NCBI GenBank assembly: GCA_028753945.1
Contig: JAPNXP010000001.1
Coordinates: forward strand, 14,746,501-14,810,500
Length of the DNA stretch: 64,000 bases
Direction of reading: 5' to 3'
DNA from: Hexactinellida sp. DTS-2022
Taxonomy: Eukaryota; Porifera; Hexactinellida
The translations under genes and the position numbers were made by a program. The notes under the pieces were generated by a model that made no database searches, was not told where the DNA came from, and was given only the letters and a program-made list of their open reading frames with translations. This document shows positions 1-64,000 of this stretch, in pieces (position 1 is the stretch's first letter; every line of letters begins with the position of its first letter).

Positions 1-129
1 CCTATATAATTATAATGCATTTCTCAGGTCTGTCATTACTAGCTAATGAGATAAAGATATGTCAGCTAATAATCAATGGCCTTCCATTAATCCATGGTTC
101 AGAAATATATAGTTGGTGATCAGGCCTTT

Positions 130-253
130 TATTACGTAGGTCACGAACCGACCTAAATATTATATTCTGGATTTTTCACAAAAGTTTCAGGACAATTTTG
201 GCCCACGAAAACAATAAGCGCCGGGGCGCTTACTTATTCGGGGAAATGCGGTA
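130..253. mobile_element. Fragment of a MITE with TACCGTATTT-type ends
   Basis: The stretch is closely similar to 42725-42846, sharing an internal run around ATATTATATTCTGGATTTTT and the terminal part GCGCCGGGGCGC followed by ATTCGGGGAAATGCGGTA. Only this end is present. The opposite end would lie outside or has decayed. It is non-coding. Confidence 0.6.
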
Positions 254-260
254 ATTTGAG

Positions 261-580
261 ATGATTGTGAAGTTAGCAGTGAAAAAAACAAAAAACCGTG
301 TGCAACTTAACACCCTATAACTTAGTCATACATCATCCGATTGAGGTGCCATTTGGACTCAGATGATTTCAGCCTAGGAGGTTTCTGTCATTTTAATTAG
401 AACAATCCCTAACACCTCTACACAAGACAGTGACATTGTTCTAATTAAAATGACAGAAACCTCCTAGGCTGAAATCATCTGAGTCCAAATGGCACCTCAA
501 TCGGATGATGTATGACTAAGTTATAGGGTGTTAAGTTGCACATGTTTTTTTGTTTTTTTCACTGCTAACTTCACAATCAT
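261..580. mobile_element. Foldback MITE with perfect 9-bp target duplication
   Basis: A 320-bp element built of two near-perfect inverted arms of about 145 bp (from 261 and back from 580) around a short centre of roughly 25-30 bp. The ends read ATGATTGTGAAGTTAGCAGT. It is flanked by TAATTTGAG at 252-260 and again at 581-589. A 9-bp duplication fits Mutator-like or Merlin-like transposition. No coding capacity. The transcript would fold into a long hairpin. Confidence 0.88.
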
Positions 581-1163
581 TAATTTGAGAATCTAACTTT
601 GCCGTTTTTATCCTAATGCATTTTTCTTGTTAAAAACTAACTACAGGAACAAATTATGTCATTCCTTTCACTCAAATTCTTTTCAACGTCAATGTAAGTA
701 AATAATTATACTATTGTTATAAAACCATATGTTTTGTATTTTTTCGAAATGTATAGTTAGATTTTATCTAAGTCTTAAAAGTGCTGTTTGACGATGTACA
801 TGTTACCCAGTAGTTTAATGACCGTTCTTGTGACTTATTTAGCTAATGTTCACAAAATCTCTACTTCAAATCTCAACTTCATAATTAGTATTAATTACCA
901 TATATGGGTATGTATATTTGATTACGTCATCGTGGTTAAATCCGATGAGAAATCTTTCTCAAAAGTATTTTAGATGTTTCCAGCGTATTTGAAAACCTAA
1001 GTTTTGTTTATTCCAGGAAAATAGGTAATTTATTTTACGAGCAATTAGAAAGTAAACACTGGCCTGGAATTAAAATGGCAAATACTTGACTTATCTAGCC
1101 GTATAATATAGTAGGCCATGCCCAACCATTGCATATTTTGGCAAAAAGCAATCACAAATTATA

Positions 1164-1347
1164 GAATTTACTTATACAGCAATCATCGGTAGCACCGATC
1201 ATCGGCGTTTGTTCTAAATAACTGGCTAGTTTCTACCGATGGTGTTTTTTATAAACATAAAAAACAATCGGTAGAAAGTTGCCAGGTTTTTTAATACAAA
1301 CGCCGATGACCGGTGATACCGATGATCGCTGTATATGTATTAAACTC
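1164..1347. mobile_element. MITE, family with GAATTTACTTAT ends, 9-bp TSD
   Basis: An inverted-repeat element of 184 bp with ends GAATTTAC and GTATTAAACTC (reverse complement GAGTTTAATAC). It is flanked by CAAATTATA at 1155-1163 and 1348-1356. The core contains ACCGATCATCGGCGTTTGT in inverted copies. A shorter member with the same core and its own 9-bp duplication is at 14903-15053. Non-coding. Confidence 0.85.
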
Positions 1348-1685
1348 CAAATTATAAAACTTGCTCAGATAATTATTAACTATGCCGCATAAATAATGAT
1401 GGAAGAATGAAAATGAGATAATTATAATACACTTTCTAATCAGAAATGTGTGCTGCTTAATATGAATTAGTTCCATATTACATAACTAGCAGACTCTTTG
1501 GTTACCATGATGTTATGTTAGAGCTGGCACCTGGTTAAATAATGAATAATTATTCCAGGAATTATATGCTTGTGTGAGGTTAATTTCATCAAGTATAATG
1601 AACTATCGAACAAAGTATAAAGATATCCTAAATTGTAAAATAATAAATATACTGAAACAAACAAGTAATATTCAAATATACACAA

Positions 1686-2938
1686 ATGGCGACTCAAATA
1701 CCTGAGCTAATCCCAGTGCCGATCGTAGACCCCGTGTCGATGCAAATCAATGAATCTATAGACAGGTTGATACGCTCTCTCGAGCAGAGAAGGCACCAGC
1801 TGTTGACCGACTTAAGGGACAGACGGGAGGAAATGGGAGCCAATCGGGTGGCGCGACAACAAATGCAACAACAAATCGCAGAAACCCGCGCATTTTTGGA
1901 AGGCCAAATGACGCGCACAATTTGCTACATTCCTTTCAGGAGAAAATGGTCACAGATTTGGAAGCGAAAATGGCAGAAATGCAAGTGGCAGCACCACCTC
2001 AAGAAGTGAGCTACCTTTGCGACACACGGGACCTAGAGGAACGTATCTCCCGTCTGGGAGAGATTCTACAACTCGAGACTCCTCCCATCCCTCCTGTGTC
2101 AGCGATACAAAACTATGCCACATTCCAACAGCCCAATGTTGCTATTGGGAAACACGGAAGAGCTCCTGGGGAGTTTAACAGCCCAAAAGGTGTCTCAATC
2201 GATACGTAATCCGGACACATTTATGTGGCGGAAATGAGCAACAGTCGAGTTCAAATATTCTCTGAGACAGGAGACTATATCAACAAATTCGGACAACACC
2301 TGATATGGCCATGGGGCATATTAATCCATCAGGATAGCATTTATGTCACGAACATAGGCCAACACGCTATCTTCCTATACAAGCTTCCAGATCTCAAAAT
2401 GGTAAAGCGAGTAGGGAAGGAAGGGTCTGGAAATGAAGAGTTCAACCATCCGAGACAACTCGCCATATCTCCCAATCAACGCCTCTACGTGCCAGATGAA
2501 TCCAACAACAGAATCCAATTCCTGTCACTAGATCTAGCTTTCCAAGACTCGCTTCGACATCAAACTATGACAGAACCTGTTGATGTTAAGTTCACAAAGA
2601 ATGAAATGTTTGTGTTAAGCCGTGGAGACAATCCCTGTATCCACGTGTTTACACTATCAGGAGACAAGTCCCGCTCCTTAGTTACCGGAGGGATTGGAAT
2701 GCAAGTGAATAACCCATTATTCTTCTGTTTGTACAAACGCAATAACATCGTCATTAGCAACAACTACGGACACAATATCAAGGTATTCTCTCCAGAAGGA
2801 GACCTACTACACACCATAGGGGGACAAGGACATGAAGCTGGATTGTTTGACGCTCCTACTGGCCTAGCAATCAACAACAACAAACTCGTATGTGTATCCC
2901 GAAACAACAAATTTGGACTCCAAATATTTTCTGCATAA
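1686..2938 (+). pseudogene. Intronless coiled-coil/NHL-repeat protein, broken
   Basis: A single-exon reading unit of about 417 codons encodes an N-terminal helical, Glu/Arg/Gln-rich coiled coil (about residues 12-140) followed by a six-bladed-type NHL region. The NHL blades show the usual patterns, for example GEFNSPKG, HIYVAEMSNSRVQIFS and FNHPRQLAISPNQRLYV. No RING or B-box precedes it, so it resembles the coiled coil plus NHL half of TRIM-NHL (TRIM2/3-like) proteins. Two lesions are visible: a one-base frame change near 1911-1919, just after residues MTRT, and an in-frame TAA at 2207-2209 in the first NHL blade. Otherwise the frame is clean to TAA at 2936-2938, and AATAAA follows at 2971. 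Lack of introns and high integrity suggest a young member of an expanded family. Sequencing error or allelic disruption is an alternative. Confidence 0.82.
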
Positions 2939-2987
2939 TTGGTCACATTTTGCTCAATTAATTAATGCTTAATAAAATGCTATAACA

Positions 2988-3163
2988 CAGTGATCGGCAA
3001 CCAGTGGGCCGCGAGGCTATTTTGTATGGGCCTCATGAAACTTCTGACATGTTTATATTGTGGGCCGTAAAACAAAAACACTACTCATGTAAATTAAACC
3101 TGGGCCACATGACATTTTGTTCTTGTAAAGTGGGCCACCGAGAAACCAAGTTGCCGAACACTG
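2988..3163. mobile_element. hAT-like MITE with GGGCC-rich interior
   Basis: The ends are CAGTGATCGGCAAC and GTTGCCGAACACTG, an imperfect inverted pair of the hAT CAGTG type. The interior has repeated GTGGGCC motifs in opposite orientations. The flanking 8-mers match only weakly. It starts 50 bp after the NHL gene's stop codon, past its polyadenylation signal. Confidence 0.6.
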
Positions 3164-3294
3164 CTCTAGTGACTAGTGCGATTATATTTAACTGTCATGA
3201 GTTCGAATCGATTTTAGACTAAGAGTATACTGACATTAGTACGAAATATTAAATAGGTTGAGAGATTTACTCTTTGTTTACTTTATGAATAATA

Positions 3295-4020
3295 CTAGCC
3301 GGGTGCCCGCGCTTCGCCGCGGTATTCAAATTCACGGGATGTCTTATAATGAGTTTATAATTTGAAATATGACGGATATCTAATATGACGGATGTGAAAT
3401 ATGACGGATGTGTAATATGACGGATATGACAGAAGTTAACAATATTGTAAACAGTTGTATTAATATTACGGGCACCATAGGAATGAGATTATTGACAACT
3501 CAATGCAAGCTGAAATTTTATTGGTTAAATCATGTCAGCTATAGTAAGGGACATTCAATTGTTGTTTTCTTTCATACACAATTGACCCATTGAATTATAG
3601 ACCAATAAAACTCGAGTCAGAATAATGTGAGAACTCTGCAATCTGATAGGTCAAGGTCGGTACTCTCGCAAAGTGTGAAAATATGCATGTGGTAAATTGC
3701 AAATCATGCATTATATTGACTATAAAATATCATATTTGGATTCCTCATACACTAAAACCTAGATTGCACGTTTGAAATGTTTTTCTAGCATTACTGTGAA
3801 CTTTAGATAATTCCCATTGAAATGTATGGGAAAGTGCCAAAAAAATCACATATTTTGAGTTAACTTCGCGAGAAATGTAAATATCTCTTAAAAATTCCTT
3901 ATTCAGGGTGGTGGGGTAACTCCTAAGTGACATACAAAATTTGGTTCAGATCTGTTGAGAACTCTCAGAGGAGATGTGAGGACATACACACACACACACA
4001 AACAACTTTATATATATAGA
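3295..4020 (-). mobile_element. Non-autonomous Helitron with canonical ends
   Basis: On the minus strand the element begins with TCTATATATATAAAG (from 4020) preceded by A, followed by a GT microsatellite. It ends with the hairpin CCGCGGCGAAGCGCGG, then GGCACCCGG and CTAG at 3298-3295, followed by T. This is the full Helitron signature: 5' TC, a 3' hairpin about ten bases before CTRR, and insertion between A and T. At 726 bp it has no Rep/helicase coding and includes degenerate short repeats of ATATGACGGAT at 3365-3430. Confidence 0.9.
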
Positions 4021-5575
4021 TGATTCAAAAAAATTAATGTGTTAGAAGATTAAAATAATAACGTCATATAATAAAGACAAATAATCAAAAGGAAACTTCC
4101 AGCAAACCAAATAGTCGTAACATTCTGAAATGGTTTACAATCTTAATAATGAGGATAACATGTTGAAAAAAAATTACAGCTGTGCATACAGCATTTTTAT
4201 TAATACTTAACCCATAAAATATAGTGCCCCAAAGGTAATTGTTGTCGGCACAGCTGTAATTTGAGATTTTTTATCCAATCACAGAAAATCAATAAAATGT
4301 TATAATCTAGAAGCAAATAGACTTTTCTCTCTAATGACCTTCAACACAAGTACACACATAACGTGATAATATAAAGAGTCTCTAGACAGAGAGCATGCAC
4401 TCATAGAAATTATCCTAAATACCCATCTTTATATTAAAGCCCATAGATCCATTAAACTATCAAAGAACATGCTAATATTAATAGTGTCACCATGTGACAA
4501 CACCTGTTAATCTCGTATCTAGCATCAATAGTTCTCTGTTAGGAATGTACAAGCAAGCTGTAAGGATTCAATCCAACTGGAGAGCATTGGAATTCCCGAT
4601 TAATTAATTATTAAATTAAACCCCTTACTTAGTTAGCAATATAATTCTCCAATAATTATTAAATTAAAACCCCTTAGTTAGCATTGAATAACTGCACAGT
4701 TGTAGTAATATATTAATAACAATTCTATCTTAGTATCAAGTGAATGGGAAGAGAATATTTACAATGATTGAGGGCTAGCTCAAATAATATACAAAAGATA
4801 GCTAAGAAGACATGCGAATGCATGCAATTAGTTACAGGCATATGTACAGAGGGAGCCAGAATAAAACGTCAAATAGACTACAGGAAAACAGTTGTAGTAA
4901 AAATAGTGGGTAGCAACTGAGTGCTTCTAAATCTGGAGTAGATATAGGATGAAGTGTGGGAGTACATACAGGAGGGCTGCTAAAATGAATATCATCTAGA
5001 GGAGAGAGGTATTGGTAAGCAAGTGATAATAGATATATAGAAGTTAGTTACTTATCCATTGTGTAAAGTTGGAAAATAGTAATGTGACACATTAGTTAGC
5101 TAACTCCAATTAATTGGTATTCATATGGCTTTTGAGTGGCGGTTTATTATGAACGGAGAAGTCATGAAGTATGGGACAAATTACAAAAGGAAACCCAACG
5201 TTATTGGCGTGACAATTCATAAGGTAGATAGGCTTATAGTTAAGAATTCCATTGTATCACATTGGAACCTCGGATACACACACCACTCGAGAACTCCATT
5301 GAGTATGCTGTGTCCCAATCCCCAACTTCCTACACAGTTCTATATACGGAACAGTTTTCAAGTCCCCTGGGTGTTTGTATAGAGGCTCATTACATGCAGA
5401 CATTAATAATATACTCAGTACACACAAGAGTGACTCTACTGTGTAAAGCTACCTACCTACCTAGGTATCATAGGGTACGTATAAGTGTGTTTATATTGGA
5501 TCTATGTAAGTGTATGTGCTACCTAATCAGGGCTTACCATGAATAGTAATTACAAAGGTCGGTAGGTAGCCTAAA
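4021..5575. other. Intergenic, no gene seen
   Basis: AT-rich sequence between the Helitron and the 3' end of the astacin-like gene. I see no protein similarity, RNA gene or clear element ends. The short open frames at 5125-5546 have no recognisable composition. Confidence 0.6.
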
Positions 5576-8500
5576 CTAGGTCTCTTGTGTGCATCTCGTG
5601 GTTATGTGGCATCTCCTCACCTGCCGACATTCCCCCGCTGTCTGACCGCAGGAGTTGCTGCGTGTCTGTTCGCCGGCCCCGCAGCTGGCGCTACAGGGCG
5701 ACCAGCTGCTCCAGGCGCCCGTGGGTGTCAGCGCTCCGCTGGGGCCCACGCCCTCTGTAGACACCTCTCCTGAGATAGTACATAGTTATAACAGGAGTAG
5801 TACAGTAGTACTCGGTAGTACAGTATAACCTCGTTAATACGTACAGTAAAACTTGGTTAGTACGTACCTGGTTTAATACATTCTTCGGCTTAGTACGTAC
5901 TAACTTGTATAAACAAACTTTGTCAATTTATATGTACTATCTTATGTAGTGTCATCGGTTAGTATGTACACTCGGATTAATGGGATTATACGTACTAATT
6001 TGTATAAACAAAGTTTGTGAATTTATATGTACAGTAGAACCTCGTTAATACTTAGTACGAATACGGTTAATACGAATTTCTGGATAAGACGAACAAACAG
6101 TTACACAAAATCAGGTCCCTATAATGGCTATTCAATGGGTATTACTCCAGTTAATACGACACACCAACGTTACCGAATTAAGCCAAACGACTGTACTTAA
6201 TAAATATATCTCGTTATAACGAACTACAAGGGACTCTTCGTTTACTCTTCATAATCGAAGATAAATTTATCTGCCTGGGGAATATAAATTCGGGTATTTC
6301 GGTCTATTTGACTTAGTTATAAGGGAGTATACAGTATACTAAAGTGCTTACCTTCAGTCGAGCATGCGATATGTTCCGTGTGAGGACCTCTGCATTTGTA
6401 GGGAGTCAGTCTGCAGGATCTCGTTCTCGTCACAAACCCATTAGAGCAGATATTCCACTCACTCCACTGATTCCAAACTAAACAGAGAATTAAATCATTA
6501 TTCAATAATCCATTCTTCCAATCATTAGTGACGCATTCAAGTTACATCACTTATGTAAGTTTAATTTAGAATTTAAAATAATTGGAATCTAGTATGAGTT
6601 CTAAGGTGACTTAATACTGACAGAACCAAATACCACATAATAGTACGTCAATAGGCAATCCATTGGGCCATTATGCTACCCTAGATGGTATAATCTAGCT
6701 CCAAATGTAGAGAGACTGGTATAAGTGTGCTAATAATGCATTTACATCGCCAGAAGCCAAACAGCTAATACAATTAAGCTAATGGCATTAACTGGAATGC
6801 TATACAAATACTGATACTAAAAATAGCTTGGTTAATAAGCAACCAGCTGGTAATGAATGCGAGACAGGTTTGGCAATCTGTTGTACGAAGCCAGGTGTTA
6901 AATTCCGCAGATATCTAGGAACCAAATTACAACACTGAGTAGACAGTGACATATTTATTTAATATTCTAGGTTAGTTAGTGGGTATTTAGAATGGAGTTT
7001 CAATGAATTATGTTATGGTTAAGGCGAAATATCGGTTAAGGAGTACAAGGCTTAATTAGGTTAGCCTAGACAAATGCATCAAGTGATTCTGATTAATTCC
7101 GGGTAATAATAGCAAATTTCGACGATCCCATTGTAATAACTAGAGTGTCAATCTATTCGTATTGTACTATTTACTTACACAGTGAATATAATATACAACA
7201 GAACCATTCCGACAAAAGTTGGGATAGGGAAAATGTCGGATTGCCAAATTGTCGGATTATGCAGGCTCTAATGCATAGTCCGACGCTTATAGGGATAAGT
7301 AAAGTGTCGGTTCTGCTTAATTCCGGATTATAGAGGGTCGGATTATGCAGGTTCCACTCAGGGAATTATCCAGGAGCGCAAGACGAGTATGATTTAGGAA
7401 AAAATTAATCAGGAGCGCGAAAAATTGGAATCTTCTCCTATACCGTAACATTAATTTGTGATTTAAGCGTATGAAAATTGGATCAGACCAGGAGCGTATT
7501 TACAAACGGCTGTATAATACACTGGTTCCACTGTATCAGTTAACATAAGCTAATTATCCCTCACCTGGAGCACAAGGTGTTTTGTAGTTGCATATGCGCG
7601 TCTGGCTGCTGGAGCCAGTGCATGCTTCCCCGTTGCACTGTCTCTCCCGCGTAGTCATACCGTAGTGACAGGACTGACTGCAGGGAGCCCACTGGGACCA
7701 GCTGTTCCATCTAGAGCCTACACACACACAACAGTAATAAGATACTGTTATAACGTAGTACAGTATAGTATAGTATGTCATAGTACAGTGAACTCCCATT
7801 ATAACGAAGTCGGTTCCCGCTTATATCGAACACACAACAGTACTATAGTCAGGTCTGCTTATTATGAACAAGATTTCGTCTGCTTAATATGTAGATATTT
7901 TATTATGAACAAACCCTACGGTCCCAATTTAACAACTTACATAGGGTTTGTATTAAGTTGAGTTCGCTTATTATGAAGTCTCTCTATTATGAACACAATT
8001 TTTGGTCCCTTGAATGTTTATAATAAAAGAACCTGACTATAGTCTGTTATAACGTACAGTATAGTATGTTATAGTACAATATTAATCGGATCACTTTGGT
8101 AGATGGTAGTTAGACCCTATTAAGCTGAGAACCCAATTACAGAAAATAGTGCAATCCAAACTGTAATTCCGTTGCGTAAATTCTGTGAAAATTCTGTGAA
8201 AAGTTGACCCAATTAACCAGGGGATCTATTTAGTAGAGCCTAGTCTGCTGAATGTATTAAATTTGTAAGTCAGGAGGTGAACGAGGGTTTTAACAGGTAT
8301 AAAACCCCCATTTTCATTCTCCCTTTCAATTGAAATTCAATTACGGGGTAACTTCTATTTCACTTTTATAATCCTGGGCAACCGCTATTATTAACCAGAT
8401 TCATAGACATTAGACAGGTATACATACAGTCTGTTCTCTCTAATAGTCCACTTATTTACTTACCCAAATCAACTATTTATATATCTGTAATAGTCCATAT

Positions 8501-11500
8501 TCTCTAATAGTCCACTTTGGGCCAATTGCCCACTGGTGGACTATTAGAGAGAACAGCGTGTATACATATATGTGTAATAGACTAATAGTATAGTAGCTCC
8601 CTACCTGGACATCTGTATAGGCCGCAGCTCCTGTACTGTCTCCCCTTTCCGCGGGTGCACACGTCTCCTCCGAGACAGGGTCTCACCCGGACCTGCAGCC
8701 CGCCCCCACAGGAGGCAGAGCAGCGACTCCAGGAGCCCCAGGAGCCCCACGCAGACCGATCTACAATAGACACACATTAATAGTTTATTAGCACTAATAT
8801 TACAAAAACTATACTAAATATTATACAGTAGAGCCTCTGAACAACGGACACCTTGGGACCGGAACCGTTGTCAGTTATTTAGAGGTTGTCCGCTATTTAG
8901 AGGTTGCTTTTCTATTAGACATATGCTAAATAAATAAATCCGTGCCACGAGGGTTGTCCGTTATTTAGAGGTTGTCTGCTATTTGGAGTGTCCGTTATGG
9001 GAGGCTCCACTGTATTACCATTTCATTAACTTCATGATAATATGATAGTATTTTATAATTTCAATTCGTGTCTGGAACAACCAATTGATCTTTATTGTGC
9101 TGTATTAGATTTTAAAACCTCGTTAATACGAACCCAGGGGACCGTCAATATGTGTTCGCCTTATCCGAATCTGTATTAACCAATATCATTCGTATTGAAA
9201 AAGTTTTTAGGAGGATTGAAATAGTGTCGTACTATAAACCGAAGTTTCGTATTTACCGTGTCCGTACTAACGAGGTGCTACTGTATACTGTATACTGTAT
9301 ACTGTTACTAAGTACAGTTTACTCCGCTTAATAGAGCCACCTCGGAACCAGGTTGTTTTGACCCAATTAAGCGAAGAAACCGATTAACCGGTGGCTCTAT
9401 TAAGCGGAGTCGACTGAAATGAGGTAATAATACAATATCTTACCTAGTCCTACACATGCGTACTTGTGGCACCTAGTGACTTCATAATTGCTGCCTGCAC
9501 AGACATAGGAGCTATCAGGTTTGTAGCAAATCCTAGTCCGATACTTGTTGCCAGAGTTGCAGCTAACAGAGCAGCTAGACCACACAGACCACTCGGTCCA
9601 CTGCCCAGTGTTAACACTGTAGGGACAGTATAGGGCCTTGACACGCGTGACGTCGATAGGAGTGAGAGAGCTGATGGTACCGAAGTTAGCGCCTCGGAGA
9701 CTGAGGAGAGCTCGTATGGTCTGTTTGTATCCGTCCCGAGTCAGCTGGGCGGAGGTCTTCTTGAGGGAGTGCATGATGCTGTTGTAGTTGTAGTTAGTGC
9801 CGTTAGTGCGAGCCAGCTCCTCCGGGAGAATGTCGAAGTTAGTCTCTCTCCCTGAAAGAGGTAACAGAATAATAATACAGTCAGGTCTGCTTATTATGAA
9901 CAAGATTTCGTCTGCTTAATATGAAGATTTTTATTATGAACAAGCCCTATGGTCCCAATTTAACAACTTGCATAGGGTTTGTATTAGGTTGAGTACGCTT
10001 ATTATGAAGTCTCTCTACTATGAAACACAATTATTGTTCCCTTGAAGGTTCATAATAAAATAACCTGACTGTATTAACATATGGATAGATGCCACTGAGA
10101 TAACTCAAATATTTGTGTAAATAGCAATATAGGAAATAACAGTATTGTATAATAAAGTGCAACCTTGATTATCCGAATTAGTGTGAAGTAATACATTTTC
10201 TAATTCTATAAGCTAAAATAATAAAAAATGACATCCCGATAAACCGAACCAAACTTATCCAAACCTTTTTAATCCAAACCAAACATATAGTATACACCTA
10301 AATACTTGACAGATACTTGTTTTATATAATTCCATTGGAACTTGGAAGTAATATACTTATATACAGTGGAATTGCTTTATTAGCAACTCGCATTTTGCAT
10401 GATATTTGGTTGCTAATTTGGCAGTTGCTAATAAAGCAATTCCACTGTACAAATATTTAAGATTTTTCCCATGTATTTGTATCTCCTGTTCGGACTATGA
10501 GGGTGTATAGTATAGTGTATAGTACCAATGCTTACCAGGCTCCACGTTACTGAAGTCTATAGCTACATTCCTGTCTCTGTCGGGTCGGGTCTCCTCATGT
10601 ACGAACCCAATAGCGTGCAGGATGAGGTGCACAATAGCGTTGCGATATTGACAGGAGGAGGAGCCCAGGGCCACCTCCTGGGACCCGCCCTGTCGACCCA
10701 GGTACGACCAGCACCTACAGATAATATAACAGCTGATTATAATGTAATACAAGTAGTATAATTACAGATAATATTAGTTATAAGTATAGCAATACAAGTA
10801 TAGTATAGTAGAACGTGTTAGTAAGTACAGTTATAAGTATAGCAATACAAGTAATATTATTAGTCACAGTAGAACTCGGTTAGTAGGTATAGTCGACACC
10901 GGTTTTCTAACCAATTCTTTGCATGGAAATAAAATAAAAAATCCTATAGTTAGAATAAACTAATTGAAAATAAATAAATTGGAATTATTTACACATTTCG
11001 AATAAATAGTTAGTTATAAAAACCGATTAGTTAGAAAAATCCGGTGTTAGAAAAACCGGTTTGAGTGTACCTGGTTTCTTACGTACTTCGGCTTAATACG
11101 TCCTAACTTGTATAAACAAGTTTGTTAATGTATATGTACGTGTATGTAGTGTCAACTCGGTTAGTATGTACACTCTGATAATACTACTAATTTTTATCTC
11201 CCGAGGGGTACGCACTAACCGAGTTCTACTGTATATTACAAATTGATTATGTGGTACTTGAGGAGTAATTCACACAAGTCTATAGATATTATTAAATTAA
11301 ATAAACCCGAAAGGACGGAAGCGGGCTGATAAACTAAAAAAATCTGGCCTTAGTAACAATTTCCATCATGAGGCATATAAATGCGTTTCATAAGCACAAG
11401 ACCAATTCAATTCTATTACACAGTAGATTACTACCCGGACGTATATCTTGGAAATAAGTGTATAATTCTACTCCTGTAGAGGTATAATCAATACTTACCC

Positions 11501-14500
11501 GTCATTATCTGTAAACTTAATGTAGTCAGTGGTGGATATATCTGCCCGCAGGAATATAAGGCAGTCTGTCTGAGTCTTGAGACTCGAGATAGCGAGCTCT
11601 ATCAGATTCAATAGTCGAGCGTCTAAACAGATAGAGTATTATAATATGTACAGATAGGATATACAATATAGTCATGGTAGATTGTAGTTAATCTTACATT
11701 CTTGATGTACAGTCGACTCCGCTTAATAGAGTCACCTCGGGACCAGGTTACTTTGACCCGATTAAGGGGAGAAATATTTTAACCGGTGGCTATATTAAGC
11801 GGAGTCGACTGTACCGGTTAATACGAATTTCGGATGAGTACACGTTTTGACGGTCCCTTGGTGTGTGTATTAATGGGTTATACTACTGTATATAGTAATA
11901 TTTACAAAACTATAGTAGGCTATAAGTTATAGTGCCTCAAATGCTGATTTCACAAATTACTAACGGATTTGAAAAAGCTTAATAATCAAAATTAAATATC
12001 CCAAAATCTGTTAATTGCTAAGTCAGATTTTTATCAAGTTTGTTATTAGATTTATTAAGTTTTGTTAACCCAATGTTTACTGTATTGCTATCCCATAGTT
12101 AACATAAACTGTAGAGAGTAAATCTCATTAAATAACTATACTTACCTGTTATAGAAGAAGTATCGTAGTATATGAGACCATACTCCCAATAATGTATCAT
12201 TTTCTCAGGCAAAGCCGTCTGTGGATAGAACTTTCTCGTTGTTATAACCTCGTATATGCTCTGCTGTATCCGAGATAGCTTGATATCGCCCTGGAACAAT
12301 CCTATATAAACAATTTTTATAGTGAGATATTATGCAAATTTTGTGTAAATAATCATTTCTTGTAAGCAAAGAATTTAGAAATACAGGTTTAATATGTAGT
12401 ATAGCCATAGTTTCGCTTTTTCTGTCATAATTTAGTAGTTTTTTCCAAAATATTTAAATTACAAGCTTAGCAATTTTTGTATATTATTTCATGGGGGACC
12501 GCAATACGTTCCCAAATGAATATGGGGACCAAAATGCCATTCTTTTCAAAAAGTTTGGGAACCACTGCTATAGAGTATTACCGTAATCAAAGAACAATCC
12601 TATTGAGTATACCGTAATCAAATACTCAAACAAATCTACATATTATAACATTGATATTAATCTCTGTACAGACTAACTATTACGAGACAATCAGATCATT
12701 ATGTAAATATAGTCTACAATAAAACCACGCAGTGAAAGAAATTTTATAATTACATCTTAAATTCTGGGTGAGATAGCTTAATACAGTCAGGTTCTTTTAT
12801 TATGAAAATTCAAACGACCAAAATTGTGTTCATAATAGAGAGACTTCATAATTAGCGAACTCAACTTTTTGCTAATACAAAACCTATGTGTAAATTTGAA
12901 AAATGATTTTTCTAGGCGCGAAAATCGAGAGATGCTCTCATAGATGTAATATAAAATGAGTAATTTAATCGATCAAAATGTTTGCCTGGATGAAAGCCTG
13001 CTACCAACTTATAGTCCTGCCTATACCCATGAGTTAAACCCAATAGTACACATATTAGTAAGCCTATTGTTTATTTCCCTTCCCTACTAGCCAGTATAAA
13101 TATTATCAGTATTCTACTATTTGATACAACAATTATCCTTACTCGCGTGTAATTTGTCAGAAGATTAATAAGGAAGTATTGAAGCTAACAAGTTCAAAGA
13201 TTCACAGAGCCAAAGTTTAATTAGAAAAGACAGTCGTCCCACTGGCAACCTTACAATTTAATGTTCATTCGTATAATAATATTCAATTGTATTCTTAGAA
13301 ATGCAAAGTACTGAGAGATAACCTATATATTTGTAAGAGATAATTCAAATGAATCCCAAGAGAAAAGTTTTTGGAAATATGCTGATTGTTTGAAAGAGAT
13401 GTAATACCATTTTTAATTATATTGATGAATTATACGGACATTCCAAGGCATAGCCTGGTTGCCAAGATACGTACCTAGATCGCTATTTATCTTTGGAATG
13501 TCTACTACTTTGTTGAGCTGTGCACTATCGTCTTGTAGAATCGAACTGTCGTCTAAAGATAGAGAAGAGATAAAGTAAGTATTTGATAGCAGATTAATTA
13601 ATAACAAATTAATTAGGTACAGTAGAATTTGGTTATAACGTAACTGGGTTAGTACGTACTAATATATTTTAACCAAGTTTATAAAGCAGTAAGCAGTATG
13701 TAATTCTATGTAGGGTAAATTCAAGATAATACATCCTTATTTCCCATCCCGAGGGGGTACGTTATAACCGAATTATACTGTAGGTATTAATATTACTGGG
13801 TAATTGTATACGTACACTCAATGATGACTCAGTATAGCATACATATACAGATACTAAATAACAAGTATCAGATAATCAAATTATTTGAGTTTAAAGGAGT
13901 CACTAATGAGTTCAGATGATATTGTCCCAATTAATTGGAGCAGATTTTGACAACTAGAACACAGAATAAAATTGTTTGTTTGCAACCAAATACAGTAGAC
14001 TCTCGTTAGTACAACACAGATAAGGAAAAATATCGGCTAAGGAGTACAAGGTATAATTCCCCTAGCTTATAGAATGTAGGCAAATTAATCTGGAAAATAA
14101 GGTCCCCTGGTGTTCCTATTTACGAAAATCCACTGTATAATCACAATGATTATACTTGTACACAAGATACTCACTAATAATAATCCTTTCTAATGAAATC
14201 AATAGCTAAGGTAGCAGTTAACTTTACACCAGATTGTCAAATATCCGAGAATGAAAATAGCAGAAATTGCAACAAAATTTCTACGCCGAATAGAATTATA
14301 GCTCAAATGTGAAAGTACATTTATGCGTGGGATTGTTGGTGTAACTCATTCTAGTTACTATCTTGGCTAAATGGTATGTTATAAGGTTACTGATAGCTGA
14401 AAAGCAGTCAAATCAAATCCTGTGGCAGATAAGATATAATTAATTACAAAAAATGCATTTTTGTCAAATTCTTCTATGTGATTGTGGCAATTCAATAGCG

Positions 14501-16463
14501 GAGATGGTACTAGAAGTAAACCATTCAAATACACCATGCAATGATATCTGTGCTTTTACCACATATGTAAATAGAGAGTGCAATTGTATATGGAAGTATA
14601 GGAGAGATTGGTACAGGTTATTATTGTGTTCATGATTTGTTTGACTATTTTCCAAGAATCTTACTATGCATCTTTTAAGTGGTATTTCGTATGAGAACAT
14701 TACCTTAGCTAATCGATAATATTTCTATCATCTACGTATAAACATTTCAAACTAACTTAATGATAACACATCTATTTTCGTATTGTAATTTCTGTCTGTA
14801 TTAGACTTCTCATATATCATACAGTAGAAACTCGATATTACGAAGACTAGGGGACAGTAAAAATGCGTTCGCCTTATCCGAAATCCGTATTACCAATATC
14901 ATGAATTTACTTATCCACCGATCATCGGCGTTTGTATTAAATAACCTGGCTAGTTTCTACCGATGGTGTTTTTTATAAACATAAAAAAACAATCGGTAGA
15001 AAGTAGCAAGGTTTTTAATACAAACGCCGATGATCGGTGGATAAGTAAACTCCAATATCATTTATATGAAAAGCTTTGAGGGGACTGAAATAGTGTTCGT
15101 ATTAACCGCAACTTCGTAATAACCGTGTTCGTACTAACGAGTTTCTACTGTATATTAAATAAGAATTCAATAGAAGAGAAGGGTAATCTGATTATACAAA
15201 TAAAGGGATTCATTAGGTCACATGTGTCCAATACAAATATAGAAAATACCCGAAAAAATGATCGATATTAACTCAAAATAAACGAATTTTCTAATTACTC
15301 TTGTGGACCCATAAATGCTAAGGAATTCTAAAAATTTCATTAAGTGTTAGGTAACAATCTCATTGAGAGGTTTCTGATAATTATAAAATTTTTGAACTTT
15401 ACCATAACGGATTATAAAAGGTTTAAAGTAAACCATCAAAGTATCTCAATTGATTTGATACAAACTATGTATATTATAAATGTATGTACAGATGTTGGAC
15501 TGTGAGATTAGGAGAGATAGAAGTTACACAATTTGTAGATAGGAACTAATGACTGGAAGTGACAGGTTGGTGAGTATTATAAAAATATTCGCAGTTCAGT
15601 CAGTAAAGCGAGGAAGGCAATATGAATCTCCTATCAAAGCAAGGAATGTAGGAATGTTCAGTGTACGTATTCTTATTATATAAATGAATATTATATTTTA
15701 ATCAGATTATCTAGTAGTAATGTACAGAAACCCAGCTCCGCTATAAACATCCTGTAGAATAGTTAGAAGCAATGTTGCTATGTCAAACGGGTTCTAGCAT
15801 TATACATGTCACAGGATAAATACATACTATAAGTCTATACACAATATAATGTGTAGGAGTAACACAATAAGAATATAGTAATAATCAATGACGTTATAAA
15901 GTAATAGAAAACGTACCGTATATACTCTAATAGTAGCCCCTATTCGAATAATTGCCTACCTCCAATAATACCCCAAATTAGCAAATATAAATTTGCTACC
16001 GGTACCCTTAGTAAATTTCTTTATCTATTATTAGTCGCAATACGATTATCAACCGACTATGCTAAATAAATTGTATCAACATGTGATATTCTCGAAAAGT
16101 CACAAAAATTATTGGTCAGAAATGGCCTAAAAAACAATTATCGCCTAGGCTACTATTTGAATAAATACGGTAATAATCAATGACGTTATAAAGTAATATA
16201 AAACGTATTCTAAATTTAGTGCTTATAGAACAATGAGTTGGAAAAGCTAGTTAGTTACAGGTAAACTCACTTGGAAGTATATGTAGCGGGCCTGCTGTTG
16301 CACAGTGTATATGGAGACTCAGTAATAGGAGAGTTAGTAATAGGAATTTACAGTTTGAAAATTGATTATTTGTAGATCTTCTAGTCTGAGTTGCGAATGT
16401 GGAAGAGTGGAATTTCTTCTTTGAGATTTTTGTTAAAAAAATTGCATTGTATTGTCCAGCCAT
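5576..16463 (-). CDS. Astacin-like metalloprotease homologue with five TSP1 repeats; predicted catalytically dead
   Basis: Ten exons (16463-16271, 13552-13475, 12301-12146, 11622-11499, 10714-10536, 9851-9444, 8760-8605, 7717-7565, 6477-6352, 5769-5576) join in phase to 588 aa. Residues 38-58 form a hydrophobic signal or anchor after a basic lead. The prodomain keeps the FQGDI aspartate-switch motif (93-97). The protease domain has GCWSYLGRQGG (184-194). Its zinc site reads HLILHAIGFVHE (213-224): all three histidines are present but the general-base Glu is Leu214. The Met-turn is SIMHS (268-272), so the usual Tyr ligand is Ser. Five TSP1 modules follow (from 326, then one per exon in exons 7-10), each exon bounded by phase-1 introns. 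Secreted or surface location is likely. The intact frame and splice sites argue for a maintained pseudoenzyme. The true start could lie in an unseen upstream exon. Confidence 0.9.
5821..6200. mobile_element. Cluster of pogo-like MITE pieces (families A and E)
   Basis: Several CAGTA(G/A)AACCTCGTTAATACG-type and CAGTAAAACTTGGTTAGTACG-type ends lie head to tail, ending near AACGACTGTA. They are degenerate and partly nested. They sit in the last intron of the astacin-like gene. Confidence 0.65.
7375..7528 (-). repeat. Interspersed repeat, GGAGCG family
   Basis: A copy of a roughly 180-bp repeat whose other members are at 17524-17704, 32657-32816, 33991-34174, 36566-36757, 38906-39087 and 44245-44418. 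Hallmarks are the end GGAATTATCCAGGAGCG and the internal GATCAGACCAGGAGCG. The better ends (GAATTATCCAG on both sides at 36566-36757) suggest a MITE with short inverted ends. Confidence 0.7.
7847..8038. mobile_element. pogo-like MITE, family C
   Basis: Inverted ends AGTCAGGTCTGCTTATTATG and TATAATAAAAGAACCTGACT, flanked by TA. It lies in an intron of the astacin-like gene. Non-coding. Confidence 0.8.
8431..8556. mobile_element. MITE, family F (uninterrupted copy)
   Basis: Perfect 21-bp inverted ends beginning CTGTTCTCTCTAATAGTCCA. The interior contains a further inverted copy of the same motif. This copy acts as the empty-site reference for the interrupted copy at 23560-23797. Confidence 0.82.
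8826..9012. mobile_element. pogo-like MITE, family G
   Basis: Ends CAGTAGAGCCTCTGAACAAC and ATGGGAGGCTCCACTG with TA on both sides. The interior repeats GGTTGTCCG(C/T)TATTTAGAG in tandem. A related copy is at 23038-23165. Confidence 0.8.
9114..9283. mobile_element. pogo-like MITE, family A (left end decayed)
   Basis: Right end GTACTAACGAGGTGCTACTG followed by TA. The left end begins near AACCTCGTTAATACGAAC and lacks a clean CAGT. Intronic. Confidence 0.7.
9315..9416. mobile_element. pogo-like MITE, family B
   Basis: CAGTTTACTCCGCTTAATAG at the left and TAAGCGGAGTCGACTG at the right, about 100 bp. It sits 28 bp downstream (on the minus strand) of the donor of astacin exon 6. Confidence 0.8.
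9878..10071. mobile_element. pogo-like MITE, family C
   Basis: TA-flanked element with ends CAGTCAGGTCTGCTTATTAT and AAAATAACCTGACTG. It is 27 bp from the acceptor of astacin exon 6. Confidence 0.85.
10364..10447. mobile_element. pogo-like MITE, family D, 84 bp
   Basis: Ends CAGTGGAATTGCTTTATTAG and AATAAAGCAATTCCACTG form a 20-bp inverted repeat flanked by TA. A minimal hairpin element. Confidence 0.88.
10867..11231. mobile_element. pogo-like MITE, family E
   Basis: Ends CAGTAGAACTCGGTTAGTA and TAACCGAGTTCTACTG. The inside is a second decayed element with GTCGACACCGG and CCGGTTTGAGTGTAC ends, so this may be two nested copies. Intronic in the astacin-like gene. Confidence 0.7.
11710..11811. 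mobile_element. pogo-like MITE, family B
   Basis: CAGTCGACTCCGCTTAATAG and its inverted copy at the right end, flanked by TA. 102 bp, non-coding. Confidence 0.88.
12784..13000. mobile_element. Family C MITE fused to a CATCCAGG-type MITE fragment
   Basis: The left part (12784 to about 12890) starts CAGTCAGGTTCTTTTATTAT and lacks its right end. The right part ends TGCCTGGATGAAAGCCTG at 13000, matching the right end of 43050-43203. The join suggests deletion across two neighbouring insertions. Confidence 0.6.
13620..13780. mobile_element. pogo-like MITE, family E-like
   Basis: CAGTAGAATTTGGTTATAAC and its inverse GTTATAACCGAATTATACTG, with a TA at the right border. It lies 67 bp upstream of astacin exon 2 on the minus strand. 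Confidence 0.78.
14822..15149. mobile_element. pogo-like MITE, family A, interrupted by another MITE
   Basis: Ends CAGTAGAAACTCGATATTAC and ACGAGTTTCTACTG, flanked by TA. The 9-bp-TSD element 14903-15053 is inserted in its interior. Removing the insert and one CCAATATCAT leaves a normal family A interior. Confidence 0.85.
14903..15053. mobile_element. MITE, GAATTTACTTATCC family, nested insertion
   Basis: 151 bp with inverted ends GAATTTACTTATCCACCGAT and GGTGGATAAGTAAACTC. It is flanked by CAATATCAT at 14894-14902 and 15054-15062. It shares its core with the copy at 1164-1347, so the 9-bp duplication is a family trait. Confidence 0.88.
15914..16172. mobile_element. MITE, TACCGTA-ended family, with 37-bp flanking repeat
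   Basis: Ends TACCGTATATACTCTAATAG and ACTATTTGAATAAATACGGTA. A sister copy is at 30679-30941. It is bracketed by a 37-bp direct repeat (15879-15915 and 16171-16207, one mismatch), much longer than any transposase duplication expected for such an element. It is 63 bp from the first exon of the astacin-like gene, inside intron 1. Confidence 0.8.
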
Positions 16464-17523
16464 AGTGTAGCCAATAAAAAATATTTACAATAGGATCTGT
16501 AAAAAAGACAGAATAATTGCAATTCAAAAACGGCCAAAAGGTTATTTGAAACTAGTATGCAGTAATACACCAGTATATATAGTGAAACTGGGAAGAAAGG
16601 AATTTCTAGGTTGAAATATACTTCTAAGGTAATAACCCACACTGTGTATGCTATGTCATCACATAACACAACTAATGAAGGAAAAATCAATCAAAATGTG
16701 TTCGCACATATTAAGGATTTGAAAAATAGAAGTATATTTCATAAATTTAAGTAATTAATGGGGTTTTTTAATTCATTTAATTAATACTAGTTCAATTAAT
16801 ATCAGTCTCCATTAATTCTAAAGCGCTAAAAAGTAAACTCCATGTATAATGAAATGTATAGGAATAATACTTCGTTATAAGCGGAGTTTACTATATGCAA
16901 TAATAAAATTAATATTACACTGAAGTTCGCGTAATAGCAAGTCGCATTTGGCACAAATTTTCTGCTAATAGGCGAAAATATTGAAATTAGAGGAACATAA
17001 TTAATTCACAATTAAATGCTCTCTTGGGAATGAAAGTGATTTGGTATTAGGCGAATTGAAAACGTAAATTCTACTGTATTATCTCAGAATGGTTAAGTGA
17101 ACGAAAAAACTAATACAAAATGAAGCTAGATTTAATGTCCATAAACTGAGACATTAACAAAGTGATTATTAAGCCTATAACTTTTAGTACAGTATCGACT
17201 AATAAGTTTAGTTTGCTATAACTTAACTAGTATAATTAAGCTGAACTAAAACTATATTATTCATATAATCAATATTTAATTGAGAACTATTTATATTAGA
17301 ATAGGTTGATTAGGTACTGCATGCCAAAGTGAATTAGTCACAATAGTACAAAGTGTAATGGAATAAAGTATGTAGAATATCTATTTTTAAAGCCAGTATT
17401 TATAGATAATTCGGTAATAGCTAATTTAGTGTTTATATGAACTGGCTAAAAGCCTGTATTTTAGTAATTAGTTTAGATACAGCTTACATTATCTGTTAAT
17501 TGTTATTCCTAATATATTACTCC

Positions 17524-17704
17524 AGTGTATTATACAGCCAATTGTAAATACGCTCCTAATCCTGGTCTGATCCAATTTTCATAAGCCTAAATCACAAATT
17601 AATGTTACGGTATAGGAAAGGTTCCAAAATTTCGCGCTCCTAATTAAATTTTCCAAAAAATCATGCTCCAAAAGGAGCGTCTCGCTCTCCTGGATAATCC
17701 CTTG
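17524..17704 (+). repeat. Interspersed repeat, GGAGCG family
   Basis: Shares TACGCTCCTAATCCTGGTCT, then ATCACAAATTAATGTTACGG, then AAAAGGAGCGTCTCGC and TCCTGGATAAT with the other copies listed under 7375-7528. Confidence 0.75.
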
Positions 17705-18022
17705 TATTACTCCCATTGAAAATTGATGTAGCAGAATCTATTAAATACACTTGCTATTTAAATATGTTAAGCTAGTATGTGTCCAGAGTAATTCGACTAC
17801 AATACAACTTCTATAATCCGAAGACCCTGGCTGGTCTCAAATGTTATTCCATAAATAGTTTAGCCTTAAACTAACCGAGTTATTTGCAAGCTTCATATGG
17901 TATATGGTATCCTTATTATCATTTTTTCAATAGACGAATTTTTTCTGAGGATTTATAAAAAATACAGTATATTAAATCTTGTGCTTCTTAACCATATACT
18001 GTAGACGTAAGCTATATAACTA

Positions 18023-18181
18023 CAGTGGAGTTGCTTTATTTTTGGCACTAAATCTGGTTGCTAATAGGCGAAGTTTCTAATAGGGGAATGAATTAACAGA
18101 ATTATAGCTTGGGACCCGAAAAGCGGTTGCTAATAAAGCAAGATTGCTAATAGGGAAGTTGCTAATAAGGCAACTCCACTG
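18023..18181. mobile_element. pogo-like MITE, family D
   Basis: CAGTGGAGTTGCTTTATT and GCTAATAAGGCAACTCCACTG ends, flanked by TA. The interior keeps several GTTGCTAATA repeats. Confidence 0.82.
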
Positions 18182-18854
18182 TATGTGAATAGGAATTTCA
18201 ATGCATGTATATAAGTTAGCGTCTATATAAAGAGGCCAGTACAGATGGTATAGCATTAATGCTAAAGTGCTAGAATGATATAATACAGGTTACAGTAGCA
18301 TGATTAGGAAATCTATTAGAATCACCTAAAGAACAGATGTACTATTATTCTAGTGATTAAGGAAATGGTAATATCAGGTACCATATGTCCTAGTATACAT
18401 ATTGTCAGTGAATGGAAAGAATGCACACAATATGGAATCGGTATAATTATTGAACTAGAAAGGCTACAAACAAATTGTTCATGTGGATATTTAGAACTGA
18501 TGTAATGTAAACAATAACAGGAAATAAGAAAAGTGAATTGGATACAAATACAATAGGGTTTTCGATAATCTCGTGAAAATATTCAGAAGAACATACGGTA
18601 TAATATTATCACTTGAAATACTGGCATAACTAATTTAGACAGTTTTACTAAAGTGCTTACTTACTTGTCTAATGATTATTTTATAACCCGAGTAAAATGA
18701 GAAAATCTATTTACGTACTGTTATAACTAGAACTGAGCTCTATGGTAGTTTTATAACAGTTTGTTACAGTCTAAATGTCATTACAATTATCTAAGAACAT
18801 TTGTGTAATTATTATTTAATTATTTTAAAGATTAACTGAAAAGGCCTAGAGTTA

Positions 18855-19027
18855 CACTATAACCTCGTTTGTACTAACACCAGGGGACTGTCAAAATGCG
18901 TTCGCCTTATCCGGAATTCGTATTAGTCATTATCATTTGTATTGAAAATACTTTGAAGGGTAATGAATAGTGTTCGTATTAACCAGAATTTCGTATTAAC
19001 CGTGTTAGTACTAACGAGGTTCTACTG
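18855..19027. mobile_element. pogo-like MITE, family A
   Basis: Left end CACTATAACCTCGTTTGTAC and right end ACTAACGAGGTTCTACTG. The interior has the family motif TGCGTTCGCCTTATCCGGAA. Confidence 0.8.
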
Positions 19028-21610
19028 TATACTCGTGTCATAATGAGGGACACATCATAATTTTAGGGATCATAGAGAGAAATAATATTTCTATTTTTAT
19101 ACAATTCAAATAAACAAACTAATCAGATAATATGCCGGCCGTACATATTATGCAAAATATAAATTCTCCTCTAATTGCTTATTGTTACATTTAACTTGGC
19201 TTCCTACAAAAAATATTATATTATATCATAATGGAATTAAGTAATTTGCCAACCCAAGGAATTAGATTCTGTATAATGAATGGTTAATAACTTAATGTTG
19301 TATTACGTACTAAGTAGTGTTAACTTAATTAACAATAATGAACAAAAGACTCAATGCAAACATTGAAAGAGAGTCCGAAAGTTTGTTAATAAAACATGCT
19401 ATTTTACTTAAATGCTGAATAAAATTGAAAAAAAATATTTTGAAAAATGTTAAAATATTACTGTTTTCAGACAAGAATGTATGTAGCATCAATTTTGAAA
19501 ATAACTATATTATTATTTAAAATAACATTTACCAGTAGAATATTAAATATTTAATTGAAGAATAAGCAGGAAGATACGTAGTTCAAATTTAATGATTCTT
19601 AAATATAACTTTATATTCCAAAACAACAACACAAATTAAAACACCAAATTGCAAAGCCCACTTAATTAAACTCAAGTATAATTAAACTTCTAATTTATTC
19701 AAATATAAAGCAACTAATTCCAGGCGTAACAGACTCTACAAATTAAGTTAAGCTAGAATATAATGTTACAATGAAAGATTTACAATTAATTCAAATGTAT
19801 AAATTATAATTAATTGGTTGCTGTACTGATAACACTGGGGTGCGATATAGTTATAGATTGGTTTATAATTAAGTTTGATTTGCAGGCAGTACTTATGGTA
19901 TTACTCTAGTAAAATATGTAATAGATAGTTGTATTCAAGTCTTAATTATAACATGGGCTTACTTATATATCGGTCAATATTGTTCGATAAAAAAACCTGA
20001 TTTGGAAAAGGGGCTTTTTGATGATAAAAATTACCTTTAAATTGCATGAAAGTTACATTATAAGAGGATATACGTATAATATTCCATTTAATATTATTTG
20101 AATTATTGCTACTTATGTTAGCAAAACACAAGTTTTAATAAATCAATCAATCATTATTTAGATAAAATTATATGTGGTTGATGCAAGTGTTCGTTAAATA
20201 TCAAATTGTTGTTATAAATAGAAGTGTGATAATTAACTTTCAAGGGAAATATTGTTTATCCTTTTGTACAAAAAATGAAATGTTAACAACATTTATTCTA
20301 TTTTCAATTGATTTTTCAAAGGCTGTACAATATCTTAGGAAACCAGGAATTGATAATATACAAAATGAACGCAACTGCAAAATAATTAATCATAAACTTG
20401 TGTAACTAAATATATTACATTATATTAATCTATCCAATTAGCATTAAAAAAAACATATAAATATGTAGTATAGTATAGTATAGTATAGTATATATTTAAC
20501 AAATAAACACAATAGTAACTAATTTCAAACTCACCTAACACTAATATCAGTTGTATAAAAATGTTACTATAACGCCATTATATTCAAACTGAGGCCTTTT
20601 ATACTCATCAATAGAACGAAACTAATCTGTTAAATTCCGCAGGGATCTATCTATCTACATCTGCTTGTTATAGTTACTAAGGATTAATTGATAAATCCAT
20701 TCAGTAGACTACACTTAACTGTAACCATAGACGTCCAGCTTTTATTTGCAGAAATAATGTATGGGTGTCAAATTTACAGGTGGGATCTACAATAGTATAT
20801 TACAGTAGTACAATAGACAGTAGGTTTCGCCAAATAACAACTTGTATATACCTACCAAATTCCAAGAATCGTCTCAATTTTAGTATTTCCAACCAATATT
20901 AATGCAACCTCAAAAATCCAAACACACCAGGCTGGTCTCAATATATTCCATAATTAGTTCAGCCATAAATTACCCGAACATATTTGACTGGTCCCAACTA
21001 GTTCTCATAATCAAGTTGCACTGCATTAGCTTATAATTAACTGTATAACCTCACAAGAAAGAAACGCCCAGTCTTAAATAAAACCATTATTGTAAATTTG
21101 AAACAGTGGGAACGCCACTGGTGGGGCACACGAACATTAATCTTAAACCGCAGCCCCTAATATTTGAATTAATGTTTCATACCAGAAGTAGCTAGTAGAA
21201 TAGAGTATTGATTACTCGAGTAAAGCTAGAAATAAGTAAGTCAGCTGTATTCATATTTGCAGCTTTCCAGAATTAATAAATACAGTGGATACCAGTTATA
21301 AGAACATAAAACCGGTATTAACTGGAATATACAGTACGTTTACGGTATAATTATCAGTTTAGCAAGGTATACATTTGTATGGTTTATGCCAAAATAAATG
21401 CGTGGGATTAACACTAGTCAATAATTGAAATGCTCTTCATTATTATAAATCAACCAACTGTCTATCCTAGACCAGTAGGATAATTTCACCTGAACCTGTT
21501 GCAATACCACACAGCTAAAATCTGCATATAAGCTTACATTAGTTTTATCCCACTAATCCCACCTGCACATCTTATAATTAATGGATTATACTCACGGGAT
21601 AGCTTATCTA

Positions 21611-22030
21611 CTAGGGTGCGACCCGTGCGGGCTTTATTGTAAATCACGGGCTGTGGCCCATTTTCCACAGGCCGCGGGCCCAAAACGGGCCGAAGAGACA
21701 AAAAGATCAATATTTAATTTTTCAATAACAAATAAATGTAAACGTTTAGATGCACTAAAGCTACTAACTTCCACCATTAATTGAAAGAAAAGGAAACAAC
21801 TAACGAAACTATCAAAGTGTTTCCGCCCGTATAAAAAGTTTAATAAATATACTATTTGCGCATACGATTTCCCGCATATTATAACCTCGGGAATTATATG
21901 AATTCTCAATTCTTAGAGAATATTTCACGAATTCAGCCAACGGTGCCATAAAATAAAAAAAATTCCTAAATCGCGGGCTGGCGGTTAAATAAGCGGGCCA
22001 CGGGCCACGGCTTTACGGGTCGCACCCTAG
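21611..22030. mobile_element. hAT-type MITE with perfect 8-bp TSD
   Basis: Perfect 16-bp inverted ends CTAGGGTGCGACCCGT at 21611 and back from 22030. Target duplications CTTATCTA are at 21603-21610 and 22031-22038. The interior near both ends is rich in CGGGC motifs. 420 bp, no transposase. Confidence 0.92.
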
Positions 22031-22477
22031 CTTATCTAGGATTTTCTTGGCCGATACTTTTTATGGAGTAAAAAAAAAATATATTTTTTATTTATTTTAA
22101 TTTTGCATAATTCACTAATATGCGGCATTATTGAAGGAGAATAAATTTGACGGTACCCAAACAGGCCTGGTTTATCCAGGAATTTCTGGGCTGAAAATCT
22201 CAGACACTCGACACTTAAATCAATCAAACTGCAATCACCTTGGCACTTCAACCGATTCCTGGCTGGAATCGGTTAAACCCCTGATAACATTATACAGGGT
22301 TTTATCTAGGAACGCGCCATACGCTTAGAGGCGTATTTATTGGGAATCTGGGATATGTTTGCGTTTAGGAGCGCGAAAACTACTGAAAGTCCCCATATAG
22401 TAATACAAAACTAACCTTTTAGGCACACAAATTCATACTCTAGTGACCTTAGGAGTATTCAATTATAGCCCTGTATA

Positions 22478-22730
22478 CAGTGGATACCGGATATAAGAAC
22501 ATCGTCGGGAACTGCAAATAATGTTCTTATAATCAGCATAAATTATACAGGGTATATGGAAACCGATTTCCAAAATAATGTTCTTATAACCAGTGTGTTC
22601 TTTTATCCGGTGTTCTTATATCCGGTATGTTCTTATAACCAGTGTTCTTATATCCGGTATGTTCTTATAACCAGTGTTCTTTTATCCGGTATGTTCTTAT
22701 AACCAGTGTTCTTATATCCGGTATCTACTG
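22478..22730. mobile_element. pogo-like MITE, family H, with internal tandem repeat
   Basis: Ends CAGTGGATACCGGATATAAG and TATCCGGTATCTACTG flanked by TA. The right half (about 22590-22725) is an array of TGTTCTTATAACCAG and TGTTCTTATATCCGGTA units, which are expanded copies of the terminal repeat itself. A decayed relative begins near 21280. Confidence 0.85.
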
Positions 22731-22794
22731 TAATATGCTACATGACAGAATACGTTATTATAATATAGCTATAGTTCTATAAGGGATCAGGTAG

Positions 22795-25700
22795 CTACAC
22801 AATATCGTCCTCGCTGGAGGGAGCTGTCTCAGTGGGCTGCTGCTGGTCTGACACAATATGCGCGTTGAGAGAAGTGCGCATGTCCCGAGCTGACAGGTCG
22901 CTGTAGGGGGACTGGGAGGAGTCAGCTGGGGAGGGCAGGTCCGGGCCCCCCAGGCGAGACAGCTTTATAGCGTCTGTGTAGCTAGGGGGGGACTTGAGGG
23001 GGGCGGGGGCTCTCTAGTGAATATAGAAGTTGTATTACAGTGGAGCCTCCCATAACGGACAACCCTCGTGGCACGGATTTATTTATTTAGCATATGTTTA
23101 ATATAAAAGCAACCTCTAAATAGCGGACACCGGTTCCGGTCCCAAGGTGTCCGTTGGCTCTATTGTATTACTTCAAGTAATAGGTGTTATAACGAATTGT
23201 TATTAAGACCCAGTAAATTTCGTTATAATGGGACTGCACTCATTTTCTAGACTCAAAGTTGTGTTAATACTATATTATTCCTAGGTATCGTTACCCCAGA
23301 AAACCTGAAATTAGCCCTATGGGGGAACTTACCCCTAATTGCCGACCACTGATTTAAGTGTATTATGATACTCGATTAACACCACAGTACAGTAGAACCT
23401 CGTTAATACGAACACCAACGGACGGTAAAATTGTTCGCTTTATCCAGAGTTCGATTAACCGGAGTCATACCCATTCAATAGCCATTGTAGGGACCTGATT
23501 TTGTGGAACTATTTGTTCGTCTTATCCGGAAATTCGTATTAACCGTGTTCTACTGTACTCTGTTCTTTCTAATAGTCCACCAGTGGGCGATTGGCCCAAA
23601 GTGGACTATTATAGAATATGGACTATTACAGATACAGTCGACTCCACTTAATAGAGTCACCTCGGGACCAGGTTGCTTTGACACGATTAAGCGGAGAAAT
23701 CTAAGCTATTAAGCGGAGTCGACTGTATATAAATAGTTCATTTAGACAAGTAAATAAGTGGACTACTAGAAAAGTGGACAATTAGAGAGAACTCCTGATA
23801 TAATAGCAAGTTGCATTTCACACGAAATTAGCTTGCTAATAGGCGAACTTAGAGGCATAATTAATATTAAATGCTTTCTTGGGGACTGAAAATAGCTTGC
23901 TATTAGGCGAACACCACTGTATAACGAAATAACCGCTTATAACTAAATGGAGGTTTTACCCAGGGTTGCCAATCCAATCCAATCCAATCGACAATCCAAT
24001 CCAATCGAGCCAAATTTGGACAATCGGCAATCCAAATTTGGACAATCGATTATTCGGATGATAATCCAATCGCAATCGACAATCCAAAATATCATCGATT
24101 CTTTTGGATTGTTTCTCCGATTTTTTTCGATCGTTTACTGCTCAGTATTATATCAAAAAGAGTTATGTTTCATCATATGTTCAAACTTAAAACATATATT
24201 ATTGGGTTTAATTTACGAGCAATTGAGCATTTTAAATTTTGGCATTATTTAGATATTGAAAAAACAAACAATCGGAAAAAATCGATGAAATTCATCGATT
24301 GCAATCCAATCGATAATCCAATCGATGAAAAATGCAGCAATCCAATCGACAATCCAATCGATGAAAAATGCAGCAATCGGCAATCGAAAATATTCTCGAT
24401 TGGATTGGATTGGCAACCCTGCTGTTTTACCTGAGAGCACTAAATGCATTAATTATTACTCGTTTATAGCGAATATCCGGATATAATGAAGGGATTTATA
24501 GGTCCCAAGCACTTCGTTATAACTAGAGTAAAGGTGCGAGTACAAACTATACAACTTTGGAAAGAAAAATGCAACTAATCACACGTCAGTTAATAGAAGT
24601 CACACTGACACAAGTATGCTTTAATCAGCAAAGAGGAACTGAAATTACAAGACGGGAATAAAATAAAATAATATTATTCCGTCGCCTAACCACATATAAA
24701 TTACAATACGTATATAATATTTTTGAAGTATAAGCGAAGGAAATAAATCTAGTGAAAAATATGAAAACTCCCGTAGCGCGGAAAGAACGAACAGCTTCCA
24801 ATAATGATTTAATCGAGTTCACAGTCTAACAGACAAATGCGTGGAATTGCTTGGGCTAACGAGGTTCTACAGTATTATACGTAGATATTGTTAGAATATA
24901 ATTGAATATGCATATGATAAAATTGATCGGTTGTGTCAGGTCATTGAGTTCCATCTGGTGTATAGTCGACTGAAATAAATTTCCTCTCCAGATTGAAATT
25001 CACTGGTATGTGTGATTTAAAAAATAATATTATATTAAGAACATTCAAGGGACCAAAATTGTGTTCATAATAGAGAGACTTCATGATAAGCGAACTCAAC
25101 TTAATACAAGCCCTATGTAGGGTGTTAAATTGGGACCATGGGACTTGTTCATAATAAATAAAAAGATATTCACAAAGCAGACCCGACTGTATTAAATAAT
25201 ACAGCAAACATTCGATAATCGGGCCCTAATAAACGGGAAAGTTTTTGCTTTCACCAGAAGTGTCCCAAATATCGAGTGTAGGTTGATATGCACGAGCACT
25301 TCGGTTTCCAACCAACCAACCAACCAACCAACCAACCAACAACCAACCAAACAACCAACCAAACAAATAACAAACAAACAAACACAACAATCGAGTTTTA
25401 ATATATTACGTCTTACTAACCAGCATTGCTATATCCGAGGTAGCAGCCTTAGCCACCTGATCCTGGAGAGCAGTGGCAGCTAGAGACTTATCCTGAAGCT
25501 GAGCGCTGACGGACCCCAGCTGTTCCTGAAGATCCGATATCTAAATAGGTCACACTAGTTAATAGCAGAGACTAGTTAGTAGCAGAGACTAGTTAGTAGC
25601 AGAGACTAGTTAGTAGCAGAGACTAGTTAATAGCAGAGACTAGCTAATAGCAGAGACTAGTTAATAGCAGAGACTAGTTAATAGCAGAGACTAGTTAGTA

Positions 25701-28700
25701 GCAGAGACTAGTTAGTAGCAGAGACTAGTTAATAGCAGAGACTAGTTAATAGCAGAGACTAGTTAGTATCAGAGACTAGTTAATAGCAGAGACTAGTTAA
25801 TAGCAGAGACTAGTTAATAGCAGAGACTAGTTAATAGCAGAGACTAGTTAATAGCAGAGACTAGTTAATAGCAGAGACTAGTTAATAGCAGAGACTAGTT
25901 AATAGCAGAGACTAGTTAATAGCAGAGACTAGTTAATAGCAGAGACTAGTTAATAGCAGAGACTAGTTAATAGCAGAAATTGGTTAATAGCAGAGACTAG
26001 TTAATAGCAGAGACTAGTTAATAGCAGAGACTAGTTAAATAGCAGAGACTAGTTAATAGCAGAGATTAGTTAATAGCAGAGACTAGTTAATAGCAGAGAC
26101 TAGTTAAATAGCAGAGACTAGTTAATAGCAGAGATTAGTTAATAGCAGAGACTAGCTAATAGCAGAGACTAGTTAATAGCAGAGACTAGTTAATAGCAGA
26201 GACTAGTTAATAGCAGAGATTAGTTAATAGCAGAGACTAGCTAATAGCAGAGACTAGCTAATAGCAGAGACTAGTTAATAGCAGAGACTAGTTAATAGCA
26301 GAGACTAGTTAATAGCAGAGACTAGTTAATAGCAGAGACTAGTTAATAGCAGAGACTAGTTAATAGCAGAAATTGGTTAATAGCAGAGACTAGTTAATAG
26401 CAGAGACTAGTTAATAGCAGAGACTAGTTAGTAGCAGAGACTAGTTAATAGCAGAGACTAGTTAGTAGCAGAGACTAGTTAGTATCAGAGACTAGTTAAT
26501 AGCAGAGACTAGTTAATAGCAGAGACTAGTTAATAGCAGAGACTAGTTAATAGCAGAGACTAGTTAATAGCAGAGACTAGTTAATAGCAGAGACTAGTTA
26601 ATAGCAGAGACTAGTTAATAGCAGAGACTAGTTAATAGCAGAGACTAGTTAATAGCAGAGACTAGTTAAATAGCAGAGACTAGTTAATAGCAGAGATTAG
26701 TTAATAGCAGAGACTAGCTAATAGCAGAGACTAGTTAATAGCAGAGACTAGTAAATATCAGAGACTAGTTAATAGCAGAGACTAGTTAATAGCAGAGACT
26801 AGTTAATAGCAGAGACTAGTTAATAGCAGAGACTAGTTAATAGCAGAGACTAGCTAATAGCAGAGACTAGTTAATAGCAGAGACTAGCTAAATAGCAGAG
26901 ACTAGTTAATAGCAGAGACTAGTTAATATCAGAGACTAGTTAAATAGCAGAGACTAGTTAATAGCAGAGATTAGTTAATAGCAGAGACTAGCTAATAGCA
27001 GAGACTAGTTAATAGCAGAGATTAGTTAATAGCAGAGACTAGTTAATAGCAGAGACTAGTTAATAGCAGAGACTAGTTAAATAGCAGAGACTAGTTAATA
27101 GCAGAGACTAGTTAATAGCAGAGACTAGCTAATAGCAGAGACTAGTTAATAGCAGAGACTAGTTAATAGCAGAGACTAGTTAATAGCAGAGACTAGTTAA
27201 TAGCAGAGACTAGTTAATAGCAGAGACTAGTTAATAGCAGAGACTAGTTAATAGCAGAGACTAGTTAATAGCAGAGACTAGTTAATAGCAGAGACTAGTT
27301 AATAGCAGAGACTAGTTAATAGCAGAGACTAGTTAATAGCAGAGACTAGTTAATAGCAGAGACTAGTTAATAGCAGAGACTAGCTAAATATCAGAGACTA
27401 GTTAATAGCAGAGACTAGCTAATAGCAGAGACTAGTAAATAGCAGAGACTAGTTAATAGCAGAGACTAGTTAATAGCAGAGACTAGTTAATAGCAGAGAC
27501 TAGTTAATAGCAGAGACTAGTTAATAGCAGAGACTAGTAAATATCAGAGACTAGTTAATAGCAGAGACTAGTTAATAGCAGAGACTAGTTAATAGCAGAG
27601 ACTAGCTAATAGCAGAGACTAGTTAATAGCAGAGACTAGTTAATAGCAGAGACTAGCTAAATATCAGAGACTAGTTAATAGCAGAGACTAGTTAATAGCA
27701 GAGACTAGTTAATAGCAGAGACTAGTTAATAGCAGAGACTAGTTAATAGCAGAGACTAGTTAATAGCAGAGACTAGTTAATAGCAGAGACTAGTTAATAG
27801 CAGAGACTAGTTAATAGCAGAGACTAGTTAATAGCAGAGACTAGCTAAATATCAGAGACTAGTTAATAGCAGAGACTAGCTAATAGCAGAGACTAGTAAA
27901 TAGCAGAGACTAGTTAATAGCAGAGACTAGTTAATAGCAGAGACTAGTTAATAGCAGAGACTAGTTAATAGCAGAGACTAGTTAATAGCAGAGACTAGTA
28001 AATATCAGAGACTAGTTAATAGCAGAGACTAGTTAATAGCAGAGACTAGTTAATAGCAGAGACTAGCTAAATATCAGAGACTAGTTAATAGCAGAGACTA
28101 GTTAATAGCAGAGACTAGCTAAATATCAGAGACTAGTTAATAGCAGAGACTAGCTAATAGCAGAGACTAGTAAATAGCAGAGACTAGTTAATAGCAGAGA
28201 CTAGTTAATAGCAGAGACTAGTTAATAGCAGAGACTAGCTAAATATCAGAGACTAGTTAATAGCAGAGACTAGTTAATAGCAGAGACTAGCTAAATATCA
28301 GAGACTAGTTAATAGCAGAGACTAGCTAAATATCAGAGACTAGTTAATAGCAGAGACTAGTTAATAGCAGAGGAATAACATAGGCGCAATAAATGGGGGA
28401 AATAGTGGTTTTTATGACGTAGTAAAGGCTTCATTTAAAGTATTCCGTTGGCTTTAGTCATATTTAAAGATTATTCTATAAGTACAGTGAGTTTTTGAGG
28501 AAAAATACATAACATTGTAAATTGACTAAAGGTTAGGGGCAAAACCATTTTCAGGGGAGGCGAAATCAAACCAGCTGGAAAAACCTTGATACTTAGAGAT
28601 TATTATATTAGTACTTGGGATAACCGAAAGTATTATTTTTTGGTTTACTTATTGAAAACAAACAAAACAAAGTATGTTCACGAACAGACAAAGGATCTAA

Positions 28701-31700
28701 TACACTGCGATTCGGAGTAGCTTATCTCAATTCAGAATACGTACAAGTTCTATTCGATTCTCCTATAATGTCATGAAGACCAATGCCAACATAATATTCT
28801 CTATATTTCAGATGGTATAATGAAATGAGAGTGATAAGTAGTTGTGCAATTGTAAGCATTGATTGGAGTTAATACAATTATAAATACGGGAAAAGACCAC
28901 TAATTGGAGCTCATCGTGTTACTTAGCAATAATTATTTCCACACAGGTGTCGCGTGATATAACTTGACAATATGCTATATACTATACACTATATAGCTAT
29001 AGCTCTACATTAGCTTATCTGGCCTGGGCTAGGATTATAATTAACATATTTAGATAAATAACCATCGGTAACGGAATCAGGGTTTCATTAGGAGGAGGGC
29101 GGGGTTCCCCCTTGGAATTTGAGAATGTGAGAGGCGTCTAAGCCCCCCTCACATTCCCAAACTCTACTTTGCCCGCCCTTTCCTAATGTCTGGATGAAAC
29201 ATTGGTAATACAGTTGACATGGCAAAAATTTCTGGTTTATGTTTACACTGTATGGGTCCCGTTCAAAGCCTGTATAAGATATGGCACGGGCGTCTATTTG
29301 CCAAAGTATTTGGGGGGAATGATTATTCCTGATGTGAATATTTACTATTAGGAATAACTACTCCTCAGGTCAGGGCCGGATATGTATATTTGTGGGGGGC
29401 AGAAATTTCGATTTTCACAATGGTTTGTATATATCGGTAGTATACTAGACAAATTAGCCCAAAAATACACAAAAATATATATTTTCATTTAATTGTTGTC
29501 ATCTCATTCGTAATTAGGCTTTCATCCAGACAAAATTTATACGCGTCTAGATTCAGTTTCAGCAAGCTCACACGCGCCTAAAACACTCAAATTCGTATCA
29601 CGTCTATGGGCGCATCTCTCAATTTTCGTGCGCCTAGAAAAGTTTCCTTATAAAATTACCTGGATAAACCCTGTTCGTATGTTGTGGCGAGGTCAACCCA
29701 TTCTAACACCCTGTTATTGGCAACGGGGCAAGTGCCCTGTTTGCCCTGCCTTAAATCCGGCCCTGTCTCAGGTTATATACTCTTTGTTGTTCTTGAACAT
29801 AACATTGGGGGAGGGAGCCGAGGGGCGACAAGATAATTTCGCCCCTCACTTGTAATTGGGGCGATGACTGCCTCCTGGCCTATGGTAGTTAGTGGAAATG
29901 TATACCGTATTTGTACCAACGAGGGTTTCAGTATAATATTATATTTGGGTACTATAGTGTAACCCGATTAACCGAACTAATTGGGACATGTCAAATATGT
30001 TCGGATAATTTAAGGATTATCTAACTAATGGAATAACATTGGGACAAGTCAAACAAACATGTTGGGATAATCGAAGAATTGGGTTAATCCAAATTCGGAT
30101 AATCGGAGTTGCATTGTAATCACTAATTCAAATAGTCCGGACATATTCCACTGTTTAACACCTATAAATGATGACATTAGGTTATTAGTAGACCACTTTA
30201 AGGTTCCAGAAATTATACAGGAAATATTTGTGAGCAGATTTAGGGTTCTGATATGACAGACTGAAGTCATACACTCGAGTCGGTAGTGGAATAGTCAGAT
30301 TGAAGTCGAACAGTGCAGTAAATGAGTAACACCATTCTTTCAAGTCATTAATCATAATATTCCAATAGTCTGTTAATTGCTAGAGAAGAATGTTAACCAA
30401 GAAATCCTGGAAGCTTTTAGCTTGTAATACGATAGTGTAGAAAGACAGGCTACAAGGCACTGTCTCAAGTTACAGGCACTTATACGGAATTGTATTATAA
30501 GCTGAACAATACTATGCATAATTAGAGAGTGTATTACACAACGCATAGTAATTACCGCTAAGCGACTATGAGGTATACTGAGCAGATGCACATTTGGTGA
30601 CACCTGTACTGAGTGATTAGTGACAGATCTAATGAAAGGGCATTCTCTAAAATCTTAGTAGTTCTAATAACCTACGAATACCGTACATACTCTAATAGTA
30701 GCCCCTATTCGAATAATTGCCTACCTCCAATAATAGCACCCCCCGAATTAGTAAATACAAATTTACTACCAGTACCCTTAGTAAATTTCTTTATCTAATA
30801 TTAGTCGCAATACGATTATCAACCGACTAACATAAATAAATTGTATCAACATGTGATATTCTCGAAAGTATCAAAAATTATTGGTCAGAAAATAGCCTAA
30901 AAACAATAATCGCCTAGGCTACTATTAGAATAAATACGGTAATATACTAGATACATACTCGTAGGGGCGTTATAACTTTATGTGCACTTCCAAAGGGGGA
31001 GTCAACCAATGTGTGAGAATCCTTGCTTTTTGAATTAGAAAACGGTCCAACAAACGTGACAAAAGAAGGGGTATATAATTTCCTAGAATTATGCGTTACT
31101 TAACGTTTGAACGCCCCAAATAGTCAAACCGCTTAATCGAAATAAACATTCGAGGAACTTCAATACAGTACGAACTCAGTTATGCGAACTCGTTGGGATA
31201 ATTCAAACAGGTTCGGATAATCGAGGTTGCGCTGTATTTTGATTTTGTATTCGGGACAACTTGACTTGTGTATCAATGAAGCAGAACGGACATTAGTATA
31301 TTGTTGTGAAATCTCTTATACAGTGAATACGGGTAGAGGAACAAGTTTTAGGAAATGTGTTTATTCAATAGTGTTCATAAAGTATCTATAATAAGAACTT
31401 TAAGAAGATATTTTCTCCTATATTCATTATCTACTGTAATACCTAATCTATTTCCCATTATACATTGAATACTCTCACCTTTGGAAAAAGCAGTTTTTCT
31501 GACATCCTATGTTTAATACGCACGTATGATACTCAATTGGAATTGTCTGACTAATACTGTTCTGCCAACCAATATAATGCATACTATACTATGCCCAATA
31601 TTAAGTATAGAGGAAAGAAATTTCGGTGAAATTAAGACGAAATTCAACAATCCTAAATAAAGTGTTGTGATGCTTCACTGTTACCTTCTGGAGTAGTGTC

Positions 31701-34700
31701 CTTGGGAAAGGCACTAGGTGGCAGTGCGGGCAGACTATGACTACGGGTCTTAGTATTCACATGCCGGCAGTACGACTGGTAACCTAGTAGCGACACTAGG
31801 TTGGCGCGAGGCGCAATAAGAGTGGTCGAGGGTTACCCTCCTGACGAGTCCCTGCAATGGGACGAAACTACACACATAGCATCCCTATGAGTTGGGGGAC
31901 TATGGACGATTAGTCTCCATACTAAGTCGTGGCCTGATCTCATGACAAAAGTACAGTAGACTCTCGTTAATACAAACACAAGGAGACCATGAAAATTTGT
32001 TCGTATTATCCGGAATTCTTATTAACCGGAGTCATTTGTATGCATTTGTAATTTTGTATAGTCTAGGGGCTAGGGGCATTAAACCTTGTTCGCCTTAACC
32101 TATATTTCGGCCTTTCCGTCTTCGTATGAACGAGAGTCTACTGTATTCAGAAATAAGGGACACACTAGTTCCGATAAGGGGAACGATATACAAGGCTCTC
32201 TTGATGTCCTTCTAACGAGAATAGATAGCTTTAAGTATCATAAAGGATAATAAGTTAATATTTGAGAATATTAAGGAATAGGTGTCAGTTGAACTGAAGC
32301 TCAGAGGAATCTCTTCGAGATACAAATGAGAATACGCGTTAGATCAGTAAGTGGAAATAAATGAGTGATAGAATATCGGTCTCAACTAAGGTATTCTGGC
32401 TAATGGAATACTTTTACTTAGTAACTTACAATTTGACTGTATTAGTTCGAATATACGTAAACGTACGTACGTATATATATATATTTACAAACTCTCGTTA
32501 TAACGAAGTGCTTGGGACCTGTAAATTCCTTCGTTATATCCGATATTCGTTATAAGCGGATAAAAATAATACAATTATTTGGGGGAAAGGTATCAGTTGT
32601 AAGTAGTAGCTTTATTATGGTCTGCTGTTCATAACAGAATAGTTAGTTAATTTGGGTTCAAATCAGTGTATTATACAGCTATTTGTAAATGTACTCCTAA
32701 TCCTGGTCTGATCCAATTTTCAGGAGAAGATTCCAAATATTCGTGCTCCTAATTAAAATTTCCCAAATCATACTCCAAAAGGAGCGTCTCGCACTCCTAG
32801 ATAATTCCTTGGTTCAAATTGCAATACAATCTTGAAAGTAAACTTAATAGCGTAATTAACGAGCTATTTATAGTACATACGTATTTGTTAATTAACTAGA
32901 GCAGTAGTTATTAGGAATGAGAATGCGAGGTATGTGGGAATCAATGCAATTCTCTGAAATAGCACATTGCAACTGGCTACTAAGGTCTGACTGTATGTGC
33001 GGTGTTAACAGAATAGTGAATACTTACTGCACTATAGTAGCAAGAATAAACTCGTCGTATCCATTTGATATCTCACAACTCTAAAGCATTCTAACAAGTT
33101 ATCTGTACACTATACAGATGGGAATTAAGTACATCTAGATATAATAGAATTCTTAACATAACTCTATAAGAATTACTCAACCCGGCCAAAAGTATTTGAA
33201 CAAGCGATATATTAATGCACACAGTAATGCTTTCTACAACATTTTAATGGCTGTTGATTTAATACCGGTCTGAAATGATCTTACATCATTATAAATTTTG
33301 AAATATTGTAATTTCAGGCAATTTTCGGCGGAGTACGTGAAGTTATTTTTCGCCCGAAACAACCGGTCTCCGCAAAGCTATTTTAATATCCAGGAGCGAG
33401 AAGAGGTCTTTTAGACGTAATTTTTTGAAATAATAATGCCAGGCATACTTTGCGACGCACATAAAGCATTTGGCTTGCATAACTGTACTTACTGATGGGA
33501 AGTTAATTGTTAGAATAACAGTTCCACTTTACCCAGACACTTAATCTGGTAAATACTGTTTCACGGCTCACATTTACACCAAATGTGCCGAGATTAGTTA
33601 TAACTTATAATAAATGCAATTACAAATCCTAGAAAAGTGAAATTGAGTTTGACACAGAATATGTATCTAGAGGGTTCTCATTTAGTAATCAGACATGAGA
33701 CAATATACTCCGCTCATTACCGTAGTAGAATAATACTGTATAGTAAACTGTATAATAGGTATCCAGCAACAAAGCAGGCACTTTTAGGTGCCATTCAGGA
33801 ATTTGTTGAGGTGCAAAAGTGCTTGCAGTGTGATCCCATTTAGGTGCCGAGTTGGCACTTAATTTGGTGCCCGGTCTCTAGCAATATTTTTTGCATTATA
33901 AATTCTGGATAAATCCCTGTTTGGGTACCGTACATATTTTATCTCCTTCAAATAATGCCTCATCATTGAATTATACAGATTTTGTATTATGGCCAGCGTA
34001 TTATACAGCCATTTGTAAATACGCTCCTAATCCTGGTCTGATCCAATTTCAATACGCTTAAATCACAAATTAATGTTACGGAATAGGAGAGGTTCCAAAT
34101 TTTCGCGGTCCTAAATTCAAATTTTCCAAAAATCATGCTCCAAAAGGAGCGTATCGCGCTCCTGGATAATTCCTTGATTATGGCTGACACCTTTAGGGTG
34201 CCGCTAAAATTAATCTTCTATAAAAAGTGCCGGCCAATAAACCCTAGATAAACACCTGCAGCAAAGTAAGCATGAGTATAGCATATAGTAGACAGAACAT
34301 ATAATGAATGCCCAGGGAATGGTACTAAGCTAGTTATTATTCAATAACGTATTAGACACAACCTAGGCCTCCGCAATAACAAGCTACAAGCAGTTTCAGA
34401 ATATTAAAATATTTTCACCTTACCTATGTATCTCCCACGCTATATAATGAAGTTTACATAAACTTATACATCTTATCATTATTATTATCTTATTATTATT
34501 TAAGTGTGTGAGGAATTAATGAGTCAGTCACAGGTAAGATTGGAAATATGTAAGTTTCATGTTATATATCTAATGGGAGTCTCAACAATTACAGGGATAA
34601 TAGTATTTGTCTATAGTAATCGCATTTTCACTAAATGACTAGACTCTAGTTAGTACGAACAACAGGGAACCGTCAAAATTAGTTTGTAATATCGGGGATC

Positions 34701-37700
34701 ATGTTTTGTAATGGTTAGGATAATTAACTATACAATATTTAAACAATAATTCGCGTTAACAGCTTTAACCAAGTTCCTATATTAGCGTAATGAAAATATG
34801 AAATCACGCAATATGTTACTTGTTAATTACTGTATATTATAATATAGATTGCCCACCGTGTATTAATTAATTAAGCAACCTGTGATCGACAATTAGTGTT
34901 CTGTTGATAGTAACAAGCCACTAAATATTGCATATAGTAGCTTGATAGAGATAATACATATACTATCTATTTCTATTATCCCACAATGTAAGGGTGGTGG
35001 ATTTAATCAGCATAATGAAGTTGGTGACTTGACTGTCTTCCAATAAATTTAATTTAAATTGAAGCACTGTGACTAACCTACTACAGTCAGGCTCTTTATT
35101 AATTAAGAACAAACAAAGCACCAAACATTTTGTTCTGTGATTTTGTAGAACTCCGCTTAATATAAACTCCATGCAAGTTGTTAAATTGGGACCATAGGGC
35201 TTGATCATATAACACGATTAATACGTACGCTATTTCAGACATTTGAAATACAATGACACTGATTAATACGAATTTCGGCTAAAGAGTACAAATTTTGATG
35301 GTGATTTGGTGGTGTGTACTAATGAGGATCTGCAGTATAATGACTTCAATTATTAAGCAGACTAAAACTCTCCACAACAACAGACCAGAGTGTATAAGCA
35401 TGCTACCTATTGTGTCTGTTTTGTACACTTAACATTTCATAGAGACACGAAAATCCTTTATACTAATTGAATGCTAGCTGCTAATCCATACTGGAAAACC
35501 CTCGAATTAATTGGCTGAAGTTTTGGCACCTTTTGTGATGGAAGATTTGAATATTTTTCTTAGATATTAGAACTTGTTACTAGATACAGTATTCCCTACC
35601 CCCCTGCCAAATTCCAAGTCTATATCTCTTACCAGTTCCTCAATCAATTCCGAACAAAACAAAAAATCATTGTGATTTAATATGTAAGATATCCATAATG
35701 CACTGTACCTGTATGTCTAGCAGCTGGCTATTATCAGCCCGACTGGCTAGCTCCTCCTTGAGAGCTGCCAGTCGAACAGACAGATCAGAGGCTGTCCCGT
35801 CTACTGCTTCCTTCTCTCTCTTCAGGTCCTGCGTGAGACTCAGTGTCTCTATGTACCTATGTCTCAGTGCGAGGCTCTCCTCCTTAAGAGACCGTATGTG
35901 TCTCCGTCTGACGCCTATGCTACTCTCTATCTCCTGTATCGCGTCTATCCTAGCATTGAATGCGGCAGTGACCCTGTCCTCCGTTAGGATATCCATGGTA
36001 CTACCGGTGCTACGCAGTCTCTGCAGAGTTTCTAGGATCCTACTGTTGAGCTGTCGGCACTCCCGCAGGATTATATTCCTGGGATCTGTCCTGGCGTAGG
36101 ACTTGTGGAGCCTACGCTTAGGTTTGTGAGTCTGAACCTGGCAATAGGAATAGTAGCACTACATATATGACATAGTAATCAGAGTGGACCATGGGTCAAC
36201 ATTGGTGACCCATTGACCCATGACCCATCGAGTGACCCATTGACCCATCAAGTAACGCTTTGACCCATCGACCCATCAAGTAACGCTTTGACCCATCGTG
36301 TTACCCATTGACCTTTTAAATATCCATTTTTTAATATCTAAACATTATGTAACACAATGCTACTTACAATATATGTATGATACTTGTCAATCAATTAATT
36401 TCGTAGACTTCTAATACCAAAGAAATACCCTGTAATGTTCCTGGGTTAATTTGGTTCGTACTATAACTGTACGAACATCGAAATTCCAAATGGGTCATGG
36501 GTCAGAGCCGTGACCCATGACCCATCGACCCATGGTCCACTCTGATAGTAATTGTATCATACACCAATGAATTATCCAGCCATTTGTAAATGCGCTCCTA
36601 ATCCTGGTCTGATCCAATTTCATACACCTAAATCACAAATGAATGTTACGGACTTACGGTGTAGGAGAGGAATACAAATTTTCGCCCTCCTAAATTCACA
36701 TTTTCCAAAAATGATGCTCCAAAAAGAGCGTCTCGCGCTCCTAGATAAGTCTTTGTTATACACCTAGTCAGGTCTGCTCATTGTGAACAACTATTCGTCT
36801 GCTTAATATGAAAACTTTTTATTATGAACAAGCCCTATGGTCCCAATTTAACAACTTGCATAGGGTTTGTATTAAGTTGAGTTCGCTTATTATGAAGTCT
36901 CTCTACTATGAAACACAATTAAGGTCCCTTGAATGTTCTTAATAAAAGAACCACACTGTATAATTTTGTGTATACGATGGAATAATATTAACCTAGGATA
37001 GCATTTGATTTGCGGTATTTATTAGCAAAGAAATCACAAAACTGAATGTAATGCAAAATGCAACAATATTAAATGCAAATGGATTGCACTGAAACTATGA
37101 ATATACAGTCAGATTCTTTAATATAAATAATAAATTATGAAGGGACCAAAATTGTGTTAATTAATAATAGAGAAACTTTATAATAAGCGAACTCAACTTA
37201 ACACAAATTATTAAATTTGGGACCAATAAAAAGTTCTTCATATTAAGCAGACGAAAAATTGTTGACAATAAGGAGACTTGGAGACCCTATGCAAGTTATT
37301 TAATCAATTATAAATTGGGTAGTAATATACCTGGGTTAATTAATTAAAGTTTCAGACCAAATTGTAAAACAATATGTACTGTATTTCTTGGTAATGAATG
37401 CAGTATAGAATAATCTAATCGAAAAATCTGATATAGAGGTAGTAGTACGTACTATAAGAGCTACAACTTAACCTAATCATCTATGGACAGATTAAAGTAA
37501 TAAATTAACACACACAATTACATGAAACATATCCTCAATACTAAATAGAGATTAGTTGGACTACGTTTAAGTTGAGTAATCAATTGAAAGTAAGATTCCA
37601 TCTATAATATCCACCCTCTAAAGTCTACTAATGATAAGAGGGGGCTGTGGAGTAATACTCCACTATGCACCCACATTATTGCATTGCATTGGTACGTATA

Positions 37701-40700
37701 ATAAGATAGCTAGACAATTATAAGTGATTTGGAGCATGCTATGGTTTGGTAATAAAAGAGGTGTATGTATAGTAGAACAGGTTTTTTTTAAAGGTTGAGA
37801 CCTTGGTGCAACTCAACACTGCATCGGCCGCGGCCGACCCGAATCGTGGTGTAACTCCAAAAAATCTTGGTACAAATTTTACACCAAGATCGGCCTTAAA
37901 AAAAACCCCTGTAGTAGAACCTCGTTATAACCAAGTCGATATAACGAAGTCGTTCAATGGCCCGGAAATCCTTCTATCGTATATAATTAGTAAAACTTCG
38001 ACTATGATGAATTCATTTAAAAGAAATACAAGTACAGTAGAACCTCGCTAGTATGAACTCGGTTATTACGAATTTCCGGATTGACGAACAAACAGTTCCA
38101 CAAAATCAGGTTCCTACAATGACTATTCAATGGGTATTACGCCGGTTAATACGAACTCCGGATAAAGCGAACAAATTTTCACCGTCCGTTGGTGTTCGTA
38201 TTAACGAGGTTCTACTGTATTTATATTTACTTGTGTTCAACAAAAACTGTATACAATATACAGTAGATCCGCTTAATTGGGTCACTTTGCATCTAGTGTG
38301 TCTATTGAATTAATTAAGAGAATTCTAATTACAAAAATATTGCAAGCCAAAGTGTAATTCTGTCCCGTAAATCCTAAGAATATTGAACCAATTAAGCAGA
38401 GACCCAAATGTAATATAGGGGGATTTATTAACTCGACTATTTGTGTATAGGATACATAGGAACAGTTTCCATATAATCAGTAAACAAAGATTTAGGAGTG
38501 TTTATTAAGGATTGTATTGTATCATAGATTCCTCATACCAAGGAGAATAGTAAGAATATTAACTGCATTAAAATGTCTGCAATTCCAAAAGACTACCTAA
38601 CTATAATCAGGTATCAATTAAATACAGTCAAATACGCTTAATTGGGTATTTATCCAATTAAATAGTCTAGTACATGCTAATTGGAAAGTAATCATAAATT
38701 CTTAAGCGATTCCATAATAACGTAACTTAATTGTAAACACAGTGGAAAATCGTAATTACGAACATCAGGGACAATCAAATGTGTTCGTATTATCCGGAAT
38801 TTGATTAACCGGTGTAATTTATATTGAAAAGGTTTTGAAGGGGCTGAAATAGTGTTTGTATTAACCGAATTCGTACTAACGAGGATATACTATAGAGTAT
38901 TCGACCAAGGAATTATCCAGAAGCGCGAGACGCTCCTTTTGGAGTATTATTTTGACAAATTTTTCACTATTAGCTCAAAATTTGGGGTTTTTCTCCTATA
39001 CCATAACATTAATTTGTGATTTAGATGAATTAAAATTGGATCAGACTAGGATTAGGAGCGTATTTACAAATGGCTGTATAATACTGTCTGACAGAGTTGC
39101 CGTAGGAATGGGAAAGATACGAGCCCTTCGGTCTCGGTCGCTTTGCGACAGATCGGTGCTACGCACCTCAAGTTAACGGCCGCTGAGCGGCCTTACTCCT
39201 CACATTTTCTACCATGGAAATGGTAGATAGCTATCTAATTTTCATTAATTTGTTTACCTATTTGTGTAAACAACAACAACAACAAATACTCATATTAGAA
39301 TTTTATAAATGCGAAATTCGTGTTCAGCACACTTGTTTACTTATTATACCTATTGAAAGTTAACTTCTAGGTTGATTTTGAATTTTAATTAATTTGTTTA
39401 CCTATTTTGTGTAAACAACAACAAATATTAATATGAGAAATTTATAATCGCGAAATTCGTGTTTGGCATACTTGTTTACCTATAATACCCGTTGGAAGCT
39501 AACTTCTAGTTTGATTTTGAATTTTCATTAATTTGTTTACCTATTTTGTGTAAACAACAACAACAAATATTCATATTATAAATTTTTAAACGCGAAAATC
39601 GTGTTCAGCATACTTGTTTACCTATAATACCCGTGAAAGCTAACTTCTAGGTTGATTTTGAATTTTAATTAATTTGTTTACCTATTTTGTATAAACAACA
39701 ACAAATATTAATATGAGAAATTTATAAACGCGAAATTCGTGTTCAGCATAATTGTTTACCTATAATACCCGTTGGAAGCTAACTTCTAGGTTGATTTTGA
39801 ATTTTAATTAATTTGTTTACCTATTTTGTGTAAACAACAACAACAAATATTAATATGAGAAATTTATAAACGCGAAATTCGTGTTCAGCATAATTGTTTA
39901 CCTATAATACCCGTTGGAAGCTAACTTCTAGGTTGATTTTGAATTTTAATTAATTTGTTTACCTATTTTGTGTAAACAACAACAACAAATATTAATATGA
40001 GAAATTTATAAACGCGAAATTCGTGTTCAGAATACTTGTTTATCTATTATAACATTTGTTTACCAATTATAACATTTGACAGTTAGTTTATATCTCATAT
40101 ATTAATGCGGTTTCTATCCCCCCATCACTTTAATACAATCCGGACAAACAAACAAACACACACACACACACACAACAATCGAGATTTAATAATATAGATT
40201 TCCCTGTGGGGATCCCCATAGGAATTCCCATGGGATATTCGAATATGGTTTCATTAGGTCATCCTTAATTAATATAGGCTTTACTATTGATACGAATCTG
40301 CTTTGCTTTCCTATGGGGATTCCCACAGGATTCCTATGGGAATGGGATGGGAATGGGAACGGAAATTTCATTCCCACGGCAACCCTGTGTTAATACAGTC
40401 AGGTCTGATTATTATGGACAATATTCCGTCTGCTTAATATGAACATCTATCATTATGAACAAGTTCTACCATCAAACGCCCACTTACCCTATGTTCCTCT
40501 GTGTAGTAGAACAGTTTATGTTTCCTTGAGAGCGCGCGTCTCTTAACTAGAGACCCGGCCTCCTTAGACCCGAGCACGAAGCGTACGGTCGGGAGCTCCT
40601 GTCCCCACTGCCGCATCAGAGACACCACGCTCTCTCTCGGGCTGATAGGCCTACCGAAGTCTCGCCATACCTCCCATAACAAGTGCTGCCCCTTCTTACC

Positions 40701-40805
40701 CGTGGCTTCGCACAGCGCCTCCACTACCTGCCAACAGGTTGTCTCCTGCGTGAGACCGCAGATCGTCCTCAGATGCTCATCCACCCAAGCGTAGAACTCA
40801 ACCAT
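22795..40805 (-). CDS. N-terminal RASSF family protein (RASSF9/10-like)
   Basis: Four exons (40805-40488, 36137-35709, 25540-25421, 23013-22795) join at phase-0 introns into 361 aa. Residues 1-85 form a Ras-association (ubiquitin-like) domain at the very N terminus: VEFYAWVDEHLRTICGLTQE and, further on, WRDFGRPISP and RQWGQELPTVRFVLGSK. This pattern matches RASSF9/10 (a W-x-x-F block and WGxE-x-x-x-VRFVL). Exon 2 begins with a basic KPKRRLHK stretch and then encodes a coiled coil (about 145-245) continued by exon 3. Exon 4 is a GC-rich Pro/Ser tail with SPPSY (a PPxY-type WW ligand) ending in SSEDDIV. The family scaffolds small-GTPase, junction and Hippo-related signalling at centrosome or cortex. 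That role is inferred from family. Intron 2 is 10.2 kb and holds the 17-bp minisatellite and the hammerhead ribozyme. Confidence 0.9.
23038..23165. mobile_element. pogo-like MITE, family G
   Basis: CAGTGGAGCCTCCCATAACG at the left, with a decayed GTCCGTTGGCTCTATTG at the right. It is 24 bp upstream of RASSF exon 4 on the minus strand, so it borders the splice acceptor region. Confidence 0.75.
23390..23555. mobile_element. pogo-like MITE, family A
   Basis: CAGTAGAACCTCGTTAATAC at the left and AACCGTGTTCTACTG at the right, flanked by TA. It abuts the family F element that follows. Confidence 0.85.
23560..23797. mobile_element. MITE, family F, interrupted by a family B MITE
   Basis: Starts CTGTTCTTTCTAATAGTCCA and ends near GACAATTAGAGAGAACTC. 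The element 23635-23725 is inserted within it. Outside the insert it aligns with the reverse complement of 8431-8556. Confidence 0.85.
23635..23725. mobile_element. pogo-like MITE, family B, nested with TA duplication
   Basis: 91 bp, CAGTCGACTCCACTTAATAG to TAAGCGGAGTCGACTG, with TA at 23633-23634 and 23726-23727. Removing the element and one TA restores CAGATATATAAATAG, exactly as in the intact family F copy. Confidence 0.93.
23922..24530. mobile_element. pogo-like MITE (CGTTATAACGAA type), split by a hAT element
   Basis: The outer parts AACGAAATAACCGCTTATAA and GAGAGCACTAAATGCATTAA match a continuous relative at 42042-42159. The element is opened at 23953-24431 by the insertion listed next. 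Confidence 0.75.
23961..24421. mobile_element. hAT-type MITE, CAGGGTTGCC family
   Basis: Inverted ends CAGGGTTGCCAATCCAATCC, continued by repeated AATCGA motifs. The target duplication GTTTTACC is at 23953-23960 and 24424-24431, the right one offset by two extra bases. It shares ends with the 2.95-kb element at 54906-57857. Confidence 0.85.
25010..25189 (-). mobile_element. pogo-like MITE, family C (decayed)
   Basis: Inverted orientation. The right end is AAAGCAGACCCGACTG and the interior has the family motif TTCATAATAGAGAGACTTCA. The left end is unclear. Confidence 0.65.
25307..25384. repeat. (CCAA)n/(CAAA)n microsatellite
   Basis: Runs of CCAA tetramers grading into CAAA, in RASSF intron 3 about 40 bp downstream of the exon 3 donor (minus strand). 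Confidence 0.9.
25548..28372. repeat. 17-bp minisatellite, about 165 copies
   Basis: A nearly uninterrupted array of the unit GACTAGTTAATAGCAGA, with recurrent variants (TTAGTAGCAG, GCTAATAGCAG, TTAAATAGCAG, CTAAATATCAG). The variants recur in the same order in blocks, for example near 27380-27550 and 27840-28020, showing higher-order duplication. The array sits in RASSF intron 2 directly upstream (minus strand) of the acceptor of exon 3 (25540). Read on the transcript strand each unit is TCTGCTATTAACTAGTC, containing a branch-point-like TATTAAC and an AG. Confidence 0.97.
29516..29673. mobile_element. MITE with TTTCATCCAG ends
   Basis: AGGCTTTCATCCAG at the left and CTGGATAAACCCTG at the right. 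The interior GCGCCTAGAAAAG matches 43050-43203 in inverse orientation. Confidence 0.7.
30679..30941. mobile_element. MITE, TACCGTA-ended family
   Basis: TACCGTACATACTCTAATAG to TATTAGAATAAATACGGTA. It is highly similar throughout to 15914-16172 but lacks a long flanking repeat. Confidence 0.85.
31676..31952 (+). mobile_element. Ribozyme-bearing short repeat (retrozyme- or Penelope-like remnant)
   Basis: A GC-richer island in AT-rich intron. It contains TGTCCTTGGGAAAGGCACTA and, 100 bp on, the hammerhead motif at 31822-31871. It ends next to the TA-flanked MITE at 31954. Hammerheads of this kind are known in Penelope-like element terminal repeats and in retrozymes. No reverse transcriptase is present, so the parent is unresolved. 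Confidence 0.5.
31822..31871 (+). ncRNA. Hammerhead ribozyme
   Basis: All conserved parts occur in order. GUC cleavage triplet at 31825-31827. Stem I hairpin GAGGG-TTA-CCCTC (31828-31840). Core CTGACGA (31841-31847). Stem II GTCCC-TGCAAT-GGGAC (31848-31863). Core GAAA (31864-31867). An open stem III GTGG/CTAC (31822-31825 with 31868-31871, one G-U). This is the type III layout with a short stem III. Self-cleavage would fall after C31827. It lies antisense to the RASSF transcript. Confidence 0.85.
31954..32143. mobile_element. pogo-like MITE, family A variant
   Basis: CAGTAGACTCTCGTTAATAC and AACGAGAGTCTACTG ends with TA on both sides. Confidence 0.85.
32144..35708. other. RASSF intron 2, proximal part, no gene seen
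   Basis: AT-rich. Contains a decayed GTTATAACGAAG pogo-like piece (32480-32565), GGAGCG-family repeats at 32657-32816 and 33991-34174, and a decayed family C copy near 35080-35215. No protein or RNA gene recognised. Confidence 0.55.
36180..36544. mobile_element. hAT-type MITE with GACCCAT interior and perfect TSD
   Basis: Inverted ends CAGAGTGGACCATGGGTC and GACCCATGGTCCACTCTG. Duplications ATAGTAAT are at 36172-36179 and 36545-36552. The left half is a tandem of CATTGACCCATCAAGTAACG-like units. It lies 42 bp upstream (minus strand) of RASSF exon 2. Confidence 0.92.
36566..36757 (+). repeat. GGAGCG-family repeat with clearest ends
   Basis: This copy keeps GAATTATCCAG at the left and CTAGATAAGTC at the right, so the family is probably a MITE with about 11-bp inverted ends. 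It is otherwise like 17524-17704. Confidence 0.7.
36766..36958. mobile_element. pogo-like MITE, family C
   Basis: AGTCAGGTCTGCTCATTGTG to TAAAAGAACCACACTG. It is adjacent to the GGAGCG repeat. A further decayed inverse copy is at about 37110-37275. Confidence 0.75.
38035..38217. mobile_element. pogo-like MITE, family A
   Basis: CAGTAGAACCTCGCTAGTAT and TTAACGAGGTTCTACTG, flanked by TA. The interior is the inverse of 23390-23555. Confidence 0.87.
38740..38892. mobile_element. pogo-like MITE, family A (decayed)
   Basis: Starts CAGTGGAAAATCGTAATTAC. The right end, ACTAACGAGGATATACTA, is decayed. The interior keeps GTTCGTATTATCCGGAA. Confidence 0.65.
38906..39087 (-). repeat. GGAGCG-family repeat
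   Basis: Inverse copy: GGAATTATCCAGAAGCGCGA at the left and ATTTACAAATGGCTGTATAA at the right, lying next to the HINE-like element. Confidence 0.72.
39118..40198 (-). mobile_element. Helentron/HINE-like element, copy 1
   Basis: Read on the minus strand it starts at 40198 with TCTATATTATTAAATCTCG after an A, then a GT microsatellite, about six tandem units of roughly 142 bp (each with GTAAACAAGTATGCTGAACA-like and TTTGTTGTTGTTGTTTACAC parts), and a hairpin-rich 3' module (39225-39118) ending CGAAGGGCTCGTA. This architecture is that of non-autonomous Helentron derivatives (HINE, DINE-1-like). No Rep/helicase. It lies in RASSF intron 1. Confidence 0.8.
40200..40390 (-). mobile_element. hAT-like MITE fragment, CAGGGTTGCC end
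   Basis: Right end GGCAACCCTG, with interior repeats of GGGAATGGGA and CCATAGGAAT in opposite orientation. The left end is missing where the HINE-like element begins. Confidence 0.55.
40396..40470. mobile_element. pogo-like MITE fragment, family C, beside a splice donor
   Basis: CAGTCAGGTCTGATTATTAT and following family C sequence, truncated. It ends 17 bp from the donor of RASSF exon 1 (intron begins at 40487). Confidence 0.7.
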
Positions 40806-41707
40806 TCAGGAAACCCTGCGCTGTACTATAGAGCTGCGCTAGCAAATGTTCCATTCAGACATTAATAGAAATGTTAGTGTACAGAAGTATGTTACAGTAT
40901 TGCAGTGCACGACAAAATGAAATTTTCTGGTGGCTAAAGAATAAACATTGACCGGTATAACAAACCACTGATAATTTAACAAACTTCTGATGACGTAAAA
41001 CAACACTAATATTAATTAATAACAAATAATGGAACGAAAAATATTATTAGTATTATTATGGAATGTGGCCTATGTGTTCTAAATGTGTACCGGGGTCACC
41101 ATTTTGGTTTAAAAACCTTTAGTTCACAATTTATTTTGCTTTAAAAATTTAAGTGCTAAATATAGCCATTTTTTTTAGAAATTTAATAAATTAAATTCTA
41201 CACCTTTTGATATTGTAATTTGTACACAGAAGTATGTTACAGCATTGCAGTGCACGACAAAATGAAATTTTGATGGTGGCTAATTAAGCCACCACCTACT
41301 TTTCTGGTGGCTAAAGAATAAACAATGGCCGGTATAACAGACCACTAATTAACAAACTTGTGATGCCGTAAAACAAGACTAGTATTAATAACAAATAATG
41401 CAACGAAAAATATTATCTACACAAAGTCAAATAATTCACAATTTATGGTGGATTAGTTAAGCCACCAGAGGCAAAATTTGTTGGCTTAAGAAATATTTTT
41501 TGTGGCTAACGGCACCAAACCACTAATTTGTCGAGCACTGCAGCATTGTTTGTTATGTAAATCAATTCAGTTTGCTTTCGAGTATTAATTAAAGACGCTA
41601 TGCTAATTAGTCAATTTAATCGGATTCGATCTACAATCTAACTGACATATAGTCACATAATGCACTCAATACATTTCTAAAAAGACCGCTAGCCTATAGG
41701 AATATCA
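40806..41707. other. Spacer between FKBP 3' end and RASSF 5' end
   Basis: About 900 bp. It contains a duplicated stretch: about 40880-41040 recurs at 41222-41410 (ATGTTACAG, GCAGTGCACGACAAAATG, TTTCTGGTGGCTAAAGAATA). It must hold the RASSF promoter and the FKBP poly(A) site, but no clear motif is seen. Confidence 0.6.
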
Positions 41708-44700
41708 TCACAGTTCTACGGACTCAGGTTCTGGATCAGAATCAGACTCCGATTTATCGATTGGATTCTCCGCCTCAGGTGTCTATAGGATAGAACAAGT
41801 CAACACTGGTAAGAACATACTAGCTAATAGGAACTAATTGCAGGGGAATTGCTTTATTGCAGGGGAATTGCTTTATCAACTCGCATTTTGCATGAAATTT
41901 GGTTGCTAATAGGCGAAATTGCTATTAGAGGAACAGAAATAACATTAAAAGCTCGCTTGGGAACTTAAAATAAGTTGCTAATAGAGCAATGTTGTTAATA
42001 GGAATAAAGCAATTTAATGTAATTGCAGGGAAATTAATACATTAACTCCCGTTATAACCAAGTCGGATATAATGAAATAACCGCTTATAAACGAAATAGA
42101 GATTTCCCCCAGAGCACTAAATGCATTAATTACTGTCCGCTTATAACGAGAGTTCACTGTAGTATTTCCTAATCACTTTGTTGTGACTTAGTCAAATAAG
42201 TTCGGATAATCTACAGTTTTAGGGCTGAGAACCATTTGGTAATTAATTCGTAGTTCCTATGGTGTTTGCACATATTATTGGCGCTACAGTATGTACTTAC
42301 TGTATTCTTCTGTGTATCTTCGAATGTTTTACTGAACATAGTCGCGTACAGTTTCTTCTCCCTGCCCGTCTGTTCCTTGAGGAGTCGCTTGGCATGCGCC
42401 AGCAGCTTAGCGGCGCCCCGGTTATCAGGCTCTATCTCCAGTGCTCTGTCGAAGTCAGATATAGACTGAGTGAACTCGTTTATCTCTATACCAGCCTACA
42501 CAGGAGTGGAGTAAGTGAGGCCAGGTAAACCAAGTGTTGTGCCCAAGTTATACGTTTGATAAGTAAATACTATATGTACACGAACAATTATGAATATCGT
42601 ATTTCCCCGAATAAGCGCCGGGGCCCCGAGTCAATAAAATGACATTGGTATGTCAAAATATATATACATTAGTTAATCACTGTACTGTAATTACATTGAT
42701 TTTGGCAACATCGGTAGGTATACTGTTGGTGGAAACCATTAGAACCAACCTAAATATTATATTCTGGATTTTTCACAAAAATTTCAGGATTATTTTGGCT
42801 TACGAAAAGAATAAGCACCGGGGCGCATATTCGGGGAAATACGGTAATAACGATTAGATATAGCAGTATACTAGTAAATTAGTTGTAAGTCTAGATATAA
42901 TCGACTAATCTGTGAATATGCATAATCTCATATAAGTGCGGTTTGAATGCTGATGAACAGTAGCAATATTCGTAGCCACCTCAAGGGTTTAGTTAAAATC
43001 GGGCACAGGAGATTTTGTCCCCTGACTCCGCTCTCGACGTTAATGGAACCAGGGTTTCATCCAGGCGCGTAATTTGAAAGGAAACTTTTCTAGGAGCGTG
43101 AAAATCGAGATGCACCCATAGATGTAATACAAATTGAGTATTTTAGGCACGTGTGACGAGCTGAAACTAGGCGCGCAGAAAAATTTGCCTGGATGAAAGC
43201 CTGAGTTAACTATAGTTAACATCCGTCATGGCCTACTTAATATACGGCTATATATGTCGCCGAGAAGGCCATAAAACAAAGAGGCCAGTTTCTAATTTTC
43301 AAAATGGAGAATTGATCTTTATTCGAATAATTAGCAATGATAGAGCTGAAAAGTGTATTATAACTATATAGGAATATGGTATCCAGGTATACATAGCACC
43401 TTCCAGAATTGTGATATGTCATCATCTGATGACGTTATGGTTATTTTGGTTGCGAATTATCTTGTTTTTCTAGCCTACTTTTAACATAGTTAAACGCGTT
43501 ATAAATGTTCAAAATTGGAACATGGTTATACCCAGAAGTAGTAGAATAAAATATATCGAAATTATAAATGGAATGTTGACACATTCCTCGGTTGCCATGC
43601 AAAATGTATATTTCCTAAAATGTGCCATAACTCAAAAACTATGAATGTTATGTAAACTAGACTGGTACTGATCTGTCCGGAATAGGTAACTTCCTATTCA
43701 TCGATAATACATTTTAAATGCCTAACTTCAATAATTTTTGAGATAGTGAGTCATTACCAAATAATGAATTAAGTGTTAATAATCTCATATAATATGACCC
43801 GAAAGCACTAGATTTTCAAAGGTAGCATAATATTTTAAGTAATTTCAGATTATACCAATGTAGTAAATTAGTGTCCTTCAGTCCTTGTCATAAGCAACTT
43901 GTGGCACAAATTCAGTGTTTAATGTAGTTATTAGTCATTACCATGCCACGTCTGAAGATAGCTTTCAAGTTATTAGGATCCTCTTCGAGTATCTAAAGGA
44001 AATAAAGAATAAACAACGAAAACAATATATTAAGTTCTGTGTAAAAAAAGCGTTTTAATTTAAGACCTTAGTATAAATGGCCATCACTACAGTGTTCCCA
44101 ACCTAGGGTCCACAAGAACCTAATCTTGTATTACACTGGCGACCCGGGTTAAAGTATGCCCCGGACCCAAGCCCAGGTAGTTAATATAATTGCACGGGGC
44201 ATGCCATGCCAAGGATTTATATTTATACTATCTGCTGGCCAGACTAACCAAATTTGTAAATACGCTCCTAATCCTGGTATGATCCAATTTTCATACGCCT
44301 AAATCACAAATTAATGTTAAGGTATAGGAGAGGATTCCAATTTTTCGCGCTCCTAAATTCAAATTTTCAAAAAATCATGCTCCAAAAAGGAGCGTCTCGC
44401 GCTCCTGGATAATTCCTTTGGATATGCCCCTGGATTAATGATGTCATGGCTTATGTTAGTAAGATACACACAGGGTGTATTAAATTTGCTATAGGGGGTC
44501 CACGGGTTTAAAAAGGTTGGGATTAGCTGCATAGTATACCTGAGAGCAGGTTCTATGTTAGCTAATTATATGCTGGTTGTATACAGTAAACTCTCATTTT
44601 AACCAAGTGCAAATTCCTTCGTTATATCCGGATATTCGTTATAAGAGGATAATAATTAACACGGGTACACTGTATATATAGTAATCAGACCATTCACTAG

Positions 44701-47700
44701 ACAGGGTTCTATCTAGGATGTTAAATTTGGGGGGGAAGCTTTTGAAATCCTTAGTACCCAATTATCAAAATATTACAACCTCTAATTAAACACCAAACAT
44801 TTAATTTAATTCCTCATAATGAAGATTTCTATCGTTAGTAAAACATGAAAGGGCTCACAAAATTGCGATTAATAGTACATTTTATGAGATTTTTGGGGGG
44901 GAAGCTGAAGTGTTTGGGGGGGAAGCTTCCCCCCCACCCTCCCCAGTAGATAGAACCCTGCTAGAGAATATAGGAACATAGAATACCTGAGAGCAAGTTT
45001 TATGCTGGCTAATGAAGTCGCACGCTTTGGCCTGACACAGACTAATGTTGAGCTGCAGAGCTATCCGTATATCCCTGGTTCCTGTCTTCTCCTCCTCCTC
45101 CAGATTCTCCAGCTTAACTATGCCGTAGCCCTTCTCGTAGCTCTTGTGTGCAAGCGATACTCTGTCGCTCTATAGCGGTATAGCAGTGCATAATGGATAT
45201 GTAGTGATAACGGTGGGACATGAGAGTTTTGGCCAAATTCTAACTATATCTAATACAGTCGACTCCGCTTAATAGAGCCACCTCGGGACCAGGTTGTTTT
45301 TACCCGATTAACCGAAAATATTGTAAGCCAAACTGTAATTTTGTCCTATAAATCCTGGAAATTTTGGCCGAATAAGCGGAGAAACCGATTAACCGGTGGC
45401 TCTATTAAGCGGAGTTGACTGTATATCACTATATCCACTGTATCACTGCATATAATATATGACCGTATGCATGGTCAATACTTATATTTTCATAAGTTTA
45501 ATCAAAATCCATATCAAATTCAACTGGTAACGACGTTATAGCAGTATATGCTATGCACTTATCAATACATACCTAAATAAAAATACTGTATTACAGTCAG
45601 GTCTGCTTATTGTGAACAATTTTTCTTCTGCTTAATATGAAGGTTTTTTATTATGAACAAGCCCTATGGTCCCAATTTAACAACTTACATAGGGTTTGTA
45701 TTAATAATTAAGTTGAATTCGCATATTATGAAGTCTCCTATTATGAACACAATTTTTGGTTCCTTGAATGTTCATATAAAAGAAGCTGACTGTATAATTT
45801 TGTGTATAACGATAGAATAATATTAACCGGTTGTGTATAACATTGCAGTGCAACCAAGTTTGGTGTACCAACACGAACAACAGTATACCCTTATTGGTTG
45901 CTTCTACACTGTAAGTCTGTAACATATAATAGTGTATACAGTAGAACCTCGTTAATACAAACACCAACGGACGGTAAAAATTTCGTTCGCTTTATCCGGA
46001 GTTCGTATTAACCAGAGTAATATCCATTCAATAGGCATCGTAGGGACTTGATTTTGTGGATCTGTTTGTTCGTCTTATCCGGAAATTCGTATTAAATGTG
46101 TTCGTACTAACGAGGTTCTACTGTAGTATAGTATAGAGTCATTAGAGTGTACGTATAGTATATAAAGTACGTATATAGTATAGTCAGTACACAGTACATA
46201 TAGTATATCTCACAGTGAGCAGAGCTGTTCCTCTTGTTTTGAACTTAGCAGCGGCTTCCACTCTCTCTTCCACAGAGTCAAACTCCCAAGCATCCTTAAG
46301 CTACAACACAACTATAATACACACACAGTAGTGTTAGCAATATAGTAATAGCAATAGCAATATTAGTTCTATTACTACGATAGCAAGTCGCATTTTGGAC
46401 GAAATTTGCTTGCTAATAGGTGAACTTGCTAATAGAGAAATAGAATTAACATTAAATACTCGCATGGGGACTGAAAATAACTTGATAATAGAAGAATCTA
46501 TAATAATATTGCTAAAGTACACCCTCGCTAATCCAAACAGAGGTGTTCGGATTAGTGAAGTAATACATTTTATATAAGCCTCTATAAGATTGCAATTGCT
46601 ATCAAGCGAACTGTACTATTAGTAACTAATATTGTTATTATACCAATTGCTATTATGCTAGCACCACAGTACAATACTCTGCTTACATTAACGAAGGATA
46701 GCAGTTGTATCTCGTACACGAGACTGGCGCTGGGAGGAATCCCCAGCTCCTGATGGCCCTCCTCTCCGAATCCGTAGCAAGGCGGGAGATACAGCTTGCA
46801 GATCTCCTCCTTCTTCATCTTCTTAATGCCGAACTCGATTCCCCGAGGCATGTCGTAGTCAATACCTATGGTGCAGGGTATTACAGGGCTAGATTTGAAC
46901 ACTCCTAACTGTCCTAAGGTTACTATGTATGAATTTTGTAAGCCTAAAAGGTTAGTTTTGTATTACTCTATGGGGACTTACGGCAGTTTTCGCGCTCCTA
47001 AACGCAAACATATCCCAATTTATACGCCTCTGGACGTATGGCGCGCTCCTGGATAAACTCCTGGTGTGTCATGATCATACAGGCATGGTAAAACAATGAT
47101 ATTTTAAGTAAAATCAATATAAAAATCAATTGATTTAAAGTTATTTTTACTATTTGAAAAGGCGAAACCTTACCAACCGTAGTTATTTTAACGTAATATT
47201 GAAAACTATATTGACTACCCAAAATAGCTATTGAATAGCTATTATACAATTTGAGTTATGTTAATTCAAATCAATGATTTAAATTTCTCGAAAAAATCAA
47301 ATAAATCATAAATTTTCAATCCCTGTAATAAATAAATAAATAAATGTCGTGCGTAACGTAGCAACATACGTGTGATAGGGAATAAGTAAGGAATGCAGAT
47401 TTTTGGGTAATTAGGAAAGTAAACTTGACAATCGCATTGACAAAATACACTCAAGATAATTAGGAACTCTGGTACAGGAAATATGTCCCGCTTAACAAAA
47501 ATATTAATATTAATTAATTAACGCTAAATAGTGACACGTAGTATATTGGTTACTTGATAGAATGTCTTAATCAGCAGTCTGAGGTTATAACTTACATTCA
47601 TCAATTGCAAAGGAGAAGTGCTCCCGCTGAAAGAATACATTGTCTTGGTACCTCCCAGTAATGTGAACTGTAGAATAGATATTGGTAGTAGAATAGATAA

Positions 47701-50230
47701 ACATATTATTAAAAATTCAAAATAAATCTAGAAGCTAGCTTCCAACGGATATAATATGTAAACCTCGAATAATCGCTCTCCCATGAGGGGCTAAAATTAA
47801 TAATCGCCTAGGCTATTCGAGGTAATACGATATGGTGAGTACGAATTTAAAAAGATTAAATTTTCATGTTAAATATATGGAAAGGGAAAATTGTTTACTA
47901 CGCTCCTCAAATACCACATAATAATTGTAATAGCATATCCATGGTTTATATTAGTGTATCATAGAGCGCCTCAATATACGATACAAGTGTCTGTCTCCGG
48001 CAGAGATGGGGTCAATTCGAATTAAAATCCTTAATTCCCATTCCTTGCGATAAATTTGGGATTTAAGTCCCAGTCCCATTCCTTGATTCTGAAATTTCAA
48101 GATTTAAGTCTCATTCCCAGATTTAAGTCTCTTGGCAAAGGAATTAAGTCCCATTCCTTGATTTTCAGATTTTCAGATTAATTCCAGTCCCATTCAGCGT
48201 GGGAATGGGATTTTATCATAAATCTCTAATTCACTAGGGATTTGGGCCCATCTCTGAATACAACAGGAGTATGTATATATAGAGTAACATACCTGTACCG
48301 TATAATACAAATGTCTCTATAATACCCTATCATTAGTATAATACCTGTAACCTCTGCTGCGTCCGCTATCTTTGCGCTGTGCTTGTTCCCCTCCCTAAGG
48401 AAGCTCTTGAGGACATTAACCTGGTGTCCCCCCGGGTCCTTAGTGCAGTACATGCCGTGCCAGTGGGAGAGCTCTATCTCGAACTGGAGCGTAGAGTCGG
48501 GGGGGATGGACTCCTGGAACTCCTCCCCTCCGTAGGCCATCTCCGGGAGACAGGTCAGCAGACTCAGCTCTCCCAACCGCATAGTCACTATGCCCGCGTC
48601 CCAACCCTTTATAACCTGGCCTACACACACACAGGGGATAAGGGGATTAAGCGTACAGTCAATCATATTGGATATAGTGATAATTGTGGGGATCTCAGTA
48701 GAGTATAGTACTGTTGTATGACAGTTTACTTACCTCTATTACTATTACAATAGTTAACCATGGATACTTTCTATCCATGACGGTTTACTTACCGTCTTTG
48801 CAATGGCTTCACACTTTATACTTCCTATTACACATCTGCACTTATAAGGATTCACATCTCAAGTAGTTGCATCAACATAGCATCTAATAATTTCCATATT
48901 AGCTAAGATATTTTTGGCCATAATGACATTTTCCAATTAGAATTTGAGATGTGAATCCTTATAAGTGCAGAAGTGTAATAGGAAGTATAAAGTGTGAAGC
49001 CATTGCAATAACGGTAAGTAAACCGTCATGGATAGAAAGTATCCATTATTAATTATTGTAATAGTAATAGAGGTAAGTAAACCGTCATACAACAGTACTA
49101 TGGAGTCGACTCCGCTTAATAGAGTCACCTCGGGAGTCGGGACCAGGTTATTTTGACCCGATTAAGTGGAGAAATCTATTAACCGGTGACTCTATAAGCG
49201 GAGTTGACTGTACTTTTGAAATTGTATAACAATACTACTTTGGTTAGTGATAATATCCATGGTTTCACTATACAGAGTAGAAAACTGCCATACCAAAGTG
49301 ATATATCTTTACGGGACCAATCTTGTAAGTAATTAACTCAATTAAAGGTATTCCTGAAGTGTATAACAAGTGTTCGGTTAATTGTATTTCAAGAGAGTCG
49401 AGTCGGTTAAATAGTTGTCGGCCAAGTAGACTAGTTGTCATATAATTTATCAAAAATGCTAGAATATTGTTATACCTGCGTTACCAATGCCTATGCCTAT
49501 GTTCTGGCAAAAGTACAGTAAATTCCCGTTATAATTAAGATTTTCTAGGCACAAAGTTGCGTTCATACTATTTTATTCCGGATAGGTCTCGTTACCCCAG
49601 AAAACCTGAAATTAGCTCTATGGCCATGGGGGTAATTACCCCTAATTGCCGACCACTAAGTGCATTATGACACACGACTAAACTACAGTAGTTACCAAGG
49701 CCTATGTTAACTTCGAATGGCACCGGGTTTCCCTTGCTGCTATCGAACACAGTCTGGTCCAGCAGTCGCCCCTCGTAGTGCACATACACCTTATCTCCCT
49801 TCAGGGGCGTGTCCTGTCCCTGTCCGGCCCGCAGCACCCGCTTGAACAGGGTCCCGCTCTTATCGGGAGAGATGTCCTCTCCCCAACTCAAAGGGTCAGC
49901 AGAGAAGTGATCTGCCGCCTGGCTGGCCACACTTATAGGCTCAGATTCCATTGGCTCTGATTCCATTGGCTCTGATTCTATTGGCTGCGATTCTATTGGC
50001 TGCAATTCTATTGGCTGCGATTCTATTGGATCCGATTCAATAGGCTCTGATTCTATTGGCTGCGATTCTATTGGCTGCGATTCTATTGGATCCGATTCAA
50101 TAGGCTCTGATTCTATTGGCTGCGATTCTATTGGCTGCGATTCTATTGGCTCTGATTCTATTGGCTTTGATTCCATAGGCACTGATTCTATTGGCTCTAT
50201 AGGGTCTATAGGCTTTGGGACTTCTGACAT
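41708..50230 (-). CDS. FKBP4/FKBP5-like: FKBP52/51-like immunophilin: two PPIase domains plus TPR repeats
   Basis: Nine exons (50230-49696, 48620-48345, 47667-47596, 46865-46687, 46300-46214, 45169-44987, 43992-43942, 42495-42301, 41782-41708) join in phase to 550 aa. Residues 5-95 are an unusual Pro-Ile-Glu-Ser pentapeptide array. PPIase domain 1 (about 117-217) keeps the FKBP active-site pattern: VYVHYEG, FDSS, GQVIKGWDAG, MAYG and LQFEIEL. Domain 2 (about 225-350) is diverged: VHITGRYQD, IDYDMPRGI instead of the VI..W motif, YGFGEEG and LVYEIQLLSF, as in vertebrate FKBP52 where domain 2 is inactive. TPR helices cover 360-495, then the REKKLYATMF segment, then an acidic tail SESDSDPEPESVEL. 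The family acts as an Hsp90 co-chaperone in cytosol and nucleus, an inference here. The gene starts 1.36 kb downstream of SNRPE on the same strand. Confidence 0.95.
41843..42159. mobile_element. Two pogo-like MITEs in tandem (family D, then CGTTATAAC type)
   Basis: 41843-42008 has family D motifs (GCTTTATCAACTCGCATTTT, inverse near 41995). 42042-42159 runs from ACTCCCGTTATAACCAAGTC to GAGAGTTCACTG. The second is the uninterrupted relative of 23922-24530. Both lie in the last FKBP intron. Confidence 0.65.
42595..42846. mobile_element. MITE with CGTATTTCCCCGAATAAG ends
   Basis: Inverted ends CGTATTTCCCCGAATAAGCG and GCATATTCGGGGAAATACGG. The fragment at 130-253 is a second copy. It lies in an FKBP intron. 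Confidence 0.82.
43050..43203. mobile_element. MITE with CAGGGTTTCATCCAGG ends
   Basis: A 16-bp inverted pair CAGGGTTTCATCCAGG / CCTGGATGAAAGCCTG with one mismatch, 154 bp long. Relatives end at 13000 and span 29516-29673. No clear target duplication. Confidence 0.8.
44245..44418 (+). repeat. GGAGCG-family repeat
   Basis: Same consensus as 17524-17704. It lies in the FKBP intron between exons 6 and 7. Confidence 0.75.
44702..44960. mobile_element. MITE with CAGGGTTCTATCTA ends
   Basis: Inverted ends CAGGGTTCTATCTA and TAGATAGAACCCTG. Just inside the right end the sequence runs GGGGGGGAAGC, then CTTCCCCCCC, and the left end has GGGGGGGAAGC, so the element can fold with G/C-rich stems. It lies 26 bp downstream of the donor of FKBP exon 6. 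Confidence 0.8.
45256..45421. mobile_element. pogo-like MITE, family B
   Basis: CAGTCGACTCCGCTTAATAG and TAAGCGGAGTTGACTG, TA-flanked. It is longer than other B copies, with GTAAGCCAAACTGTAATTTT in the centre, as at 56582-56842. Confidence 0.88.
45594..45792. mobile_element. pogo-like MITE, family C
   Basis: CAGTCAGGTCTGCTTATTGT to TAAAAGAAGCTGACTG, TA on both sides. Intronic in the FKBP gene. Confidence 0.85.
45939..46123. mobile_element. pogo-like MITE, family A
   Basis: CAGTAGAACCTCGTTAATAC and TAACGAGGTTCTACTG, TA-flanked. It is 91 bp downstream of FKBP exon 5. Confidence 0.88.
46920..47065. repeat. Dispersed repeat shared with 22290-22440
   Basis: CCTAAAAGGTTAGTTTTGTA, TTTCGCGCTCCTAAACGCAA and GTATGGCGCGCTCCTGGATA occur in inverse order at 22290-22440. 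An AT-rich MITE-like repeat with CCAGGAGCGCG ends, distinct from the GGAGCG family. Confidence 0.65.
48001..48256. mobile_element. hAT-like MITE with CAGAGATGGG ends
   Basis: Inverted ends CAGAGATGGG and CCCATCTCTG. The interior is a chain of TTTAAGTC(C/T)CATTCC repeats. No 8-bp duplication is apparent. FKBP intron 2. Confidence 0.72.
48708..49100. mobile_element. Foldback element with ~150-bp arms in FKBP intron 1
   Basis: AGTACTGTTGTATGACAGTT at the left mirrors the right end back from 49100. The arms continue through GGTTTACTTACC, TTGCAATGGCTTCACACTTT and CACTTATAAGGATTCACATC, with a loop of about 80 bp. The right border abuts a family B MITE at once. The transcript would form a long hairpin. 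Confidence 0.85.
49102..49210. mobile_element. pogo-like MITE, family B (left tip missing)
   Basis: Begins GGAGTCGACTCCGCTTAATA directly after the foldback element and ends TAAGCGGAGTTGACTG before TA. Confidence 0.75.
49940..50215 (-). repeat. 15-bp coding minisatellite in FKBP exon 1
   Basis: The unit reads, on the coding strand, as codons for Pro-Ile-Glu-Ser plus Gln, Glu or Asp, about 17 copies with a few Met or Leu changes at the Ile position. The unit is a multiple of three, so copy-number change keeps the frame. Confidence 0.93.
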
Positions 50231-50499
50231 TCTCTTGCTATACTAATGTAATATAGAACTCGCGTATTAGCAGTTAGACTAATACAGCGAAACTTCGATT
50301 ATCCGAACGCGTTCGGAGCAGTCAAACACATAGCCAAAACCCCTCCCCAGGATAATTTTGGGACCCTGAAATTCTTACTATCCAAATAAAATCCGTCGAA
50401 TATGCATAATTTTCATAATAATGATACTCAGCCACCTATTATCACTTTCCTGCTGCAGGCCTGGTCAAACATGATCGGCTAATGGAAGTTACTTCTCAT

Positions 50500-51409
50500 C
50501 AGAGATGCAGCGGTCCGGAAATTTCATGGGCCGGACCGGACCGTCATGATTTTTCCTGGACAGTCCAGACCGTATGATCAAAATATTGGATCGGCCTGAA
50601 CCGGTCCAGGCCGATGAACCGGTCTGGACCGATGTACAGTTAATCAGTTACAGACAGCAAAGTAGAGTGATAATTATATACACTTGTATTTCTAAGATAC
50701 AGTGCAACCTCTATAAGTGGGGTCTCTATAAATGGGGAACCTCCATAAGTGGGGAATTTTTTTACCATATTCGTATATATCCATACAAATGAACCTCTAT
50801 AAGCGGGGAAGTGGGGAATGGGGGACCATAAATTTCAAGGAGTTTTTATCTCCATACAAAACAACCTCCATAAATGGGGGGAATGGACAAATCCTAAAAT
50901 GATTCTTATAAAATAATACAATATTTCCAATAAATCGACTCAAAAGTTCTACATAAAAAATATTTTCGATTGATCTACTCTGATGTTTTTAGAAGAAATC
51001 ACCTAGTGTAGATCAGCAGTTAACTAAATTGTCATAATATACAAATAAGAACTAGAACGTGCATTAATGTGTGTGTTATATGAATATTTTGTATAATATA
51101 GCATATATAATGTTTTTCCAATTGAATTTTATAACCGGGGAATGGGGGGCAATTGAAATTTTCCCCGTCCCAGCTCCCCCACTTATAGAGGTTCCACTGT
51201 ACTTATTACTTGAGTGCTTGTGAACAATGGTAAATAACGGAAGCCTGATTTTTTGTCCAATCTAGGAGTCCAGACCGATGGAACGGTCCGTACATATAAA
51301 CGGTCCAGACCGTTATATCGTAATTTGGACCGGTCCAGACCGCACTTGATAACAAGCGGACCGGACCGACCTGAGACCGGTCGGTCCGGTCCAAACCGCT
51401 GCATCTCTG
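50500..51409. mobile_element. hAT-type MITE with CGGTCCGG interior, carrying a nested element
   Basis: Inverted ends CAGAGATGCAGCGGT (15 bp perfect). The 8-bp duplication is CTTCTCAT (50492-50499) against CTTATCAT (51410-51417), one mismatch. Both halves are dense in GGACCGGTC(C/T) motifs. The pogo-like element 50700-51199 is inserted in the middle. It lies between FKBP and SNRPE. Confidence 0.88.
50700..51199. mobile_element. pogo-like element, family I, 500 bp, nested
   Basis: CAGTGCAACCTCTATAAGTG and CCCACTTATAGAGGTTCCACTG ends with TA at 50698-50699 and 51200-51201. The left third holds TIR-like tandem copies (CCTCTATAAGTGGGG). No transposase. Confidence 0.88.
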
Positions 51410-51590
51410 CTTATCATTCCAAGACAGCATTTACGGTTATATATTATGTTCCTCTAATACAGCGATTCCCATCCTCACTGTGGACCCACGGGCTATTATA
51501 ACGTTTTCACAAAATGTGATAAAATAGACTAGAGAAGAATAGAATTAATATTAATTACTAACAAAAGTAGCTAATAAGATTCTAAGTCTG

Positions 51591-51869
51591 CTACGTAGCA
51601 ACGGCCTGTAGCAGAGTTATGTTGTCGCCTCTCAGCAGAATCCTACCCAGCTCTCTTATCTCCTTAGTCTTCATTTGGCGCTCCAGAGCATTGTCTAGCA
51701 CGAGATTCATAAACTCATCGAATCCGACAATGATTCCCTCTATCCTCATAGAGGCCTGTCCGTACAGCCAGACCTGCACCGGCTGTTTGGTCTGCAGAAA
51801 CCGGAATATCACGTTTATGGGCTGGACGAGGGTCTTCTGTAGCTTCTGGGATTTCATTGTAGTCATATT
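51591..51869 (-). CDS. SNRPE: Small nuclear ribonucleoprotein E (SmE)
   Basis: One exon, 92 aa, the same length as human SmE. The Sm1 motif is IQVWLYxQ-like ([20 protein letters not shown], then [11 protein letters not shown]) and the Sm2 motif is [16 protein letters not shown]. The N-terminal [12 protein letters not shown] is the SmE hallmark. It forms the heptameric Sm ring on U1, U2, U4 and U5 snRNAs in splicing. The Met at 51869 was chosen because it gives the conserved length. The open frame extends upstream, but that part is AT-rich and repeat-derived. Vertebrate orthologues have introns, so this copy is either an ancestrally compact gene or a retrocopy. The intact frame and lack of an A-tail favour a working gene. 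A HINE-like element begins 95 bp upstream. Confidence 0.96.
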
Positions 51870-51963
51870 GCTAGCAGTGACAGATGTAAACAGTAGTTTT
51901 ATATTATAGTTTCGATTAGAAATGTAAATACAGTAGTCGGGGAATTTCAATTCCAAATACAAA

Positions 51964-52927
51964 TCTATATTATTAAATCTCGATTGTTGTTTGTGTGTGT
52001 GTGTGTGTGTGTGTTTGTTTGTCCGGATTGTATTAAAGTGATTGGGGGAATAGAAACCGCAATTAATATTGAGATATAAACTAACTTTCAAATGTTATAA
52101 TAGGTAAACAAATGTTATAATAGGTAAACAAGTATGCTGAACACGAATTTCGCGTTTATAAATTTCTCATATGAATATTTGTTGTTGTTGTTTACACAAA
52201 ATAGGTAAACAAATTAATGAAAATTCAAAATCAACCTAGAAGTTAGCTTTCAACGGGTATTATAGGTAAACAAGTATGCTGAACACGAATTTCGCGTTTA
52301 AAAATTTCTCATATGAATATTTGTTGTTGTTGTTTACACAAAATAGGTAAACAAATTAATGAAAATTCAAAATCAACCTAGAAGTTAGCTTTCAACGGGT
52401 ATTATAGGTAAACAAGTATGCTGAACACGAATTTCGCGTTTAAAAATTTCTCATATGAATATTTGTTGTTGTTGTTTACACAAAATAGGTAAACAAATTA
52501 ATGAAAATTCAAAATCAACCTAGAAGTTAGCTTTCAACGGGTATTATAGGTAAACAAGTATGCTGAACACGAATTTCGCGTTAAAAAATTTCTCATATGA
52601 ATATTTGTTGTTGTTGTCTACACAAAATAGGTAAACAAATTAATGAAAATTCAAAATCAACCTAGAAGTTAGCTTTCAACGGGTATAATAGGTAAACAAG
52701 ATGATGAACACGATTTTCGCATTTATAAAATTCTAATATGAGTATTTGTTGTTGTTGTTGTTGTTTACACAAATAGGTAAACAAATTAATAAAAAATTCA
52801 AAATCATAACGCCCCTTTCTACCATTTCCATGGTAGAAAGTGTGAGGAGTAAGGCCGCACAGCGGCCGTTAACTTGAGGTGCGTAGCACCGATCTGTCGC
52901 AAAGCGACCGAGACCGAAGGGCTCGTA
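51964..52927 (+). mobile_element. Helentron/HINE-like element, copy 2
   Basis: Starts A|TCTATATTATTAAATCTCG, then (GT)n and TCCGGATTGTATTAAAGTGA. About five tandem units of 142 bp follow (starts at 52121, 52263, 52405 and onwards). The 3' module (52812-52927) holds five consecutive hairpins and ends GGGCTCGTA. It occupies the sequence just upstream of SNRPE and may overlap its promoter. Confidence 0.85.
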
Positions 52928-54170
52928 CTACAGTAACTGGGGAATTTCAATTAAAATACAAATACAATAGCCGTAGAATTCCAATACAATTAAAAGGGGG
53001 ATATGGGGGTGCGGGACCCGGGGCTTTCAGGAAGAAATCCAGGGAGAGGAGAGGAATTTGGGGCGTACGGTTGTTGGAGTTGGTGGTACGGTACGGTGGT
53101 ATTTGGGGGCATTAAGGATGACTGGTATAGAGGCCCGATAGCGAGGGGGGGCGCTCGCTTATCGTCAGCAGCTATGACTCTGTCCGCTCTAAATAGGAGA
53201 ATACAATATACCCGGACGCTTGGGGATCGGTCTCGGGGGAGGGGGGATTAGCCCACAGAATCCAAACCTATGGCGGGGGGGGGCTTTCGCTCGCGGATCC
53301 TCCACCTTACAGCCATGACTCTGTCCGCTCTAAATAGGAGAATATAATATAATTAGATTGCCACAAAAGTTAAAGTAGCTGTACTAGAAATTCAATTACA
53401 ATTACAAATACAGTAGCCGAGGAATTTCAATAAAAATTACATTTAATTAATCGTTCATGTCCCTTTGACCGCATTATGTCGCTTTAAGCAAACAGTGTCA
53501 GTATTTCAAATTGAATGAATCCATAAAGGTGTATCTTTGTGAGAGCTATCGAAACCACTGAGTTTTTTATTCTAGGTTCTATATTGACAAAAATACATCT
53601 TACATATGATAGGCCCGAAATTTTACTTTTGAATTCAAAGGCTTTTGAAAAAAGCAATAGAGAATTTAGGAAACAAATGTAAGGTGGGAAATTAATATTG
53701 CTATATTGAATGTCAAGTATAAATGGTAGTTTATAAGGTAAATACATTGTATCCATAAATATTTCTAACCTGATAAGGGATGTAGCATCCTCAACCTCCG
53801 CCATTAAATCAATTACCCTTTTTTGAAAGCGGTTTGGGGGGCTGTGAAAGAATCTAGAGAGTTAATAGGTTGATCAGGATTCAGGTCCATTATAATTTAC
53901 CTGGGTTAATTGAGACGTACAATGGAGTTCGCTTAATTGGAAGTTACTTTCAGTTCCAAAATCGTTTAATATTAATTCCATTCCTCAATAGCAAATTCGT
54001 TATTAGCAAAGGAAATTTCGATCAAAATGCGAATTATATTACGCGACACCCTGACTGAAGACTCATTAATTTTAACTGTGCCGATTACAATTTGGTATAT
54101 TCTAATATAATACCTTGGTTAGCTAGTTTAAATACTCGTTGACTATATTTTTGCCAAAATGACATGCACA
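52928..54170. other. Intergenic, no gene seen
   Basis: A G-rich patch (52985-53285) contains a 43-bp near duplicate: CATGACTCTGTCCGCTCTAA at 53171-like and 53313-like positions, each followed by ATAGGAGAATA. The rest is AT-rich. No protein similarity was recognised in the short frames. Confidence 0.5.
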
Positions 54171-54754
54171 TCTATATTATTAAATCTCGATTGTTGTTTG
54201 TGTGTGTGTTTGTTTGTCCGGATTGTATTAAAGTGATGGGGGAATAGAAACCGCAATTAATATTGGGATATAAACTAACTTCAAATGTTATAATGGGTAA
54301 ACAAATGTTATAATAGGTAAACAAGTATGCTGATTTCGAATTTCGCGTTTATAAATTTATAATATGAATATTTGTTGTTGTTGTTTACACAAAAATGGTA
54401 AACAAAATTAATGAAAATTCAAAATCAACCTAGAAGTTAGCTTTCAACGGGTATTATAGGTAAACAAGTATGCTGAACACGAATTTCGCGTTTAAAAATT
54501 TCTCATAATAATATTTGTCGTTGTTTACACAAAATAGGTAAACAAATTAATGAAAATTCAAAATCGACCTAGAAGTTAGCTTCTGACGGGTATTATTGGT
54601 AAACAAGTTAAAACTATGGAAAATGGTTGTATATAACGTCCCTTTCTACCATTTTCCATGGCAGAAAGGGTGAGGAGTAAGGTCGCACAGCGGCCGTTAA
54701 CTTGAGGTGCGTAGCACCGATCCGTCGCAAAGCGACGAGACCGAAGGGCTCGTA
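54171..54754 (+). mobile_element. Helentron/HINE-like element, copy 3 (short)
   Basis: Same 5' end TCTATATTATTAAATCTCG after A, a short GT run and about two 142-bp units. The hairpin module is at 54640-54754, with loop and one stem base changed from copies 1 and 2. Confidence 0.85.
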
Positions 54755-54949
54755 AAATATAAATTTGCACTGTGCAGACGAAGGCCAGGTAAAATAAATT
54801 AATTGTTTATCATTCGGATTTTTTCAGAAATACGGAAGGCGGACGGGATTTTATTTTTTTATTTTTTATTTCCATTAATTAATGTGCGCATTACATTATC
54901 CTATGCAGGGTTGCCAATCCAATCCAATCCAATCGATGTAAATTTTGGA

Positions 54950-55110
54950 ACCTCGTTAATACGAAAAATTTCTTGACTTTATCAGGAGTTCGTATTAACC
55001 GGAGTAATACCCATTGAATAGCCATTATAGGGACAAAATTTTGTGGAACTGTTTGTTCGTCTTATCCGGAAATTCGTTCTAATCGTGTTCGTACTAACGA
55101 GGTTCTACTG
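54950..55110. mobile_element. pogo-like MITE, family A, left tip missing
   Basis: AACCTCGTTAATACGA at the left and GTACTAACGAGGTTCTACTG at the right. Directly followed by a 20-bp perfect hairpin. Confidence 0.78.
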
Positions 55111-55739
55111 TATATGAACTGGCCTATAGAGGATAGGCCAGTTCATATACAGACTGGCCAATCATATTCGGGAACAGAATATGAATGAAACCTGGGTAAT
55201 GAAGACTCAAGCCTTCGCGGCGGTTAAACTAACGAATATTCCTCCTAAGTACCAGTTAGAGGAAGCTTATTACAAAAAGAAGAGTTTGAACTGAGCTACT
55301 ATTCAAATAGAGCAAATACTGAAATAATAATCTAAGCCAGTGGTTTCAACCGGGGTTCCGCGGGATTAATTATTGGCAAATCGATGTAAATACATCGGAG
55401 ACTCATAATAGTCAATCGGAAATACAATCTTTAGCAGCTTATTGACTATCAGACCACGAATTAAAGAAATATGCAAAAGTAAACAATCACAGATCTCACA
55501 TTGAAACTGTACCTGACAATACTAGTTAATAAATAAATGTAATTAAATTTGTTAGAAATATATTCGTAGGGAAATAGAAGTGTAGGGTTCCGCGTGCTGC
55601 CACAAAAAAAAAGGTGGAAAACCACTGATCTAAGCTAGCTTATCATAACAGCTCAAGTCGAACGTATTTATATGTTTAGCTGCCAGCCGATATATTAACA
55701 ATATCGCTACAGTACTTTAACTACCGTAAATAGCTATAT

Positions 55740-55985
55740 TACAGTAAAATAAATGGATTTTATTAATGCAAATGAATTACCTTATAATACAGAAAAGAAT
55801 TATATTAAAGTAAATTAATTATAATACAGTAAATTAATTATATTAAAGTAAATGAATTATATTAGAGTAAATTAATTATATTACAGTAAATGAATTATTT
55901 CCCATAAATGAATTATATTAAAGTAAATGAATTATTTCCATAAATGAATTATATTCACGTAAATAAAGATATTGTTATTATTTTG
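55740..55985. repeat. AT-rich tandem array
   Basis: Imperfect repeats of AAATGAATTATATTA(A/C)AGT, about 20 bp per unit and around ten units. Confidence 0.8.
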
Positions 55986-56204
55986 ATATTACGTAAAATA
56001 ATGATATTGTTGCAATATTGTAGTCTTAGCTTAGCTTACTGTTTCAGTGGATATCACATTGACAAAATTATAGGTCGCTAATAGCATAAATACTGTATGC
56101 AGAAATTAATGCATTTGCCTAGTTATACAGTTATCTGTTTGTATCAGTTATTTACAGCTATTAGTTTCGCGAAAGGAGTTTCCAAGCCTTGCATCAGCAC
56201 TTAA

Positions 56205-56842
56205 CAGTATAATCTCGTTAATACGAACACCAGGGATAATCAAAATGTGTATTCTTATCCGGAATTCGTATTAACCAGTGTCATTTGTATCGAAATGCTT
56301 TTGAAAATGCTTTGTGATTAACCGTTTTCGTACTAAAGAGATTCTACTGTAATTGGACTTACAGCCAGGTCTGCTTATTGTGAAGAAAAGTAGCCTGCTT
56401 AATATGAACATATTATATTATACTCAAGCCTTATGGTCCCAATTTAACAACTTACATAGGATTTGTATAAATTATTATTGTGAATACAAGTGTTGTCATT
56501 CGTACAAGGTCCCATTATAGTTAAACAGATAAGTGAATCGTTGAACATTAATAACAACAAAATGAATTGTGTATAAAACTACAGGCGACTCCGCTTAATT
56601 GAGTCACCTCGGGGCCAGGTGCTTTGACCCGATTAAGCGGGATATATTAACCAAAAAGATTTCAAGCCAAATGTAATTCCGTCCTATAAATCCTGTGAAA
56701 TTTTGACCCGATTAAGCGGAGAAATCTATTAACCGGTGGACCCGGTTAATAGTATTTTGTTGGAGAGTAGTTAGTTATTTCTCTGCTTAAAATTGCATCA
56801 TACATACCCGATAAAATGAACCCAATTAAGCGGAGTCGATTG
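56205..56842. mobile_element. Run of three decayed pogo-like MITEs (A, C, B)
   Basis: A: 56205-56349, CAGTATAATCTCGTTAATAC to AAGAGATTCTACTG. C: from about 56363, CAGCCAGGTCTGCTTATTGT, right end lost. B: 56582-56842, GGCGACTCCGCTTAATTGAG to AAGCGGAGTCGATTG. Confidence 0.72.
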
Positions 56843-56937
56843 TATGAATCAATAACACAGTATTATAATGTGGAAAAAGCTAGCCAGCTCTATATAAGTA
56901 TGTAATTTCTAAAAATATTAACTATACTACAAAGTTT

Positions 56938-57370
56938 AATTGACTTCGCAATTAATGCATAAGAATTTAGCATGTGTAGAACAAACCACACTCTTACACG
57001 TAAAACACGTGGTAGTAACCTTTTTGTCTTTATGACGTTCGCATATATAACATCTCCCCCTCTCCTCTTGGATGCGTCTCCGCTTGGTGAGAGGAGCAAT
57101 GTCACACACCTCCTCTGCTGCCATACAAACGGTGGCTACAGCTCTCTTAGCAGCAGCCTTCGCAAGAGATATCTTCACTAAAGCTAACCTTAGCTTCTTC
57201 TCCGAAGTTGTCCTTTTTGTTATTATGGGCGAGTGTACAATGGGAGATTGGGAAGCCTCATCCGAGGGAGAAATCATCTCGTCACTACATATAGAATATG
57301 TAGTCAGTGGCGTCGTGCTCAGGAACTCCTCTGGAGATAAATTTATAAATGCGAAATTCGTGTTCAGCAT
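56938..57370 (-). pseudogene. C-terminal piece of a piggyBac-like transposase
   Basis: An open frame of 144 codons. The last 40 residues form a zinc-ribbon-like module with CYIC, CFTC, VCSTH and CINC spaced as in the cysteine-rich C terminus of piggyBac-type transposases. The preceding basic and Ala/Lys-rich linker (TKRRRIQEERG) also fits. The DDD catalytic domain is absent. The first residues (MLNTNFAFINL) are translated from a HINE tandem-unit fragment joined at about 57345, so the apparent start codon is not original. It lies inside the hAT-type element. Confidence 0.6.
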
Positions 57371-57483
57371 ACTTGTTAACCTATAATCTCCGTTGAGAGC
57401 AATATTCTAGGTTGATTTTGAATTTTCATTAATTTGTTTACTTATCAATAACAACAACAAATATTCATATTATAAATTTATAA
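57345..57483 (-). repeat. Solitary HINE 142-bp unit
   Basis: GCGAAATTCGTGTTCAGCAT, TCTAGGTTGATTTTGAATTT and AACAACAACAAATATTCATA match one unit of the arrays at 39230-40030 and 52121-52800. A second orphan half unit is at 47700-47762. Confidence 0.8.
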
Positions 57484-57992
57484 CCAATCCAATCGATGAT
57501 ATGATCTGACAATCCAATCCAATCGATAATCGATGAAAATCATCGATTATTTATCGATTATTTATTGATTTTCAATAGATTTTCTATCGATTATTTATTG
57601 ATTTTTTATCGATTATTTATTGATTTTCTATCGATTATGCAACATTCGATTATCCATCGATTGTGAATATATTATTATAATTTATCGCCTTTACTCGCTA
57701 AATCGAAAAAATCGAAAAAATCGAAAAAAAATCGATAATCGATAAAAATTCGTCGATAATTATCCAACCGATGAAGACTTTGGGCAATCCAATCGATACA
57801 AAATTCAGCAATCGATAATCGATAAGTTCTCTCGATTGGATTGGATTGGCAACCCTGATCCTATGCCAGACAATAATTATTAATAGTTTATTAAATTAGA
57901 AAATCACATGACAATGCCCAAATAATTAAAGTAATGCCTAGATACAAGACTTATTAAAATTGATACAGTGAAGCTTGAAACAAAATACTCAC

Positions 57993-58051
57993 CTAAAGTA
58001 GTGGCTGTGGGCACTCGCCCTTGCCTCTGCTGCCGGGACGGGATATTATTT
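57993..58051 (-). other. Possible isolated coding exon
   Basis: A 59-bp stretch between an acceptor-like GAGACAG and a good donor GTGAGT. It is GC-richer than its surroundings and reads NNIPSRQQRQGRVPTATTL. No flanking exon was found that joins it in frame. It could be chance. Confidence 0.2.
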
Positions 58052-58919
58052 CTGTCTCTATATCAGACAATACAATCAACCAAGTGTGAAGCTTGAAATT
58101 ATGTTCATAAGATAATAATAAATTATATCCGGACGGCGGGTAAAAATTGGGACGGACGGGATGATAATCAAGTTATTTATTTTATATGGCATAAGTGATA
58201 CTTAATTATATTATGGAGGCAGGATATTTTTGCCTGCATAAATAACGAAACATGGCCGGAATAGTGGTAATTTTAGTTGTTTTAAGAGGCAAAAACGGTC
58301 AATTCAATTATAATCAGAGTCGCTCATTAAGAACACTCGTGTATTTTGAACTAACCCTCTGGTCCCAATGGGATAGTCCACTTCCTTATTGGGAAGTCTT
58401 TAATATAAAAACACAATATTTTCCAACACCTGAGAGTAATAATAACCGACCCTGACTGTAGTATTATTTGTGAGCGTAAAATAAAACCTAAGAACAAGTA
58501 TCGGTAGTTTGCTAACATGCAAAATATGCAAAACTTCCCGGCCTTTCGAGGCGGAGCAGGAATACTAAAATGGAAAACTCCTCTTGATCAACAAATGAAA
58601 AATATGAAAAACGGAATTGTACATACCCCGCCGGGAAAAGGAGAATTCTGGACTACCTGAGGTTGACTCGAGGTAGCCTACATAGGAAGCAGGAAAAAAG
58701 TATAAAACCCAAAGGAGCTCTTTGGCCCGATTCATTACGGACCAGAACTGAAATGCACCCCCGGCCTGAAAATCTTTAAAAGTTTATCGAAAAAATATAA
58801 CTCACATCTGTGGGGGGTAATAAGGTATCCTCACGTGTTGGGGAGAAGTCAATTCTTCGCCTCTGAGGCATGGCTATCTTTGAAGCTAATTGAAAGATAC
58901 AAGTAACAATTACTAATCG

Positions 58920-59620
58920 CAGAACTCAATCTCCTAGCCAGTCGAATTTCCGAAAAAAATCGATAAAATATCAATCCTAATCAATTTTGATTTTATTCCA
59001 TTTTCGACCTCTATGGTTACTTCTAATCACTCTCAGGAATTTTCTAGGTAAAATACAAATTTTCTTTCAAGTTATAGACTCTTAGGTGACCATCACTTTA
59101 TGTTACAGTACACGATCGAACACTGAAAAAATTCGAAAATATCAACCCTAATCAATGTTGCTTATATAAAATTTTCCGAATCTATGTTTACCTCTGTGCA
59201 CTCTCACGAAATTAATAGGTAAAATACAGATTGAATTTCAAGTTATAGACCCTTATATCACCATCACTCAGGTTGCTTGTACACGATTGAACACTGAAAT
59301 AATACGATAAAATATCGAAACAAAATCAATTTAGATTATATTGCATTTTCGGAATCTATGTTTACCTCTGAGAACTCTAACGAAATTGCTAGGTAAATAC
59401 AAATTATATTCCATAATACAGACACTTTTGTCACAACTCTTCACGTTGCAGTGTACGATCGATCACTAGAAATTCGATATAATATGAACCCTAATGAATT
59501 TGATTATATTGCATTTTTGGCTTCAATAATAACCTCTGAGCCTCTCTGGAAATTACTAGGAAAAATCAAGTTATATTTCAAGTTATATACACTTGTCAAA
59601 CCCGTTTCAGAACTAAATCC
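58920..59620. repeat. Degenerate tandem repeats of about 160-175 bp
   Basis: About four diverged units carry, in order, TCAAGTTATAGAC, CCATCACT, GTACACGATCGAACACTG, CCCTAATCAATTT, TATTGCATTTTC and CTATGTTTACCTCTG. A weaker echo occurs at 60230-60340. They lie left of the Mutator-like transposase and might be subterminal repeats of that element. Confidence 0.7.
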
Positions 59621-59762
59621 TTTTGGTCTAAAGACAATATGCATATTACAACTGGTCAATTATGAGGTATATCATATTATTTCACTCACATATTTTGTGT
59701 CTCCCCCTTCTTATTGCCTTCTCCTCCATTATTTCCTCCAACCTCCACAACAATTATCCTCC

Positions 59763-59945
59763 TCAACGTATGAGGAGGAATGTTATAATGGGGAGGGCTA
59801 TGGCCCCTAGAAACTTCAAATATTCCATTCTTCTTTCTAGGGCCATAGCCCTCTCCTTAGTCTGTGCCAGGTCCTCGATGAGGACCTGGGCCGCCTGGCG
59901 GAGATCTGCCTCCCGGTTCTCGGAGGCCATGGCTCGGGCCTCCAT
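59763..59945 (-). CDS. Small coiled-coil protein with C-terminal membrane segment, uncertain
   Basis: From the ATG near 59945 the frame encodes about 60 aa: a charged Ala/Glu/Arg helix (EARAMASENREADLRQAAQV and onward) followed by FLGAIALPIITFLLIR, a tail-anchor-like hydrophobic end. A possible upstream exon (60046-60168) has a donor GTAAGT, and an acceptor AAATTTAG lies before it, but the simple join shifts frame. So the two may belong to a decayed gene or the model is wrong. Not recognised as a known family. Confidence 0.3.
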   Translation of the reverse strand: MEARAMASENREADLRQAAQVLIEDLAQTKERAMALERRMEYLKFLGAIALPIITFLLIR

Positions 59946-60045
59946 TTTCTGGGACTGGTCCCACCAGTACAATGTAGTTCCTAAATTTATACAATTGTAA
60001 GATTTCAGTAAAGTAAATTATAATGTGTGAACTTACTCTTGGATG

Positions 60046-60168
60046 TCATCAAGGAATTGTGGAGCCGAGTCATTGACCGGCTCCAACTTATGCTCATATT
60101 CCGAGATCGGCGGACGGCTCCAGGAACTAACCACGTCATATGACGGGGGTGGCGGACGTGTCATGTCT
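60046..60168 (-). other. Possible coding exon with PPPPSY motif
   Basis: Reads MTRPPPPSYDVVSSWSRPPI, then SEYEHKLEPVNDSAPQFLDD, between an acceptor-like AAAATTAG and a donor GTAAGT (a 56-bp intron to 59985 if used). PPPPSY is a WW-domain ligand type. Joining to 59763-59985 does not keep the coiled-coil frame. Function unknown. Confidence 0.3.
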
Positions 60169-60726
60169 AATTTTGAAAACAGTATACAAACAATATGGTT
60201 CCACTAACCTATAGATAATTTAAAAAAATATCATATATCAACAATTTATGTTTTATTGCATTTTTGAATAGGTTTTCCTTTTGTGAGCACTCATAGTAGA
60301 AATTGAAACTAAGTTGACAATTTGGTAACTTATAACTTATTTTCTGACATTTACTTCAGAAAAATTCATTGGAGCATTCAAATCACGCGAATAATGTTTC
60401 TGAGACCAATAAAGGAATTACAACTTATCCTTCATTGGGTCAAACACAGTTATCGAAATTGACTAGCTACAACACATACGTAATCAAACACAATCCTTCT
60501 CGACAATTTCTTTTCAAATTGGAAACTCAGAAACTTGTGACAATAAAAATATAATCGATTTTCCCTCAATTGGATAACTCCCTTATTGTGACTATTCGTA
60601 TAAATCATATAATTGTTCTTATTATTCAATTGCCAACTATACTATAGTATAGTGGTCTATTATTTATTACACAAACATATATACTATTATTACTTATACT
60701 AGAATTATAACTATAATTATTTTACT

Positions 60727-61023
60727 TTACTGCTTTAGATAGTAGTAGTGGTCCAAGGCCTCATCCCTTGGCAGCTGGGCACTACCATGCCACATCCTAT
60801 AGGCCTCATAAATCTTGAGGCTATCAAGGGTCACCCTCTTCATTTTAGGAACCTTGCGCCTACTAATTCTCAAGGCCCTCCTTGCCGCCTTGTTGGCCGC
60901 GCGGGTGATTACAATGGATCGGTGTTTCTCCTTGACCAGCCTGTGAATGTTTTGCTGGAGGCAATTGATTGTCCTTGGAGAAGGAGCCTTTCTCATGATG
61001 CTTCTCATCCAGCAGATGTCCAA
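60727..61023 (-). CDS. Basic 98-aa protein of unknown function, divergent to the transposase
   Basis: A complete open frame rich in Arg and Lys (KEKHRSIVITRAANKAARRA, LRISRRKVPKMKRV) ending HYYYLKQ. GC content is higher than in the flanks. It starts 20 bp from the first ATG of the Mutator-like transposase frame and runs the other way, as second genes of large DNA transposons sometimes do. The strongly basic middle could bind nucleic acid. No family recognised. Confidence 0.4.
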   Translation of the reverse strand: MDICWMRSIMRKAPSPRTINCLQQNIHRLVKEKHRSIVITRAANKAARRALRISRRKVPKMKRVTLDSLKIYEAYRMWHGSAQLPRDEALDHYYYLKQ

Positions 61024-61042
61024 ACTTCTTACTTCTTATTGA

Positions 61043-62683
61043 TTGATATTTATTTATTTGTTTTTCAATTTATTTTCTATTCAAACGAATTTGGAGATGA
61101 TTTCCCTAGAAGCCTGGAGAGGCAGAATTGGTAGCTGGGCAGGAAGAGGGAGGATGTCTTCCGTTATTAGTGCCCCGAAGCTAAATATTACCGTTGGGCA
61201 GACAATAGATACACTGTGGGGCATATCCACACTTCTGGTGCTCGCTGTTATTATAATTTTATTGATTGTTGGTGGTGTGGAGGAACACCCGGGACCTCCT
61301 CGAAAGGATCTAAGTTCGAGTTCGGAGGAAGAGATTGATGTACCGAAAGATTTTGATTTTGGAGGAACTTCGGAAGGTAAATTTGTGTTTTCAGCTCCTA
61401 TAACTCCCATAATAAAAACAGGAAAACGTAGAGTTGTTGTTGGCTCTAAAAAGCGTCCTAATAAATTCCGTGGACACATAAAGCGCGAAAAGGTGACCTT
61501 AGCTCCTGAGTATGCTCCCGTTCCAACAAATAGCAGCCAAGCAAGTGTAACGGAGTCTCTTGATGTTCTTGAGCTATCCGCTAAGGTCCCCAGAATTTCT
61601 GTGGAGACCCAAAACGAGACCATACCATTTTTGGATAGCCAAGAACATCAAGAAACTCCGTTATCTGAAAGTCAGCCTAAGCTTACAACTGCCCAATCAA
61701 AAATCTCCCCAATCATCTTACCAGATCCTCCACTTGAGGAACTGGAGATTTTTGAGGTCGGCAAATCTAGGGGTCAAAAAATAAATTTATGTAGGGTCGA
61801 AGGGAATGCACTTTTGAATATAGGAATTTTAGAGGGAGCACTAGATGAAATTTCAGTGTGTAAGTTTTGTAGTAAAGGTCGGCTAACTTTCTATCGAACA
61901 TCTTATAATCATGGATTGGCCTTGCATTATTATATTGTTTGTGATCAATGTTTTGCAGCTACTCCTTTCTATACTCTCCCTCAGAATAGTACCTCCCATT
62001 CTGACACAGATAATACAATAAAGTTTGGTCATAACTTGTTACAAATTTTGGGAGGTAGATTAGTTGGAATTGGTAAATCAGGACTTGATTTCGTAAATAC
62101 TTTCATTGGTTTGCCATCAACTTTATCTAATAGAGCATTTTACAAAGCTCAAGCATATTTATCTAAGGTTTCCACGGAAGTAGCACAAGCAAGCTGTATG
62201 CGGGCAACCTTAGAGTTGAGAGAAAACCACAATACGGCAGATTCAGAATTTTTAGAGGTTACTGTTTCTTATGACGGAGCCTATCAAAAAAGGGGGGGGG
62301 GCAAAGCGGGCGGTGGATTCTCTAGATACTGCGTTGCTTGTGCTATATCCGTGGAAACTGGGAAAGTACTAAGCTATGAAATTGCCTGTAATAGTTGCAA
62401 ATTGTGCATTGAGAAGCAACAAGCTCTTAGGGACAAACGATTAGAATTAGCTGAATATAAAATATGGAAAGAAATGTATGAATCTAGTTGCCAGGCCAAA
62501 GAATATGGCAAATATAGTTCAGTTGCGCTGGAATCAAAATTAGCACCAGTTATTTTTCGAAAGTCAATAGATCAAAAATTAATTTACTCCACAGTTATTG
62601 CGGATGGTGATGATAAAAGTATCAATATATTAGCTGAAAATAACATTTATGGGGAATTTAACAGCGCTGTTAACAGCAAATAG
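61043..62683 (+). CDS. Mutator-like transposase, C-terminally truncated, with 2A-like motif
   Basis: 546 codons. Residues 56-76 are hydrophobic (a LLVLAVIIILLIV run), followed at 77-85 by GGVEEHPGP, a 2A-like sequence with His in place of Asn. An acidic/Ser linker and a low-complexity region follow. From about 265 the sequence resembles the animal Mutator-like transposase domain: a zinc-binding CKFC (273-276) with CDQC downstream, the first catalytic-type Asp in VSYDGAYQKRG (D411), CVACAISVETGKVLSYE, then CNSCKLC, and the second Asp region VIADGDDKS (D521). The third acidic residue and the C-terminal part (perhaps 100-150 aa) are missing, because the frame runs into a 21-bp tandem repeat at 62660 and stops at TAG in its first unit. 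The start might instead be the Met at 61154. Confidence 0.8.
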   Translation: MIFIYLFFNLFSIQTNLEMISLEAWRGRIGSWAGRGRMSSVISAPKLNITVGQTIDTLWGISTLLVLAVIIILLIVGGVEEHPGPPRKDLSSSSEEEIDVPKDFDFGGTSEGKFVFSAPITPIIKTGKRRVVVGSKKRPNKFRGHIKREKVTLAPEYAPVPTNSSQASVTESLDVLELSAKVPRISVETQNETIPFLDSQEHQETPLSESQPKLTTAQSKISPIILPDPPLEELEIFEVGKSRGQKINLCRVEGNALLNIGILEGALDEISVCKFCSKGRLTFYRTSYNHGLALHYYIVCDQCFAATPFYTLPQNSTSHSDTDNTIKFGHNLLQILGGRLVGIGKSGLDFVNTFIGLPSTLSNRAFYKAQAYLSKVSTEVAQASCMRATLELRENHNTADSEFLEVTVSYDGAYQKRGGGKAGGGFSRYCVACAISVETGKVLSYEIACNSCKLCIEKQQALRDKRLELAEYKIWKEMYESSCQAKEYGKYSSVALESKLAPVIFRKSIDQKLIYSTVIADGDDKSINILAENNIYGEFNSAVNSK

Positions 62684-62835
62684 TTAGCTGTTAACAGCAA
62701 ATAGTTAGCTGTTAACAGCAAATAGTTAGCTGTTAACAGCAAATAGTTAGCTGTTAACAGCAAATAGCTAGCTGTTAACAGCAAATAGTTAGCTGTTAAC
62801 AGCAAACAGCCAAAATGGCTGTTAACAGCAGATTA
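62660..62835. repeat. 21-bp tandem repeat with palindromic GCTGTTAACAGC
   Basis: About seven copies of GCTGTTAACAGCAAATAGTTA. The 12-bp palindrome in each unit centres on a GTTAAC site. The array replaces the end of the transposase gene and closes with CAGCCAAAATGGCTG, a second palindrome-like motif. Confidence 0.93.
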
Positions 62836-64000
62836 ACCACCCCTGTATAGATTAGATATCATAATAACAGTTGAGTATAAATTGATTATGGGATGTGGCT
62901 AACGGAAAATATACGATTCGGACAATAAATTCTTGCTTAGTCCCCCTCCTTCTAGGTGATGGGAAATATCGTGTCCAGGTTTATGGGTTTTTTTTAGTGT
63001 TTTTAATATAAAGTAGACATATTTAACTTCAATATAAACCAAATTCCAGATTCCCAAAAATTTGTTCACAGATATTTTCTTTTATTATTAATTAATGTAT
63101 TAAGATAAGTGATTCAAGTACAAATTATACTCCTTCAATTAAAATTATTTCTTATGCATAACAAGGAAGCTTTTGAATTTCTTAACTCGAATCCAGTGAG
63201 TTATGGATTACAATGAATTAGAATCTGACTAATATCAAACAATTCGGTGTCAATTTGATGAATTAAAGTTTAGCAGGGAGCTGAACTGTCGGCAAATTAG
63301 TGGAAACATACCTTTTACATACTGAGATATCAACAATATTGTCAAAACTAGGTTTTACTAGCTCTAAAACCTAGGTGATGTAATATTCTTATAAAATAGT
63401 TTCTAAAGGCGCGACGTAGATAACTTAATAACTTTGAACCATAGATATATGTATTAGGATTTTTGAAAAAAAATACCTTGTTCAAGAAATATAATCAATA
63501 ATCATGGGTGAACAATAAAAATTTGTTAACAAACCTAAAGTATAATTTATGATAGAATTAACATGAATTGTCTAGAACTACGTTAGGAGACTACGTGCAT
63601 CATTTTTGATAATGCCATTCAGTTTGCAGCTACCGATAACCTATATGTCAATAATACTTCATTAGAGTTAGGGGTGTCGACGATTCCTCAAATTCTAATA
63701 CCCGGTTCTCGAATCCTTTGCCAAGCTTATACCCGGATATACCCGGGTACCCGGGTATTATTGTTAAGTTCATAGAATACTTTTCAACATGCCTTAAATA
63801 AATAGTAAGATCATTGTATAGACATTGAATCATGGATTTTTCAATTTATGTAAGAAAGACCCGTTTGCAAATTAACATAAATGACTCTATTTATTTAATA
63901 TAAGTATAGTAAAATATAAATTAAATATGAAAAATAACACAGAAATATTGATGTTGTCGATAAGAAAATGTTATAACTTCAATGTATCTCTCTGTCTAAC
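62836..64000. other. AT-rich region without recognisable gene
   Basis: No coding similarity. At 63669-63760 a GC-richer patch begins TTAGGGGTGTCGACGATTCC and contains the perfect 20-bp palindrome at 63739-63758 (ATACCCGGGTA inverted on itself). It could be the left part of a hAT-like MITE whose other end is not evident in the window. Confidence 0.5.

Follow-up and report, generated by a model that had tools for sequence, protein, structure and literature searches.

The window analyzed here, a 64-kb stretch of DNA from Hexactinellida sp. DTS-2022, harbors an astacin-TSP1 gene whose product is best explained as a secreted multidomain astacin pseudopeptidase, maintained, folded and probably zinc-binding, that would act as a binding or matrix protein (we give this reading a probability of about 0.6). 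The protein is a clear peptidase homologue, encoded by an intact gene, from which an essential catalytic residue is absent: M12A astacin peptidases are recognized by HExxHxxGxxHE with the catalytic Glu and by SIMHY with the zinc-binding Tyr, whereas the active-site helix of this domain, in exon 5, reads HLILHAIGFVHE and its Met-turn, in exon 6, reads SIMHS. As judged from its motifs, the protein is an M12A homologue departing from these catalytic criteria, i.e., a pseudopeptidase, and its domain is very probably both catalytically dead and folded.

Gene structure and domain architecture

The gene occupies positions 16463-5576 of the minus strand; its ten exons join in frame and the reading remains open up to a stop codon after 588 residues, while the nine introns are all GT-AG, in phase 1 in eight cases and in phase 2 in intron 4. 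The intactness of exons and splice sites, as asserted in an earlier sequence-only reading of this DNA, was therefore borne out. The encoded protein is composed of a leader, a prodomain with the FQGDI motif, an astacin domain and five TSP1 modules. Exon 1 (16271..16463), with a putative ATG start, a signal peptide with leader FLLLTLLLLSLHIHCATAG and a phase-1 donor (AA|GTGAGT), was the sole candidate past the thresholds (hydrophobic leader plus phase-1 donor) in a scan of 13560-24000, and its call is tentative because the N-region ahead of the leader is long. The prodomain starts in exon 2 (13475..13552; GT-AG, phase 1 to phase 1), and exon 3 (12146..12301) carries the aspartate-switch FQGDI (12296-12282) together with the predicted start of the mature protein. 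The latter is placed at Ala120 (ALPEKMIHYW) from the alignment of Trp129 with Trp10 of the PDB astacin and TLL1 chains. Exon 4 (11499..11622) encodes the N-terminal astacin subdomain with the first disulfide Cys, exon 5 (10536..10714) the active-site helix continuing into ETRPDRD, and exon 6 (9444..9851) the Met-turn, the end of the astacin domain and TSP1 module 1 (about 9444-9615). Modules 2, 3, and 4 are encoded by exon 7 (8605..8760), exon 8 (7565..7717), and exon 9 (6352..6477), respectively, and the fifth by exon 10 (5576..5769), which includes the stop codon and is without a hydrophobic tail. The interval 9444-10714, to which the sequence-only reading had assigned the altered domain, coincides exactly with exons 5 and 6 plus the intron between them.

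Exon 4 is bounded by introns that occur at the same place and in the same phase in two paralogues: the phase-1 intron ahead of DARLL and the phase-2 intron ahead of CWSY share position and phase with introns of L022 and L023, two of five paralogues and both pieced together from exons, as compared by eye at their junctions, where one donor of L023 reads GC. Being common to two other astacin genes, these introns provide independent support for the gene model, and they rule out a retrocopy. The coding sequence has a GC3 of 0.58 compared to an intron GC of 0.30-0.37, a contrast in favor of a maintained gene, although exons 1-4 reach a GC of just 0.35-0.44.

The astacin domain was recognized by Pfam (PF01400) with 133.6 bits (cut-off 22.5) and E 8.4e-39, over residues 129-319 of the protein and 2-188 of the 189 profile positions. 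TSP_1 (PF00090) matched with E 7.6e-28, four stretches passing singly, and the Cys/Trp pattern (28 Cys, 9 WxxW) resolves the five modules previously counted, the one in exon 9 having 4 Cys where 6 are usual. Astacin and TSP1 were the only families retrieved, and none of the M12B family matched at E ≤ 0.001 in Pfam.

Repeats were found within the introns of the gene (9312-9416/11707-11811 and 7832-7993/9864-10024; 87-94% alike), and many 'cagtagaacctcgtt...' pieces, noted by eye in the same introns, resemble small transposable elements. Elsewhere in the window, an NHL-repeat gene on the plus strand (1656-2938; Pfam NHL E 3e-14 for the last frame) looks broken, with a frame that moves within 1754-2009 and an in-frame stop at 2207-2209, and its decayed appearance contrasts with the nearby intact astacin gene. 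The pronounced skew of GC and AT at 26-28 kb can be accounted for by a 17-base tandem repeat (25554-28372; 165 copies, 94% matches). Three further tandem arrays, repeating every 140 bases or so and located at 39237-40051 (142), 52116-52806 (142), and 54309-54608 (139), flank FKBP-like and LSM-domain exons on both sides, the unit of the first array being the opposite strand of the units of the other two. The FKBP-like exon (49592-50242, minus strand) is preceded by a 'PIES' repeat run encoded by a 15-base tandem repeat, and a Mutator-like transposase frame (Pfam PF20700, E 6.8e-29) lies at 61043-62683 on the plus strand.

Catalytic residues lost within a retained framework

The three zinc His codons of the exon 5 helix start at 10629, 10617, and 10599, the Leu that stands in place of the catalytic Glu is encoded by CTC (10626-10624), and the Ser replacing the Met-turn Tyr by TCC (9768-9766). 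Both losses, as well as the persistence of the zinc histidines and of the FxGDI prodomain switch, had been proposed from the letters of the sequence, and each was found as described. The kept zinc His and Met-turn Met would be in line with a protein that is still a peptidase, with another residue serving as base, and losing the Met-turn Tyr by itself does not necessarily abolish activity, as other metzincins are without it. Nonetheless, Leu cannot be a base and the adjoining helix residues (V, I, and L) are non-acidic. According to passages of a 2023 astacin survey, the Glu is the general base needed for catalysis, the Tyr is a zinc ligand swinging out in catalysis, and the Asp of FxGDI blocks the zinc in the zymogen (PMC9848320); a persisting peptidase activity is thus very improbable.

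The Glu would also be missing if the assembly or the gene model were in error, or if HExxH were provided by an alternative exon, possibilities that we regard as highly unlikely. The CTC codon lies mid-exon, in an otherwise clean frame, and is three bases away from GAA and from GAG; since the paralogues use GAG (3) or GAA (2), it differs from their Glu codons at all three bases. When all six frames of the window were scanned for a contiguous HExxH or for the long motif, a procedure that an intron-split motif would escape, three places came up, namely the gene's own, HERAH (plus strand, 44844) and an HTHTH repeat (52009), the last two both outside the astacin-TSP1 gene. Contiguous HExxH was present neither on the minus strand of the 64-kb window nor on either strand within the gene, and the alternative HExxH exon, which the sequence-only reading had named as one finding that would refute it, was accordingly rejected for contiguous motifs. 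Moreover, among the matches listed in a Pfam search of the sponge's own genome, contig C1 holds just the two astacin exons of this gene.

The framework surrounding the lost residues is largely kept. When 12 domains were aligned, near-invariance (≥90% alike among the 11 other domains, with nine or more present) was seen in 30 columns, of which the window domain keeps 24, including the three zinc His, the Met, the Glu that follows the third His, the R, D, and R of xxRxDRD, Cys185 and Cys205. The family-specific Glu and xxRxDRD are found in exon 5 as HEETRPDRD. Four disulfide Cys are at aligned places, their pairing as C42-C198 and C64-C84 being predicted from the alignment only, with the astacin pairing and numbering given in passages of the 2023 survey (PMC9848320). 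The six positions lost are Pro135 (to Tyr), Glu214 (to Leu), Asp265 (to Asn), Tyr272 (to Ser), Phe280 (to Leu), and Ser307 (to Thr). When the same test was applied by leaving one domain out, all 11 others kept 23-27 of 27-33 positions, the lowest being a partial PDB stretch (23) and one bacterial domain (25/33), and each of the five paralogues kept 27 of 28-30, which makes the window domain the least conserved astacin among those found in the genome. Phe280 is downstream of the Met-turn and adjoins a gap, and the S1' GQR is replaced by GTI, a loss by which the substrate cleft may be altered.

Paralogues, age and maintenance of the gene

The Pfam search of the own genome yielded at least nine astacin stretches, read as six genes, i.e., the window gene and five others, and HExxH and S[IV]MHY occur in all five of the latter. 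Two of these paralogues, C18:1842086 (L001) and C6:5261824 (L002), also combine astacin and TSP1, and provided the best TSP1 matches outside the window gene. Like the window gene, they encode a prodomain (EGDI or EGDM), an astacin domain and TSP1 modules; unlike it, they are single open exons with canonical HExxH and S[IV]MHY, three TSP1 modules (counted by eye), and a C-terminal hydrophobic tail that appears GPI-signal-like and that the window protein does not have. Their Pfam Astacin scores were 215.2 and 201.8 bits, respectively, vs. 133.6 for the window domain. On these features, L001 and L002 may be active counterparts of the window protein that are held at the membrane by a GPI anchor.

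The nearest paralogue found, the C6:5261833 gene, is just 33% identical to the window gene, which rules out a recent duplicate of an active gene. Identity in the alignment is 25-32% between the window domain and the five paralogues (29% for C18, 31% for C6) and 34-46% among the paralogues themselves. The end branch of the window domain was the longest in the tree of the 12 domains (3.65), with four paralogues at 0.65-1.66 and the fifth at 2.48. One of the nine inner branches, the C18 and C6 pair, was well supported; we do not believe the joining of the window domain with crayfish astacin (73/59). Low identity and longest branch together indicate that the gene is old, has evolved faster than its canonical relatives, and is no fresh copy.

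Among 58 bacterial genomes, 23 astacin matches at E ≤ 1e-20 were obtained in 14 genomes, with some overlapping loci. HExxH was found in 23/23, with a pattern whose second residue was free, and the Met-turn Tyr in 22/23, the exception (L050) giving no Met-turn match because the stretch ends soon after the helix. No orthologue of the window gene occurred in the genome or viral contig collections scanned: the scan of genome contigs returned two bacterial astacins, from Bdellovibrio sp. and Pseudobacteriovorax sp., both HEIMH, and the viral contigs no astacin match. In the sponge genome, one of four Peptidase_C1 exons read, out of 32 matches, carries CGSSWAF with Ser for the catalytic Cys in a silicatein-like manner that hints at a sponge (L063, G000:C1:17465759-17465995), and is possibly a second inactive protease relative.

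A long branch would also fit a recently dead gene, whose function was lost lately and whose stops have still to accumulate. In simulations of neutral decay, which assume a simultaneous loss of constraint across the whole gene and single-base changes only, the probability of no new stop was still 0.476 at 0.01 changes per site, but fell to 0.033 at 0.05, to 0.002 at 0.1, and to 0 of 1000 at 0.2. A GAG codon was changed at all three bases with probabilities of 0.00013, 0.0006, and 0.005 at 0.05, 0.1, and 0.2 changes per site, respectively, and the 24 kept positions all survived with probabilities of 0.05 at 0.05 and 0.004 at 0.1. The change of Glu to CTC takes three base changes, to which that of Tyr to TCC is to be added, and at ≤0.05 changes per site a triple-changed Glu codon has a probability of at most 0.00013, a point weakened if a multi-base mutation took place. 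Damage is expected where a codon is rewritten base by base without constraint, and the gene shows none: its splice sites are all intact and random decay with stops, which the sequence-only reading named, if seen in relatives, as a pattern contradicting its view, is absent from the window copy. Neutral decay that lasted until the whole Glu codon was replaced would almost always introduce stops, an argument that fails if the codon changed by multi-base mutation or while selection held the rest of the gene. A gene dead only recently is accordingly improbable and, as far as can be judged from its sequence, the window gene probably has a maintained function.

Proposed role and comparison with known systems

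Attachment to matrix or cell surfaces is a common property of TSP1 modules. The loss of the catalytic residue, with metal site and adhesive modules kept, makes partner binding the most likely activity of the protein, and not digestion. The astacin domain would fold and bind zinc through its three His, as suggested by the ligands and by PDB 3lq0, the prodomain Asp would keep the zymogen latent as in a true astacin, and, being without the general-base Glu, the domain would be unable to hydrolyse peptides. The protein would instead act by binding, with the TSP1 modules anchoring it in the matrix or at cell surfaces and its non-cutting cleft, or the domain surface, holding a ligand such as a matrix protein, or else some substrate or inhibitor shared with the two canonical TSP1-astacins. 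The decoy, adhesion and matrix roles earlier offered as an inference are likewise proposals. Counting against the reading as a whole are the fewer near-invariant positions kept than in the paralogues, the longest branch, the lower Pfam Astacin score and the lost S1' GQR.

The astacin domain might alternatively be a passive spacer in a TSP1 matrix or adhesion protein, still folded and with its disulfides but with no ligand of its own and maybe no zinc. The longest branch of the 12, the changes in the S1' region and in the Phe after the Met-turn, and a TSP1 part keeping its 28 Cys and 9 WxxW are compatible with such a role, but a spacer has no need for the three zinc His, the N-terminus-binding Glu, xxRxDRD and FQGDI, all of which are kept, and we judge it rather unlikely. 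A secreted binding protein, possibly a competitor of the two canonical TSP1-astacins, is favored over the spacer. That its ligands are shared with the canonical TSP1-astacins, as against a purely structural matrix role, is a tentative proposal that we hold to be somewhat less probable than its converse. A dedicated M12A pseudopeptidase, with zinc site and zymogen switch retained, that regulates the animal's canonical TSP1-astacins through competition for their matrix sites, substrates or inhibitors appears unlikely; if true, it would represent a pseudoprotease paired with active paralogues in an early-branching animal.

Among ADAMs and carboxypeptidases, pseudopeptidases are already well documented. 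Inactive metallopeptidases were reviewed in 2024; that review covers ADAM, M14 and other cases and mentions astacins once, and no M12A pseudopeptidase is named in its passages considered here (PMC11266112). The 2023 astacin survey, in the passages on its selection, took only intact zinc motifs with minimal substitutions, a rule by which dead astacins would be filtered out (PMC9848320). Titles and abstract openings of the literature searched name no astacin pseudopeptidase, a mention in full text being possible. A natural astacin in which Glu is lost while zinc ligands and switch are kept would offer a clean test of the non-cutting roles of the fold.

Crayfish proastacin in PDB 3lq0, in a form that we take to be a laboratory mutant and not natural, reads HALMH and aligns with the window protein at E 8.1e-29. 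Like the latter, it belongs to the astacin family and has the aspartate switch and a replaced Glu (Ala); unlike it, it is without TSP1 modules. Zinc and switch residue are both described for it in a figure legend of the 2023 survey (PMC9848320), and fold, zinc and aspartate switch can therefore coexist with the loss of Glu. By motif, the nearest analogues are ADAM7 (HQLGHNLGMQHD) and ADAM29 (HHLGHNLGMNHD), two M12B pseudopeptidases included in Table 2 of the 2024 review, and the pseudopeptidase ADAMs, as its passages present them, are, like the window protein, multidomain metzincins that keep the three zinc His and the Met-turn with Glu replaced (PMC11266112). They differ in being M12B and in carrying disintegrin modules and a membrane anchor, not TSP1. 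ADAMTS-like proteins are extracellular, TSP1-bearing, metzincin-related and non-proteolytic; they have, however, lost the whole protease domain, whereas the window protein has lost only the catalytic residues.
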